From positions 232,261 through 296,260 of the forward strand of contig JAJNNY010000047.1 of the NCBI GenBank assembly GCA_022453515.1: a DNA stretch of 64,000 bases, given 5' to 3'. Below, piece by piece: positions 1-64,000 of this stretch. This DNA comes from Astrocystis sublimbata. Its lineage: Eukaryota; Ascomycota; Sordariomycetes; Xylariales; Xylariaceae. How positions within the stretch are numbered: the stretch's first letter is position 1; each line of letters starts with the position of its first letter. The notes below the pieces were generated by a model. That model saw nothing but the letters and a program-made list of their open reading frames with translations, was not told the DNA's origin and did no database searches. A program made the translations under genes and the position numbers.

Positions 1-772
1 CGAGTAGTGCGACGATGAGGGTGTAAGTAAGGGTTTGAGAGTGCCGGCAGTGTGACAGCGAGACTGGAGAGTGAAGAAGGTCGAGTTGGGGCACTTGTTT
101 AGGGAAGGGTGAAAGGTTGAAAGGCTGAAAGAAGTGTGAGATCGGCCAGTTCAGTGGTGGAATGACTGTGTGGGGGGAGTTGAAGTTACACAATTCCTCG
201 ACAGCAGGCGGGCAGGCCAGATATATATAGACACTGGAGTGAAACCTTAGTGAATGAATCATAGCACCGACCACTGGCACCTATTGGGTATTCACTATGT
301 GCAATGTCAATATGAACCTATTGGGATATTCACTACGCGCCACGTACTCCAGAACCTGTCGAGACATTCACTATGCGCCGCGTAATGTTACGCGAGCGAG
401 TAATATGGTATTTAGTCTCCAGGCCGAAACGAGGCCTTTTGTTACACTATTTTACAAACACTGTTATTGGGAGAAATAGTCTGAAGGGACGTGATGTGTT
501 GCCCCCCTCCCGCGATAAGGCGGTTGATGCCGGGCAACATAGCTGAATCGAAAATTATCATCTTTAAATCCCTGGCTGTTTTCAAACAGTCAACCTCGAT
601 AGACATCACGATCCTTTAATACAAGCTATTCATTGTGTACTCGCCAGCTATTTAAGAGGATCAACTATACCTCAACATCGGCTATCTGTTAGCGATTCGT
701 TGGTTATACATTTCCACATCAACTACATATCAACTACACGTTGATGACAACCTCGATCTACCAAACGCAAGT
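1..772. other. Intergenic, no gene seen
   Basis: No reading frame here has a recognisable family or a plausible splice structure. The stretch from about 540 to 772 is the upstream region of the kinase gene. The first 200 bases are G-rich and purine-biased and could be the 5' region of a gene lying to the left of the window, but nothing inside supports this. Confidence 0.5.
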
Positions 773-2325
773 ATGCCTACTGACTCCCATACTTCCCAAC
801 CATCTCCGGAGGTGGCCGTGCTTTCTACTTCTAGTAACTTCTCTGCTCGCATTCTCATGCGTCCTAAGATTGCAGGCATCCATATCGGTTCCTATAAAAC
901 CAACAAGGACCCTGGCAAATGGGCAAAAGGTCAATCGGACCAAGTTGACGTTCTTGTCGTTGAGCCAGATCATGTGCATGTAGGGTGTGTTGTTTCTTTC
1001 GGAAATATGCATTGCTCGTTGTTTTTCGATCCCAGTCACGATCATCTATGTTTTAGTAACGATTCTATGACCAATCAGTCAGCCATATTCCTTCGGAGCG
1101 AAGGAACTCACGGCCAAGGATCTCACGGTGACAACAACTTCAGTCAAATTCGCCGTGAAGTCACGCCGTTTGCACAAGTCAATCTAGAGGTGGGTGTGTG
1201 GTCCCTCGCACTAGCACCCGACAAAGTCTTCATGGAGATCGAAGTTCTGGGACGCAAGCCTTGGAAGATTCTTCAGCCATCGAAGAGCGGAGAACAGGTA
1301 GAATCCCAGAGCGGCAGCGGGAATGCCCTGGTCGAGCTGCGGCGTGAGGAAGCGATCACCATCGGAGTGGGCAAGACATACTGGCTTAAACGCCTCAACA
1401 CCCTATACGATCAGCCTACATCGACGGTTTGGACGGCGGAATCTACCATGTACAATACCCGTCTCAGCGGACACACAATTGCTGTGAAAGTCCTCAAACC
1501 TGGCTTTGAGGGAGATTTGATCCGGAAAGCGCAGGCGTGGAAAAATGAGGTTGAAACCCACGCCGTGGTCAGTGGCCATGTGAGTAGTACTAACACCCAA
1601 GCCTTTTGTTTTTATACCTTACGTACTTACCATTTGCTAACCTTTTTTGATAGCCTTCTATCGTGCGACTACTCGGCTTCGATGCCCGCTTCCACAGCAT
1701 CTATACCGAACACATCGATGCCAAGTCCTTGCTGAACTTCTTCCGATCCGACGCATCCTTCACCGGCACCCGAGCAGATGCACTGCGCATCATGCAGGAT
1801 ATCTCTTCGGCCCTTGCACATGTGCACTCCAAGCAGAAGGTGCACGGCGACGTCAAGCCTGAAAACATCCTCTTCAGCCGCGAACGCGGTGCCGTGTTGA
1901 TTGATTTCGGTTCCAGCTTCTCGTGTGGTCGGCCATTACTACCCTCGGAAGAATCCCCATGGTATCTGCCACCCGAATATGCCGAGGACTGGGAGCTACG
2001 AGATGCCCCCTCGGATGTCTGGGCCTTGGGGATTGTAGGCCTTTGGTTGGTTGGTCGCATTCAGCTGCCCGAATCGTACGCTCTCAACTGGAATGTCTCG
2101 GATGCCACTTCCATCACGGCCGATGTGACCTCCCATGACAAGGCTAGGAGTGCCATGGACAAGTGGCTGGAGTGTGTCAAGAAAGCTCGAGCGAAGTTGC
2201 GAGAGGAGAATGAGCTGGAGGCAATCATTATACGCATCTTGGATTATAACAAGGCGACTCGTATCAACGCTGCATCACTTCACATGCTGCTGGCCGGCCT
2301 GCCTACACACTTGATGTACTATTAG
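773..2325 (+). CDS. Protein kinase-like protein with non-kinase N-terminal domain
   Basis: Two exons (773-1579 and 1654-2325) join to a protein of about 492 residues; the 74 bp intron has a GTGAGT donor, a GCTAAC branch site and a TAG acceptor. The C-terminal half is a eukaryotic-type protein kinase: the beta-3 lysine is in IAVKVLK, the catalytic loop reads HGDVKPENIL, the metal-binding motif is DFGSS, and the activation segment ends in PPEYAEDW followed by SDVWALGIV. The catalytic-loop arginine is glycine (HGD in place of HRD), so it is a non-RD kinase. No clear glycine-rich loop precedes the lysine. The first 150 residues (positions, HVHVGCVVSFGN, beta-rich spacing) faintly recall an FHA phosphopeptide-binding domain, but this is inference. 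An upstream ATG at 741 is in another frame; 773 is the first in-frame start. The substrate is unknown. Catalytic Lys, Asp and DFG are all present, so activity is plausible. Confidence 0.85.
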
Positions 2326-2701
2326 GTATAACCAATGCATATCAAGCAGATGATTAGGTAGATTATCAGGAAATAGAGTAGTATTAATCACGTGAGACAT
2401 GCATTAAGTAAAGTAATTTATTTTATTTCAAGTATTTAAGGGATTGAAGAATAGAACAGGGTGTAGGATAAGCTTTTAATCTTATATGTAAGGTTGCTAC
2501 TTCTTCCCGACCTAAGCACCTTCTCAATCTTGGGGTATCGTTGTGAAGTGGATGTGAGGGGCCTCGCATGAATTGACAAGGGAAATTACTCCCATACACA
2601 ACAAGCAGAAAAGCGAACGCCCATGAAGAAAGCAATCGCCGCGACTATACAGAGGTCATGTCCAGAATGCCCATCAAAGTTCAGAATCACCGGCTTCCGC
2701 C
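2326..2701. other. Intergenic between convergent genes
   Basis: This is the shared 3' region of the kinase (plus) and the P450 (minus). It is AT-rich around 2400-2460, as expected for polyadenylation signals. No gene is seen. Confidence 0.5.
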
Positions 2702-4421
2702 TTAGGCTGCAACCCGAGGGTGGTACTTCACCATCAGGTCGGCCTTATTCCATAAGATCTTGGTCGTACTTTCGCCCACCCAGTCTTGTTGCGGCTTGGC
2801 AAGTTCCCAGTCGAATAGCAGGACCATCTTGGCCACGGCAATGTGCAGCTCGAGATAAGCAAGGTTGACGCCTAGACAAGCCCGTGACCCAGTCGAGAAG
2901 GGCTGGCTTGCCTTCTTTTGGTCGTTGAATCCGCTGCCCACCCAACGCTCTGGGCGAAACTGCTGGGGATCCTGCCAGTAGCGTGCGTCGCGCGTCATTG
3001 ACAAGGGCGATACCGAGACAACCGTACCGGCGGGCACGTAATGCCCGTCGACCACGGCTCCAGGAGAGTGACGGGGCATGGGAAACGGTGCGGGCGGGAA
3101 CAATCGCATGGCTTCCTCGATGACTCCGTGAAGATACGGTAAGCTGCCTGCGGACTCGCCAGTTACCTGCTCAACGGAGGTGAAAGCCCCGCGAACCTCG
3201 TCCTGCAACTTTTTCATGCAAGCAGGGTTCTTGAGGAGGTAGTATGTCAAGGCAGATAGAGTCGTCGCTGTCGTTTCGGATCCCGCGATGATGAGGGTTG
3301 ACGACTGCGCCATCATCTCTTTCACGCTCATCGTGCCTCTGCTCAACATGTGAGAGAAGAAGTCGTCGCGGCCGGTGTCTCCCAATTGCAAACGCTTCTC
3401 AGAGAGCTCCTTGCAGAACTTCCGGTGTATCGCAAGCTTTTCGGTCGCTCCCTCGGGCATCAGGTATGGCATGAAGGGATCCAAGAGGGGAAACTTCCGT
3501 CTTATGTGAGTCATCTGTGCGTTGACGACCGAGTCGAGGATGACCTTGACCCAGACATGCGTTTCCCCCTTTTCAACCCCGCCAAAAGACTCGCCAAAGG
3601 CAAGATCACCTGAATAGAACATTAGTCGGGCAGATAGACAAAAACAGAGTGTAGTACGAACCGATGATATCGAAAGTCAACCAGTTGAACGCCTGCGCGA
3701 CATTCAGAGGCTTCTTGCCATTCTCTCCGATCCTCGCAAGTTGGTAGGTGTAGCCATCGACATATTTCTGTACGATCTCCTCCTGCTCGCGCAAAGACTT
3801 GGTACTAAACGCGTGAGAGAGCGACTTGCGCTGGCGCGCGTGGACTTCGGGATCCCTTACGCCCACAATACGCGGCGTGGGGTCGTCGTTCTCGTAGAAC
3901 TCCGTCTTCAGGAACCTCGCCTTGCCTTTGGACACATGGCCGTGAATCTCGTGGAATGCCTCTGCTGTGGCAAAAGACAGTTCATTGGGCCCAACACGAA
4001 CCACATCGCCTTGATTGGAAGTTAGCCAGAAGATCCCTGGGTGAGTTGGGAATGACAGGGCTGACCGTGTTTTTTGTGGAGCTGATCGATGATGAAGGGA
4101 AGGCGCTCGGTTGTCAATGCCCAGACTGACCACAACTAGATCATATTCAGTACTCATGCGAGACCACATCTTGGTGATGGAGGATTGGATCTTACCTCTG
4201 TGAGTGCGGCTAGTTTGGGGCCCGGGTATTTGGCTAGGGGATGGAAAAACAGGAGGTACACCGCCCGAATTGAGTAATACAAGATCACCTATAGGAAATG
4301 TTAGTCACGTTGAGTTCATACCCGCGGCGTCATTCATCAAAATGCTCATACTTACACTTGACACAAGTGCCAAAGCGCCAACTGCTGGCGACAGCATACG
4401 AGAGCCACCAATGTCAGCCAT
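2702..4421 (-). CDS. Cytochrome P450 monooxygenase
   Basis: Five exons on the minus strand (4421-4356, 4288-4196, 4135-4066, 4009-3662, 3609-2702) keep one frame and give about 494 residues, the usual P450 length. The N-terminus holds a short hydrophobic anchor and then HPLAKYPGPKLAALTE, typical of fungal microsomal P450s. Later come GDVVRVGPNELSF, the I-helix oxygen-binding motif AGSETT, the K-helix ExxR (EAMR), and the haem-thiolate loop FSTGSRACLG with its cysteine ligand. The overall pattern resembles the CYP58/CYP65 type of fungal secondary-metabolism P450s, but I cannot assign a family firmly. It would act at the ER membrane with a P450 reductase. It is the leftmost candidate member of the biosynthetic neighbourhood but lies 4 kb from the next oxidative gene, so membership in the RiPP cluster is open. 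Confidence 0.9.
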
Positions 4422-6020
4422 AATGTGAGACCCCAGTGTTGTTGAAAAAAGTGAAGAGACACAGCGATTTCTGGGTCCCTTTTGATGCAGGACCTCACGG
4501 TCCATATATGCATCGCCGTTAAAGCACTTCTGCTACCGTACCCCACTGACGTCGTTTGTACCGCTTACTACGTGTGCACACCATGGCTGGGTTCGGGTTT
4601 GGTTGGGTTCGCTATCTGACAGTGCAACCCCTTCCCAGCTTCCTCTTTCCTCGGGTGGGCATGGGCCGAAATGGGCGCTTACATAAATCCGGAAACATTA
4701 CGGTGAAGAGATGAGTATGTGGGCGCAATGGTTGATCATGCTCTGATCATGGTTTCCCTTGTTAGCGCTGTCTTGATGCTGGCTCGGCTCGGCTGGTGTG
4801 CTGGTTTATGGAACGGGTGGCTCGGCGGGGAGCAACAAGGGTCTCCTCGGATGGTACCAGATCGTTATTAGAGTATCAGTCGCGATTTCGATTTGGGGCG
4901 AAGGGCGCGAACTGTTGCCATCTCAAGCCAATGCTGTCGATTGCGGGAGTATACTACTGGCGAGCAATCATTTGCCGCACTTATTTCACAACCTTACGGT
5001 GCACCATGTGAGGCACGAGGTGTATTCTTCGCGCCAATGCGATGACCGTCCGACTCTCCGACTCTCCGATCCGATAGGTGACGACGATGAGTAAAGTGTA
5101 ACGGCCGCTAGCAATACCCCATAACCCCACAGCCAAACCCGGAATATTCCCTGTAATTATCAGTCACAAGCAAGTCCTAACGGACTTCGAATAAGTTCGC
5201 TCTTCAATCCAAATCCGACTTCTTCGCAACGAAGAAATTTGCGCTGGAGCCAAGGACGCCATTGTAAGATCACATTGGCCTTTATTGGAATCTCACGATC
5301 ACAAACTATGCCCAGCTTATCTCATGAAAGTGCCGATCTCGTATGTGACGCTGGTCTAGTGCTCGCCAAGGTGCCCGCCGCGGCTGGCTCGCGCACGTCC
5401 CTTCGGTATGTGGTCGTGTGGCACAGGAGCGGTATTCGCTCTATCATCGCTCCACATTCAGGGTTGTCGTCGCTATACCGGGTCTGGTTAGCAGCTGACG
5501 AGTGCGCCCTACAGACAGGTCGAGTATTAAATCGGGGAACTAGGCGAGCTAGGCACAGTGACGCGAATGTAACAGATATTTGGTCTTAGCGAACCGTGTG
5601 CAATTGTTTACTAATGAAGTGCCATCTCTCATATATCTGCGGGATGTAATATACTCGAATTCCGGTAATGGGATAAGTAGGTGATCGGAGTAATGGTATT
5701 GGACTCCCATGTCGCTGATGAGAATAAAGCTAAGCTCCGGCATATCTAAAAGGATATTGATAACTGGGCAGTGAACGGGAAACCCCGTACAGCCGTTGGA
5801 GCCGGAGCTGGCGGCCCCGCAACTTTCCTCAACTTTGGATTATTGGTGGAAATAGCCTAAGAAATTCGATGAGTTAATAAAGTTGAGTTTGTTCTAGATC
5901 GTGTGAGGTTAATAGGTATTGCAGTGCGATGAGTACCTATTCGTTATCTTGGGCAAAAAGTCGTAAGTGAATTCTACTATATTATGGTGTTCTCATTAAA
6001 CTATAAGATGGGACATCTGC
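4422..6020. other. Intergenic, no gene supported
   Basis: About 1.6 kb upstream of the P450. Short open frames occur on both strands (for example 4796-5094 and 5239-5589), but none has a family motif, a signal peptide or a consistent splice pattern. It probably holds the P450 promoter and the 3' region of the membrane-protein gene. Confidence 0.5.
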
Positions 6021-7497
6021 TTAGATACTCTCACACTTAACTAAATCTACCTTGTCGTTAGACAATTGACCTAGCGAGTCTTTTGGCTGGGAGGTAGGTT
6101 GCCAGGAACTTTCGGATCGGCTCGTGTCGCCTCCTCTTCGACGAAAATTTCGCGCCTTCTTCAAGAGGGACACACTTGAGGGAAGTGATCGGAGCTTGGA
6201 CAAAGGAGGGTTGACGGATATCTTGTCCAAGACCCATGCACTTCGAGGGACACATGCAACTTGAAATCCAACGCCGATTTCAATATAAGTCCAGAATATC
6301 ACAATGGATATAATCCCTGTCAACGTGCTTAGTATATGTGAAGTCTATTGAAGTCTAACTCAGGTTGTCGCCTACCTTGTTGATCACCGATTGGAAACGT
6401 CGTACCAAGTACTCTGATCGTTGGGTTCGTAATACCTTGAGTGAGTACTTGGATCCAGGGAATTAATCGGATAAGACCCGCGATAACAGCACTATTAGAG
6501 TTTAATTGTCATGTCACTTGATTCGGACGGATAATGAGCACCTACAAGCCACTAACCATGAAAATGAAAGACGTCTGGATCTTTCGCTTCCTGGACATGT
6601 TAAGCGTTCGGATCTGCACCATGTCAGGTTCAAGGACGTCTGGGTCTGTCAAGGCAGTCACGCTCGAACTTACCATCACTAGCGGCTCTGTGAAAATCGC
6701 AAGATCGAGAACCCAACTGAATACTGCACACCCAGTCTGCATTCCGAAAGTGTCGACACATGCACTCCTCAGGGAATTCCAGCTTTCCCAGCTTGCTTCT
6801 GGTGCAGTGCCACAAGCGAAAATGTCGAAGAACAAGAACACTGCCGTCCAAAGCGTGACAAGAGCAATAAGAACCCAGTTGACGTGATCGAAAGTGGTTC
6901 TGATTGCACTCCCTGCACAGGGAAGAAGATTAGACAATGTGAGTCAGGGGGGTCGGCGCCACCTAAACCTTTGAACAGTCGACGAAACAGGAAAAGAATC
7001 GTCAATTTGATAAAACCGATGGCTAGGACATGGCCAATCCAGAAAGCGTATTCAAACTTGTGTCTCAAGTCAGCATGAACCTCAAGCCTATGGAAAACGG
7101 AGGTGGGCTAACTAACTTTGCCAAGCTTGACTGATTCTATATCCACATTCGTAGGAAGTGAATGCCCGCCGATGATATGCAATTGAGTTCCTGATGGATT
7201 TCTGTGAGAATGAGACTGAATGTGAGAGGGTTTGATCAAAAGTACCTGTCACCAATGCTGCGCCGGCTGCAATAGTGAGAAACTGCTTCAAAAATAAGTC
7301 ACCGACTCGAAGTGGACGTGGAGATGGCTTATGGAACGTACGCCAGCGGGGATAATAAGTATGTCATCTATGTCGATAGAACGGCGATAATATCGCCAAC
7401 CGTACATTCGGACACCAATAGATACTAAAGCTAGGATAGGGAAGAGCAGCCCGATAGCCATCATACTCTGGGGATTAATATAACCCATGTTGACCAA
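6021..7497 (-). CDS. SAT4/rhodopsin-domain family integral membrane protein
   Basis: Fungal seven-helix membrane protein (rhodopsin-like domain family PF20684, often called SAT4 or PTH11-related). At least seven small exons can be spliced. Exon 1 contains a hydrophobic helix followed by YRRSIDIDDILIIPA, the family's charged loop with DD. Then come GTQLHIIGGHSLP, FEYAFWIGHVLAIGFIKLTILFLFRRLF, NWVLIALVTLWTAVFLFFDIFACGT with a conserved cysteine, CVDTFGMQTG, a Leu-Asp-Leu-Ala-Ile-Phe-Thr-Glu-Pro segment, IAGLIRLIPW, and FWTYIEIGVGFQVACVPRSAW. The tail after that is hydrophilic. Introns include 6955-6902 (approximate) and the one with donor GTAGGCG near 6374. The start at 7497 has a second in-frame ATG nine bases later. 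Function is generally unknown; such proteins are frequent in or beside secondary-metabolite clusters. Exact exon borders are approximate. Confidence 0.8.
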
Positions 7498-8654
7498 TTA
7501 TCGGTTCGCCCGAAGCAATATTCAAATAGTGATAATGAATTGGGGGTGACCGAATATCGTGAGGCCGCAAGCTACTTGTAGTCAAATGCAGCAATCTTCG
7601 GGGGTGAAGTTGGGGTCTCTGGCTGTTCAAGTGATATCTTTGGGAGAATAGATACCAGGAAGGTACCCAATAATGATTTCACCCGCTGATGGAGTCAGGG
7701 AAGCAGTGCCTTCTGCGGTCTTAGGGACAAGAGGGGATCAAATACAATGGCACAATGCGGTGAAAAGAGGACTCAATAAATATAATATACGAGGTCAGCA
7801 AGGCATTGTATATGGGCGACATGGCAGATATAGCCTGCTTCAGATACTCCCAGATGCTACATAAGAGTCTATACAACAGGAGGCAACCAGACCTCATAAC
7901 ACGCATATGCATGATTCCTAACTGAGGCGGTTCGACTACCGTGTATAGTGGTTCTTGCAATGGGCGTTACGCTGGACCAAATAAGATCGTGGCGCTGTCC
8001 AATTGTCCGCAGTAACTTTGCTCTGAATATGCTGTTGGTCACAATAAAGATGCAGACTGGAAACGTATTTACACTGTTGGTCACAGGCGGGGTATAGCGC
8101 GGCTAACTGGGCAACCTTGGGCGTGATATTATCATTGGTTAAATAATGCATCCTTGTCAGATTACAGGGCATGGCATACCAACACACATTCACATGTTGT
8201 AGCGAACATCTAATTAGTCTGCATTACTATAATAATAATTGTTCGCTGTTAGCTGTGGGAAGATGCCAGCCTGCAGGTTGTGACCTGAGGAGCCTGGCAG
8301 TGATGCACGGAACTTTCATCTACAAGGTGGGGGTGGCGCAGCAAGGTAGGGCGCGATTACAGCAATCTGTATCTCAATCGTTAGCACTAATACTGTCGGC
8401 ACTCGAGACATGCGCTTGGCGGGCATCACAATTGCCACTATTTTTCAACTTTCCTGAGACAAGAAATGCACCTAGGTACATGAGCATTTATAAATTGCGT
8501 GATAGGAGCACGAAATCGAGTAGATGAAAAATAAGCGGCGGAGAAACAAACAAGGCTTGTAACATAAAGCGTTCTCATAGAGAGATGATTATCAAGGTTT
8601 AGGTTTTAGAACATTAGATTGAAGGAACCAATACGCTTAAGTACGAAGCCTAAT
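7498..8654. other. Intergenic, no gene supported
   Basis: About 1.15 kb between two minus-strand genes. The longest open frame (8171-8527, plus) lacks any recognisable domain and is compositionally unlike the neighbouring genes. Confidence 0.5.
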
Positions 8655-10008
8655 CTACACGGTAGTTACATCCTTCAAACTAGCCTCCATCATCTGTAGT
8701 GCTTCATCGCGGTGCTTCTTCACGTCAAGATCAATAATAAAGTCCCATCTTGACATAAACGACTTGAGTTTCTCCGGTTCAAGTCCCATCTCACTATCTC
8801 CCCCCATTAAAACGGTACCAATTGCTCGACTCGATTCGACAATGCGCTGAGTACGTGGGCGGCGAATCTGGTCATATACCTGCAAAGCCGACAAGGCCTC
8901 AACTGGCGTCTTTGAACGCCCGAGTAGTGCAGAGAGGATGAGACTATCCTCAATAGACATGCCACCACCAGATCCCTGCCATGGAGTCATGGAATGAGCC
9001 GCATCGCCAGTGATACAAATAGCACCTGAGACATAAGACTTGGCTTTGGGATGGTCCCAAAGATAGAAGGCTTGGTGCTCGGGTTGGGTGCATAATAGCT
9101 GCATCTTTTGTTAGTTGATGAGTTGCATACATGTGATATTCAAGCTACAGATCTGGAATCTCTCTCACCTCATTGATAGCTTTGTTAAGATGGGGCGGCC
9201 AGTCCTTGTACAGCTTCTTGATTTCTTCCGCGCTCACAGTTCGTTGCCAACCTTCGATAGACCCAGACTCGGGCAATTTGTCTCTGGAAGCGACTGCAAA
9301 TTGCACTAATTCCCCGCCGCTGAGGATGTTGTGCATCAAAAAGGTGTTTTCGCCGGCCCATCCGTACTCTCGGGCATCCTCAAGGTTGACGAGGTCTTTA
9401 CCCAGGCTGGCTTGTGCTTTATCGAATGGTTGAAGAGTCATGAGAAACCAGGAGCCGCTGTTCTGGGGAGTAGCTGTAGGGTCGTTCTCGCCAAGGACGA
9501 GCTTCCGAACAGTGCTGTGAACCCCATCGGCACCAACAACAATATCACATTCATGTGTAGTGCCATCAGTAAAGTGAAGGCAAACAGAACCATTTTGATC
9601 TATGCTCTGGAGCTTCTTTGACGCATGCATTCGTTCCCGAGGAATGTCGGCAAGCAATTCCTGCAACAATGGGACGCGGTGAACGATGCTTGTGAGACGC
9701 TGCCCTTGGGTAACATCATCCACCTCATCAGCAACCGTTCCCACTCCCGGTCCTTGAGCAAGCATGAAGCGAACACCCTTCATAGGGACGGCTCCAGCTC
9801 TTTCGAGGCATTGGGCAGCGGATGGGCCGATGAGCTCAAGGGAGGCCTGCGCGTTGCGAGCAATGCCTATCGCCATGCCGGCTTCTTTGAAGGCAGAAGC
9901 AGACTCAAAGATGTGTACATCTAGGTGGGAGAATTTGATAAGGGCATGAATCAGGGAAGCTCCAGCGAGCCCCCCGCCAATGATAGCGACTCTGATTGAA
10001 GTACTCAT
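8655..10008 (-). CDS. FAD-dependent monooxygenase (salicylate hydroxylase-like)
   Basis: Two exons (10008-9169 and 9104-8655) separated by a 64 bp intron with donor GTGAGA, branch CAACTAAC and acceptor AAAAG give 429 residues. The N-terminal Rossmann motif is VAIIGGGLAGASL, the DG motif is DIVVGADGVHSTVR, and the third FAD motif is GDAAHSMTPWQGSGGGMSIEDS. Order and spacing match class A flavoprotein aromatic hydroxylases such as salicylate 1-monooxygenase; the natural substrate cannot be read from sequence. The start at 10008 is preferred because MSTSIRVAIIGGG places the nucleotide-binding strand at the very N-terminus. It is the gene immediately beyond the 3' end of the RiPP precursor, on the same strand about 1.07 kb away, so hydroxylation of a precursor-derived peptide is a reasonable guess, but only that. 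Confidence 0.9.
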
Positions 10009-11074
10009 GATGAGAAGGTTGTGATCTTGTCTAACGATGTTATAATAGTATATGAGATCTAGATGCAACAGATAAGAGGCTTCGTATGTTTATCACCTCC
10101 ATGAGGATGCATAGCAAGTGCTGTTATACTGATTTTACCCATAGCTCCCATAGCTAGAGTATGAGGTCGCTTAGCCACATGTGACATAGCGGCCCGCATG
10201 AGATCTACCCCCACATCTGTTGTTGTTAGTAGTGTTGCAGAATCAAGTTCCGGGTATGTTCATGTATGTTGGTTCACATGGAGGTTATGCCTTGTATGAG
10301 CGGCTAGCATCTTGCTCTACTCGCGTAGAATGATTGGTTGATATTGGTGTGAAGTAGAGTCTCCAAGTTCATGCATGCGTCGGATGCATGAAGCGATGAA
10401 CTAGGCTAGGGCCTCAACATTAGGTCCATATCAGCCCTACCCCTGGAGCACGCATTCTTGGAGACATCCGTATCCAAAAGTAGGTTGACTTTTGACGATC
10501 AAGTCTTTTCGTAGCATAATTGATGTTGCAAGGCAGTTTACCATGCGAAACCTTTGTGATTGTTGGTATTGCTGCAGATGATAACCATGACTCGTCAATC
10601 TACGGTCGCTGTCAAATCAGTTGGGCGGCCCGCAACCAATAGCATGTCGTAGATTTGCTTCTTGGCGGTTATGGAGCTCCGTCTCGCCCTGGGCAGGGGT
10701 CTGGAGGCATACACGCTAATTAGGTACGTGGATGTCGTCTAGGTCGGTCGTCTTTACTAATCGTTAATTTACCTCACTTGGAAACATGGGCAAACAGAGT
10801 ATCGCAGCCCAACGGAGTAACTGTACTTTAAAGCTTCTGTATGGAATTCAAGACTTATTATTCTTCTTAATGGAATCACAAGACACCTTTTTTGACTTGA
10901 AGCTAATAATTGATTGAAATGTAGTGACAATATGGAATAACTAAGATTGAGCTACTTCATCACCAGTCGTTTCATATCGACATTGACGTTATCACGCCTT
11001 TGCGCACTAGTAAAAGAAATGTTGTATTGTACGTTGAGACTCGTGAGGGAATTGCAGTGTACTTCTAGCTCTGC
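10009..11074. other. Intergenic upstream of FAD monooxygenase
   Basis: About 1.07 kb carrying the promoter of the monooxygenase and the 3' region of the precursor gene. No gene or RNA gene was recognised. Confidence 0.5.
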
Positions 11075-11387
11075 TTAATGCTTGAGAAAGAAATCAGGGT
11101 CGAATTCAGTTGTACCGTCTCTCTTGCCCTTCAAGAAGAAGTCCGGATCAAATTCAGTCGTGCCATCTCTTTTGACTTTCAGAAAGAAGTCAGGGTCGAA
11201 CTCGGTAGTTCCATCGCGACTTTCAACAACGCGTGAAACCACTTGCTGTTCTACGGGCAGTTAGTAATTTTTCCAACGACAGCTCCATTCATGTAGGTAG
11301 TCAGATGGCCTTACTAGCGATGATGGGCATCGAAGCAACAGATCCCAGAAGTAGACTTGTGATGAAGATTGACCTCATGATGGACAT
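11075..11387 (-). CDS. Putative RiPP precursor peptide with three KR-bounded core repeats
   Basis: Two exons on the minus strand (11387-11315 and 11250-11075) joined across a 64 bp intron (donor GTAAGG, branch ACTAAC, acceptor TAG) encode an 82-residue secreted peptide. Residues 1-24 form a signal peptide (ITSLLLGSVAS core). A short propeptide KQQVVSRVVES follows, then three head-to-tail units: RDGTTEFDPDFFLKVK, RDGTTEFDPDFFLKGK and RDGTTEFDPDFFLKH. Units 2 and 3 begin after Lys-Arg, the Kex2 site. The 13 repeated residues are identical in all three units although 8 to 10 of the 13 codons differ synonymously in each pair, so selection is on the peptide. This is the architecture of ustiloxin, phomopsin, asperipin and other Kex2-processed fungal RiPP precursors. 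Two UstYa-type genes lie divergently next to it. The core has no Tyr but three Phe, one terminal Lys and acidic residues. A second in-frame ATG at 11378 could be the start. Confidence 0.88.
11104..11235 (-). repeat. Three tandem 48 bp coding repeats (core peptide units)
   Basis: Three tandem in-frame units encode the identical segment DGTTEFDPDFFLK. The nucleotide copies differ almost only at third codon positions, while the amino acids do not. The junction residues vary (VKR, GKR, H-stop). Boundaries are approximate to a few bases. Confidence 0.85.
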
Positions 11388-12245
11388 TGTCGGTTGGATA
11401 TTGATGAGAGTAGGTTTTCTTCAAAAGTATGATTGGATAAGGGTAGATTATCCTGTTTTAGATGATGTGATTGTTTCCTGTAGGGAAATTGAACATACAG
11501 CTTGAATTGGGCAAGGAATTATAAATAGATAAATCAACACTGCGATCTTTTACACATTTGAACCAGATTGTGGCAACTGGTACCCATTATTCCAAAGCAT
11601 TAATGCTTCCGCCCAACTTGCATTGACCTTTCCACGAGATCAATTCTTAGTGGATACATCCTTGCAAGATAACAACACTCTCGCCTAGAACAATGTAAGC
11701 GATATCGAAGCTTCAATGCACGTTGGGCGATAGAAATTTAAATGTGGCTGGCCAACGGACCGACACTCGTCTATCACGTCTTGTTTGGCAGCCTGCTCTA
11801 TCACCTAAATGAAGTGCAAACCCTTCGATGGGGTCCCAGCGGCTAGCATAGTGCCACACATGAAGTCTTTTTGGTCGGGGTAACTAACACGCCAATCGTA
11901 ATAAATCGTTCGTACCCGAGGCAATGGATCGTTTCTATATGGTCCACCAGGAGTCATGGGGCTTGCATGGGTCTTAAGCACTGTGCTGGGGCTTAAAGAT
12001 CTACCCGCAGCTAACGATCCTATGAAATTTGTCATGTAGTGACTTGCAAATTGGCACGGCTGATTAGAATGAGAGAGCGAGTGGGAGCTCTAGCTTCAGC
12101 TCAAGTTGCTATCTCTTCCGCCCGTTTTTACATCACCTTCGTTATACTCGGCGATTATCCTGCTTGCATCGCATATGCCCAACGGTTACAGATGCTTGGA
12201 ATCTACTAATTACTGTTGTTGTGTTTGCATTTCCAAGAATCAACG
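11388..12245. promoter_or_regulatory. Divergent intergenic region between precursor and UstYa-type gene
   Basis: An 858 bp region separates the minus-strand precursor from the plus-strand UstYa-like gene, so it must contain both promoters and may coordinate them. A TATA-like AT-rich stretch lies near 11518-11530. No coding frame within it has support (the minus frame at 11805-12035 shows no domain). No specific transcription-factor site can be claimed. Confidence 0.4.
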
Positions 12246-13300
12246 ATGTCAAAAATGAACAGACAGCCGTTGCTGGATGAAGAAACTGACAACGTCAACC
12301 TTTGTGAATCTGACCCGGCTCATCCAACCCGCCCTGACCGATTTTGCAACGCCGCACTGATCACGAATGCTATATTGCTGACAATTTGCCTTCTTTTGGG
12401 GTTCACTGTACTGTTGCTTCCGAGCTCGAGTAAGAAGCAGCAGGAGGGCTTGAGGGGCAGTATCAGCGACCCTTACTGTATGTACAAACTTGACCCGTTA
12501 CACCCGATACTAATCCCTCCATAGCCCCAGAAAACACCATCGTTGAGTATGAGTACCGCCAAATGATAGGGAACGATACTCGTTTCACAGGCCATCCTGG
12601 ACCAGAATGGGAGAAGTCTATGCACGATGTGATGACAGGTAAGTATTTGACAAAGTGGATTGCTATCTCTAATCAGAATGGCAGGCACCCTTATACGAAT
12701 ATCCGATGATGAACGGAAACTGCTCAACTCAAACTCCATTCCCTTGAAAGATGGCGGATACGCTGCAGGGCTAGGGGTAGCGCATAACCTTCATTGTATT
12801 GTAAGCAGCCTATCTCAATGACCTAACATCGATGCAGTGATGTTGGTAACCTGGGATGGTGACTAATGAATCGAGAACAGAAGCAGATCAAGAAGTTTCT
12901 ATATCGCGACCAATTCTATGCCGAGATAGATCCGAATGGAGCGGACTTCGCGTATCTTCTTTCTCACGCTGGTAAGTTTTTTGTCCTTTCGTCACGTCAA
13001 ACTTTCCATAATTAACGTCTTCTGGTATTAGATCACTGCCTGGATTTCCTACGCCAGAGTATCATGTGTCATCTAGATTTCACGGTTTACACGCTATATT
13101 GGGGCGAGAACACGGAAAAGCCAACACATCGTGCACCAGGTCTACAGAAGTGTGTCAAATGGGAAACGTTACATGGCTGGATGTCAGGTAGGCAAGCCCG
13201 AACAGATATGCTAGTAGGGCCGTGAAGAGTTTGCAAGCATATGACACACCCAGTTGCTGTGTCTAAATTGAATAGCCTCACAGTCTGGAATGAGTTCTAA
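12246..13300 (+). CDS. UstYa/DUF3328 family oxidase, copy 1
   Basis: Six exons (12246-12477, 12525-12638, 12685-12800, 12881-12971, 13032-13187, 13254-13300) keep frame through five introns and give about 251 residues. One transmembrane helix (LITNAILLTICLLLGFTVLLL) follows a cytosolic N-terminus, leaving the remainder lumenal. The two family HxxHC motifs are present: HNLHC near the middle and HADHCLDFLRQSIMCHLDFT further on, followed by the conserved KCVNWETLHGW region with the paired cysteines and tryptophans. In ustiloxin, asperipin and cyclochlorotine pathways such proteins carry out the oxidative ring-closing step, probably with a metal held by the histidines. It is the closest gene to the precursor in the divergent direction, which supports it as the cyclase. 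The acceptor of intron 2 was chosen (12684) because the alternative at 12676 leads to a stop. Confidence 0.88.
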
Positions 13301-13817
13301 GTAAAACAAAAAGACACAGAGCGTCTCGATAAGCTTAAAATATGTGCTCATCGCAATGATACAATACGCCGTAGTGTAAGAAAACGTATTGTTTGTACTT
13401 TAATACAATCTTGTTGTCGCGCTAAATCGACGCACGATTCACAGAGAACCCAGTCTCCATGGTAATAGACTTTAGGGACGTGTAAGCATCCTTACCCGCC
13501 CGGGTATAATTGGAGCACCTGCACAGTACTTATGCATTAACCAACATTATGTTTGTGACAAGGGTGACTACGTTGCAGGAAAGTTTCGGTTGATCAGTGA
13601 CTCGCACTGTTTTTTTGGCTATGGCTGTTTGAAGCGTTTAAGATGTGACCAACTGCAGTTGGAAATGCAGGCTTATCTTAACAACCAACAGAGGGTACGG
13701 CCGCCGACGAACCCCATGCAGACGTTTTCAGATAATATATGATGTGTGTATGGGACTTTGATCTGAGTAACACTACGGTAGGCGCAGCTCTACTACATTG
13801 ATTGTCCGACATACAAG
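13301..13817. other. Intergenic between the two UstYa-type genes
   Basis: 517 bp separating two same-strand genes, taken as terminator of the first and promoter of the second. No gene is seen. Confidence 0.5.
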
Positions 13818-14865
13818 ATGGCTTCAGATATGCTAGCAGAAAATGCCCCCTTCCTGTGGAATGGGTGTTCCTCAAACTCTGAAGAGAAGGCTAAGAAAAG
13901 GCAAGGAGGCCTCTTAGAACGTGGCAATTACAGGGCTGTTTGGATTTTCCTCGCTTTTCAATTGATATTCCTTGCATTCAACTTGGGTTTCCTCATCTTC
14001 AATACTATACCTATACCGGTCAAGTATCAAGCACAGCACACGTCTGCCCTTGAAAGAGCATATTGTGAGTGTACCCGAGGCTCTGAGCTAACTTGCATTA
14101 CCCATATTGATGAAAACCCTTGCAGCGCCGGCAGACCTAGCTCTCGAGTATGTTGTTCTCGAAGACTCAGATCACAAGCACGGTGCATCTCCATATACCG
14201 GAGAACCTCGTGCTGAGCTTGACGAAGCCTGGTCTAAGCTACTACGGTGTAAGACTTGCGTCATTACCCATCTGAAATTTCAATGTCGAACTGAACGATA
14301 CAGCTACTCTTTTGAGAATGACCAAGGAAGAAATGGTGAAAATGAACAAGACTTCTCTCAGCCTTCTAGACGGAAGTGGTTATGTTGGCTACCTTGAAAC
14401 CTTTCACATGCTACACTGCGTGGTAAGTGTATTGTCTGCATTGATCAAGCACATATTAGTTACCTGCTAAAGACATTTAGAAACGTATATATCAATCCCA
14501 TCATCAGGAATACTATCCTGAGCAGCAACGTGACGGCGCCTTCACTGATGCCCACTTGTGTAAGCAGTTCATCTTGAGAGAGGCCCTGAATGCCGTACTA
14601 AGTGGTTATAGACCATTGCCTAGATGTACTCCGCGAAGGTATCATGTGTAATGCTGATTTGTCAATCAACACATTGTTCTGGGAGACCCCGACCAAAGTG
14701 CAAGGTGCAAGGCCAGGATTGCGAAAATGTGTCAATTGGGATCTACTTCAGTCATGGGCCGAGGACAGAACACTTACGGCGAAAGATAGAGAATCTTTCT
14801 TGGCTACCTTGGTTGTTCCATTTGAGAAGCCTGGGAGCATTGGTCCTATTGATTTACTCTTATGA
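13818..14865 (+). CDS. UstYa/DUF3328 family oxidase, copy 2
   Basis: A second UstYa-like gene in the same direction, spliced from about five exons (first exon 13818-14067, last exon ending at 14865). A single transmembrane helix (VWIFLAFQLIFLAFNLGFLIF) lies near residue 45. The first HxxHC motif is HMLHCV, and the second reads HLYHCLDVLREGIMCNADLS across an intron boundary. The KCVNWDLLQSW segment matches that of copy 1. The exon 2/3 junction was placed at acceptor TTTTGAG near 14313 because the earlier CAG acceptor breaks the frame before MTKEEMVKMNKTS; this should be verified with transcripts. Pairs of UstYa-type proteins (UstYa plus UstYb) are usual in dikaritin clusters. The copies share motifs but little sequence outside them, so the duplication is old. 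Confidence 0.85.
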
Positions 14866-15297
14866 AATGTTGAAGGGTTAGTACTCACGAGCACAACCTT
14901 CCGCAACCGCCCAACTTGGGTACGGCCAATGGCCCTAGTGATCAAGTACCTAGGTACACTTTCCCAACTCCTGTATTCTTGTCTACAAACCTCTCTATTT
15001 TGAATGAAAATATAAAAAAGACCTTCAATACTGTCCGACAATGCTACCGTCCGTGAAGAAAACTAGGAGAGCAATCTGGTATGAAATTATAGCAAACTTC
15101 AAGTGGGATGCGCCGATGCGGGCGCAAACTCAAGAGCATGCTGTGCCAGGCTCAATCGCGCCATTGCCAATTACCTAGGTAGGTTAGGTCATCTCCCATT
15201 GATGTCAATGCGTAATGCGCGGGGGGTAGCAGTACTATAGCACATGGGTAATGGCGTCGGCAGCGGCTCGAGGTGCACGCTTGAAAGTTAGCCCTCG
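14866..15297. other. Intergenic between convergent genes
   Basis: Shared 3' region of the second UstYa-type gene and the MFS transporter, about 430 bp. No gene is seen. Confidence 0.5.
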
Positions 15298-17092
15298 TCA
15301 ACCGCCCATCTCCAATTGCATCTGTATTCTCTCACGCTTCATTAGTAATGCGCAAAGGATCAAAATCGCCCCAGAAACGATGATGAGTATGTAGGTATCA
15401 TTGATGGCGGTGACAAGTATTTCGAGCGCAGGACGCTTGACTTCAGGCGGCGCCGTCTGCAGCACTACACTTCTGGCTCCAGCAATAGCCGCTGTGACAT
15501 CCTCCTCTGAGAAGCCAGCTGGAACTAGGATAGCGAGCAGCCTCTGACGTGCGACGGTCTGGAAGATGGTGTTGCAGATGGCAAGGGCCACAAGTATACT
15601 ACCTTGCTGTCCGATGTTGATGAATTGAATAGCCTCAGGTATCTCGTCAGGCAGGACCTTGCTGGGCACGATCGAGTAGGCGGCTTGGAACGCCGTCTGA
15701 CCAACACCGACAAGGATCGAGTAGCCATATATCTTGGCGTTGGCAATATCAATCGATGAAGTATAGAGCAGTGCGCCGCCGATAGTGGTCAACACACCGC
15801 TGAACAGAAACCAGGGCATGTAATAGCCCCAGCGTACCATCAAGATCCCGTTGAACAGAACGCCAACAACATAGAAGACGACGAAGGGGAGCAGCCGCAC
15901 AGCGGTCTGCTTGCCATCTTCATTGCGGACCAGGGAGTAAAAGAGCGAGAGGTAGTATATGATGACATAGAGTGCGCCGACTAGCGCAGTGCAGGAGAGT
16001 AACAACAGCACCATCGTCCGGTCGCGGAGAAACTGCACAGGAAAGAGCCTGTCTCTCGAGCTTGTAAATACTGCAAAATGTTGCGTTATCGAGAATGCGA
16101 CCGCAACAACGCCGAAAACAACGTAAAGCGTGATCATGCGGCCGTCAGTCCAACTCCAAGTTGAGCCACCGAACGTGAAGATCAATGCGAATGTTGTGTA
16201 TATGCCGAAACTCAAGATAGTTCCTAACCAGTCAAGCGATTGGAGCCTTTTAGCTAGGGGGACGCCCGGTCGAGGGTGCATGGACGGAAGTAGGAAGAGG
16301 TATATCGGGGATATCACGGCAAAGATGAACAGGTTGAGGTAAAAGGCCTGTTTTCATGTCGCGTCAGTAAACGATGATCTTGAACTGATAGGCTGCTCGC
16401 AACATACCCATCGCCAGCCTGAAGATGAAGTGTCGGCCAACGCGCCCCCTATCACCGGACCAAGGATGACTCCGACGCCGTAGACTAGAATCGCTGCTGC
16501 CATGTAGATGCTTCGTTCCTTCGGTGTCGTCAAACGCTGAAGCATGTTGATATTCCTGGAAATCTATTAGACCAGTTCACATGATCAGTACGGGCAAAAG
16601 CAAACTCACCCTAGATACATGCCCGCTCCGCCAGCACCCGCCCATACACGCCCAACAATCAAGGCGTCCATCACAGGCGCGGCACCACAGAGCGCGCTGC
16701 CAGCCGCGAACATTGTCAATGACCCGAAGTAGAGCCATTTGTTGTCGAAGATGGCGTACGCCTTGCCCCTGTATTTGCGTTCAAATTAGATCGTATGCTT
16801 CACCTTCGGCTTAGGGAGCGTCGTCTTACAGCGGCAGGATCACAGCAAATGCACCTAGGGGGAACCCTATGCCCAACCAGCCGAGCTTGTTGACATTGCC
16901 GAGATCGCTGATTATTGGGGCTTGGATGTCGGCGACGATGGTGTTGTCGAGTCCGTACAGGAGGTTGCATGAGAACACGGCGATGCACACTAGAAGCCAA
17001 CGCAGGCCGGTGACCGATCTTTGGACCGCGTCACTTGAGGCTGGAGACAGTTGCTGGGGCGTTGATACCGAATCCTTGACAGATGGCGACAT
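15298..17092 (-). CDS. MFS transporter, DHA2-like (14-helix) exporter
   Basis: Four exons on the minus strand (first from 17092, last ending at 15298) give a protein of roughly 540 residues. Conserved major-facilitator features include LYGLDNTIVADIQAPIISDLG at helix 1 (motif D1-like LDxTIV), WLGIGFPLGAFAV, the loop GKAYAIFDNKW with FGSLTMFAAGSALCG, the GR(V)WAGAGGAGMY segment, and ERSIYMAAAILVYGVGVILGPVIGGAL, which is the antiporter motif C. The C-terminal half is uninterrupted (16317-15298), with at least seven hydrophobic helices. DHA2-type exporters commonly serve fungal metabolite clusters, for example UstT in the ustiloxin cluster. Location just beyond the two UstYa-type genes supports a role exporting the RiPP product. 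Start at 17092 was preferred over an upstream ATG because MSPSVKDSV gives a normal cytosolic tail. Confidence 0.9.
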
Positions 17093-18163
17093 TATGGATC
17101 TTGGTCTTAAGATACACGAGCCTGGCGGTTGCTGAGCATGTAACTGATGAGAATCATACAAGTAATGCAAGCCAAGCTGAACTTTAACTAGGAATCTAGG
17201 ATCAACTCGACTTCACACCGTCGTGCTAATTACGTATTTATTCAATGCTTTACGAGACCTGCTGTAATACTATTCGCAACTGAATGCGGAGAGATTTCAT
17301 ATCATGCTACATATCATTTCACAATGTCCACAGTGTAGTCGATTTCAAAAGGGCCATGTGTTAAGTCCGATACCATCTGTGGGGACACTCTGAATGCCCC
17401 TTATGATCATGGCGGCAAAGCCTCATGTCAGAACTCCATCGCTGATATATGGAGCACCGCCTATCTACGGATCCATTAATGGCCTTGCATTACTGCTGAG
17501 ACCAACTATAGGTTGTCTTGTTTGGCCTGAGAATATGTTTGTTCTGGATATCTTGTGCCATTCGTTTCGGCGTTAACACAACTTCATTCGATGCTGACAT
17601 ATGTCGAGGGCTTGCTCGCTAGCATCACATTCCACCGTGATTCTGTCTGGTGGAGCTTTGCGATACTACTTAATTTTATTTCCCAAATGTCCGAGAATTA
17701 AGAGTACAGAAATGATAAGGACTGATAAGAAATACAAAGCCCTTTTACTTCGTCAGCCTGGGTGCTTAACCGTCATACATCCCGAAACTTTGCGACCTCT
17801 CTCGACACAGCACGGCCTAACAAATATGCTACTAAGCTCATGCATCTTAGAGGCACCGACACTATGCATGATGTAAGCCGCATCGAAGCAGCGGTCAACA
17901 GTAGTCCTGCTCAAGTTGACGCCGCAGTTCAAGTGCTTCAAATCAATTCCAGGACATTAAGATCGCCCCTATTTACATTCATCGGCTTTAGGCGTTAGGC
18001 GATAAGATCTGCAAAGCATACCACCTGACATGTGGTTCAGATGATTTTACATCAGGTTAGCAATGTGACATATTTATTGAGCAAAACATTCTTGAGAAGC
18101 CGAGTTAAATGAGATATGACCCATTAGGATAATTTCTCTATTCTCTGTCAATTATGTTGTCTC
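17093..18163. other. Intergenic, no gene supported
   Basis: About 1.07 kb upstream of the transporter and downstream of the sialidase-fold gene. Short frames on both strands near 17600-17990 have no recognisable content. This is a plausible right border of the RiPP cluster. Confidence 0.5.
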
Positions 18164-19374
18164 TTACTCAGCCGGATTGTTCAGGATATCTTCCAGATTT
18201 ACAACTGTTGCCGAAAAGGGGGTATGGACTCCCAAACCCATATCGTCGAACGTCTCGCCCCCATATATAAGGAGATGATCAGGGTACTTTTTGAAGATCT
18301 GAATAGCGCGGCTGTAGACTGCCCCGGCAGGTGTCGTGTGTTCCTCCCAGGCGCTGATATCTCCACCGGCACGGTTTGTCCACACTTGTCGACGGTCTGC
18401 ATCCGACACAACGATAGTCCCATTTGGCCCGCCCATCGGGCTCCAAACTATATAAGGGCTGGCATTTGGAACAGTCTTGTTGTTAACGACGATGGGCTCT
18501 CCTTCGCTAAGCCGGAAATCAAGTGGACTATCTGCTGTCACGTAGAACACTGGGTAATTGGAGCCGTAAGACGACGAGTTTCCAATTGGTCGCTCGTGCA
18601 CGAGGATCCATTTCTTGGTAGGTGGGACGTATGTGATCACGGTCATTCCCGGGCGCGCTTCGTATAAGTCGTAAGCCACGTCGTCGACGGGCGGATCCCA
18701 GGTTTTCATGTCCTTCGATACCTGATGCGCGAGTTTCTGACCGTGCTTGGGATCGCGTTGGTCTGAGTAATAAACTACTACAGAACCATTGTAGGGACTT
18801 TGCATTTGCTTGTCAGTTGTCATGAAGTTGATTGGCCATGGGAAAACAAGACATACAGGATGTATGGCTCCCAGATAGGAGTAGCGCCATTGGTGGTGTT
18901 TGGTCGGCCACCCTCAGCCACATGACTGACGAACTCCCACGTCTTTGCGCCGTCTCTGCTAGCGTAGAGATCGATTCGAGTGCCGTTGTTACTCCAACTG
19001 TTCCCAGCACCCAAGATTGTGCCAGCGTCGTAGTCGCCGACTGGTTCTGTCAGCTCGGCTAATGCTGGCTGCGCAGACATCCCCCAGCCATTGACCTGGT
19101 CAGTCAGGTTTGAGATATGAGTCCAGCTGGCCCCGCCATCCTCACTGCGGAAGATTGGGAACTGTGCTGGTCCAGGGCCCATGAAGGACGCTGTTGCGAT
19201 GATGGTGCCATCTTGGAGCTCGACATAGCGTGGATACGTCACGCTCTCCCTTCCCGACGTGGCGAGAATCGTGTTATTGACGAAAAAGCCCCATGGCTGA
19301 GGCTCATCTTCGACTGGTCTCGCGATTGCCTCTCGCACGAGGAGTGCGGTGAGTGCCAATGTTGTGATAATCAT
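18164..19374 (-). CDS. Secreted sialidase-fold (BNR/Asp-box) protein, possibly GH93-like exo-arabinanase
   Basis: Two exons separated by a short intron near 18,860-18,800 give about 380 residues. The start at 19374 begins MIITTLALTALLVREAIARP, a signal peptide; an ATG 45 bases upstream is possible. Two Asp-box motifs of the six-bladed beta-propeller fold are visible: SEDGGASW and SRDGAKTW. VYYSDQRDP after the intron, followed by HGQKLAHQVSKD, is a signature shared by fungal secreted sialidase-fold enzymes, some of which are GH93 exo-1,5-arabinanases. I cannot separate GH93 from GH33-like by eye. The intron donor is either GTATGT or GTCTTG six bases on, giving slightly different junction residues. 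Two further plant-cell-wall genes follow, which supports a role in pectin or arabinan breakdown. Confidence 0.75.
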
Positions 19375-19919
19375 TGTCGCAACAGAAGATTGAGCATCAG
19401 ATGGGACAATATTGATCACTACTCCGTCGCACTTGTGCAGGATAGATGGTGGGAATCTAGATATACCGCGCCTGAGGAGCGAACAATCTACGCACCACCA
19501 CCACGTACGCCGTTATAGGAGGCTTTCAAAGTACGCGATCCAATAGTATAATGGATCCGATCGCGTGGGTCAGATGATCGCCCTGATCTCATGCATCTTT
19601 ATTTAGCCGGGGTCAGAAACAGGTTGGGGATAATAACACCGCTCGACGGCCCCTCGCCAAGAATGCATTGTATTTCTCCGTAGGCGAGACATCGCCTCGA
19701 CAATGTTCTCGTAAGGTTCTATACGAGGTTGCGCATGCAAGAGTCTGACTTATTTCAAAGATTGGCCTGTGCTTCACATGATCGCAATGTAGTTAATGTA
19801 GCTTTAGCCCATGTTACTTTTATCATTTTTTTCGCAAAACCCTGATATTTGCAATAAAGTACATAGCGTGGTGGCGTCCGTGCCCCCTTTCTCATTCCAG
19901 CAATGACCACTTGACTATC
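19375..19919. other. Intergenic
   Basis: About 0.5 kb between the sialidase-fold gene and the esterase, both on the minus strand. It holds the promoter of the former. No gene is seen. Confidence 0.45.
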
Positions 19920-20777
19920 CTAGTCGCTCGAGGGCAATGTGCTGTTTGCATCACCGGCAATATCAAGTGTGTTAATTGCTTGTGTGAAGAAGTTCCAGGT
20001 TTCGCCCGGGGCGAAGTATTGGCCGTTCGAATCTCTGGGGTCCGGCACGTGGTCACCACCGTGTGCAATCCACCAGACTGGGGTACCAGCTCTGCAGCTA
20101 TACTCTGTCTTGATGTGGTTTCCAGCACCTGGGCCAGGCTCTGGTGCGTTCTTCGATTGACATCCATTGAGCTGTAGGAATTTGTCCCGGAGCTGGCGGC
20201 CCAGGCCAATGTTGAGCACGCTATCCACAACACCGTGGATGCCAAGGTATGGAACCGGCTTGTTGCCGCCATCGCATCCGCTGAGCTGTGCGCCCGAAAT
20301 GACAGCGACCGCACGGAAGACGTCGGGTCGGGAGCAAGCCATAGAGTACGACATCGCACCGCCGTAACTCCAGCCTGTTGCAAAGATCTGCTTCTCATCG
20401 ACGCAGAGAGAGTCCTTGAGGAGATCGACCATCTGGTCCGTGAACTTCACGTCCTCGCCACCGTTGTTGGCCCAGCCATTGCCTATTCCTTGCGGTGCAA
20501 CAAAGATGGCGGATTCTTTGGCAAGATCGCGGAGGCCGTAGTAGCCCGGGGCCACGTTGTTCATTGTGCCATCACGCCAGTGGTAGCCGAAGATCAACTT
20601 GTAGGGCGTTGAGGGATTGTAGTTTGCAGGGACCTGCACGATGTAGTCGCGGTTCCTGCCGTTGACGTTCATGGACTTTTGCCCGCTTGACATGGGGCTT
20701 TTACCGCAGCCGGCACTAGCGGCAGAGACATTGCCAACGGCTGCTGCAAGCAGCACTAGTGCGGTAGAGAAGATCAT
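19920..20777 (-). CDS. Feruloyl esterase (CE1-type, FaeC/LpqC-like), secreted
   Basis: A single-exon gene of 285 residues. Residues 1-19 are a signal peptide (IFSTALVLLAAAVGNVSA). The alpha/beta-hydrolase core is clear: FGYHWRDG near the oxyanion region, FVAPQGIGNGWANNGGEDVKF, the nucleophile elbow GWSYGGAMS with serine, the acid in GIHGVVDSVLN, and the catalytic histidine in GGDHVPDP followed by an aromatic-rich C-terminus (FAPGETWNFF). This set matches fungal feruloyl esterases of type C/D, which cleave ferulate esters from plant xylan and pectin. Paired cysteines suggest disulfides. It sits between the sialidase-fold protein and a GH12 enzyme, all secreted and on the same strand, although not in an operon since each has its own upstream region. 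Confidence 0.88.
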   Translation of the reverse strand: MIFSTALVLLAAAVGNVSAASAGCGKSPMSSGQKSMNVNGRNRDYIVQVPANYNPSTPYKLIFGYHWRDGTMNNVAPGYYGLRDLAKESAIFVAPQGIGNGWANNGGEDVKFTDQMVDLLKDSLCVDEKQIFATGWSYGGAMSYSMACSRPDVFRAVAVISGAQLSGCDGGNKPVPYLGIHGVVDSVLNIGLGRQLRDKFLQLNGCQSKNAPEPGPGAGNHIKTEYSCRAGTPVWWIAHGGDHVPDPRDSNGQYFAPGETWNFFTQAINTLDIAGDANSTLPSSD

Positions 20778-22211
20778 GGTAACTCAGACGTGGGGTGAAA
20801 AGAGAGACGCCAGTGATGGTTAGGGACTATTGATTGCTCGCCGTTTTGAAGGATGGGATGACTAGAGTTCATATATAGCTAGCGAACTGCGGGATCTCGG
20901 TCAAAAAACCGCCACGAACCGGCGCCCGGGAGCAACAGGCATACTTAGGATGCTTGTTTCCAAGGCTTAAACCATGCTTGTTCTTTAGTCACGCATTAAG
21001 GTGCTCGCGGCGTGAGAAGTCCGTGTTGAACGACGAGGGCAGCATGATCGACCATGTTTACCATGTTGTTTCCAGTTGTGGCAGACTCGGAGAGAACTCT
21101 ATCGGCGACCAGCTGTGCAAGGGTGCGACCCGCAAACCCGGATTGATCCCCGAATTCTGCTAGCTAGTACCGTACCGACAACTTGAGCGCGGGTAGAGTT
21201 ACCTGATCGGCATTCACTGCTGTTAGTCTAGTCTTGGCGCGCCACAGTCGAGCTTCAACTGTTGCTACTATACTCGAGATAACGGAACACAGGACACTGC
21301 TTAAAATACGCATAACTAGCACAACGATATGTTCAATTAATAATGTTCAAGGTGTAGAGAAGTGAGGATGCATGCAGGTCTAACACTTGTCTCGAAATGC
21401 ATGTTCTGATTACTTACACGTAAGTATTTGATTGACTAGCTTGTGGCTGATTAGGTCAGGGTTCGCAGATAAATCCGGGGATGATTTCATGCGCAGCTTA
21501 GCATAGAAGGTAATTCCATGGCAACGGACTATGCGCTTGACACAATCGGAAAATTGCAGAGCGGAAGAATCCCGTCTGCTGGAGTGATTCTTTCCCACCA
21601 ATTGCTCCGTGCTGCCAGGGGAATATCTGTTACGGCTAAAAACGCCTAGAGCCATGTCCGCTAGTGGTCCACTAATCTACGGGAGGCTGGCTCCGGGCCA
21701 AGACCACACGTTATGATGCCGATCTTAATTGCCGGTGAGTCTTGCTTGCAATGCCTTGCATCGGCTGTTGATCTTAGATTCTGATTCCACCTGTACCATC
21801 GTGTCGTATTGCCGAACTTGGATAGCATCCCAACATAGCTCACTTGTTGCTTAGGGCGTTGGCTTGAATCTCACGCCCCTTTTTAAGTTGAGCACTAGTA
21901 GCTACTTACCTAATGTTTCTATTCTTATTTCATGTGACAGAAATCCTGACGAAAAGTAAGACATAATGCTTCTGGGCAAGCTGCTTATTGATAAAAGTCA
22001 AGAATAAGATATAATTAGACTTCGAAGTTCCGAACCTAAACAGTTGCTACCTAAGACTTGATAATATCTTCCCGATGCGAATAATAGCATGCAATCTGCT
22101 CACGCTAAGCCCGTGTGGCGCTGCAAGCTCTCTTCTCGTTCTCGTTCTCAGCCACATGACCACAGCCAGATAGAAAGCAGGCAAGCTTAGTTGCTGTGAG
22201 TCGTAGATGGG
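20778..22211. other. Intergenic, no gene supported
   Basis: About 1.4 kb. It contains the esterase promoter, including a TATATA run near 20870. Frames at 20954-21163 and 21410-21843 have no supporting features. Confidence 0.5.
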
Positions 22212-24085
<1,874 letters not shown>

Positions 24086-25945
24086 TCAGGCGGAGTGCTT
24101 CCATTGCATTGTCTCAGCGTCGAGGTTCTCGCTCTTTGCTCTGTTCCAATCGTTACGAATAACTTCCGCCCTCTTGGCATCTCGGGGGAGTGGTGCGGCT
24201 AGGAAACCTTGCGTGACTTTAGTAAAGTCAGGAACAATCTCATTTCCGTTGTTGTCGAGGGGCCTCTTGAAGTCAAATGCCCACAAGAGTCTCGAAATTC
24301 CCAAGAACAAGTTCTGGTCCGCCATGTGAATCCCAGGACAGATTCGACGCCCAGCTCCGAAGAAAAACTGGTCTCGTTGAGATACGTCTAGGTTGATAGC
24401 GGACTCGTAAAAGTTCTGCTTGTTGTCCCTAAAATGGTCGGGATCAAACTGTTGCGGATTAGGATAACGAGCTGCGTCGCTTTGTATTGCAAAAACGTTG
24501 TTTACAAGCACTGCTTCCTTGGGCAATCGATATCCCAAGTAGTGATCTTCCTGCAAAAGCGCATGGGGCATCTCGCCCAATATAGTGACTGGCATCCAAC
24601 GAAGCGACTCCTTGATGCATCCACGTACATACTGCAACTTCGGTTCATCCTCAGGCAAAGGCATTCTGTCTGCGCCCACTACTCGGTCAATTTCAGCCTG
24701 AGCGCGCGCCTGTACTTCTAGAAAGACGAGCATGGCGCATAAAAATCAGATGAGAGTATTCGCCGTTGTATCAGTTCCGGCTTCGAGGAGTGTTCCGGTT
24801 ATATAAGCCGCGAAGTCATCGTCGAAACCGTGTTTCTTCTGTTCTTGGACAAGCCCGACACAGAAAGAAGGGTTTGGCTTCTCCAGAGACAACACACTGG
24901 CTTTGGCTGTATCCCAATGGTGCCTGAATAAGGCCTTCTCTCGCCGATGATTTGTTATGGCATGTTGCTTTAGGGGCAGTACCCATGTTGGAAGCATCTG
25001 CAGTATGGGCAGGTAGTCGAGCAGGGCAACTAGCCCTGTCTGTGCGAGCAAAAGAAATTCGTCGAACACCTTGAAGAGCACCTTGAAGTGGGCATCTTCG
25101 AAACTCGGAACTCGGCACTTGGACACTCACTTAATGCTCAGCATGGATTTCAAATCGCAGACCAAAAGATACCTAGGTTCCTAGGAATCGAGACATTTGT
25201 TACCCAAATGTAGTGGTAGTCATCAGAGAGTTTGAGTACCGACGAACGTGTGAAACGTAGTTGTCGGGACCATTGAGAATATCATGCATCATTTGTTGGT
25301 TTTCGAGTTCCTGATATGGTCCGAAGGCCTGCGAAGCACGGACGTTAAGTAGGTCGTGCATAATGCGTCGAAGCTTTGTGAGATGCTCAGCTAGTGATCC
25401 CAAGGGAGTAAAACGGGTGATGTACCATTCTCCATGTTCGTCCGTATTATCGCTGATGGATGATCAGTGGTAATATTCGGATGGCGATTGTGAATTGTAA
25501 GACTTACTATCTATCATTAGAACTCTGAGTCCTCCGCTTGCTACTTTTTGCCCTATGTACAAATCCATTCTGTCGCTTAATATGGAACTTCTCTTATCCA
25601 TAATGTCTCTTACTGCATTGTCGCTAGAGAGGACGATCATGGTTTTGCTCCCCATCATCAGGCTATACACCGGTCTGTACTCTTGCGCCCATTTCTGAAA
25701 CTGCAAGTGCAAATCATGTTTGGGTATCTATATGTAATTAACCACAATGACAAACGGTTTGCTTTAGTGTGTTGGAAAGTTTCAATCATTGGCCTTACTA
25801 GATGGAGGTTTCCCATAATTGGGATGGTCGGTGGTCCTGGCGGAAGGTCTGCTGGTCGACGACCAATTTGTAGGAGCCTCCGAGAAAGAATAAAAAATGA
25901 AAGAACAGTCACAGATACTATAATCTGAGTTAGAAAGTAAGCCAT
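24086..25945 (-). pseudogene. Cytochrome P450, probably inactivated
   Basis: A whole P450 can be traced over about six exons: an N-terminal anchor then DLPPGPPTIPIMGNLHL, IPKHDLHLQFQKWAQEYRPVYSL, SSILSDRMDLYIG, LRRIMHDLLNVRASQAFGPYQ, the I-helix GTDTTANTL, the K-helix ESLRWMP, PERF-like QFDPDHF, and the haem loop FGAGRRICPG. Two stop codons interrupt this path. TGA at 24748-24746 stands where the family has Trp just after GTDTTANTLI, with FLCAMLVFLEVQ continuing in frame. TAA at 25449-25447 directly precedes YGRTWRM, the usual C-helix WxxxR region, and the exon junction there is also out of phase. Both would be explained by single transitions (TGG to TGA, CAA to TAA). The first is not near any alternative splice site that I could find. 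A sequencing error is possible but two independent ones are less likely. Confidence 0.6.
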
Positions 25946-26343
25946 ATCTTTTGATATTTTTTGCCTGAACGAAAGTGCTACAGTAGTGATTCAGAACAAT
26001 GAGAAAGAATTGGGAGCATGATTTATCGAAGCACACCCATGTAGGCTTTTATTTTCGAATTCATTATTGAACAGCTAACATTATTGTACCCCAGCGTGTT
26101 AATCATGTACCCATTTTGAGTATCATTGTTAGTATGGTAAGACTTGTAATGCAGGCCGTGAAATTGTTATCTTTCCGACAGCGGAATGCTTTTAAAAGGG
26201 TACAGGTTTGTCTGACAGGCATTATGACCCGTGTCCGCTCCCCAAACCATGCCTTGGGTATTAGATGAACAAACTCCTTTTCGGTCGAGATGCGCCGGGT
26301 ACCAAAGTATCGACTCCCACCCCTGTGTTATGTGCTCCTCTTC
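25946..26343. other. Intergenic
   Basis: About 400 bp between the P450 relic and the HET gene. No gene is seen. Confidence 0.45.
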
Positions 26344-28260
26344 CTAATGAATCACGATCGTCTGCTGCAGTGACTTTTGCGAACTCTCATCGGCAAATGA
26401 TTCCCCTTGCATAATACCTTGAATGTAGCACTTGCCTACAAAGTCGTATTCTGCGCCTCGACGACGTAGTGTGAAAGGAACTTTGCCTCCTCCGAATATC
26501 CAGATCTCGTCCCCGATTTCCGTCTCAATAAGCGCAGACCCTATCAAGCCTGTCTCTGTGATGACAAGGGCTTGATTAGCTAGCATGCCGTATATTGTTT
26601 GATGGACGTTTGGGCGTATATCTCGGGAGTCTATCAAATCCCAAACGCTGGAGATAGTTTTTCGCATCAGTATCCACAGGTACATGGTTGTTATCTCTCA
26701 TCACATCACCAAGCATCAGTCTTGCGAACGCCTCCCGCCGAGTATAACCTGCAGGGTAAGGATCAGGGACCACCGTTTCCGAGTTGCCATCCTTACCCTC
26801 CACCATATCGAGGTAGTTTTGCATCGTTTCTCTCAACGGGACATCTTCATCCCAAGGATATCGATAGCGTCGAATCCCCTTTTTGACACATTTCACTGAT
26901 CCGATACAAATGCCTTTCAGCTTCAGCACGTTCTGTGTGAGGCACGACGATACCACGTCTATATCAAGTGGTTCAAGTCCCATGTCCGCGTTGTATACCT
27001 TGTAGCCGTAACACTGGTAGAACCAATCAAGGTCGTAATCGGGCCATCCTGATAGATCCAAAGCCCATCGAGGGATACCAGGTGTTGCCTTGTAGCCTTC
27101 AACGCGGGGGTTGCCGACTAGAGCCCGCAAACCCTTCTCTTGAATGATCATCTCCACTGTCATGCGGCTGTACACGAGCGAGGCGGGGATATCATACCGA
27201 CACTCTTCAGTTCCAGGCACTGTCCACCATTCTGTTAGTGATTACTCTTTCAGATATGAGTTCCGGGGGTTTTGCAGGCGACACTCCAAAGCCGGACTTA
27301 AAGCTCAAGCCTTTTGCCCCGACTCGCCCTCTTACTCTCCTCGAAAGCAGCTGAAACACAAGAGAAATTGACTGAAAGTAGCTTACAACTTCCCGCTTGA
27401 AGAAGGCCCAAAAGTCCGAAAACTTTGTCTCTGGGGTCTATTGCTAACCGATAACGCCATCGCTGGACAGTCTCGAGGGCGTTGTCCCAGCGTCTCTTAG
27501 CTATATTAATCCAGATCGAGTGAACTATAAATCCGCCAATCCAAGGATCCATCTCATCTGATAGCATTTGCCTAAGAGGCCGTGGAAGACCCTTTGTAGT
27601 CCAAGTTTTGGCTGCCGCAGTTATGATGTTCCATGGTACTATCGCGCTTCCAAAGAGAAGAAGAACTTGATCGGGAAGTGCTGCTTCTTGCAATGTCCAG
27701 GCGCGATCCCACCAGCGGTTTTGACCATGGGAAGCGGCACGCAGAGCCTCCATAGCTCGGTTGAAAGTCGGACGGTCGTCAGCCACGGATGGGGGCAGGG
27801 GCAGTGTATTCATGTCGTCAGCCGACGAAGCTGTTGCAAGATAGCGAATAATTTCGAATGCGTTTTTTGCATCCGCATCAGTGATTTCAGCCGGGGGCAC
27901 TCCAAGCCAGACCAGGCACTGGCTGCAGCGAGTATAAGTGCTGCGCATCAGCTTCACTTGCTGCGCTTTTTCTTCTAGATTCCACTGGTTGATGCATAGC
28001 TGGTCAACCCACAAATTCCTGACGCGGTCGCATAGTCGCAGTTGGCACAAAGCGTTATATAACCGTGGCGTAACTTTTACTTCGTTGCTCGACACTTGAA
28101 TAGTCAACGGGGGGCGATCATCCCACGCGTATGACAACGCTTCATACTGCGGGTTGTCGGAGCGCGACACGACGCTGAGCTCACAGACAATTGGCGACTG
28201 GGAATCACCTGCGGCGGGTGGCATCAAACGCAAGATGCGAATTTCATCTGTTGAAAGCAT
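26344..28260 (-). CDS. HET-domain heterokaryon-incompatibility-type protein (left copy)
   Basis: The first exon starts at 28260 (MLSTDEIRILRLMPP) and contains the HET signature in order: YEALSYAWDD, NALCQLRL, LWVDQLCINQWNLEEKAQQVKLM, VWLG, RWWDRAWTLQEAAL, and DPRDKVFGLLGLL. An intron or two near 27,370-27,230 lead to the C-terminal half (around 27,220-26,580), which includes RYDIPASLVYSRMTVEMI and PRWALDLSGW. The terminal part, seen in another frame (26,685-26,344), carries VPFTLRRRGAEYDFVGKCYIQGIMQGE, the usual end of these proteins. The switch of frame around 26,640-26,690 has no convincing intron, so a frameshift or base-calling error may be present. HET proteins trigger cell death after fusion of incompatible hyphae or on foreign recognition; the trigger here is unknown. 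Confidence 0.8.
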
Positions 28261-29145
28261 CTCTGGATCGAATCAAGGGCTTCAACCACAATGAGGTTGT
28301 AGTGGGCGTTGATCTTCACGTAGGATCCAGGAGACCCACGTGATATTTTGCGAAACGCAGCAAAGACCACATTCGGTGTGGCTGCACTGACCCATGTCAG
28401 TGGCTCTAGAAGTTCAAGCCACATCATATTTAGATTAACGAGTAAGCAAGGATGCTAGTAGATTCGATAGTTATCACCACGCTATTATGAGTTCTATATT
28501 TACATAAAAGTCGTAGTAGAACTTCATTTCATATAAGGTTCATTAAGATTACATCTTAAACAACATAATCTTGCTTTGATAGTATAAGATGCTACTTTAA
28601 ATCCTATATCTGGTTGTATCAATACTCGTTAGAATCCAACCTGTAGAGAGAGTTGAGCCTCAATCATGGGGGAGTGGTTAAGGCATTATTATTAACTGCA
28701 GGTGTTTATAGATCGTGCGAACTAAGTACAGCTAAATGCTATTGACTATGGTATTAGGCTATGCGCCCGAAACCTACAAACTCGAAAGATTATGTAACAT
28801 GAATTTCACAGGTCCGTGCAACAACCACAAGACCTTCTCTAGCCACAATTGCCGCTTCATTATTCAGCATCATTGAGTGTGATATCCAGTCATATGTAGA
28901 TGTCAATCCGGGACATTCTCGGCACTCACTCCAACTCCAAACGGCAAGCAGCTCGTGACCGAGAACTCCCGGATGACCCCCTTACCCCGCTGATGCGCTG
29001 TCGGAGGCTGACATGTTAATCATTGTCCCCAAAATCTCACTTGTCAAAATAATGAACTTCAATTCATTCTATGCTTTCACATATACAAACTTCGTCGAGG
29101 GCTTAATAGTACTTCAGGTCTGTGTTTCATCTTCCTCCGAACAAC
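28261..29145. other. Intergenic between HET and nitrilase genes
   Basis: 885 bp divergent region. It is AT-rich from 28,440 to 28,640. No coding or RNA gene is recognised. Mirrored at about 61,820-62,704. Confidence 0.5.
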
Positions 29146-30291
29146 ATGACTAGCGAATCGCCCAAGACCGTTCGCGTAGCGGCTGTTCAAGCAGAGCCGG
29201 AATGGAACGACCTCCAAAAGGGTGTTGACAAGACCGTGCGTCTCATCGCGGAAGCTGGCAATAATGGTACCAACGTCATGGGATTCCCGGAAGTTTGGAT
29301 CCCCGGGTATCCATGGTACGTGTGATGATATGCGAGGCGAATTAATCCCCGACGTCACACTCGTCGTTTCCGCCCCAGCATATTACCTAGACTGTTTGCT
29401 TAGTGACGTCCTCTAGGAGCATCTGGAGTCAGTCAGTAACTGACAACGCTGAGTTCATGACCGAGTACTTTCGCAACTCATTGGAGCGAGATTCAGAAGA
29501 GATGAACCGTATCCGTGCCGCTGTCAAAGAAGCTGGCCTGTTCTGTGTGTTGGGCTATAGCGAGAGGTATCGTGGATCCCTATACATCGCACAGGTAAGT
29601 AAGCTGGGTTGTATGCCCCAGAGCCCCTAGGGTGCATCGATCCTTACGTGTGCATCTTAATGACATTCGTCAGTCTTTCATCGACGAGAATGGCGACATT
29701 GTGCATCACCGCCGGAAGATCAAACCGACCCATGTCGAGCGCAGTATCTGGGGTGAAGGCCAAGGGGACTCACTCAAAATTGTCGTTAAAACATCATTTG
29801 GCAAGATCGGAGGTTTGAACTGCTGGGAGCACACACAGCCTTTGCTGCGATACTATGAGTATTCGCAGGATGTTGATATTCATATCGCTAGCTGGCCGCC
29901 GGTTTTCGACGGTGGAAGCGACAAATTGCCGTACCATATCTCAGGCACAATGAGTAGTCGCTTGACCCAGGTGATGTCAATGGAAGGCGCGTGCTTTACG
30001 GCCATCTGTTCGCAAATACTCACCGAGGAGAACACAACGAGGGTCAAGGTCAACGGGTGGTCGTTCGCCAAGGCTCCCGGTGGCGGATTTTCCATGATCT
30101 TTGGACCAACAGGCGAGCCTCTTGTAGAGGCTCCCGACCCTGGCAAAGAGGTGATACTGTATGCTGACGTTGATCTTGAGCAGAAGTGGCGCGCAAAACA
30201 GAACCTAGATGTGGTTGGTCACTACTCGCGCCCTGACCTTCTTAGCTTGAGAGTGAACACTAAGGCATCTACTCAAGTTGAGTTGCTTTAG
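29146..30291 (+). CDS. Nitrilase / cyanide hydratase-type carbon-nitrogen hydrolase (left copy)
   Basis: Three exons (29146-29315, 29417-29594, 29674-30291) give 321 residues. The catalytic triad of the nitrilase superfamily is intact: Glu in [11 protein letters not shown], Lys in [13 protein letters not shown], and the nucleophilic Cys in [26 protein letters not shown] and GPTGEPL follow in the expected order. Members hydrolyse nitriles to acids or, in some fungi, cyanide to formamide; I cannot tell which. The first intron donor follows TATCCATG directly, completing the PGYPW motif across the junction. Adjacent to the HET gene in the opposite direction. This copy has the intact reading frame, while the mirrored copy at 60,676-61,819 lacks one base in the CCCC run after GTTTGGAT. 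Confidence 0.92.
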
Positions 30292-31001
30292 AGTTAGCGG
30301 GATCAGGCCTCGATGGAGAAGCTTGTAATGAAGGAGCAGCCATTCTTTCAACTTCTTTCCAGGGTCTTGCATAAGAGACTCGTGAAATATCCAGGATCAT
30401 ATAACAGATTGCCTCACATACAGACATGAAGCCAAGCCTAATGATAAATTTCTTAGTATGAACACTTTGTACTTATACTCTGCCTATCTGATCCTCCGAA
30501 GTTACCAATATCCTATGCATGAGTGCTTACCCCTAACCAACTGAAGGAACAGGTACCGCACCGTGGCAGCTTTCTGCTTCCTCGTTATTAAACGTGTCAA
30601 TCTTGAGGAGTCTACCCGTTCAAGGTACTATACATTGTTCTTCAACATGAAACCATCCATTTCTAGCAAGCCCTTGAGTATTCGACCATGATATTACTTG
30701 GCATTGTGCATGTTCGCAACCCATCGCAGTACCAGAGTCCCATCGATGATATACGACAGAAGGTGCCTTGTCTTCGTAGGGGACGACGCATCAGGTGACG
30801 TGAAACGCATTCCGCCAAACTGATGAATTGAATCGAGACAATCAATCGCCCGCGATGGAAAAGGTTCCTCGCAATAGCATTGCGTTGTCCCCTTAGATAA
30901 TCCTTGATACTTCAGACAATTCCTGGGCACGTGAGCCGGAAAGCGTGCAATCGGCCGTGGTTGTTTACTGCACTCCATGATGGTAATATTGGATTTACGA
31001 C
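30292..31001. other. Intergenic between convergent genes
   Basis: 710 bp, the 3' regions of the nitrilase (plus) and the secreted protein (minus). The minus frame over 30,694-31,041 shows no domain and overlaps the 3' end of the next gene. Confidence 0.45.
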
Positions 31002-31691
31002 CTAAAACATGTATGCAGCGACCATTATAGCAACCACCCATGCAGATGTTGCACCAACTTTGAATGACGATGCCCCTGAGTCGTTATCATCATCATGAGG
31101 AACCACAGAACCCCAAGTTCCCGCGAGAACCGTTCGATTGTTCAGCCGTGGCTCTTTGTCAAGATATGGTGTCGCCGCCATGACGGTCATATTATTCAAC
31201 GTCTCATTGGTACACCCGCTCAGCATACCGAAAGAGTACGCGTAGAAGGAAGTCCATTCCAGAGACTTGTTCTCGCCGGGCTTGACCTCTAAGATGATCG
31301 AGTCGGTCCCCAGGATGTTTGTCGACTCAGTTGATACATTCGTCTCAATTGTCTTGAATTCCCACGTCTTGTTCGAGTTCAACTCTTTGTTGAACGCCCT
31401 CTGCACGAGCTTGAAGATGGCGTCGGCTTCATCTTCGGGCAGGTCCAGAGACCTAACACCTGACTCCAGTGCGCGCTCTGCAGTGATATCGTAGGACTTG
31501 CGGTCAAACTGGCAGGACGACTGTGAGTCGGCTGGGCATTGCATGACGTCGACAGTTTGTGAAAAATGGGTTGAGAATCTTGAGCCGTCGTCGATGGAGA
31601 AGTGGTCCTGGTCCCAGCCGGTGCAAACCGCTGATGCGGTGCTGCTCCAGAGAGCAAGCCCTATTAGGGTGGTTGAGGCAGTAAAATGCAT
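31002..31691 (-). CDS. Secreted, probably GPI-anchored glycoprotein of unknown function (left copy)
   Basis: Single exon, 229 residues from the ATG at 31691 (an ATG 24 bases upstream is possible but puts extra residues before the signal peptide). Residues 1-21 form a signal peptide (FTASTTLIGLALWSSTASA). Six or more N-glycosylation sequons occur (NKT, NVS, NKS, NET, NMT, NRT). The last 15 residues (SAWVVAIMVAAYMF) are hydrophobic and follow a Ser/Asp/Gly-rich segment, the pattern of a GPI-attachment signal. Four cysteines in the first third of the mature chain and one further on could form disulfides. No family recognised. It is likely a cell-surface protein. Confidence 0.75.
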   Translation of the reverse strand: MHFTASTTLIGLALWSSTASAVCTGWDQDHFSIDDGSRFSTHFSQTVDVMQCPADSQSSCQFDRKSYDITAERALESGVRSLDLPEDEADAIFKLVQRAFNKELNSNKTWEFKTIETNVSTESTNILGTDSIILEVKPGENKSLEWTSFYAYSFGMLSGCTNETLNNMTVMAATPYLDKEPRLNNRTVLAGTWGSVVPHDDDNDSGASSFKVGATSAWVVAIMVAAYMF

Positions 31692-31715
31692 TTGGTTAGG
31701 TAGCTGGAAGAGCAA

Positions 31716-33497
31716 TGCTTCTTTTCTTATATGATGGTGATTATCTTTATGGTCGTAATTCGTTTTACCTTTGCTAGATGACTAACAATAGCAAAGAATA
31801 GAATATTTCTTAGGTGCTAAAGCTTCAGGATTTCTTGTTCCTTATAACTGCAAATGACACACCTCTAGCCAAGAGTTCTTGGATATTTTAGTCGGTTCTA
31901 ACCTAGCACCTTGGCAGTGCTTACTTACACTAGGAACTCGAGGAAATGAAGTCGAGGCGGAGTCTAGCGTGTTGATCGCCACGCTACGCCCCCCAGCATT
32001 CGCTTCCCCGGTGTCTTGGCAAGCTGTGACGTCAAGCATCGGGGCATTTGAGGTGCCAACTGCACGGTTCGTGTACATGGCACCTGTTAGGGCTAGAAGC
32101 CATCTCGCAATCCAACCAACAGGAACACGTCCAACGCTGCAAGGACTCCATAAGTAATTCTGCAGCGAGGCTGTAAGCAGTTTGAGACGTAGGAGCCAGG
32201 TCCTTATGCAAGTTAGGACCAACAATAATGCAAGGCAGATTAACAGGCAAGGACCTAACAGCTAACACGGAGTGAAATGCGAAGCGATCAGAACCATTTA
32301 CCTGCATAGTTCGCAGGGTGCCGTTATTACTCTCCCTTGGCAAGGTCCAGCGCTCCTCCGAACATCGACGTCGCGAATTCGTGGCAACGACCCTAGCTAG
32401 GCAACAGGCCAAGTGGGCCAGCTCAGGTTGTTTTCGACCTTACCAACAGCACAGCTCGTGAGCCTGAGAAAGTTCGGTGGCTAGTCAAATAACAGAACCA
32501 GGTATGCTTTGGCTAGTGTCAAGTGTGCTTTTAAGGCTGCCGAAGCCGCCCAAAGAAACGATATCCACGGCCCCCAGATCTTCATCATGCACGTCAAAGA
32601 CGGCGATGCCGGTCATTGTAGTAATAGGCAGTCCCTCTCTAACCGAGTAGTTATGTAAAGTGTTGGACTTATTTAAGGCTCAGCCGTTGGATTACCCAGG
32701 GAAATTGTTGGAGATGCGGACAAACTAACATTGATCTTGGCATGTATATAATTAGGCTGGATCGACCTTGCACTTGAGTAGAACCTTATTTGTGTAGATG
32801 TTGGGGGAACAGCGCAACTAAATTGGAGTCTCGAAGTCAGCGAAGGTAGCAGAAAGGTGCCAAACATCTGTCAGTTGTTCCCAAATAAGAATTTGTAATG
32901 AAAACTCAGTGCCGCTGTGAGTGTGGTGGAATATGATGTTGGCCTGGGTGTCAGGTATCTATACATAGGACGACCCGCAAAGCTGACCTCAATTGACGTC
33001 AATGGTCACATGATGAGCAATTCAGCCCCCAACGAACTTTGGATGTGTACTTCCGATGCTTGCATTGTCATCCGCTTCTCGCGGTTCCTTTTCACAATGA
33101 TCAGTGTCTAGTTTCTATCGCAGCAGACTGAATTGGGTGGTTCAGCCCGGTTGGTTGGGTAGTGTTGGTTTCTCACACTGGTGTTAGCTCAGTGGTTCGG
33201 GTCGGCAGCGGTCTATCTGTTGCAGCAGTCCAAATCCAGTGGCTCGTTGCAGTGATTTTGCAGTGGTTAATGTCCAATGATTTGTCCCAGTGATATGTGG
33301 CGTTGCAGGCGATGGCGAACAGTGAGGCTTTGACTACCCCGCGTCTAGAGTAACAGTCACACGATAGTAGTTTCCAGAATCCCACATGAAATGAATCGGG
33401 ACAACCGATCTCTGCATCCTACCGGGCATCAGTATTTCGTTGCGAAAGTAGCAACCGGACTTTCTGTTCAGCCCAGCACGATACCAACTCGTCTACG
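31716..33497. other. Intergenic, no gene supported
   Basis: 1.8 kb. Two overlapping minus frames of about 126 residues (31,842-32,225 and 32,032-32,412) exist but have no motif, no start context and mutually exclusive reading. From 33,170 to 33,320 there is a string of short TGGTT/CAGTGGTT-type direct repeats (cagtggttc, ccagtggctc, gcagtggtta), perhaps a decayed low-complexity repeat. Mirrored in the right arm. Confidence 0.45.
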
Positions 33498-36458
33498 ATG
33501 GCACTCGATCATTGGGAGTTGGATGGAAAGGATAGGTCGCGTTTCCGGGCCTATTCCACCTTGCTGCACCTACAGACAAATGGCCAAGTTCACGATCCAT
33601 ACAGAGGCATAGCCGACGACAACGTGCATGAGAAAGAGACAGGCGACAAGACGGATATCGACGACGAGACTGACGGCGACGACGATGTAGGGTCGACTGA
33701 TCTAGATTTATTGACCTGTTTCGATGATGGCTCTTTGAAAGACATGTTCCTCGATCGCATAGCCGAAGTAGCGTCACGCGCGAAAGGGGGGCGGTATGTC
33801 GCTGCAGCCATAATGCGAGAGGGTGAGAAAGCAGTCGAAGTGTCTATTACTCGCAACGAAGGGTTCGATGACAAAGACCAAGAATTCTTCAAGGCGCTTG
33901 AGGTGACACTGCGTCATATATCTCTGGACAATAGTAAGAAGCGCACTTGGTTGATCGGTGAGGGAGTCTGAAAGCTCACTGATATCCTTATAGATCCCTC
34001 GCATGTCCAACAGCTATGTCAATCTTCTTTCGATTACCAAGTTGAGCGAGTCCAAACTTGGCTTGGGAGCTTTCTTCAGATCTACCGACAGTGCCAGGTC
34101 GGGACCTCCGGTTATGAGTTTGAGCTCCAAGGAGAACCAGATCAAAGTCACCTTGCTCATGAGCTCGCGATAGCCTTATTTGTTATACACAGGCTCGTAA
34201 CATCCTGCGATTCCATATTGCTAGCGACCACCCCAATGGAGATTATTCTAGCATCTCAGATCTGTCGGACAGTTTGGAAATGTTACACAGTGGGCATTTT
34301 CGAGGTACTTGGGACCAAGTTCGCTCGGCTACGTGATTGTGTCGGGTTTCTAGGTCGCCTTAGCGCAAGCTGTGATACCATAGCGCGTGCTTGTCGGCGT
34401 CTTCCGGGATTCGCTGCAATCGCACTCAATCTTGTGAGCAAAGGACCTCGGATCAAAAGTCGGCAGATGAACGGACCGCAGATCAGGCCCCCAAAGCCAT
34501 GGACATTGCATAATACTTTGCAATACCTTTCGAATGATGGTTGCGATGCGACTATTAATGCCAGGCAGTTCAGAGGTCATGACGCTAGCACGAAATTCAA
34601 ACGCCTTATGAGTGAGAAGCCGCAAGTTCATGCAGAGATCCAGCTCCTGCTATCCCTCGCCGGTCAATCAAAGATCACACATGACTATATCGGATGCAGC
34701 AAGAGACTCTGCTATCTCTGCGCCACATTCATTCGTCATTACAGCCCGGAGTACAGGACGCGAGGGACCCACGGTGCCCTCTTCCCCTCGTGGACAATTC
34801 CTGCTCTAATTGCAGGGACGGACCGCGCTATGGCTTACAATATTGCACTCGCACTGCGTGCAGTTGAGCGGGACATAACCAGGCTTGTGGCACTGGATAG
34901 AAAGCGTATCCCGGCCGCGAAGCAGTCATCTGTCGGTGGCTCGTCTGTTCAAACCGTTGTTCCAGCAAGGGATCATGATTCGTTATGGATCAGGGAGCTA
35001 GCCACAATTCGTATCTGTGAAGAGAGGAATTACAATTCTGCGACTGTGATGTTGTAAGAAACCACAGTACATGTTCACGAGGTAAAACAAGCTCACACGC
35101 TGTCTAGGAACGATGAGAGGAACATACACAATAGCGACGAGTATTGTGAAATCACGGATCCAGCCGTTCAGATACCAGACACGATCGCCCCCTCTAGTGG
35201 CAAGTGTGAGGGCCCAATGTGTGACCGTATCACAAACCTTCGCTGTTCCTTCTGTCAGCGGGGATCCTTTTGCGGCCCTCGCTGCCAGAAGACAGCAACA
35301 ATGGATCATCGTCTCATGTGTCGTGCCGGCCCTATAACACCCTTTGACTATATTTCCATATCGATTGATGAGAACCGCGATCCTGAGGACCCCGATGTTC
35401 TGGAGACCTTTGGATTTGACCAATGTGAGGGGGTGGAAGAGATGCGCTACCTTCTAGGACTCTACATAGGTCTTTACAAAATTATCGAGACCCCTAAATC
35501 GGATATCGATTCCTGGGTGGCAAATGGCACACTGCGAGAAAACATCATCAAAACGTATGAACGTCACACTCCCCCCGGTCGACAGGGAGCGTATTATCCG
35601 TGGTTCAAACAAAGCAAGATTCTGTCGGCTGAGGCACCTCGCAGACTAAGTCTAGGAGAACTTCTAATTCAACGCACGGAGGAATGCAAACAATTCCTTA
35701 GCCAAGAAGATCAAGCGGTTCCTTTATTACAGCTATGTGAAATGAAACATGAAAGCGTAACGCTGTGGGCTTTCTGTTCGTTGTCAATGACCCCGCACGC
35801 GAACTTCACACATATATGGTTCGACTTTGGGTTCTGCGTCTGCCGAGGGGATGTCGACGAGAGAGACCTCGGTGCGCTCTATTGTTCCTTTATCTACGGA
35901 AACGTTAGATTCGAAAGAGATGTTTCAACGGCCATGCTGATGCCAACCCCTCAGTGTGACTTTGACGAGTTTCGGGTCCTTTTCTTGGCAGGAAATCTGA
36001 TCTCTCTCATGGATAGACACGGATTTAGGGGCTGGTCACGACAAATTCCTCATCTCCGCGAGTTCCTATCTATTGCGCCTCATAAGACTCGACCGCTCGT
36101 ATGGCATCTGAAACATCTCCTGGCCCTGGGGGATAGCTCAGTCGATGCGGTACTACTCGCAGGTGTCCATGCAGACCACATTGAGGTTGCACGTCACGAA
36201 TTCGGCCTAGTCCCTGGCGGTGCGTTAGATTTGAAAGAAGTCATGTGTCTCAAAGCGTTTTACAGACGACTGTTGTTTTCCCGAAGCGATTACGCTACCT
36301 TGATCGATCCCCTCGAACTTGAGAGATCCCGTACCGAGGGTCGGATGCTTGGGTTCCTGCAACAGGCTATTGAGACCTTGTCCTCGCAAGGCGATGCCTG
36401 GCTACGAGGTCAATCGCTGGACGTTGGAGGTATCATTCAGAAAGCGTTTGGCATATAA
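33498..36458 (+). CDS. Nucleic-acid-deaminase-like domain fused to MYND-type zinc finger (left copy)
   Basis: Three exons (33498-33933, 33994-35053, 35108-36458) keep frame and give about 948 residues. The N-terminal third is acidic and low complexity in part (DIDDETDGDDDVG), followed by a helical region. Around residue 385 is VHAEIQLLLSL and about 30 residues on IGCSKRLCYLCATFI, the HAE...CxxC zinc-binding arrangement of the cytidine-deaminase fold; the IGxSKxxCxxC form matches the OTT_1508-like deaminase family (PF14441), common in fungi. After intron 2 comes CEGPMCDRITNLRCSFCQRGSFCGPRCQKTATMDHRLMC, a MYND-like zinc finger split by no intron. The last 350 residues have no recognised domain. 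The substrate is unknown. Fungal relatives are often found near incompatibility-type genes, as with HET here, but linkage to immunity is inference. Confidence 0.8.
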
Positions 36459-36990
36459 GCAACCTAGATAGGGGCCTGTGTGGGCTGACTCGTAGTGTGC
36501 CAGCTGGCCAGGCTCACTATCAAGCTGTACACGATGCGTTGCATCTTCACTTCCAGGACAGCTTGCTAGAATCACTGTGACGCGACCGGGTGCTAATACA
36601 TCCCTCTATCTCAGATAATTAGTTTAGTCGATTCAGTGTACAAGGTATTAGAAAACGAACCACTCGATAAACCGTAAGTCATGATAACATAAGAGAGATC
36701 TATTGCGAAGTGATATTCTGATCTTGCAGCAAACTTATTGAATTTCATCCCTTGCTTAACTGTCAGTCTCCCATTTCCTTTGCTGATTTCTGGAGTCTAA
36801 GTCATCCTATTCCACTACGTTTTTCTCACGAGCAAGAAGACGAGCAGCTGTTTGAAGTTTATCTATTTTGATATAGAGTAGAGTTGAATGACGAAAAGAA
36901 ACCACGGGACAACAGATCAAGTAAGCCAGCCTTGACCACGTTTTGTCCCCAGCAGAACGTGTCGTTGACCTCGTTGTCGTTCATCAGCGC
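36459..36990. other. Intergenic between convergent genes
   Basis: 532 bp of 3' regions. No gene is seen. Confidence 0.45.
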
Positions 36991-37464
36991 TTAAGCAATG
37001 AAAGCGCGAGCCTCCTTGCCATCAGCCTCCCTTTTCTCTATGGCACCCGTGCCGCCGCAAGCCATGTTGTAATCGTAGGCACTCATTTGAATGGTTCGCC
37101 AGTCGTCGAGCTCGTAGTCGGTATCCGCGAGTTTGTGGTGTTTGTCCCAGCACTGGCATACAATCTTTGTCCCGGTTAGCTTGCAGGAGCAGGAGGCAAA
37201 ATAACCACCGTTAGGAACGTGGTTCAGCTGTCCGTTGTAGTTGGCGAAGCACTGGTTGAGGTCGATGCTGTAGTTTGTGTCAACCTGCGGGAACTCGTTA
37301 GGCTCAGCGTCGTGCCATGGGTGCGTGCATGTCGCCGAGAGAGTCGATCCCAGTAGCGTGAGGTCGCGGCAACCTGCCATGATTAACCACTTCTCCCAGT
37401 ACGGGACTTCGAAACCAAACACAAGAGCGAGTGACGCGAGAGCTGATACAAATGCGAGCTTCAT
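36991..37464 (-). CDS. Secreted cyanovirin-N homology (CVNH) domain protein (left copy)
   Basis: A single exon of 157 residues. The signal peptide is MKLAFVSALASLALVFG. The mature protein contains one CVNH unit: GCRDLTLLGSTLSATC, then YSIDLNQCFANYNGQLNHVPNGGYFASCSCKLTGTKIVCQC, with cysteines spaced as in the family, whose members bind high-mannose glycans in several characterised cases. The end reads AIEKREADGKEARAFIA: a Lys-Arg dibasic site followed by Glu-Ala, the Kex2/Ste13 processing pattern, so a 12-residue C-terminal peptide could be released. That is inference. The sequence is identical in both arms. Confidence 0.8.
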   Translation of the reverse strand: MKLAFVSALASLALVFGFEVPYWEKWLIMAGCRDLTLLGSTLSATCTHPWHDAEPNEFPQVDTNYSIDLNQCFANYNGQLNHVPNGGYFASCSCKLTGTKIVCQCWDKHHKLADTDYELDDWRTIQMSAYDYNMACGGTGAIEKREADGKEARAFIA

Positions 37465-38138
37465 GGTTGTTACCGAGTTGTGTCTTAGATTGGACGGCGG
37501 GGTGAGTTAAGAACTGAACAAGGAAGGGATTCTTAGATAGAATCAATAGTAGGTAAGCGCCGGGCTATTGTAGAAACGAAAGTGTGTAGGTAAATGCTGC
37601 ACATGAATAAGATCTAGTACTGCTAGACTAAGGGCTATCGACTTACTTTATATGTAAACTAGGTAATACAAGAGCTTTTCGCCCGTTAGCTGTCTTATTG
37701 CTGCTTCTTTCTGTCAACCTATTATTTTATTGTGGCCAGTGCCGCCCTTCCTAACTTTAGGCAGGTAAAGTGGGAAGAAAGGGAGACAGGGTTCTCGCTT
37801 TATTAACCTTGAGGGGCAGCTGTTGCTTCTTGAGCCTCTCCCTAGAGTTTCAGCTTTTACTAGTTCATGATCACACGACTAGCTCGTAGAACATAAATTC
37901 ATTTGTAACTGTTTATCCCTTTCACGGATGTACCAAGGTACACTTCCCTATGTACTACTACGGGCGTCGGCGGGCGCCAGGTACCCCACATCTAGCAAGG
38001 TAAATCTGCCCGCAACTAACCTTACTTGGGATCACGCAATAGCCCATCGGCGGCACCCTCTACTTAATGCTTGCCCTCAACACCACCGGTTCTAGCCTCT
38101 CTAAAATCCGAGCACTATCGCAACTACTTATCTTTGCC
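37465..38138. other. Intergenic
   Basis: About 0.67 kb with divergent promoters of the CVNH and thioredoxin-like genes. No gene is seen. Confidence 0.45.
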
Positions 38139-38659
38139 ATGCCTATCCTCGACGACTTCAAACTGGCCGAAAGCCCCGAGGCTTTTTGCCAACTCCAACA
38201 TGTGCCAAGCCCGTTTTTCCTGGCGTTTATTGCCTCTGACGACCCGGTAACGCACGAGCCATGGTGCCCTGACGTGCGGGCCTGTCTGCCCATCATAAAA
38301 GCCACCTTCTCCCCTGACGATGCGCCCAAGGCGGCACTCATTCCAGTTGGCCAGAAGACCGAGTACGTTACGACTTGTCTTGCTCCTCGCCACTTCAATT
38401 AGAATGCTGCATTCTACAAATTTTCATCGATCTCGAGAGTCGCAGATGCCCGGGGCTTCTGACTCGCTGACCTAACGTGACGCCATATAGATATAAGGCT
38501 GCGACCAATTACTACCGCACAACGTGGCGGGTTCCAAACGTGCCAACTTTGATTCGATACGAGCGCAAAGGTGCCGAGCTTGTAGAGGCTGGTAGGCTGA
38601 TTGAAGGGGAGATTCTTGACGAGAAGCGACTTGGGCGGCTGGTGAATGGCTCATCGTAA
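38139..38659 (+). CDS. Thioredoxin-like protein (TXNDC17/DUF953 type) (left copy)
   Basis: Two exons (38139-38362 and 38491-38659) give 130 residues; the 128 bp intron has donor GTACGT and acceptor ATATAG. It contains FFLAFIASDDPVTHEPWCPDVRACLPII, the WCPD active-site strand of TXNDC17-like thioredoxins, although the second cysteine is displaced (WCPDVRAC in place of WCPDC). VPNVPTLIRYE is the cis-proline region, and the end LVEAGRLIEGEILDEKRLGRLV matches the family. The ATG at 38139 was chosen over one 72 bases upstream because MPILDDFKL gives the usual short N-terminus. Likely a small cytosolic redox protein; the changed cysteine spacing questions disulfide reductase activity. Confidence 0.78.
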
Positions 38660-39133
38660 GAGGTAGTACGGTAATAGCCTCAGGAGTCACTCCTAAGCAC
38701 TATACAGTGTATCGCATGTTGATATCCTCCACAGTCGACTATAAACACTGTGATGCGACTAGGCACTAATGCAGCCCTTATTTACACTGGCATCTGCCAA
38801 GTTGCCACAGCTCCTCGACTGCATCTTTCGTCATGTGAGCACGTCACCCGATTGGTATTCATCCCTCATCTTCATCGCCCGGGGCCAGCCGCCAGCCTGC
38901 AAGACACAATGCAAATGCGACCCGCTTCTAGTCCTACTAAATGGCTTGTTCGTTATCGTAAATAAGCAGACAAATCATAGGAACGGCCATGCGCTACTCC
39001 ATCCATACAATCGCCATGGTCCCGACGACCTAGCCCGCCCGGCCAGCCCTACCCTCCCCTACCCTAGCATTCGTGTCATCACTTCTCGACCAGCCTGCCT
39101 CTTCCCCGCCCTCCCCTCCTCCTAGTAGGCAGT
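38660..39133. other. Intergenic, pyrimidine-rich promoter region
   Basis: About 470 bp upstream of the next gene. CT-rich tracts at 39,040-39,125 immediately before the ATG are typical of fungal promoters/5' leaders. Confidence 0.5.
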
Positions 39134-40225
39134 ATGGCATCTACACCAGAGACAAGCTTCAGCAGCGATCACAGCGGTGGTGGTCAACAGAAGCATCGCC
39201 AACGAAGTGATCCCGCGCCCCTGAAGCAGCCACAACGAAGCGAGTCTGTGCTGCCGTCTCCCGAGCAGACCGAGTCCTCCGAATCGCCCGCCTCCATCCC
39301 CAGCGACGTCGACGAGGACATCATCCAACATGCTTTTGACGTCGTCTGGGCCTTCTACTGCTCCCTACCGCTGCCCACCGGACCCTACCCGACTTTCCAC
39401 TTCACGAGTCCCCCATCCTTCGACGCCCTGTACAGACGGTTTGACGAGCACAAGGGTTTGTCCCAGTTCGTCCTAGACAATTTCCGAGTCGACTGGAATG
39501 CCGACACATGCGAATTACTACTCCGACTTATGCCTACTTTCGTCCACGACATCTTTCAGAACCTCGTACAGTCGGCAATCAAGGCGGAGCTAAAGCGCGT
39601 ATCCGAGGAGTACCCCGAACTCGAGCCTACCTACCGCAACATCATCCCCGCTGGTCATGCTTTCTCACAACGCGGATCTCTCACTTCTATCAAGTCCCCC
39701 GACGGGCAGTTTCTATTTCAAGGGGCTCCTACCTCCCCGCTCTTGTTCGAGGTAGCTTACAGCGAGGATGAGAGAAAGGCGCTGAACAAGCTACACGAAT
39801 ACTTCACCCACACCCCCGGCTATACGATCCTCACATTCGACCTCGACTATGCGCCCCCTAAGAAGAGACGTGCTGAGGGTCATACACACTGTGCCGCCGT
39901 GCTGTTGGCGACATCGATTCAAGACGTCGACGACCCTGAGTATATTGCTGTTGACGAGCTCCTAGATTCTATGTTCAGGGAAGACGGCCAACCCCTCGCG
40001 GGGCACGTCGACATACCCTTCGAGCTCTTCGTACCCCTAGAGCAAAGGGCGGCTCTGCCGGCAAGTGCCGCTGGGGCAAATATCCATATCAGCTTCCAGG
40101 ACCTCGCCCACTTCGTCTCTGTTGCTGAAAACGAGGAACGCGTTCGCGTCGCCACTCCTCCACACAAGGTTCCATGGAAGGGCACCAAGTGGCGCAAGAG
40201 AAATGGCGACGTTGATACAATATAA
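39134..40225 (+). CDS. Uncharacterised protein with possible PD-(D/E)XK-like core (left copy)
   Basis: A single exon of 363 residues. The first 55 residues are Ser/Gln/Pro-rich and probably disordered; CT-rich DNA directly precedes the ATG. The central part (about residues 85-260) is well structured: FDALYRRFDEHKG, DTCELLLRLMPTFVHDIFQNLV, then SPDGQFLFQGAPTSPLLFEVAYSEDE followed by YTILTFDLDYAPPKKRR. The order D...(about 14)...E-V-A next to a strand resembles the catalytic arrangement of PD-(D/E)XK nucleases (as in Uma2-like proteins), and I suggest that only as a possibility. The right-arm copy (50,746-51,836, minus) has lost one C in a CCCC run and is frameshifted in its last third, so this copy is the better model. 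Confidence 0.75.
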   Translation: MASTPETSFSSDHSGGGQQKHRQRSDPAPLKQPQRSESVLPSPEQTESSESPASIPSDVDEDIIQHAFDVVWAFYCSLPLPTGPYPTFHFTSPPSFDALYRRFDEHKGLSQFVLDNFRVDWNADTCELLLRLMPTFVHDIFQNLVQSAIKAELKRVSEEYPELEPTYRNIIPAGHAFSQRGSLTSIKSPDGQFLFQGAPTSPLLFEVAYSEDERKALNKLHEYFTHTPGYTILTFDLDYAPPKKRRAEGHTHCAAVLLATSIQDVDDPEYIAVDELLDSMFREDGQPLAGHVDIPFELFVPLEQRAALPASAAGANIHISFQDLAHFVSVAENEERVRVATPPHKVPWKGTKWRKRNGDVDTI

Positions 40226-40358
40226 GCACTAGCAGTCAAGCGACGACCATATACACGATCACGTACAAGGTTGGCCGAGGGAAGCACACAGTATAACAAG
40301 AAGATGCAATATCTACTTTGATATATCCAAGATCTATATTCTGCTTAACTACAATAAC

Positions 40359-41456
40359 CTATTTAAGAAACATGGTTGACGACTTGAGTAGTCGAGGATA
40401 TATCGTCTCCGGCGAGTCCATGGACTCAATCAATGCTGCCACGGCCGGATGCAACCCCGCAGCAATGGCCTTCGAAGTCCACACACCCATCGAAGCTTCG
40501 TCGTACGGCGGTTTTCCCTCCCCAGATAGTATCTTCAGGTTTTGCAAGGGTAAGACGAGGTCTGCCACCTGGTGAGCATAGGTTACCATGCTCTTGGGCT
40601 GGTTCGCTATAACATGACTCCCGATATCCTGGACGACGTTGCTCACGTATACGAAATCGAGTGCGCCCTTGGCATGGCAGCACTTCGGCACCGTCTTCAG
40701 CCTATGCGAGTAGTCGATGAGGGCATTCACCCAGTCCATCTCAGCGGCTCGGCCGATTGTGTCGCCACCCTCGCGAATGATAGTGGACGGGCGATGGATC
40801 CAAACCTTCAGACCGTTGAGCCTGCTAACGCACTCTAAAAATCGTTCATTGGTCCATTTGGATGCAATGTACCCGTGAGAACCGTCAGAGGGAGGGCTGA
40901 AGTTGGTCGCTGATACCGGGGGGAAAGAGGTCCGACCCGGTTGGAACAGCGAAACGCCTACCGAGGACACGTAATGGATGGGAAGGCGCCGCCGTAGACA
41001 CATTCGCACCAAGAACCTTGTCGACAGCACATTGGCCGCTTTTATGTCCCTATAGTACTTCAGGTGCGATGTATCAGCGCCGTTGTGGATCACACAGTCC
41101 ACCTCGTCGAAGATGGCCGTGGCGTCTTCCTCGGAAAGTCCGAGACGAGGTGCTTTCAAGTCGCCCTCAAAGTACGAGACCCTCTCATCTCGACGGAGTT
41201 CGGCAAGGCGGGCTGGGAGATGGCGGACAGCTATGCATATCACTTTCTTGACCTGAGGCTGGTCATCGAGCAGGTGGTTCAGTAGGTGGCGACCAAGCAA
41301 GCCGCTCACACCCGTTAACAGGATCGTCTCGGGCTTTTCTTTGGCGCCACGCGCATCACACGAGGCAAGGCTGCTGAAGTCCGCCGGAGGTGTAGACTCC
41401 ATATCATAATCGACCTGGATAGTATCTTTAGTCTTGTGCTCTTGCAATGCGCTCAC
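40359..41456 (-). CDS. NAD(P)-binding thioester-reductase domain, truncated NRPS-like gene (left copy)
   Basis: The open frame from 41456 begins at GTG, not ATG, and remains open upstream to about 41,507, so this is a gene remnant. It encodes about 365 residues of the NAD_binding_4 / thioester reductase domain: nucleotide-binding ETILLTGVSGLLGRHLLNHLL (GxxGxxG), FEGDLKAPRLGLSEED, DCVIHNGAD, HYVSSVGVS, and the YIASKW active-site Tyr/Lys pair, then HRPSTIIREG. Such domains form the C-terminus of NRPS, PKS-NRPS and alpha-aminoadipate-reductase-like enzymes, where they reduce the carrier-bound thioester. The expected adenylation and carrier domains would lie toward the telomeric side, exactly where the pogo-type transposon end begins (about 41,494). 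Most likely the gene was cut by that insertion and by terminal loss. Function is therefore doubtful. Confidence 0.8.
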   Translation of the reverse strand: MSALQEHKTKDTIQVDYDMESTPPADFSSLASCDARGAKEKPETILLTGVSGLLGRHLLNHLLDDQPQVKKVICIAVRHLPARLAELRRDERVSYFEGDLKAPRLGLSEEDATAIFDEVDCVIHNGADTSHLKYYRDIKAANVLSTRFLVRMCLRRRLPIHYVSSVGVSLFQPGRTSFPPVSATNFSPPSDGSHGYIASKWTNERFLECVSRLNGLKVWIHRPSTIIREGGDTIGRAAEMDWVNALIDYSHRLKTVPKCCHAKGALDFVYVSNVVQDIGSHVIANQPKSMVTYAHQVADLVLPLQNLKILSGEGKPPYDEASMGVWTSKAIAAGLHPAVAALIESMDSPETIYPRLLKSSTMFLK

Positions 41457-41493
41457 GGAAGACGCTGGGGTGTCTCCAGCTATGGACTGGTTA

Positions 41494-42875
41494 CCATGTG
41501 GGACCCCTCAACGGACCACCCCCCTGAACGGAACAGCTAAAACTGCCCAAACTAGCCAAATCGCACTTATTTCAACCACTTGCAGTTCAATCAATACTAC
41601 TCGTATTCAGCTGGAAAATAGGTCAAATTGAAGCTAATTGGCTAATTAATCTAAATATCTGGTCGGCACACGGGTCTGACCGCCTGAACGGGTCTGTAGA
41701 TCCCTCGGCGCAAAGGTAACTTCAGCCAAATCGGGCTCTTCCACCTTATCTACTTCGTCTGTAATAATACTACCTTCAACGTCCTCGAGGCCTTCAAAAG
41801 CCTCATTTTCGTTTTTAATAGCTGTAGCTAGTATCTTAGGAATTGTCTGAAAGCCCTTATTTGGATTAGGCACTTTCTTACGGCGCTTGGGCTTTATGTG
41901 TTCGATCTGAGCCTCCAGAGCCTCGATTCTTTTATCTTTAAGGACAGACTTGGTAGTTAGCCTTTTGTAGGCTTTTGCGGCCTTCTCGAAGCTCAGGCGC
42001 GTTGTAGGAGATTTATTATAGCTAAATAGCTTAATAGATCGTGACGTTTTTAGTGTTATAACCTTACTAGCTTCGGCTTTGTTTATTTCAGGGCCTTCTA
42101 GGCCTGAATTGGGGTTTGCTTATAATTCAGGGTGGTTTAGAGCCTTTCGGCGGCTTATGGGCTAGTTTCTAGTTGTTCTAAAGCCCGAAAGTATGTTCTT
42201 TTTCGTAAAGGCGTTGTTTCGAGCCCTAGAATAGCACCTAATGAAGTTGATCTTATTAACTGGCGCCGCGTTTGTTAAACTAGCTAACACTTATAAATGC
42301 TTCCTATAGTAGGCTTTTAGGGCATTATATAGCCCGTTGTTAAATAGCTATAGGCCGTGTGAAATATAAATAGGCAGAAAACAGAGGTTGATATTGTTTA
42401 GGTATATAAGCTTTATAAATTCGTCCTAAATTAGGGGTTAGACTTTAATATATAACTATAAAAGCAGAAAAAATCGCAAAAATAAGGGAGCAAGCTTATA
42501 AAAGTATAACTCTTATACCTATTAAGGATTAAAAATACTATTTCTAACTAGTTATAGCCTCGTACTTTATTAGCTTAAGGCAAAAAAACCTTATTAAGCT
42601 ACTTTTCTACGATCTTATTTGAACTCTAGCTATTTTTTAAACATATAAAATACTAATTAGCGATTTTCCTAAATTCTAAAGTAAACTACTGCTTTTAAAG
42701 GTCTTTTTTTAAAAAATAATACCTGGTTTTAGTACTTTTCTAGCTACCAAGATAGCTTTAATAAAAAAGGTCTAACTATAGTTTTAATTGCTTTTTATTA
42801 AGGTTTTTTTTGTTTTTAAAAAGCCTAAAACAAGGCTATTAAGGCTTCCAGGGGCTAGTTAGCTTAAATACGAAG
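41494..42875 (-). mobile_element. Truncated, RIP-damaged pogo/Fot1-type DNA transposon (left copy)
   Basis: Minus-strand translation of 42,430-41,646 in shifting frames gives recognisable pieces of a DDE transposase: LNNINLCFLPIYISHGL (LNNIxLxFLPPHTSHxLQPLD in intact relatives), LYNALKAYYRKHL, NKINFIRCYSRARNNAF, and an intact tail SVLKDKRIEALEAQIEHIKPKRRKK (fragment) ending with the 75-residue open piece to 41,646. Stops and A/T-rich codons where C/G are expected fit repeat-induced point mutation. The end near 41,494-41,530 (GGGACCCCTCAACGGACC...) is a candidate terminal inverted repeat after a TA, the usual target site. The element's other end is missing: it stops at the TTAGGG repeats at 42,876. 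Confidence 0.72.
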
Positions 42876-42905
42876 TTAGGGTTAGGGTTAGGGTTAGGGT
42901 TAGGG
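42876..42905 (+). repeat. Telomeric repeat (TTAGGG)5, proximal array, left arm
   Basis: Five perfect TTAGGG units, G-rich strand on plus and pointing toward the palindrome centre, directly joined to the truncated transposon at CGAAG. Orientation is that of a chromosome end lying to the right. Confidence 0.97.
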
Positions 42906-43368
42906 TTAAAAGATGAAATGGGGAAGGTTAAAGTCGCAGAAACTGATGAGTAAACCAGGAATACCGACTAGTTCTCGTCCTAAGATAAGATGCTAGTTTC
43001 GCTTATGGTATAGCTTATCAGGGCAAGTGTCAGTTTGGAATGGGAAGTCCTCGGCTTATATACGCCTAGCGCGGAATTAGAAGAATCTCCAGGGAACATC
43101 CCTAGGGATTGTTCTAGAGCCGGTTAGGCAGTAACGCGGGGACTTACCACTTCTGCTTCCATATAATTGGCGGGAAATCGTTTCCGGGGAACCGAGTTGT
43201 GCGGGGCTAAGCGGGGACAAAGCCCGAAGCAAAAACCGAGATACGAACACGGATACGAAAACGAGACAGCCGAAAGTTCCTCTGTATCAGAGATACAAGA
43301 TCTCTGAACATAACTCCGAGCCCCCTCGGAGTTAGGGTTATCCTAAAGGGGATAATAGGTGGAAAGGG
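42906..43368. other. 463 bp spacer between telomeric arrays, left arm
   Basis: No coding capacity is seen. Its telomere-distal end holds a perfect hairpin, AACTCCGAG-CCCC-CTCGGAGTT (43,312-43,333), and a second imperfect one around CAGAGATACAAGATCTCTG. It could be a short non-autonomous telomere-associated element or the tail of an older insertion. Compared with the right-arm copy it differs by scattered transitions. Confidence 0.6.
43312..43333. repeat. Perfect 9 bp stem hairpin, left arm
   Basis: Stem AACTCCGAG / CTCGGAGTT with a CCCC loop. It lies 36 bp from the next TTAGGG array and is unchanged in the mirrored copy (47,641-47,662) although flanking bases differ, which may mean a structural role. 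Confidence 0.8.
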
Positions 43369-43398
43369 TTAGGGTTAGGGTTAGGGTTAGGGTTAGGG
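43369..43398 (+). repeat. Telomeric repeat (TTAGGG)5, distal array, left arm
   Basis: Five perfect TTAGGG units followed by TTTAGG. This is the junction with the 3' end of the reverse-transcriptase element, which is read from the minus strand here. Confidence 0.97.
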
Positions 43399-45486
43399 TT
43401 TAGGTTTTGAACCTAGAACCAGTAACCCCTTCCTGAAAACCTTCACCTTAAGCGGATGGTTGGAGGAATTCCTATATAACAGGAGGGTAATAGATAGACA
43501 GGTAAGTAGTAACGACAATCACCTCAGTCCGCAGACAATAATAGCAAAGTGCGTGTTGTGATTGGAACCTAGGTTCTGGACTGTATACTTTGTAGTAGGG
43601 ACAGTGCAGCAACGAAGGGTAGAGGATCCTATGTTATAAATAAACCACTGAAGTTGTTAAAAAGGGGTTATTTTATAAACAATCCCACATGTCTTCCTTG
43701 GGTTACTAGTGGAGGGACAACTTCACACCTTGCGGTATTACTACCTTTTTATTTTTATAAAAGGTTTAACTTCCTTCGACGGTTATAGTTCCGTTTGTAC
43801 CCAGATCCAATAGGGTAGTTTTATTCCAAATCGAGATTAAGTCGAAAAGACTTGTATTTCGACTGAGGCTTTAAAGCAGCGGTTGTATAAGTAAATTAGG
43901 CAGCTCTTCCTGGATCTAGCAACCTTGTGCTATTCGAGAGACCTCTCCAATGTTTATATATTCCTAAACTGGGTTATACTAGCCTAATAATATAAGTGGC
44001 GCGCTTGTTTCTTTTTTAGTTTTGAATCGTAGAAAATGTGGGCAGTTGTTATAGGATATAAGGGAGAACTAGTAGTTTAGCTTTTTAGGAGGGTAACCTC
44101 TCCTACGTAGAGTACCGTAGAATTCGTTTCGGGTTTTTGTAAAGAACCCGGGGGTAGAGCAAAGTACGGTGTATTGAAATAGCTCAGCTTTAACAAAGCC
44201 CTTTTTAATATAAAAAGGATGAGCAGACGACTAGGAGATATAGAGTCGTTTATTTAGATGTTTTCGGAACAAACGAGTCTAAAAAGGTTATAACCCAGGC
44301 TATCTTTTTATAATTTTAATATCTAAAAAAGAGTCTCGAATATCTGAAATATTCCAAGTAATAAAGAGTTTAGCCGTATATTACTAGCGATTAAGCTAGG
44401 AGCAAAATTTTTCGATTTTTTTTCGGGTCCCTTGGAATAAAGTAAAAATATCGTTAATATATCTATTATAAAGCAGGACTCCGGGGTATATAGATATACC
44501 GTTCTAACGTTCGAAACTAGCGGTATAAATATTAGCGAGGACGGGAGTATAGGAAGTTCCTATTGCTAGGCTATTTTTTTGCTAAAACTTCGTTCCTTAG
44601 TATTTAAAGTAATTATGTTTTATTATAAAGTGGACTATTTTAGAAATAGTGGCACTTTTAATAGCGTTTCTAAGCTAATAGTAGTCCCAAGATTTTCGTA
44701 CTATTTAGGAGCATCTTTTAACTGGGATATTAGTATAGAATGACATAATGTTGCTGGTAAGGATCTAAAGTGGTTTGCCAATAAAAACGGAAACTTTTTT
44801 AATATTATTTATAATTTCTTTTAATAAAAAAACCACCTATAGAAAATGCTTAAAAAAGGGTTAAAAAAGATAGTTAACGATTATTGAAACTTAAGAGGTA
44901 ACCCAGGAGTGCGAAGGGACTATGGGTTTTAGTATCCAGGTTTCCTTATATACTTTAGGAATTATATAAAACTAAGGCAATTCGGTTTTAGTACCTTTTT
45001 CGATAAATTTCGTTATATTATTAGGGAGGTTCTAAAAAGGGAGTTCCGCTATTAACTTTATAAAAAGGTCTTTAATAGGTATATCCGTAATATATTAATA
45101 GATTTTAGTATCTCCTAACATATTTAGATATTTCGAATTATACTATTTGGCAGGGAATACTACAAGTCCTAAATTTTTATTAGTAAGCTTATACATTAAG
45201 TAATTTTCTTAAAGGTAGTCGCGAATAGCTAACTAATTAAAAAATTAGCCTGCTTGGTAAGAAAGTTTTTCGTTCTGTAGCTTTTAACTAACTTGAGAGT
45301 CGAATATAATCAAAACAGCTTTAATACTTTATTCGATTACTGGAAAGGCGAGCAATAGTTACTATTTAGTATTCTTAATATAAAACTTTGCTTTAAAATT
45401 ATCGGAAGGAGAGTTATAAAAAAGCTATCTAAAACGAACCACATAACAAAAAAATTCTTTACGTTTTTAATATTCTATTTAAAAGG
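43399..45486 (-). mobile_element. Penelope-like reverse-transcriptase element at telomeric repeats, RIP-degraded (left copy)
   Basis: Minus-strand counterpart of the right-arm element described at 45,487-47,575. The RT core is recognisable around 44,750-43,920: YTNIP strand, then a heavily mutated G-A-MG-type region (44,590-44,540), the YxRYINDI motif near 44,450 (family YIDD, Asp to Asn), and the RRRGYP motif further on. This copy carries more A/T substitutions than the right-arm one: for example the right arm retains Trp-Gln-Lys codons TGG CAG AAG where the left has TAG CAA AAA. No frame longer than about 40 residues survives. Its 3' end touches TTAGGG repeats. Confidence 0.75.
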
Positions 45487-45498
45487 CCTTTTAAAATA
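45475..45498. other. Palindrome centre
   Basis: The self-complementary run CTATTTAAAAGG / CCTTTTAAAATAG marks the joint of the two arms. One A is extra on the right side. No telomeric repeats, no spacer and no unrelated filler sequence are present, so the arms meet inside the 5' part of the RT elements. Confidence 0.9.
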
Positions 45499-47575
45499 GA
45501 ATATTAAAAACGTAAAGAATTTTTTTTGTTATGTGGTTCGTTTTAGATAGCTTTTTTATAACTCTCCTTCCGATAATTTTAAAGCAAAGTTTTATATTAA
45601 GAATACTAAATAGTAACTATTGCTCGCCTTTCCAGTAATCGAATAAAGTATTAAAGCTGTTTTGATTATATTCGACTCTCAAGTTAGTTAAAAGCTACAG
45701 AACGAAAAACTTTCTTACCAAGCAGGCTAATTTTTTAATTAGTTAGCTATTCGCGACTACCTTTAAGAAAATTACTTAATGTATAAGCTTACTAATAAAA
45801 ATTTAGGACTTGTAGTATTCCCTGCCAAATAGTATAATTCGAAATATCTAAATATGTTAGGAGATACTAAAATCTATTAATATATTACGGATATACCTAT
45901 TAAAGACCTTTTTATAAAGTTAATAGCGGAACTCCCTTTTTAGAACCTCCCTAATAATATAACGAAATTTATCGAAAAAGGTACTAAAACCGAATTGCCT
46001 TAGTTTTATATAATTCCTAAAGTATATAAGGAAACCTGGATACTAAAACCATAGTCCCTTCGCACTCCTGGGTTACCTCTTAAGTTTCAATAATCGTTAA
46101 CTATCTTTTTTAACCCTTTTTTAAGCATTTTCTATAGGTGGTTTTTTTATTAAAAGAAATTATAAATAATATTAAAAAAGTTTCCGTTTTTATTGGCAAA
46201 CCACTTTAGATCCTTACCAGCAACATTATGTCATTCTATACTAATATCCCAGTTAAAAGATGCTCCTAAATAGTACGAAAATCTTGGGACTACTATTAGC
46301 TTAGAAACGCTATTAAAAGTGCCACTATTTCTAAAATAGTCCACTTTATAATAAAACATAATTACTTTAAATACTAAGGAACGAAGTTTTGGCAGAAGAA
46401 TGGCCTGGCAATGGGAACTTCCTGTGCTCCCGTTCTCGCTAATATTTATACCGCTAGTTTCGAACGTTAGAGCGGTATATCTATGTACCCCGGAGTCCTA
46501 CTTTATAATAGATATATCAACAATATCTTTACTTTATTCCAAGGAACCCGAAAAAAAGTCGAAGAGTTTTGTTTCTAGCTTAATCGCTGGTGGCATACGG
46601 CCGAACTCTCCGTTACTTAGAATATTTCAGATGTTTGGGACTCTTTTCTAAATATTAAAATTATAAAAGGATGGCTTGGGTTACGACCTTTTTAAACTCG
46701 TCTGTTCCGAAAACATCTAAATAAACGACTCTACATCCCCTGGTTGTCTGCTCATCTTTTTTATGTCAAAAAGGGCTTCGTTAAAGCTGAGCTGTTTCGA
46801 TACACTGTACTTTGCTCTACCTCCGGGTTCTTCGCAGAAGCCCGAAACGAATTCTACAGTACTCTACGTAGGAGAGGTTACCCTTCTAAAGAGCTGGACT
46901 ACTGGTTCTCCCTTGTGTCCTATGACAACCGCCCACACCTTCTACGATTCGAAACTAAAGAAGAAACGAGCGCGCTACTTATGTTGTCAGGCTAGTATAA
47001 CCCAGTCTGGGAATATATAGACGTTAGAGAGGTTTCTCGAGCAGTACGAGGTTGCTAGATCCAGGAAGAGCTGCCTGATTCACTTATACAACCGCTGCTT
47101 CAAAGCCTCAGTCGAAGTATAAGTCTTTTCGATTTAATCTCGACTTAGAATAAAACTACCCTATTGGATTTAGGTACAGACGGAACTGTAACCATCGAAA
47201 GAAGTTAAACCTTTTGTGAAAGTAAAAGGGTAGTAACACCGTAAGGTGTGAAGTTGTCCCTCTACTAGTAACCTAAGGAAGACGCGTGGGACTGTTTATA
47301 AAATAACCCCTCTTTAATAACTTCAGTGGTTCGTTTGTAACATGGGATCCTCTACCCTTTGTTGCTGTACTGTCCCTACTGTAAAGTATACAGTCCAGAA
47401 CCTAGGTTCCAATCACAACACGCACTTTGCTGTTGTTGTCTGTGGACTGAGGTGATTGTTGTTACTACTTACCTGTCTATCTGTTACCCTCCTGTTATAT
47501 AGGAATTCCTCCAACCATCCGCTTAAGGTGAAGGTTTTCAGGAAGGGGTTACTGGTTCTAGGTTCAAAACCTAAA
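45487..47575 (+). mobile_element. Penelope-like (EN-minus type?) reverse-transcriptase element joined to telomeric repeats (right copy)
   Basis: Translating with tolerance for stops gives the core of a Penelope-like RT. Motif A reads NI-x-SFYTNIPV (46,222-46,255; family D-x-x-SLYTNIP, Asp changed to Asn by GAC to AAC). Then NYFKY, WQKNGLAMGTSCAPVLANIY (46,390-46,450; family GxxMGTxxAPxxAxxY), YNRYINNIFTLF (46,501-46,536; family RYIDDI, both Asp codons changed to AAC/AAT), and LYIPWLSAHLFYVKKGFVKAEL and FYSTLRRRGYPSKELDYW (46,720-46,920), as in Penelope-like thumb regions. Several TAG/TAA stops stand where CAG/CAA or TGG fit. There is no GIY-YIG endonuclease visible. RT reads toward the chromosome interior, and about 520 bp of 3' UTR ends exactly at (CCCTAA)5, as expected of elements primed by the G-strand telomere end. 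Confidence 0.8.
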
Positions 47576-47605
47576 CCCTAACCCTAACCCTAACCCTAAC
47601 CCTAA
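47576..47605 (-). repeat. Telomeric repeat (TTAGGG)5, distal array, right arm
   Basis: Written CCCTAA on plus, five perfect units. Mirrors 43,369-43,398, and abuts the 3' end of the RT element. Confidence 0.97.
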
Positions 47606-48068
47606 CCCTTTCCTCCTGTTATCCCCTTTGGGATAACCCTAACTCCGAGGGGGCTCGGAGTTATGTTCGGAGATCTTGTATCTCTGATACGGAGGAACTT
47701 TCGGCCGTCTCGTTTTCGTGTCCGTGTTCGTGTCTCGGTCTTTGCTTCGGGCTTTGTCCCCGCTTAGCCCCGCACGACTCGGTCCCCCGGAAACGATTTC
47801 CCGCCAATTGTGTGGAAGCGGAAGTGGTAAGTCCCCGCGTTGCTGCCTAACCGGCTCTAGAACAATCCCTAGGGATGTTCCCTGGAGATTCTTCTAGTTC
47901 CGCGCTGGGTGCATATAAGCCGAGGACTTCCCACTCCAAACTGACACTTGCCTTAATGAGCTACACCACAAGCGAAACTAGCATCTTATCTTAGGACGAG
48001 AACTAGTCGGCATTCCTGGTTTACTCATCAGTTTCTGCGACTTTAACCTTCCCCATTTCATCTTTTAA
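47606..48068. other. 463 bp spacer between telomeric arrays, right arm
   Basis: Counterpart of 42,906-43,368 with the same length and the same hairpin (47,641-47,662). It differs at scattered positions mostly by transitions, the right copy generally keeping G/C where the left has A/T. Confidence 0.6.
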
Positions 48069-48098
48069 CCCTAACCCTAACCCTAACCCTAACCCTAA
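48069..48098 (-). repeat. Telomeric repeat (TTAGGG)5, proximal array, right arm
   Basis: Five perfect CCCTAA units, mirror of 42,876-42,905, bordering the truncated transposon. Confidence 0.97.
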
Positions 48099-49480
48099 CT
48101 TCGTATTTAAGCTAACTAGCCCCTGGAAGCCTTAATAGCCTTGTTTTAGGCTTTTTAAAACAAAAAAAACCTTAATAAAAAGCAATTAAAACTATAGTTA
48201 GACCTTTTTTATTAAAGCTATCTTGGTAGCTAGAAAAGTACTAAAACCAGGTATTATTTTTTAAAAAAAGACCTTTAAAAGCAGTAGTTTACTTTAGAAT
48301 TTAGGAAAATCGCTAATTAGTATTTTATATGTTTAAAAAATAGCTAGAGTTCAAATAAGATCGTAGAAAAGTAGCTTAATAAGGTTTTTTTGCCTTAAGC
48401 TAATAAAGTACGAGGCTATAACTAGTTAGAAATAGTATTTTTAATCCTTAATAGGTATAAGAGTTATACTTTTATAAGCTTGCTCCCTTATTTTTGCGAT
48501 TTTTTCTGCTTTTATAGTTATATATTAAAGTCTAACCCCTAATTTAGGACGAATTTATAAAGCTTATATACCTAAACAATATCAACCTCTGTTTTCTGCC
48601 TATTTATATTTCACACGGCCTATAGCTATTTAACAACGGGCTATATAATGCCCTAAAAGCCTACTATAGGAAGCATTTATAAGTGTTAGCTAGTTTAACA
48701 AACGCGGCGCCAGTTAATAAGATCAACTTCATTAGGTGCTATTCTAGGGCTCGAAACAACGCCTTTACGAAAAAGAACATACTTTCGGGCTTTAGAACAA
48801 CTAGAAACTAGCCCATAAGCCGCCGAAAGGCTCTAAACCACCCTGAATTATAAGCAAACCCCAATTCAGGCCTAGAAGGCCCTGAAATAACAAAGCCGAA
48901 GCTAGTAAGGTTATAACACTAAAACGTCACGATCTATTAAGCTATTTAGCTATAATAAATCTCCTACAACGCGCCTGAGCTTCGAGAAGGCCGCAAAAGC
49001 CTACAAAAGGCTAACTACCAAGTCTGTCCTTAAAGATAAAAGAATCGAGGCTCTGGAGGCTCAGATCGAACACATAAAGCCCAAGCGCCGTAAGAAAGTG
49101 CCTAATCCAAATAAGGGCTTTCAGACAATTCCTAAGATACTAGCTACAGCTATTAAAAACGAAAATGAGGCTTTTGAAGGCCTCGAGGACGTTGAAGGTA
49201 GTATTATTACAGACGAAGTAGATAAGGTGGAAGAGCCCGATTTGGCTGAAGTTACCTTTGCGCCGAGGGATCTACAGACCCGTTCAGGCGGTCAGACCCG
49301 TGTGCCGACCAGATATTTAGATTAATTAGCCAATTAGCTTCAATTTGACCTATTTTCCAGCTGAATACGAGTAGTATTGATTGAACTGCAAGTGGTTGAA
49401 ATAAGTGCGATTTGGCTAGTTTGGGCAGTTTTAGCTGTTCCGTTCAGGGGGGTGGTCCGTTGAGGGGTCCCACATGGTAA
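48099..49480 (+). mobile_element. Truncated, RIP-damaged pogo/Fot1-type transposon (right copy)
   Basis: Mirror of 41,494-42,875 and nearly identical to it. Transposase fragments read on plus from about 48,540 to 49,325, where the 75-residue C-terminal open piece (starting KVPNPNKGF) ends. Candidate terminal inverted repeat at 49,445-49,480 next to the reductase remnant. Confidence 0.7.
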
Positions 49481-49514
49481 CCAGTCCATAGCTGGAGACA
49501 CCCCAGCGTCTTCC

Positions 49515-50612
49515 GTGAGCGCATTGCAAGAGCACAAGACTAAAGATACTATCCAGGTCGATTATGATATGGAGTCTACACCTCCGGCGGACTTCAGCAG
49601 CCTTGCCTCGTGTGATGCGCGTGGCGCCAAAGAAAAGCCCGAGACGATCCTGTTAACGGGTGTGAGCGGCTTGCTTGGTCGCCACCTACTGAACCACCTG
49701 CTCGATGACCAGCCTCAGGTCAAGAAAGTGATATGCATAGCTGTCCGCCATCTCCCAGCCCGCCTTGCCGAACTCCGTCGAGATGAGAGGGTCTCGTACT
49801 TTGAGGGCGACTTGAAAGCACCTCGTCTCGGACTTTCCGAGGAAGACGCCACGGCCATCTTCGACGAGGTGGACTGTGTGATCCACAACGGCGCTGATAC
49901 ATCGCACCTGAAGTACTATAGGGACATAAAAGCGGCCAATGTGCTGTCGACAAGGTTCTTGGTGCGAATGTGTCTACGGCGGCGCCTTCCCATCCATTAC
50001 GTGTCCTCGGTAGGCGTTTCGCTGTTCCAACCGGGTCGGACCTCTTTCCCCCCGGTATCAGCGACCAACTTCAGCCCTCCCTCTGACGGTTCTCACGGGT
50101 ACATTGCATCCAAATGGACCAATGAACGATTTTTAGAGTGCGTTAGCAGGCTCAACGGTCTGAAGGTTTGGATCCATCGCCCGTCCACTATCATTCGCGA
50201 GGGTGGCGACACAATCGGCCGAGCCGCTGAGATGGACTGGGTGAATGCCCTCATCGACTACTCGCATAGGCTGAAGACGGTGCCGAAGTGCTGCCATGCC
50301 AAGGGCGCACTCGATTTCGTATACGTGAGCAACGTCGTCCAGGATATCGGGAGTCATGTTATAGCGAACCAGCCCAAGAGCATGGTAACCTATGCTCACC
50401 AGGTGGCAGACCTCGTCTTACCCTTGCAAAACCTGAAGATACTATCTGGGGAGGGAAAACCGCCGTACGACGAAGCTTCGATGGGTGTGTGGACTTCGAA
50501 GGCCATTGCTGCGGGGTTGCATCCGGCCGTGGCAGCATTGATTGAGTCCATGGACTCGCCGGAGACGATATATCCTCGACTACTCAAGTCGTCAACCATG
50601 TTTCTTAAATAG
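49515..50612 (+). CDS. Thioester-reductase remnant (right copy)
   Basis: Inverted copy of 40,359-41,456 with an identical translation over 365 residues, including the GVSGLLG nucleotide-binding turn and YIASKW. It starts in open frame at GTG downstream of the transposon end, so it is also a remnant. Whether this is a separate locus or the same DNA assembled twice is the central question for the right arm. Confidence 0.7.
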   Translation: MSALQEHKTKDTIQVDYDMESTPPADFSSLASCDARGAKEKPETILLTGVSGLLGRHLLNHLLDDQPQVKKVICIAVRHLPARLAELRRDERVSYFEGDLKAPRLGLSEEDATAIFDEVDCVIHNGADTSHLKYYRDIKAANVLSTRFLVRMCLRRRLPIHYVSSVGVSLFQPGRTSFPPVSATNFSPPSDGSHGYIASKWTNERFLECVSRLNGLKVWIHRPSTIIREGGDTIGRAAEMDWVNALIDYSHRLKTVPKCCHAKGALDFVYVSNVVQDIGSHVIANQPKSMVTYAHQVADLVLPLQNLKILSGEGKPPYDEASMGVWTSKAIAAGLHPAVAALIESMDSPETIYPRLLKSSTMFLK

Positions 50613-50745
50613 GTTATTGTAGTTAAGCAGAATATAGATCTTGGATATATCAAAGTAGATATTGCATCTTCTTGTTATACTGTGTGCTTCCCTCGGCCAA
50701 CCTTGTACGTGATCGTGTATATGGTCGTCGCTTGACTGCTAGTGC

Positions 50746-51836
50746 TTATATTGTATCAACGTCGCCATTTCTCTTGCGCCACTTGGTGCCCTTCCATGGA
50801 ACCTTGTGTGGAGGAGTGGCGACGCGAACGCGTTCCTCGTTTTCAGCAACAGAGACGAAGTGGGCGAGGTCCTGGAAGCTGATATGGATATTTGCCCCAG
50901 CGGCACTTGCCGGCAGAGCCGCCCTTTGCTCTAGGGGTACGAAGAGCTCGAAGGGTATGTCGACGTGCCCCGCGAGGGTTGGCCGTCTTCCCTGAACATA
51001 GAATCTAGGAGCTCGTCAACAGCAATATACTCAGGGTCGTCGACGTCTTGAATCGATGTCGCCAACAGCACGGCGGCACAGTGTGTATGACCCTCAGCAC
51101 GTCTCTTCTTAGGGGGCGCATAGTCGAGGTCGAATGTGAGGATCGTATAGCCGGGGGTGTGGGTGAAGTATTCGTGTAGCTTGTTCAGCGCCTTTCTCTC
51201 ATCCTCGCTGTAAGCTACCTCGAACAAGAGCGGGGAGGTAGGAGCCCCTTGAAATAGAAACTGCCCGTCGGGGGACTTGATAGAAGTGAGAGATCCGCGT
51301 TGTGAGAAAGCATGACCAGCGGGGATGATGTTGCGGTAGGTAGGCTCGAGTTCGGGGTACTCCTCGGATACGCGCTTTAGCTCCGCCTTGATTGCCGACT
51401 GTACGAGGTTCTGAAAGATGTCGTGGACGAAAGTAGGCATAAGTCGGAGTAGTAATTCGCATGTGTCGGCATTCCAGTCGACTCGGAAATTGTCTAGGAC
51501 GAACTGGGACAAACCCTTGTGCTCGTCAAACCGTCTGTACAGGGCGTCGAAGGATGGGGGACTCGTGAAGTGGAAAGTCGGGTAGGGTCCGGTGGGCAGC
51601 GGTAGGGAGCAGTAGAAGGCCCAGACGACGTCAAAAGCATGTTGGATGATGTCCTCGTCGACGTCGCTGGGGATGGAGGCGGGCGATTCGGAGGACTCGG
51701 TCTGCTCGGGAGACGGCAGCACAGACTCGCTTCGTTGTGGCTGCTTCAGGGGCGCGGGATCACTTCGTTGGCGATGCTTCTGTTGACCACCACCGCTGTG
51801 ATCGCTGCTGAAGCTTGTCTCTGGTGTAGATGCCAT
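50746..51836 (-). pseudogene. Possible PD-(D/E)XK-like protein, frameshifted (right copy)
   Basis: Inverted copy of 39,134-40,225. The first 286 residues are identical, then a missing C in the run at about 50,976-50,979 (CCC against CCCC in the left arm) shifts the frame and ends the protein at 301 residues. The lost end is still readable in the other frame, so it is a recent break or a base-calling error. Confidence 0.65.
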
Positions 51837-52310
51837 ACTGCCTACTAGGAGGAGGGGAGGGCGGGGAAGAGGCAGGCTGGTCGAGAAGTGATGACACGAA
51901 TGCTAGGGTAGGGGAGGGTAGGGCTGGCCGGGCGGGCTAGGTCGTCGGGACCATGGCGATTGTATGGATGGAGTAGCGCATGGCCGTTCCTATGATTTGT
52001 CTGCTTATTTACGATAACGAACAAGCCATTTAGTAGGACTAGAAGCGGGTCGCATTTGCATTGTGTCTTGCAGGCTGGCGGCTGGCCCCGGGCGATGAAG
52101 ATGAGGGATGAATACCAATCGGGTGACGTGCTCACATGACGAAAGATGCAGTCGAGGAGCTGTGGCAACTTGGCAGATGCCAGTGTAAATAAGGGCTGCA
52201 TTAGTGCCTAGTCGCATCACAGTGTTTATAGTCGACTGTGGAGGATATCAACATGCGATACACTGTATAGTGCTTAGGAGTGACTCCTGAGGCTATTACC
52301 GTACTACCTC
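51837..52310. other. Intergenic (mirror of 38,660-39,133)
   Basis: Same content as the left-arm counterpart; no gene is seen. Confidence 0.45.
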
Positions 52311-52833
52311 TTACGATGAGCCATTCACCAGCCGCCCAAGTCGCTTCTCGTCAAGAATCTCCCCTTCAATCAGCCTACCAGCCTCTACAAGCTCGGCACC
52401 TTTGCGCTCGTATCGAATCAAAGTTGGCACGTTTGGAACCCGCCACGTTGTGCGGTAGTAATTGGTCGCAGCCTTATATCTATATGGCGTCACGTTAGGT
52501 CAGCGAGTCAGAAGCCCCGGGCATCTGCGACTCTCGAGATCGATGAAAATTTGTAGAATGCAGCATTCTAATTGAAGTGGCGAGGAGCAAGACAAGTCGT
52601 AACGTACTCGGTCTTCTGGCCAACTGGAATGAGTGCCGCCTTGGGCGCATCGTCAGGGGAGAAGGTGGCTTTTATGATGGGCAGACAGGCCCGCACGTCA
52701 GGGCACCATGGCTCGTGCGTTACCGGGTCGTCAGAGGCAATAAACGCCAGGAAAAACGGGCTTGGCACATGTTGGAGTTGGCAAAAAGCCTCGGGGCTTT
52801 CGGCCAGTTTGAAGTCGTCGAGGATAGGCATGG
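52311..52833 (-). CDS. Thioredoxin-like protein (right copy)
   Basis: Inverted copy of the two-exon gene at 38,139-38,659, with the same WCPDVRAC strand and the same intron borders. No difference affecting the protein was noticed. Confidence 0.7.
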
Positions 52834-53505
52834 CAAAGATAAGTAGTTGCGATAGTGCTCGGATTTTAGAGAGGCTAGAACCGGTGGTGTTGAGGGCAAG
52901 CATTAAGTAGAGGGTGCCGCCGATGGGCTATTGCGTGATCCCAAGTAAGGTTAGTTGCGGGCAGATTTACCTTGCTAGATGTGGGGTACCTGGCGCCCGC
53001 CGACGCCCGTAGTAGTACATAGGGAAGTGTACCTTGGTACATCCGTGAAAGGGATAAACAGTTACAAATGAATTTATGTTCTACGAGCTAGTCGTGTGAT
53101 CATGAACTAGTAAAAGCTGAAACTCTAGGGAGAGGCTCAAGAAGCAACAGCTGCCCCTCAAGGTTAATAAAGCGAGAACCCTGTCTCCCTTTCTTCCCAC
53201 TTTACCTGCCTAAAGTTAGGAAGGGCGGCACTGGCCACAATAAAATAATAGGTTGACAGAAAGAAGCAGCAATAAGACAGCTAACGGGCGAAAAGCTCTT
53301 GTATTACCTAGTTTACATATAAAGTAAGTCGATAGCCCTTAGTCTAGCAGTACTAGATCTTATTCATGTGCAGCATTTACCTACACACTTTCGTTTCTAC
53401 AATAGCCCGGCGCTTACCTACTATTGATTCTATCTAAGAATCCCTTCCTTGTTCAGTTCTTAACTCACCCCGCCGTCCAATCTAAGACACAACTCGGTAA
53501 CAACC

Positions 53506-53979
53506 ATGAAGCTCGCATTTGTATCAGCTCTCGCGTCACTCGCTCTTGTGTTTGGTTTCGAAGTCCCGTACTGGGAGAAGTGGTTAATCATGGCAGGTTG
53601 CCGCGACCTCACGCTACTGGGATCGACTCTCTCGGCGACATGCACGCACCCATGGCACGACGCTGAGCCTAACGAGTTCCCGCAGGTTGACACAAACTAC
53701 AGCATCGACCTCAACCAGTGCTTCGCCAACTACAACGGACAGCTGAACCACGTTCCTAACGGTGGTTATTTTGCCTCCTGCTCCTGCAAGCTAACCGGGA
53801 CAAAGATTGTATGCCAGTGCTGGGACAAACACCACAAACTCGCGGATACCGACTACGAGCTCGACGACTGGCGAACCATTCAAATGAGTGCCTACGATTA
53901 CAACATGGCTTGCGGCGGCACGGGTGCCATAGAGAAAAGGGAGGCTGATGGCAAGGAGGCTCGCGCTTTCATTGCTTAA
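53506..53979 (+). CDS. CVNH-domain secreted protein (right copy)
   Basis: Inverted copy of 36,991-37,464; the 157-residue translation is identical, including the signal peptide, the cysteine pattern and the C-terminal KREA site. The flanking intergenic stretches 52,834-53,505 and 53,980-54,511 mirror the left arm and hold no further gene. Confidence 0.75.
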   Translation: MKLAFVSALASLALVFGFEVPYWEKWLIMAGCRDLTLLGSTLSATCTHPWHDAEPNEFPQVDTNYSIDLNQCFANYNGQLNHVPNGGYFASCSCKLTGTKIVCQCWDKHHKLADTDYELDDWRTIQMSAYDYNMACGGTGAIEKREADGKEARAFIA

Positions 53980-54511
53980 GCGCTGATGAACGACAACGAG
54001 GTCAACGACACGTTCTGCTGGGGACAAAACGTGGTCAAGGCTGGCTTACTTGATCTGTTGTCCCGTGGTTTCTTTTCGTCATTCAACTCTACTCTATATC
54101 AAAATAGATAAACTTCAAACAGCTGCTCGTCTTCTTGCTCGTGAGAAAAACGTAGTGGAATAGGATGACTTAGACTCCAGAAATCAGCAAAGGAAATGGG
54201 AGACTGACAGTTAAGCAAGGGATGAAATTCAATAAGTTTGCTGCAAGATCAGAATATCACTTCGCAATAGATCTCTCTTATGTTATCATGACTTACGGTT
54301 TATCGAGTGGTTCGTTTTCTAATACCTTGTACACTGAATCGACTAAACTAATTATCTGAGATAGAGGGATGTATTAGCACCCGGTCGCGTCACAGTGATT
54401 CTAGCAAGCTGTCCTGGAAGTGAAGATGCAACGCATCGTGTACAGCTTGATAGTGAGCCTGGCCAGCTGGCACACTACGAGTCAGCCCACACAGGCCCCT
54501 ATCTAGGTTGC

Positions 54512-57469
54512 TTATATGCCAAACGCTTTCTGAATGATACCTCCAACGTCCAGCGATTGACCTCGTAGCCAGGCATCGCCTTGCGAGGACAAGGTCTCAA
54601 TAGCCTGTTGCAGGAACCCAAGCATCCGACCCTCGGTACGGGATCTCTCAAGTTCGAGGGGATCGATCAAGGTAGCGTAATCGCTTCGGGAAAACAACAG
54701 TCGTCTGTAAAACGCTTTGAGACACATGACTTCTTTCAAATCTAACGCACCGCCAGGGACTAGGCCGAATTCGTGACGTGCAACCTCAATGTGGTCTGCA
54801 TGGACACCTGCGAGTAGTACCGCATCGACTGAGCTATCCCCCAGGGCCAGGAGATGTTTCAGATGCCATACGAGCGGTCGAGTCTTATGAGGCGCAATAG
54901 ATAGGAACTCGCGGAGATGAGGAATTTGTCGTGACCAGCCCCTAAATCCGTGTCTATCCATGAGAGAGATCAGATTTCCTGCCAAGAAAAGGACCCGAAA
55001 CTCGTCAAAGTCACACTGAGGGGTTGGCATCAGCATGGGCCGTTGAAACATCTCTTTCGAATCTAACGTTTCCGTAGATAAAGGAACAATAGAGCGCACC
55101 GAGGTCTCTCTCGTCGACATCCCCTCGGCAGACGCAGAACCCAAAGTCGAACCATATATGTGTGAAGTTCGCGTGCGGGGTCATTGACAACGAACAGAAA
55201 GCCCACAGCGTTACGCTTTCATGTTTCATTTCACATAGCTGTAATAAAGGAACCGCTTGATCTTCTTGGCTAAGGAATTGTTTGCCATTCCTCCCGTGCG
55301 TTGAATTAGAAGTTCTCCTAGACTTAGTCTGCGAGGTGCCTCAGCCGACAGAATCTTGCTTTGTTATGAACCACGGATAATACGCTCCCTGTCGACCGGG
55401 GGGAGTGTGACGTTCATACGTTTTGATGATGTTTTCTCGCAGGTGGCCATTTGCCACCCAGGAATCGATATCCGATTCTAGGGGTCTCGATAATTTTGTA
55501 AAGACCTATGTAGAGTCCTAGAAGGTAGCGCATCTCTTCCACCCCCTCACATTGGTCAAATCCAAAGGTCTCCAGAACATCGGGGTCCTCAGGATCGCGG
55601 TTCTCATCAATCGATAGGGAATTATAGTCAACGGGTGTTATAGGGCCGGCACGACACATGAGACGATGATCCATTGTTTACTGTCTTTCTGGCAGCGAGG
55701 GCCCGCAAAGGATCCCCGCTGACAGAAGGAACAGCGAAGGTTTGTGATACGGTCACACATTGGGCCCTCACACTTGCCACTAGAGGGGGCGATCGTGTCT
55801 GGTATCTGAACGGCTGGATCCGTGATTTCACAATACTCGTCGCTATTGTGTATGTCCTCTCATCGTTCCTAGACAGCGTCTGTGAGCTTGTTTTACCTCG
55901 TTGAACATGTACTGTGGTTTCTTACAACATCACAGTCGTCAGAATTGTAATTCCTCTCTTCACAGATACGAATTGTGGCTAGCTCCCTGATCCATAACGA
56001 ATCATGATCTCCCTTGCTGGAACAACGGTTTTGAACAGACGAGCCACGACAGATGACTGCTTCGCGGCCGGGATACGCTTTCTATCCAGTGCAACAAGCC
56101 TGGTTATGTCCCGCTCAACTGCACGCAGTGCGAGTGCAATATTGTAAGCCATAGCGCGGTCCGTCCCTGCAATTAGAGCAGGAATTGTCCACGGGGAAGA
56201 GGGCACCGTGGGCCCTCGCGTCCTGTACTCCGGGCTGTAATGACGAATGAATGTGGCGCAGAGATAGCAGAGTCTCTGCTGCATCCGATATAGTCATGTG
56301 TGATCTTTGATGACCGGCGAGGGATAGCAGGAGCTGGATCTCTGCATGAACTTGCGGCCTCCACTCATAAGGCGTTTGAATTTCGTGCTAGCGTCATGAC
56401 CTTGAACTGCCTGGCATTAAAGTCGCATCGCAACCATCATTCGAAAGGTATTGCAAAGTATTATGCAATGTCCATGGCTTTGGGGGCCTGACTGCGGTCC
56501 GTCATCTGCCGACTTTTGATCCGAGGTCCTTTGCACAAGAGATTGAGTGCGATGCAGCGAATCCCGGAAGACGCCGACAAGCACGCGCTATGGTATCACA
56601 GCTTGCGCTAAGGCGACCTAGAAACCCGACACAATCACGTAGCGAGCGAACTTGGTCCCAAGTACCTCGAAACTGCCACTGGTAACATTTCCAAACTGTC
56701 CGACAGATCTGAGATGCTAGAATAATCTCCATTGGGGTGGTCGCTAGCAATATGGAATCGCAGGATGTACGAGCCTGTGTATAACAAATAAGGCTATCGC
56801 GAGCTCATGAGCAAGGTGACTTTGATCTGGTTCTCCTTGGAGCTCAAACTCATAACCGGAGGTCCCGACCTGGCACTGTCGGTAGATCTGAAGAAAGCTC
56901 CCAAGCCAAGTTTGGACTCGCTCAACTTGGTAATCGAAAGAAGATTGACATAGCTGTTGGACATGCGAGGGATCTATAAGGATATCAGTGAGCTTTCAGA
57001 CTCCCTCACCGATCAACCAAGTGCGCTTCTTACTATTGTCCAGAGATATATGACGCAGTGTCACCTCAAGCGCCTTGAAGAATTCTTGGTCTTTGTCATC
57101 GAACCCTTCGTTGCGAGTAATAGACACTTCGACTGCTTTCTCACCCTCTCGCATTATGGCTGCAGCGACATACCGCCCCCCTTTCGCGCGTGACGCTACT
57201 TCGGCTATGCGATCGAGGAACATGTCTTTCAAAGAGCCATCATCGAAACAGGTCAATAAATCTAGATCAGTCGACCCTACATCGTCGTCGCCGTCAGTCT
57301 CGTCGTCGATATCCGTCTTGTCGCCTGTCTCTTTCTCATGCACGTTGTCGTCGGCTATGCCTCTGTATGGATCGTGAACTTGGCCATTTGTCTGTAGGTG
57401 CAGCAAGGTGGAATAGGCCCGGAAACGCGACCTATCCTTTCCATCCAACTCCCAATGATCGAGTGCCAT
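54512..57469 (-). pseudogene. Deaminase-MYND fusion gene, multiply disrupted (right copy)
   Basis: Inverted copy of 33,498-36,458. From about 54,900 to 56,800 it differs from the left arm by many single-base insertions, deletions and substitutions. Examples are CATGGGCCG for CATGGCCG near 55,036, an extra A in TTTGTTATGAACC near 55,365, and ATTGCCATTCCTCCCGTG for ATTGCATTCCTCCGTG near 55,285. These break the frame repeatedly, including inside the MYND region and beside the IGCSK deaminase motif. The parts outside this stretch match perfectly. The scattered, frame-blind pattern looks like poor consensus sequence more than decay, since RIP-type transitions do not dominate. Confidence 0.65.
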
Positions 57470-59251
57470 CGTAGACGAGTTGGTATCGTGCTGGGCTGAA
57501 CAGAAAGTCCGGTTGCTACTTTCGCAACGAAATACTGATGCCCGGTAGGATGCAGAGATCGGTTGTCCCGATTCATTTCATGTGGGATTCTGGAAACTAC
57601 TATCGTGTGACTGTTACTCTAGACGCGGGGTAGTCAAAGCCTCACTGTTCGCCATCGCCTGCAACGCCACATATCACTGGGACAAATCATTGGACATTAA
57701 CCACTGCAAAATCACTGCAACGAGCCACTGGATTTGGACTGCTGCAACAGATAGACCGCTGCCGACCCGAACCACTGAGCTAACACCAGTGTGAGAAACC
57801 AACACTACCCAACCAACCGGGCTGAACCACCCAATTCAGTCTGCTGCGATAGAAACTAGACACTGATCATTGTGAAAAGGAACCGCGAGAAGCGGATGAC
57901 AATGCAAGCATCGGAAGTACACATCCAAAGTTCGTTGGGGGCTGAATTGCTCATCATGTGACCATTGACGTCAATTGAGGTCAGCTTTGCGGGTCGTCCT
58001 ATGTATAGATACCTGACACCCAGGCCAACATCATATTCCACCACACTCACAGCGGCACTGAGTTTTCATTACAAATTCTTATTTGGGAACAACTGACAGA
58101 TGTTTGGCACCTTTCTGCTACCTTCGCTGACTTCGAGACTCCAATTTAGTTGCGCTGTTCCCCCAACATCTACACAAATAAGGTTCTACTCAAGTGCAAG
58201 GTCGATCCAGCCTAATTATATACATGCCAAGATCAATGTTAGTTTGTCCGCATCTCCAACAATTTCCCTGGGTAATCCAACGGCTGAGCCTTAAATAAGT
58301 CCAACACTTTACATAACTACTCGGTTAGAGAGGGACTGCCTATTACTACAATGACCGGCATCGCCGTCTTTGACGTGCATGATGAAGATCTGGGGGCCGT
58401 GGATATCGTTTCTTTGGGCGGCTTCGGCAGCCTTAAAAGCACACTTGACACTAGCCAAAGCATACCTGGTTCTGTTATTTGACTAGCCACCGAACTTTCT
58501 CAGGCTCACGAGCTGTGCTGTTGGTAAGGTCGAAAACAACCTGAGCTGGCCCACTTGGCCTGTTGCCTAGCTAGGGTCGTTGCCACGAATTCGCGACGTC
58601 GATGTTCGGAGGAGCGCTGGACCTTGCCAAGGGAGAGTAATAACGGCACCCTGCGAACTATGCAGGTAAATGGTTCTGATCGCTTCGCATTTCACTCCGT
58701 GTTAGCTGTTAGGTCCTTGCCTGTTAATCTGCCTTGCATTATTGTTGGTCCTAACTTGCATAAGGACCTGGCTCCTACGTCTCAAACTGCTTACAGCCTC
58801 GCTGCAGAATTACTTATGGAGTCCTTGCAGCGTTGGACGTGTTCCTGTTGGTTGGATTGCGAGATGGCTTCTAGCCCTAACAGGTGCCATGTACACGAAC
58901 CGTGCAGTTGGCACCTCAAATGCCCCGATGCTTGACGTCACAGCTTGCCAAGACACCGGGGAAGCGAATGCTGGGGGGCGTAGCGTGGCGATCAACACGC
59001 TAGACTCCGCCTCGACTTCATTTCCTCGAGTTCCTAGTGTAAGTAAGCACTGCCAAGGTGCTAGGTTAGAACCGACTAAAATATCCAAGAACTCTTGGCT
59101 AGAGGTGTGTCATTTGCAGTTATAAGGAACAAGAAATCCTGAAGCTTTAGCACCTAAGAAATATTCTATTCTTTGCTATTGTTAGTCATCTAGCAAAGGT
59201 AAAACGAATTACGACCATAAAGATAATCACCATCATATAAGAAAAGAAGCA
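57470..59251. other. Intergenic (mirror of 31,716-33,497)
   Basis: Same content as the left-arm region; no gene supported. Confidence 0.45.
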
Positions 59252-59275
59252 TTGCTCTTCCAGCTACCTAACCAA

Positions 59276-59965
59276 ATGCATTTTACTGCCTCAACCACCC
59301 TAATAGGGCTTGCTCTCTGGAGCAGCACCGCATCAGCGGTTTGCACCGGCTGGGACCAGGACCACTTCTCCATCGACGACGGCTCAAGATTCTCAACCCA
59401 TTTTTCACAAACTGTCGACGTCATGCAATGCCCAGCCGACTCACAGTCGTCCTGCCAGTTTGACCGCAAGTCCTACGATATCACTGCAGAGCGCGCACTG
59501 GAGTCAGGTGTTAGGTCTCTGGACCTGCCCGAAGATGAAGCCGACGCCATCTTCAAGCTCGTGCAGAGGGCGTTCAACAAAGAGTTGAACTCGAACAAGA
59601 CGTGGGAATTCAAGACAATTGAGACGAATGTATCAACTGAGTCGACAAACATCCTGGGGACCGACTCGATCATCTTAGAGGTCAAGCCCGGCGAGAACAA
59701 GTCTCTGGAATGGACTTCCTTCTACGCGTACTCTTTCGGTATGCTGAGCGGGTGTACCAATGAGACGTTGAATAATATGACCGTCATGGCGGCGACACCA
59801 TATCTTGACAAAGAGCCACGGCTGAACAATCGAACGGTTCTCGCGGGAACTTGGGGTTCTGTGGTTCCTCATGATGATGATAACGACTCAGGGGCATCGT
59901 CATTCAAAGTTGGTGCAACATCTGCATGGGTGGTTGCTATAATGGTCGCTGCATACATGTTTTAG
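59276..59965 (+). CDS. Secreted GPI-type glycoprotein (right copy)
   Basis: Inverted copy of 31,002-31,691 with identical translation, signal peptide and hydrophobic C-terminal tail. The following 59,966-60,675 mirrors the left intergenic region. Confidence 0.7.
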   Translation: MHFTASTTLIGLALWSSTASAVCTGWDQDHFSIDDGSRFSTHFSQTVDVMQCPADSQSSCQFDRKSYDITAERALESGVRSLDLPEDEADAIFKLVQRAFNKELNSNKTWEFKTIETNVSTESTNILGTDSIILEVKPGENKSLEWTSFYAYSFGMLSGCTNETLNNMTVMAATPYLDKEPRLNNRTVLAGTWGSVVPHDDDNDSGASSFKVGATSAWVVAIMVAAYMF

Positions 59966-60675
59966 GTCGTAAATCCAATATTACCATCATGGAGTGCAGT
60001 AAACAACCACGGCCGATTGCACGCTTTCCGGCTCACGTGCCCAGGAATTGTCTGAAGTATCAAGGATTATCTAAGGGGACAACGCAATGCTATTGCGAGG
60101 AACCTTTTCCATCGCGGGCGATTGATTGTCTCGATTCAATTCATCAGTTTGGCGGAATGCGTTTCACGTCACCTGATGCGTCGTCCCCTACGAAGACAAG
60201 GCACCTTCTGTCGTATATCATCGATGGGACTCTGGTACTGCGATGGGTTGCGAACATGCACAATGCCAAGTAATATCATGGTCGAATACTCAAGGGCTTG
60301 CTAGAAATGGATGGTTTCATGTTGAAGAACAATGTATAGTACCTTGAACGGGTAGACTCCTCAAGATTGACACGTTTAATAACGAGGAAGCAGAAAGCTG
60401 CCACGGTGCGGTACCTGTTCCTTCAGTTGGTTAGGGGTAAGCACTCATGCATAGGATATTGGTAACTTCGGAGGATCAGATAGGCAGAGTATAAGTACAA
60501 AGTGTTCATACTAAGAAATTTATCATTAGGCTTGGCTTCATGTCTGTATGTGAGGCAATCTGTTATATGATCCTGGATATTTCACGAGTCTCTTATGCAA
60601 GACCCTGGAAAGAAGTTGAAAGAATGGCTGCTCCTTCATTACAAGCTTCTCCATCGAGGCCTGATCCCGCTAACT

Positions 60676-61819
60676 CTAAAGCAACTCAACTTGAGTAGAT
60701 GCCTTAGTGTTCACTCTCAAGCTAAGAAGGTCAGGGCGCGAGTAGTGACCAACCACATCTAGGTTCTGTTTTGCGCGCCACTTCTGCTCAAGATCAACGT
60801 CAGCATACAGTATCACCTCTTTGCCAGGGTCGGGAGCCTCTACAAGAGGCTCGCCTGTTGGTCCAAAGATCATGGAAAATCCGCCACCGGGAGCCTTGGC
60901 GAACGACCACCCGTTGACCTTGACCCTCGTTGTGTTCTCCTCGGTGAGTATTTGCGAACAGATGGCCGTAAAGCACGCGCCTTCCATTGACATCACCTGG
61001 GTCAAGCGACTACTCATTGTGCCTGAGATATGGTACGGCAATTTGTCGCTTCCACCGTCGAAAACCGGCGGCCAGCTAGCGATATGAATATCAACATCCT
61101 GCGAATACTCATAGTATCGCAGCAAAGGCTGTGTGTGCTCCCAGCAGTTCAAACCTCCGATCTTGCCAAATGATGTTTTAACGACAATTTTGAGTGAGTC
61201 CCCTTGGCCTTCACCCCAGATACTGCGCTCGACATGGGTCGGTTTGATCTTCCGGCGGTGATGCACAATGTCGCCATTCTCGTCGATGAAAGACTGACGA
61301 ATGTCATTAAGATGCACACGTAAGGATCGATGCACCCTAGGGGCTCTGGGCATACAACCCAGCTTACTTACCTGTGCGATGTATAGGGATCCACGATACC
61401 TCTCGCTATAGCCCAACACACAGAACAGGCCAGCTTCTTTGACAGCGGCACGGATACGGTTCATCTCTTCTGAATCTCGCTCCAATGAGTTGCGAAAGTA
61501 CTCGGTCATGAACTCAGCGTTGTCAGTTACTGACTGACTCCAGATGCTCCTAGAGGACGTCACTAAGCAAACAGTCTAGGTAATATGCTGGGGCGGAAAC
61601 GACGAGTGTGACGTCGGGGATTAATTCGCCTCGCATATCATCACACGTACCATGGATACCCGGGATCCAAACTTCCGGGAATCCCATGACGTTGGTACCA
61701 TTATTGCCAGCTTCCGCGATGAGACGCACGGTCTTGTCAACACCCTTTTGGAGGTCGTTCCATTCCGGCTCTGCTTGAACAGCCGCTACGCGAACGGTCT
61801 TGGGCGATTCGCTAGTCAT
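60676..61819 (-). pseudogene. Nitrilase, one-base frameshift (right copy)
   Basis: Inverted copy of 29,146-30,291. The catalytic Lys and Cys motifs are intact, but the run after GTTTGGAT has three C in place of four (near 61,662), changing IPGYPW to IPGIHG and breaking the junction with intron 1. A few more single-base differences occur in the second intron near 61,340. The left copy matches the family consensus, so the right copy is the altered one. Confidence 0.65.
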
Positions 61820-62704
61820 GTTGTTCGGAGGAAGATGAAACACAGACCTGAAGTACTATTAAGCCCTCGACGAAGTTTGTATATGTGAAAGCATAGAATG
61901 AATTGAAGTTCATTATTTTGACAAGTGAGATTTTGGGGACAATGATTAACATGTCAGCCTCCGACAGCGCATCAGCGGGGTAAGGGGGTCATCCGGGAGT
62001 TCTCGGTCACGAGCTGCTTGCCGTTTGGAGTTGGAGTGAGTGCCGAGAATGTCCCGGATTGACATCTACATATGACTGGATATCACACTCAATGATGCTG
62101 AATAATGAAGCGGCAATTGTGGCTAGAGAAGGTCTTGTGGTTGTTGCACGGACCTGTGAAATTCATGTTACATAATCTTTCGAGTTTGTAGGTTTCGGGC
62201 GCATAGCCTAATACCATAGTCAATAGCATTTAGCTGTACTTAGTTCGCACGATCTATAAACACCTGCAGTTAATAATAATGCCTTAACCACTCCCCCATG
62301 ATTGAGGCTCAACTCTCTCTACAGGTTGGATTCTAACGAGTATTGATACAACCAGATATAGGATTTAAAGTAGCATCTTATACTATCAAAGCAAGATTAT
62401 GTTGTTTAAGATGTAATCTTAATGAACCTTATATGAAATGAAGTTCTACTACGACTTTTATGTAAATATAGAACTCATAATAGCGTGGTGATAACTATCG
62501 AATCTACTAGCATCCTTGCTTACTCGTTAATCTAAATATGATGTGGCTTGAACTTCTAGAGCCACTGACATGGGTCAGTGCAGCCACACCGAATGTGGTC
62601 TTTGCTGCGTTTCGCAAAATATCACGTGGGTCTCCTGGATCCTACGTGAAGATCAACGCCCACTACAACCTCATTGTGGTTGAAGCCCTTGATTCGATCC
62701 AGAG
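61820..62704. other. Intergenic (mirror of 28,261-29,145)
   Basis: Same AT-rich content as the left arm; no gene is seen. Confidence 0.45.
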
Positions 62705-64000
62705 ATGCTTTCAACAGATGAAATTCGCATCTTGCGTTTGATGCCACCCGCCGCAGGTGATTCCCAGTCGCCAATTGTCTGTGAGCTCAGCGTCGTGTCG
62801 CGCTCCGACAACCCGCAGTATGAAGCGTTGTCATACGCGTGGGATGATCGCCCCCCGTTGACTATTCAAGTGTCGAGCAACGAAGTAAAAGTTACGCCAC
62901 GGTTATATAACGCTTTGTGCCAACTGCGACTATGCGACCGCGTCAGGAATTTGTGGGTTGACCAGCTATGCATCAACCAGTGGAATCTAGAAGAAAAAGC
63001 GCAGCAAGTGAAGCTGATGCGCAGCACTTATACTCGCTGCAGCCAGTGCCTGGTCTGGCTTGGAGTGCCCCCGGCTGAAATCACTGATGCGGATGCAAAA
63101 AACGCATTCGAAATTATTCGCTATCTTGCAACAGCTTCGTCGGCTGACGACATGAATACACTGCCCCTGCCCCCATCCGTGGCTGACGACCGTCCGACTT
63201 TCAACCGAGCTATGGAGGCTCTGCGTGCCGCTTCCCATGGTCAAAACCGCTGGTGGGATCGCGCCTGGACATTGCAAGAAGCAGCACTTCCCGATCAAGT
63301 TCTTCTTCTCTTTGGAAGCGCGATAGTACCATGGAACATCATAACTGCGGCAGCCAAAACTTGGACTACAAAGGGTCTTCCACGGCCTCTTAGGCAAATG
63401 CTATCAGATGAGATGGATCCTTGGATTGGCGGATTTATAGTTCACTCGATCTGGATTAATATAGCTAAGAGACGCTGGGACAACGCCCTCGAGACTGTCC
63501 AGCGATGGCGTTATCGGTTAGCAATAGACCCCAGAGACAAAGTTTCGGACTTTTGGGCCTTCTTCAAGCGGGAAGTTGTAAGCTACTTTCAGTCAATTTC
63601 TCTTGTGTTTCAGCTGCTTTCGAGGAGAGTAAGAGGGCGAGTCGGGGCAAAAGGCTTGAGCTTTAAGTCCGGCTTTGGAGTGTCGCCTGCAAAACCCCCG
63701 GAACTCATATCTGAAAGAGTAATCACTAACAGAATGGTGGACAGTGCCTGGAACTGAAGAGTGTCGGTATGATATCCCCGCCTCGCTCGTGTACAGCCGC
63801 ATGACAGTGGAGATGATCATTCAAGAGAAGGGTTTGCGGGCTCTAGTCGGCAACCCCCGCGTTGAAGGCTACAAGGCAACACCTGGTATCCCTCGATGGG
63901 CTTTGGATCTATCAGGATGGCCCGATTACGACCTTGATTGGTTCTACCAGTGTTACGGCTACAAGGTATACAACGCGGACATGGGACTTGAACCACTTGA
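62705..64000 (+). CDS. HET-domain protein, partial and frameshifted (right copy)
   Basis: Inverted copy of the HET gene, cut by the window end. The first 280 residues are identical to the left copy up to DPRDKV; there three T stand where the left arm has four (near 63,545), so FGLLGLL becomes a different frame. The left version matches the family. The C-terminal half resumes near 63,745 (TEECRYDIPASLVYSRMTVEMI) and runs off the edge. Confidence 0.7.

What the first reader, a model, noticed from the sequence alone, without database searches (positions are those of the whole stretch)
11075..11387. Apparently new Kex2-processed RiPP precursor with three identical core peptides
An 82-residue secreted peptide contains three copies of DGTTEFDPDFFLK separated by KR sites, a design used by ustiloxin, phomopsin, asperipin and similar precursors. 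Comparing the three coding units, 8 to 10 of 13 codons differ in each pair and every difference is silent, so the peptide itself is under strong selection. The core does not match YAIG, YVIP, FYYTGY or GLKLAF cores that I know of. The precursor is small, intron-containing, minus-strand and easily missed by gene callers; a plus-strand shadow frame covers the same bases.
Basis: partly seen in the sequence, partly recalled or inferred. Interest (0 to 1): 0.95.

Follow-up and report, generated by a model that had tools for sequence, protein, structure and literature searches.

The report
New fungal modified-peptide gene cluster
A small fungal gene encodes three identical copies of a short secreted peptide next to two genes for copper enzymes of a kind known to chemically modify such peptides; it belongs to a widespread peptide-precursor family that I found undescribed in the papers I could search, and its product is not known.

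Summary
In detail: a minus-strand two-exon gene (11075-11387) encodes an 82-residue protein with three DGTTEFDPDFFLK copies whose codon differences (10, 8, 9 of 13 per pair) are all silent. Gene callers did not miss it: it is an annotated hypothetical protein of Astrocystis sublimbata. It belongs to a family of 54 proteins found here with a near-fixed DG(T/S)TEFD(P/A)D plus a variable 3-4 residue tail; the core is therefore probably 12 residues, the K being spacer. Two UstYa (DUF3328) genes lie beside it. A second cluster in the genome repeats the gene order UstYa-B, UstYa-A, precursor, FAD-monooxygenase, seven-helix protein; a third locus pairs a divergent precursor with one UstYa. Eight further precursors share a contig length with a UstYa-A homologue. 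Best explanation: a Kex2-processed, UstYa-modified secreted peptide (dikaritin-like RiPP) with a tyrosine-free core. Gene structure and linkage in this genome are shown; processing, chemistry and function are inferred. New, uncharacterised member of a known kind.

The parts
11075..11387 (-). precursor gene: exon 1 11387-11315, intron 11314-11251, exon 2 11250-11075; 82 aa (or 79 aa from the ATG at 11378)
   Evidence: identical to public protein P0001
11075..11250 (-). exon 2 with three DGTTEFDPDFFLK units preceded by SR, KR and KR
12246..13225 (+). UstYa-A, 5 exons, 248 aa; two HxxHC motifs (HNLHC, HADHC); one predicted membrane helix
   Evidence: model; end derived from the 248-aa length; PF11807, 3.5e-37; identical to P0030
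13818..14865 (+). UstYa-B, 5 exons, 273 aa; two HxxHC motifs (HMLHC, HLYHC)
   Evidence: my splice model, no identical public protein sought; PF11807, 1.3e-39
8655..10008 (-). FAD-dependent monooxygenase, two exons; top-scoring paralogue lies in the second cluster on contig C19, with one on C165 nearly as close
6021..7488 (-). fungal rhodopsin-domain (PF20684) protein with seven hydrophobic segments, 8 exons in my model, 354 aa; its central exon has one other match in the genome, in the C19 cluster
15298..17212 (-). transporter-like gene (MFS_1 24.2 bits on one ORF, below the cut-off of 33.4); neighbour without a match in the C19 stretch, membership doubtful

Best explanation
The gene is the precursor of a ribosomal, secreted, UstYa-modified peptide, that is a dikaritin-like RiPP. 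The signal peptide takes the 82-aa protein into the secretory pathway; Kex2 cuts after KR (and at the single R before copy 1); trimming of the K-x-KR spacer leaves copies of DGTTEFDPDFFL. Two membrane-anchored copper oxidases (UstYa-A and UstYa-B) then oxidise the peptide by cross-link, desaturation or hydroxylation. The core has no tyrosine, so the Tyr-O ether of ustiloxin is impossible; Phe (as in victorin) or the Asp-Pro-Asp stretch (compare the desaturations in phomopsin) are the likeliest targets. The FAD-monooxygenase probably tailors the product. Shown: gene structure, repeats, silent-only divergence, intact UstYa motifs, linkage in this genome, a second cluster of the same gene order. 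Inferred: cleavage, core ends, all chemistry, role.
For: Precursor anatomy. Family with a near-fixed nonapeptide: 130 units match at least 5 of 9 positions in 54 of 54 proteins, with R directly before 127 and a dibasic pair before 99. Tails are identical within a protein in 73 of 95 unit pairs but in 302 of 7165 pairs between proteins, so the tail is a maintained part of the product rather than drifting spacer. UstYa pair with PF11807 and two HxxHC motifs each, the binuclear copper site in CctR (passages of PMC12435403). In the own genome all three precursor loci are UstYa loci. UstYa-A's nearest relatives there are the C19 and C103 proteins, UstYa-B's is the C19 protein. C19 repeats the five-gene order. 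Elsewhere 9 precursors, the window's included, share a contig length with a UstYa-A homologue, plus Podospora by locus tags.
Against: No transcript, mass spectrum or knockout was available. Contig sharing outside this genome rests on equal contig lengths and locus tags, not on DNA I could read. Of 42 precursor clusters on contigs of 10 kb or more (my count), 12 are linked by these tests and 30 are not: in Triangularia, Poronia and Cladorrhinum the listed UstYa-A homologue is on another contig, and for 27 nothing could be said. 13 of 43 multi-copy proteins have tails that differ between copies. The window's core has no Tyr, while 65.6% of UstYa-linked repeats contain Tyr in the KEP survey. No peptidase was recognised inside the five-gene block, though it was not scanned exhaustively; the nearest is a Peptidase_S9/esterase-like ORF at 19920-20783. 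Kex2 plus trimming of basic residues alone would leave K-V or K-G at the C-terminus.
Confidence: 0.8

Rival explanations
1. A linear secreted signalling peptide (pheromone- or hormone-like KEP) that is only cut out by Kex2, with the UstYa genes acting on something else.
For: Same precursor logic as alpha-type pheromones (abstracts of PMC7329392 and PMC6339444). A seven-helix protein gene accompanies the precursor in both the window and C19 clusters, as a receptor would.
Against: In the KEP survey the genes of almost all KEPs annotated as mating factors or pheromones (three exceptions) lack UstYa genes nearby (abstract); here UstYa is present at three of three precursor loci of the genome. The rhodopsin-domain family is very large in this genome (163 matches, exon by exon, with 150 of 221 candidates scored), and I know of no proof that its members are peptide receptors. 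No seven-helix match was found at C103 in the comparison.
Confidence: 0.12
2. Compatible with the main reading but different on the core: the conserved nonapeptide is a recognition or follower segment, and the final product is a short piece around the variable tail.
For: Six of the nine positions are the same residue in at least 124 of 130 units and a seventh in 124, while the tail takes 37 forms. Dikaritin cores are freed by Kex2 and further cluster-encoded peptidases (passage of PMC9233826).
Against: No peptidase was recognised in the five-gene block (not an exhaustive search), and most tails are only 3 residues long.
Confidence: 0.3
3. A plus-strand repeat gene (shadow frame SGSNSVVPSLL..) is the real gene.
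For: A plus-strand open frame also shows three repeats after KK.
Against: The homologues, the two paralogues, the intron and the silent-only divergence follow the minus-strand frame. The plus-strand frame was not searched for homologues on its own.
Confidence: 0.01

Closest known systems
Dikaritins (ustiloxin, phomopsin, asperipin-2a): KEP precursor plus UstYa homologue(s)
   Same: Signal-peptide-like N-terminus, tandem repeats after basic sites, UstYa genes next door
   Different: Core unlike the YAIG, YVIP and FYYTGY cores named in the finding and without Tyr; 1-4 copies per precursor in this family; no tyrosinase recognised nearby (not an exhaustive search); product unknown
Victorin
   Same: Cyclised through a C-terminal Phe and an internal Leu (passage of PMC9233826), so a route without Tyr exists; some family tails here are LAF, as in GLKLAF (that GLKLAF is the victorin core is recalled)
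   Different: Different core and organism; victorin is chlorinated; the window's own tail ends in Leu; no evidence of either modification here
[quoted passage not shown]
   Same: Three repeats of at least 8 residues; two are preceded by KR, the first by SR
   Different: Not among the motifs named in the sections read; supplementary tables were not readable; members with 1-2 copies fall below the survey's threshold of 3
Ascomycete alpha-type pheromone precursors
   Same: Signal-peptide-like N-terminus and Kex2-spaced repeats
   Different: UstYa genes adjacent; no W in the window's repeats; no pheromone domain among Pfam hits for 5 members

Membership tests
KEP (Kex2-processed repeat protein) | N-terminal signal peptide | tested here: inconclusive
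   Hydrophobic N-terminus; the columns at window residues 19 (mostly A, S in the window) and 21 (P) are nearly invariant in 23 members, as at a signal cleavage site; no signal-peptide predictor was available
KEP (Kex2-processed repeat protein) | three or more repeats of at least 8 aa between KR/RR/KK/RK | tested here: inconclusive
   three 13-aa units, two preceded by KR, the first by SR; criterion from the methods of PMC7329392; whether the survey's program would count the first unit is not known
Dikaritin (KEP cyclised by UstYa homologues) | UstYa (DUF3328) gene in the cluster | tested here: met
   two PF11807 genes at 12246-13225 and 13818-14865
Dikaritin (KEP cyclised by UstYa homologues) | product is a cyclised peptide made from the precursor core | not testable with these tools
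   needs LC-MS/MS and gene deletion
Dikaritin, ustiloxin/phomopsin type | Tyr in the core (EDYxI) | tested here: not met
   no Y in the window's core; EDYxI from PMC6339444 section 10
Dikaritin, ustiloxin/phomopsin type | tyrosinase in the cluster | tested here: inconclusive
   none among the ten proteins or pieces scanned; no search for tyrosinase was run
UstYa / DUF3328 | HxxHC(x)nHxxHC motif and one membrane helix | tested here: met
   HNLHC..HADHC and HMLHC..HLYHC; helix 30-57 in the UstYa-A model (mean pLDDT 66.7; UstYa-B not modelled); definition from passages of PMC12435403
Alpha-type pheromone precursor | pheromone domain | tested here: not met
   no pheromone Pfam hit at E <= 1 in 5 members

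The most novel reading that the evidence does not exclude
A modular peptide system: DG(T/S)TEFD(P/A)D is a built-in recognition tag read by a dedicated UstYa pair that oxidises tyrosine-free cores, the 3-4 residue tail is a naturally diversified warhead, and the co-inherited seven-helix protein is the cognate receptor by which the fungus senses its own modified peptide.
Probability: 0.1. Interest if true: 0.85.

Novelty: new member of a known kind. Interest (0 to 1): 0.55.

Why it matters
Only five dikaritins had been reported by 2022 (passage of PMC10512285), although 1758 UstYa-linked KEPs are predicted (PMC7329392 section 7). This one is unusually tractable: a family found in Sordariomycetes, Eurotiomycetes and Dothideomycetes (classes recalled for the species listed), with a fixed motif and natural tail variants that serve as a ready substrate series, a small gene set repeated in one genome, and a core without tyrosine, which forces the question of what UstYa enzymes do on Phe, Pro, Asp or Leu.

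Tried and rejected
PF16833 (EKLF_TAD2) on the precursor: 24.8 bits, below Pfam's cut-off of 25, taken as chance. A fifth own-genome match, on C127 (E 0.118, 29%), lies in an unrelated frame, and C127 has no UstYa match; dropped. MFS-like transporter as cluster member: no counterpart in the 28.8 kb of C19 examined. The FMO is not exclusive to this system: a paralogue on C165 (73% over residues 1-186 and 54% over 183-280, two pieces of 279 and 111 bits against 399 for C19) lies on a contig without a precursor or UstYa match. For UstYa-B the runners-up behind C19 are tied: UstYa-A, C118 and C103 at 44-46 bits; no tree and no reciprocal search were made. No solved structure matched UstYa-A by sequence at E <= 0.01. 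The UstYa-A model was moderate (pTM 0.49) and no fold search was run.

My first count of the motif used a pattern that fixed or limited seven of nine positions, so its invariance was partly by construction; I recounted with a loose rule. The strict pattern missed 9 units, including both of P0024.

Literature: core strings gave 0 papers. Of the papers, PMC7329392 was seen as outline with abstract, sections 6, 7 and 13 and a word search; PMC6339444 as outline with abstract and sections 10 and 16; PMC12048977 as outline with abstract; PMC9632046, PMC10512285, PMC9002641, PMC12186524, PMC12435403, PMC8403587 and PMC9233826 as passages. Type G-6 of PMC7329392 was considered as a match, since Aspergillus, Monosporascus and Hypoxylon are in both lists, but most of its genera are absent from my hits and its profile is described as high in Tyr; not settled.

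The first splice model of the seven-helix gene was out of frame; one acceptor was wrong, and a second model with the acceptor suggested by the C19 gene is open throughout.

Full report
What is there. The minus strand at 11387-11075 encodes an 82-residue protein from two exons (intron 11314-11251, 64 bp, GT..AG) with three identical DGTTEFDPDFFLK units. The copies differ pairwise at 10, 8 and 9 of 13 codons and never in protein. Twelve of 13 codons vary, with at least 15 base changes, all silent, for which a neutral expectation gives roughly 2.5e-11 to 3.6e-9. The identical protein is annotated as hypothetical protein F4808DRAFT_266811 of Astrocystis sublimbata, on a contig of 296260 bases, the length of the contig C132 that holds the window. 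Homologues begin at the residue aligned with M4, so 11378 may be the real start.

A family. Two searches of 5.8 billion proteins gave 54 family proteins at E <= 1 (29, 25 more, which scored only the 7994 candidates sharing most words). Source names include Xylaria and relatives, Podospora and relatives, Cytospora, Diaporthe, Aspergillus, Paecilomyces, Pseudocercospora, Cercospora, Septoria and Zasmidium; others are unnamed metagenome proteins. Counting every 9-mer that matches DGTTEFDPD at 5 or more of 9 positions gives 130 units in 54 of 54 proteins: D1 128, G2 127, T4 124, E5 124, F6 126, D7 125, D9 125; position 3 is T in 91 and S in 26, position 8 P in 85 and A in 32; R directly precedes 127 and a dibasic pair 99. 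In an alignment of 23 members the first unit is invariant at R36, D37, G38, E41, F42, D43 and D45. In 121 units that fit a stricter pattern the tail before the next basic residue is 3-4 (once 5) residues in 37 forms; it ends in F 63, L 35, Y 18, H 4, E 1, and 93 of 121 units lack Tyr. Copies per protein by that pattern: 1 in 10, 2 in 20, 3 in 21, 4 in 2. The units are not independent: many are copies within a protein or in near relatives, and some proteins are fragments.

Core limits. In 21 of the 121 units the protein stops right after the hydrophobic tail with no K, and in Aspergillus ellipticus the K is part of the KR site. I therefore read the core as DGTTEFDPDFFL and K-x-KR as spacer. In support, tails are identical in 73 of 95 within-protein pairs against 302 of 7165 between-protein pairs, whereas the spacer residue is constant in 5 of 13 proteins with two or more such spacers; against, 13 of 43 multi-copy proteins have differing tails. 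Single-unit members exist (for example P0087, P0088, P0091), so repetition is not essential.

The cluster. Two UstYa genes follow on the plus strand, 12246-13225 and 13818-14865. Both have two HxxHC motifs, which in CctR form the binuclear copper site of a membrane-anchored enzyme whose main domain is proposed to face the lumen (passages). The UstYa-A model has a membrane helix at 30-57 and helices at 149-161 and 175-197 that carry the motifs, at moderate overall confidence.

Repetition in the same genome. A precursor search of the whole genome gave five matches: two are exons of the window gene, one is P0003 on C19, one is P0075 on C103, and one on C127 is taken as chance. C19 carries, in order, UstYa-B, UstYa-A, precursor, a glyoxalase-type gene, an FAD-monooxygenase and a seven-helix gene; the window has the same order without the glyoxalase and with UstYa-A turned round. 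FMO identity is 64% and 58% over its two exons, but a C165 paralogue outside any such cluster is nearly as close. The window's central seven-helix exon has only one other match in the genome at E <= 0.001 among the 10 candidates scored, the C19 gene at 72%, although the genome has 163 exon-level matches to that domain family. The spliced protein has 354 residues, seven hydrophobic segments and a PF20684 hit of 6.6e-31. C103 has a two-copy precursor (DGHSEFDADLAIL, DGASEFDADLAIL) and one UstYa gene, with no FMO or seven-helix match in the 9.9 kb compared. All three precursor genes have a 64-bp phase-1 intron. In the genome UstYa-A is nearest to the C19 and then the C103 protein; UstYa-B is nearest to the C19 protein, with UstYa-A, C118 and C103 about equal behind (exon-level scores, no tree). 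A simple repeat scan of the 20 UstYa loci (the window's first 26.9 kb and 19 stretches of 9.9 kb) plus the C127 stretch, 224020 bases in all, found this family only in the window, C19 and C103, and one unrelated repeat precursor on C136; an 18-kb control stretch gave none. It would miss single-copy or split precursors. Window and C19 are probably duplicates, so the three loci are not three independent events.

Linkage in other fungi. Locus tags are consecutive in X. longipes (584093/584092; that tag style need not follow position) and Zasmidium (002748/002749) and close in Xylariales sp. (125880/125910); Podospora has 404500 and 404496 in sister species. Equal contig lengths are an inference of identity, and on megabase contigs they do not show adjacency. 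With the two own-genome paralogues and Podospora this makes 12 of the 42 precursor clusters on contigs of at least 10 kb (my count from the tables). For 3 of the other 30 (Triangularia, Poronia, Cladorrhinum) the listed UstYa-A homologue is on another contig; 27 give no information. The UstYa-A list itself holds only 40 cluster representatives at E <= 1e-20, and several of its species have no precursor in my list.

How it works, and rivals. Most likely a dikaritin-like RiPP: secretion, Kex2 cleavage, trimming, copper-dependent oxidation by UstYa-A and UstYa-B, possible tailoring by the FMO. Tyr-ether chemistry is impossible on this core. Victorin, cyclised through a C-terminal Phe (passage of PMC9233826), shows that a route without Tyr exists, and UstYa proteins also desaturate residues in phomopsin (passage of PMC10512285). 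The main rival is an unmodified signalling peptide; the seven-helix gene keeps that alive, and a modified self-sensing signal is the boldest reading not excluded.

Novelty. No open paper held contains the ten core strings tested. The 2020 KEP survey would probably have detected three-copy members in genomes then available (criteria), so the family may sit unnamed in its supplement, which I could not read. I rate it a new, uncharacterised member of a known kind.

Noticed in passing
window 26964-64000: The stretch is its own reverse complement at 98.87% identity (37082 aligned positions, 328 mismatches, 84 gap openings), centre near 45482, and reaches the end of contig C132: a giant fold-back palindrome, probably an assembly artefact, possibly a real terminal palindrome.
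   Followed up: partly
L019 about 7079-7350 (contig C136): Another UstYa locus carries a different repeat precursor with KR-spaced units containing FKTSGAYDEDINAADAKEVLG, with a Tyr.
   Followed up: no
window 42001-50000: AT-rich centre of the palindrome (GC down to 0.30) with mirrored ORFs on both sides.
   Followed up: no
contig C165:131802-133121 (L036): A third close FMO paralogue without a precursor or UstYa match on its contig.
   Followed up: partly
window 19920-20783: Minus-strand ORF with a Peptidase_S9 match (6.4e-08) and weak esterase matches, beyond the transporter-like gene; read as esterase-like from memory, but a processing peptidase is not excluded.
   Followed up: no
window 2702-4304 and 24086-25990: Two cytochrome P450 genes lie to either side (PF00067 on one ORF each); no evidence that they belong to the cluster.
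   Followed up: no
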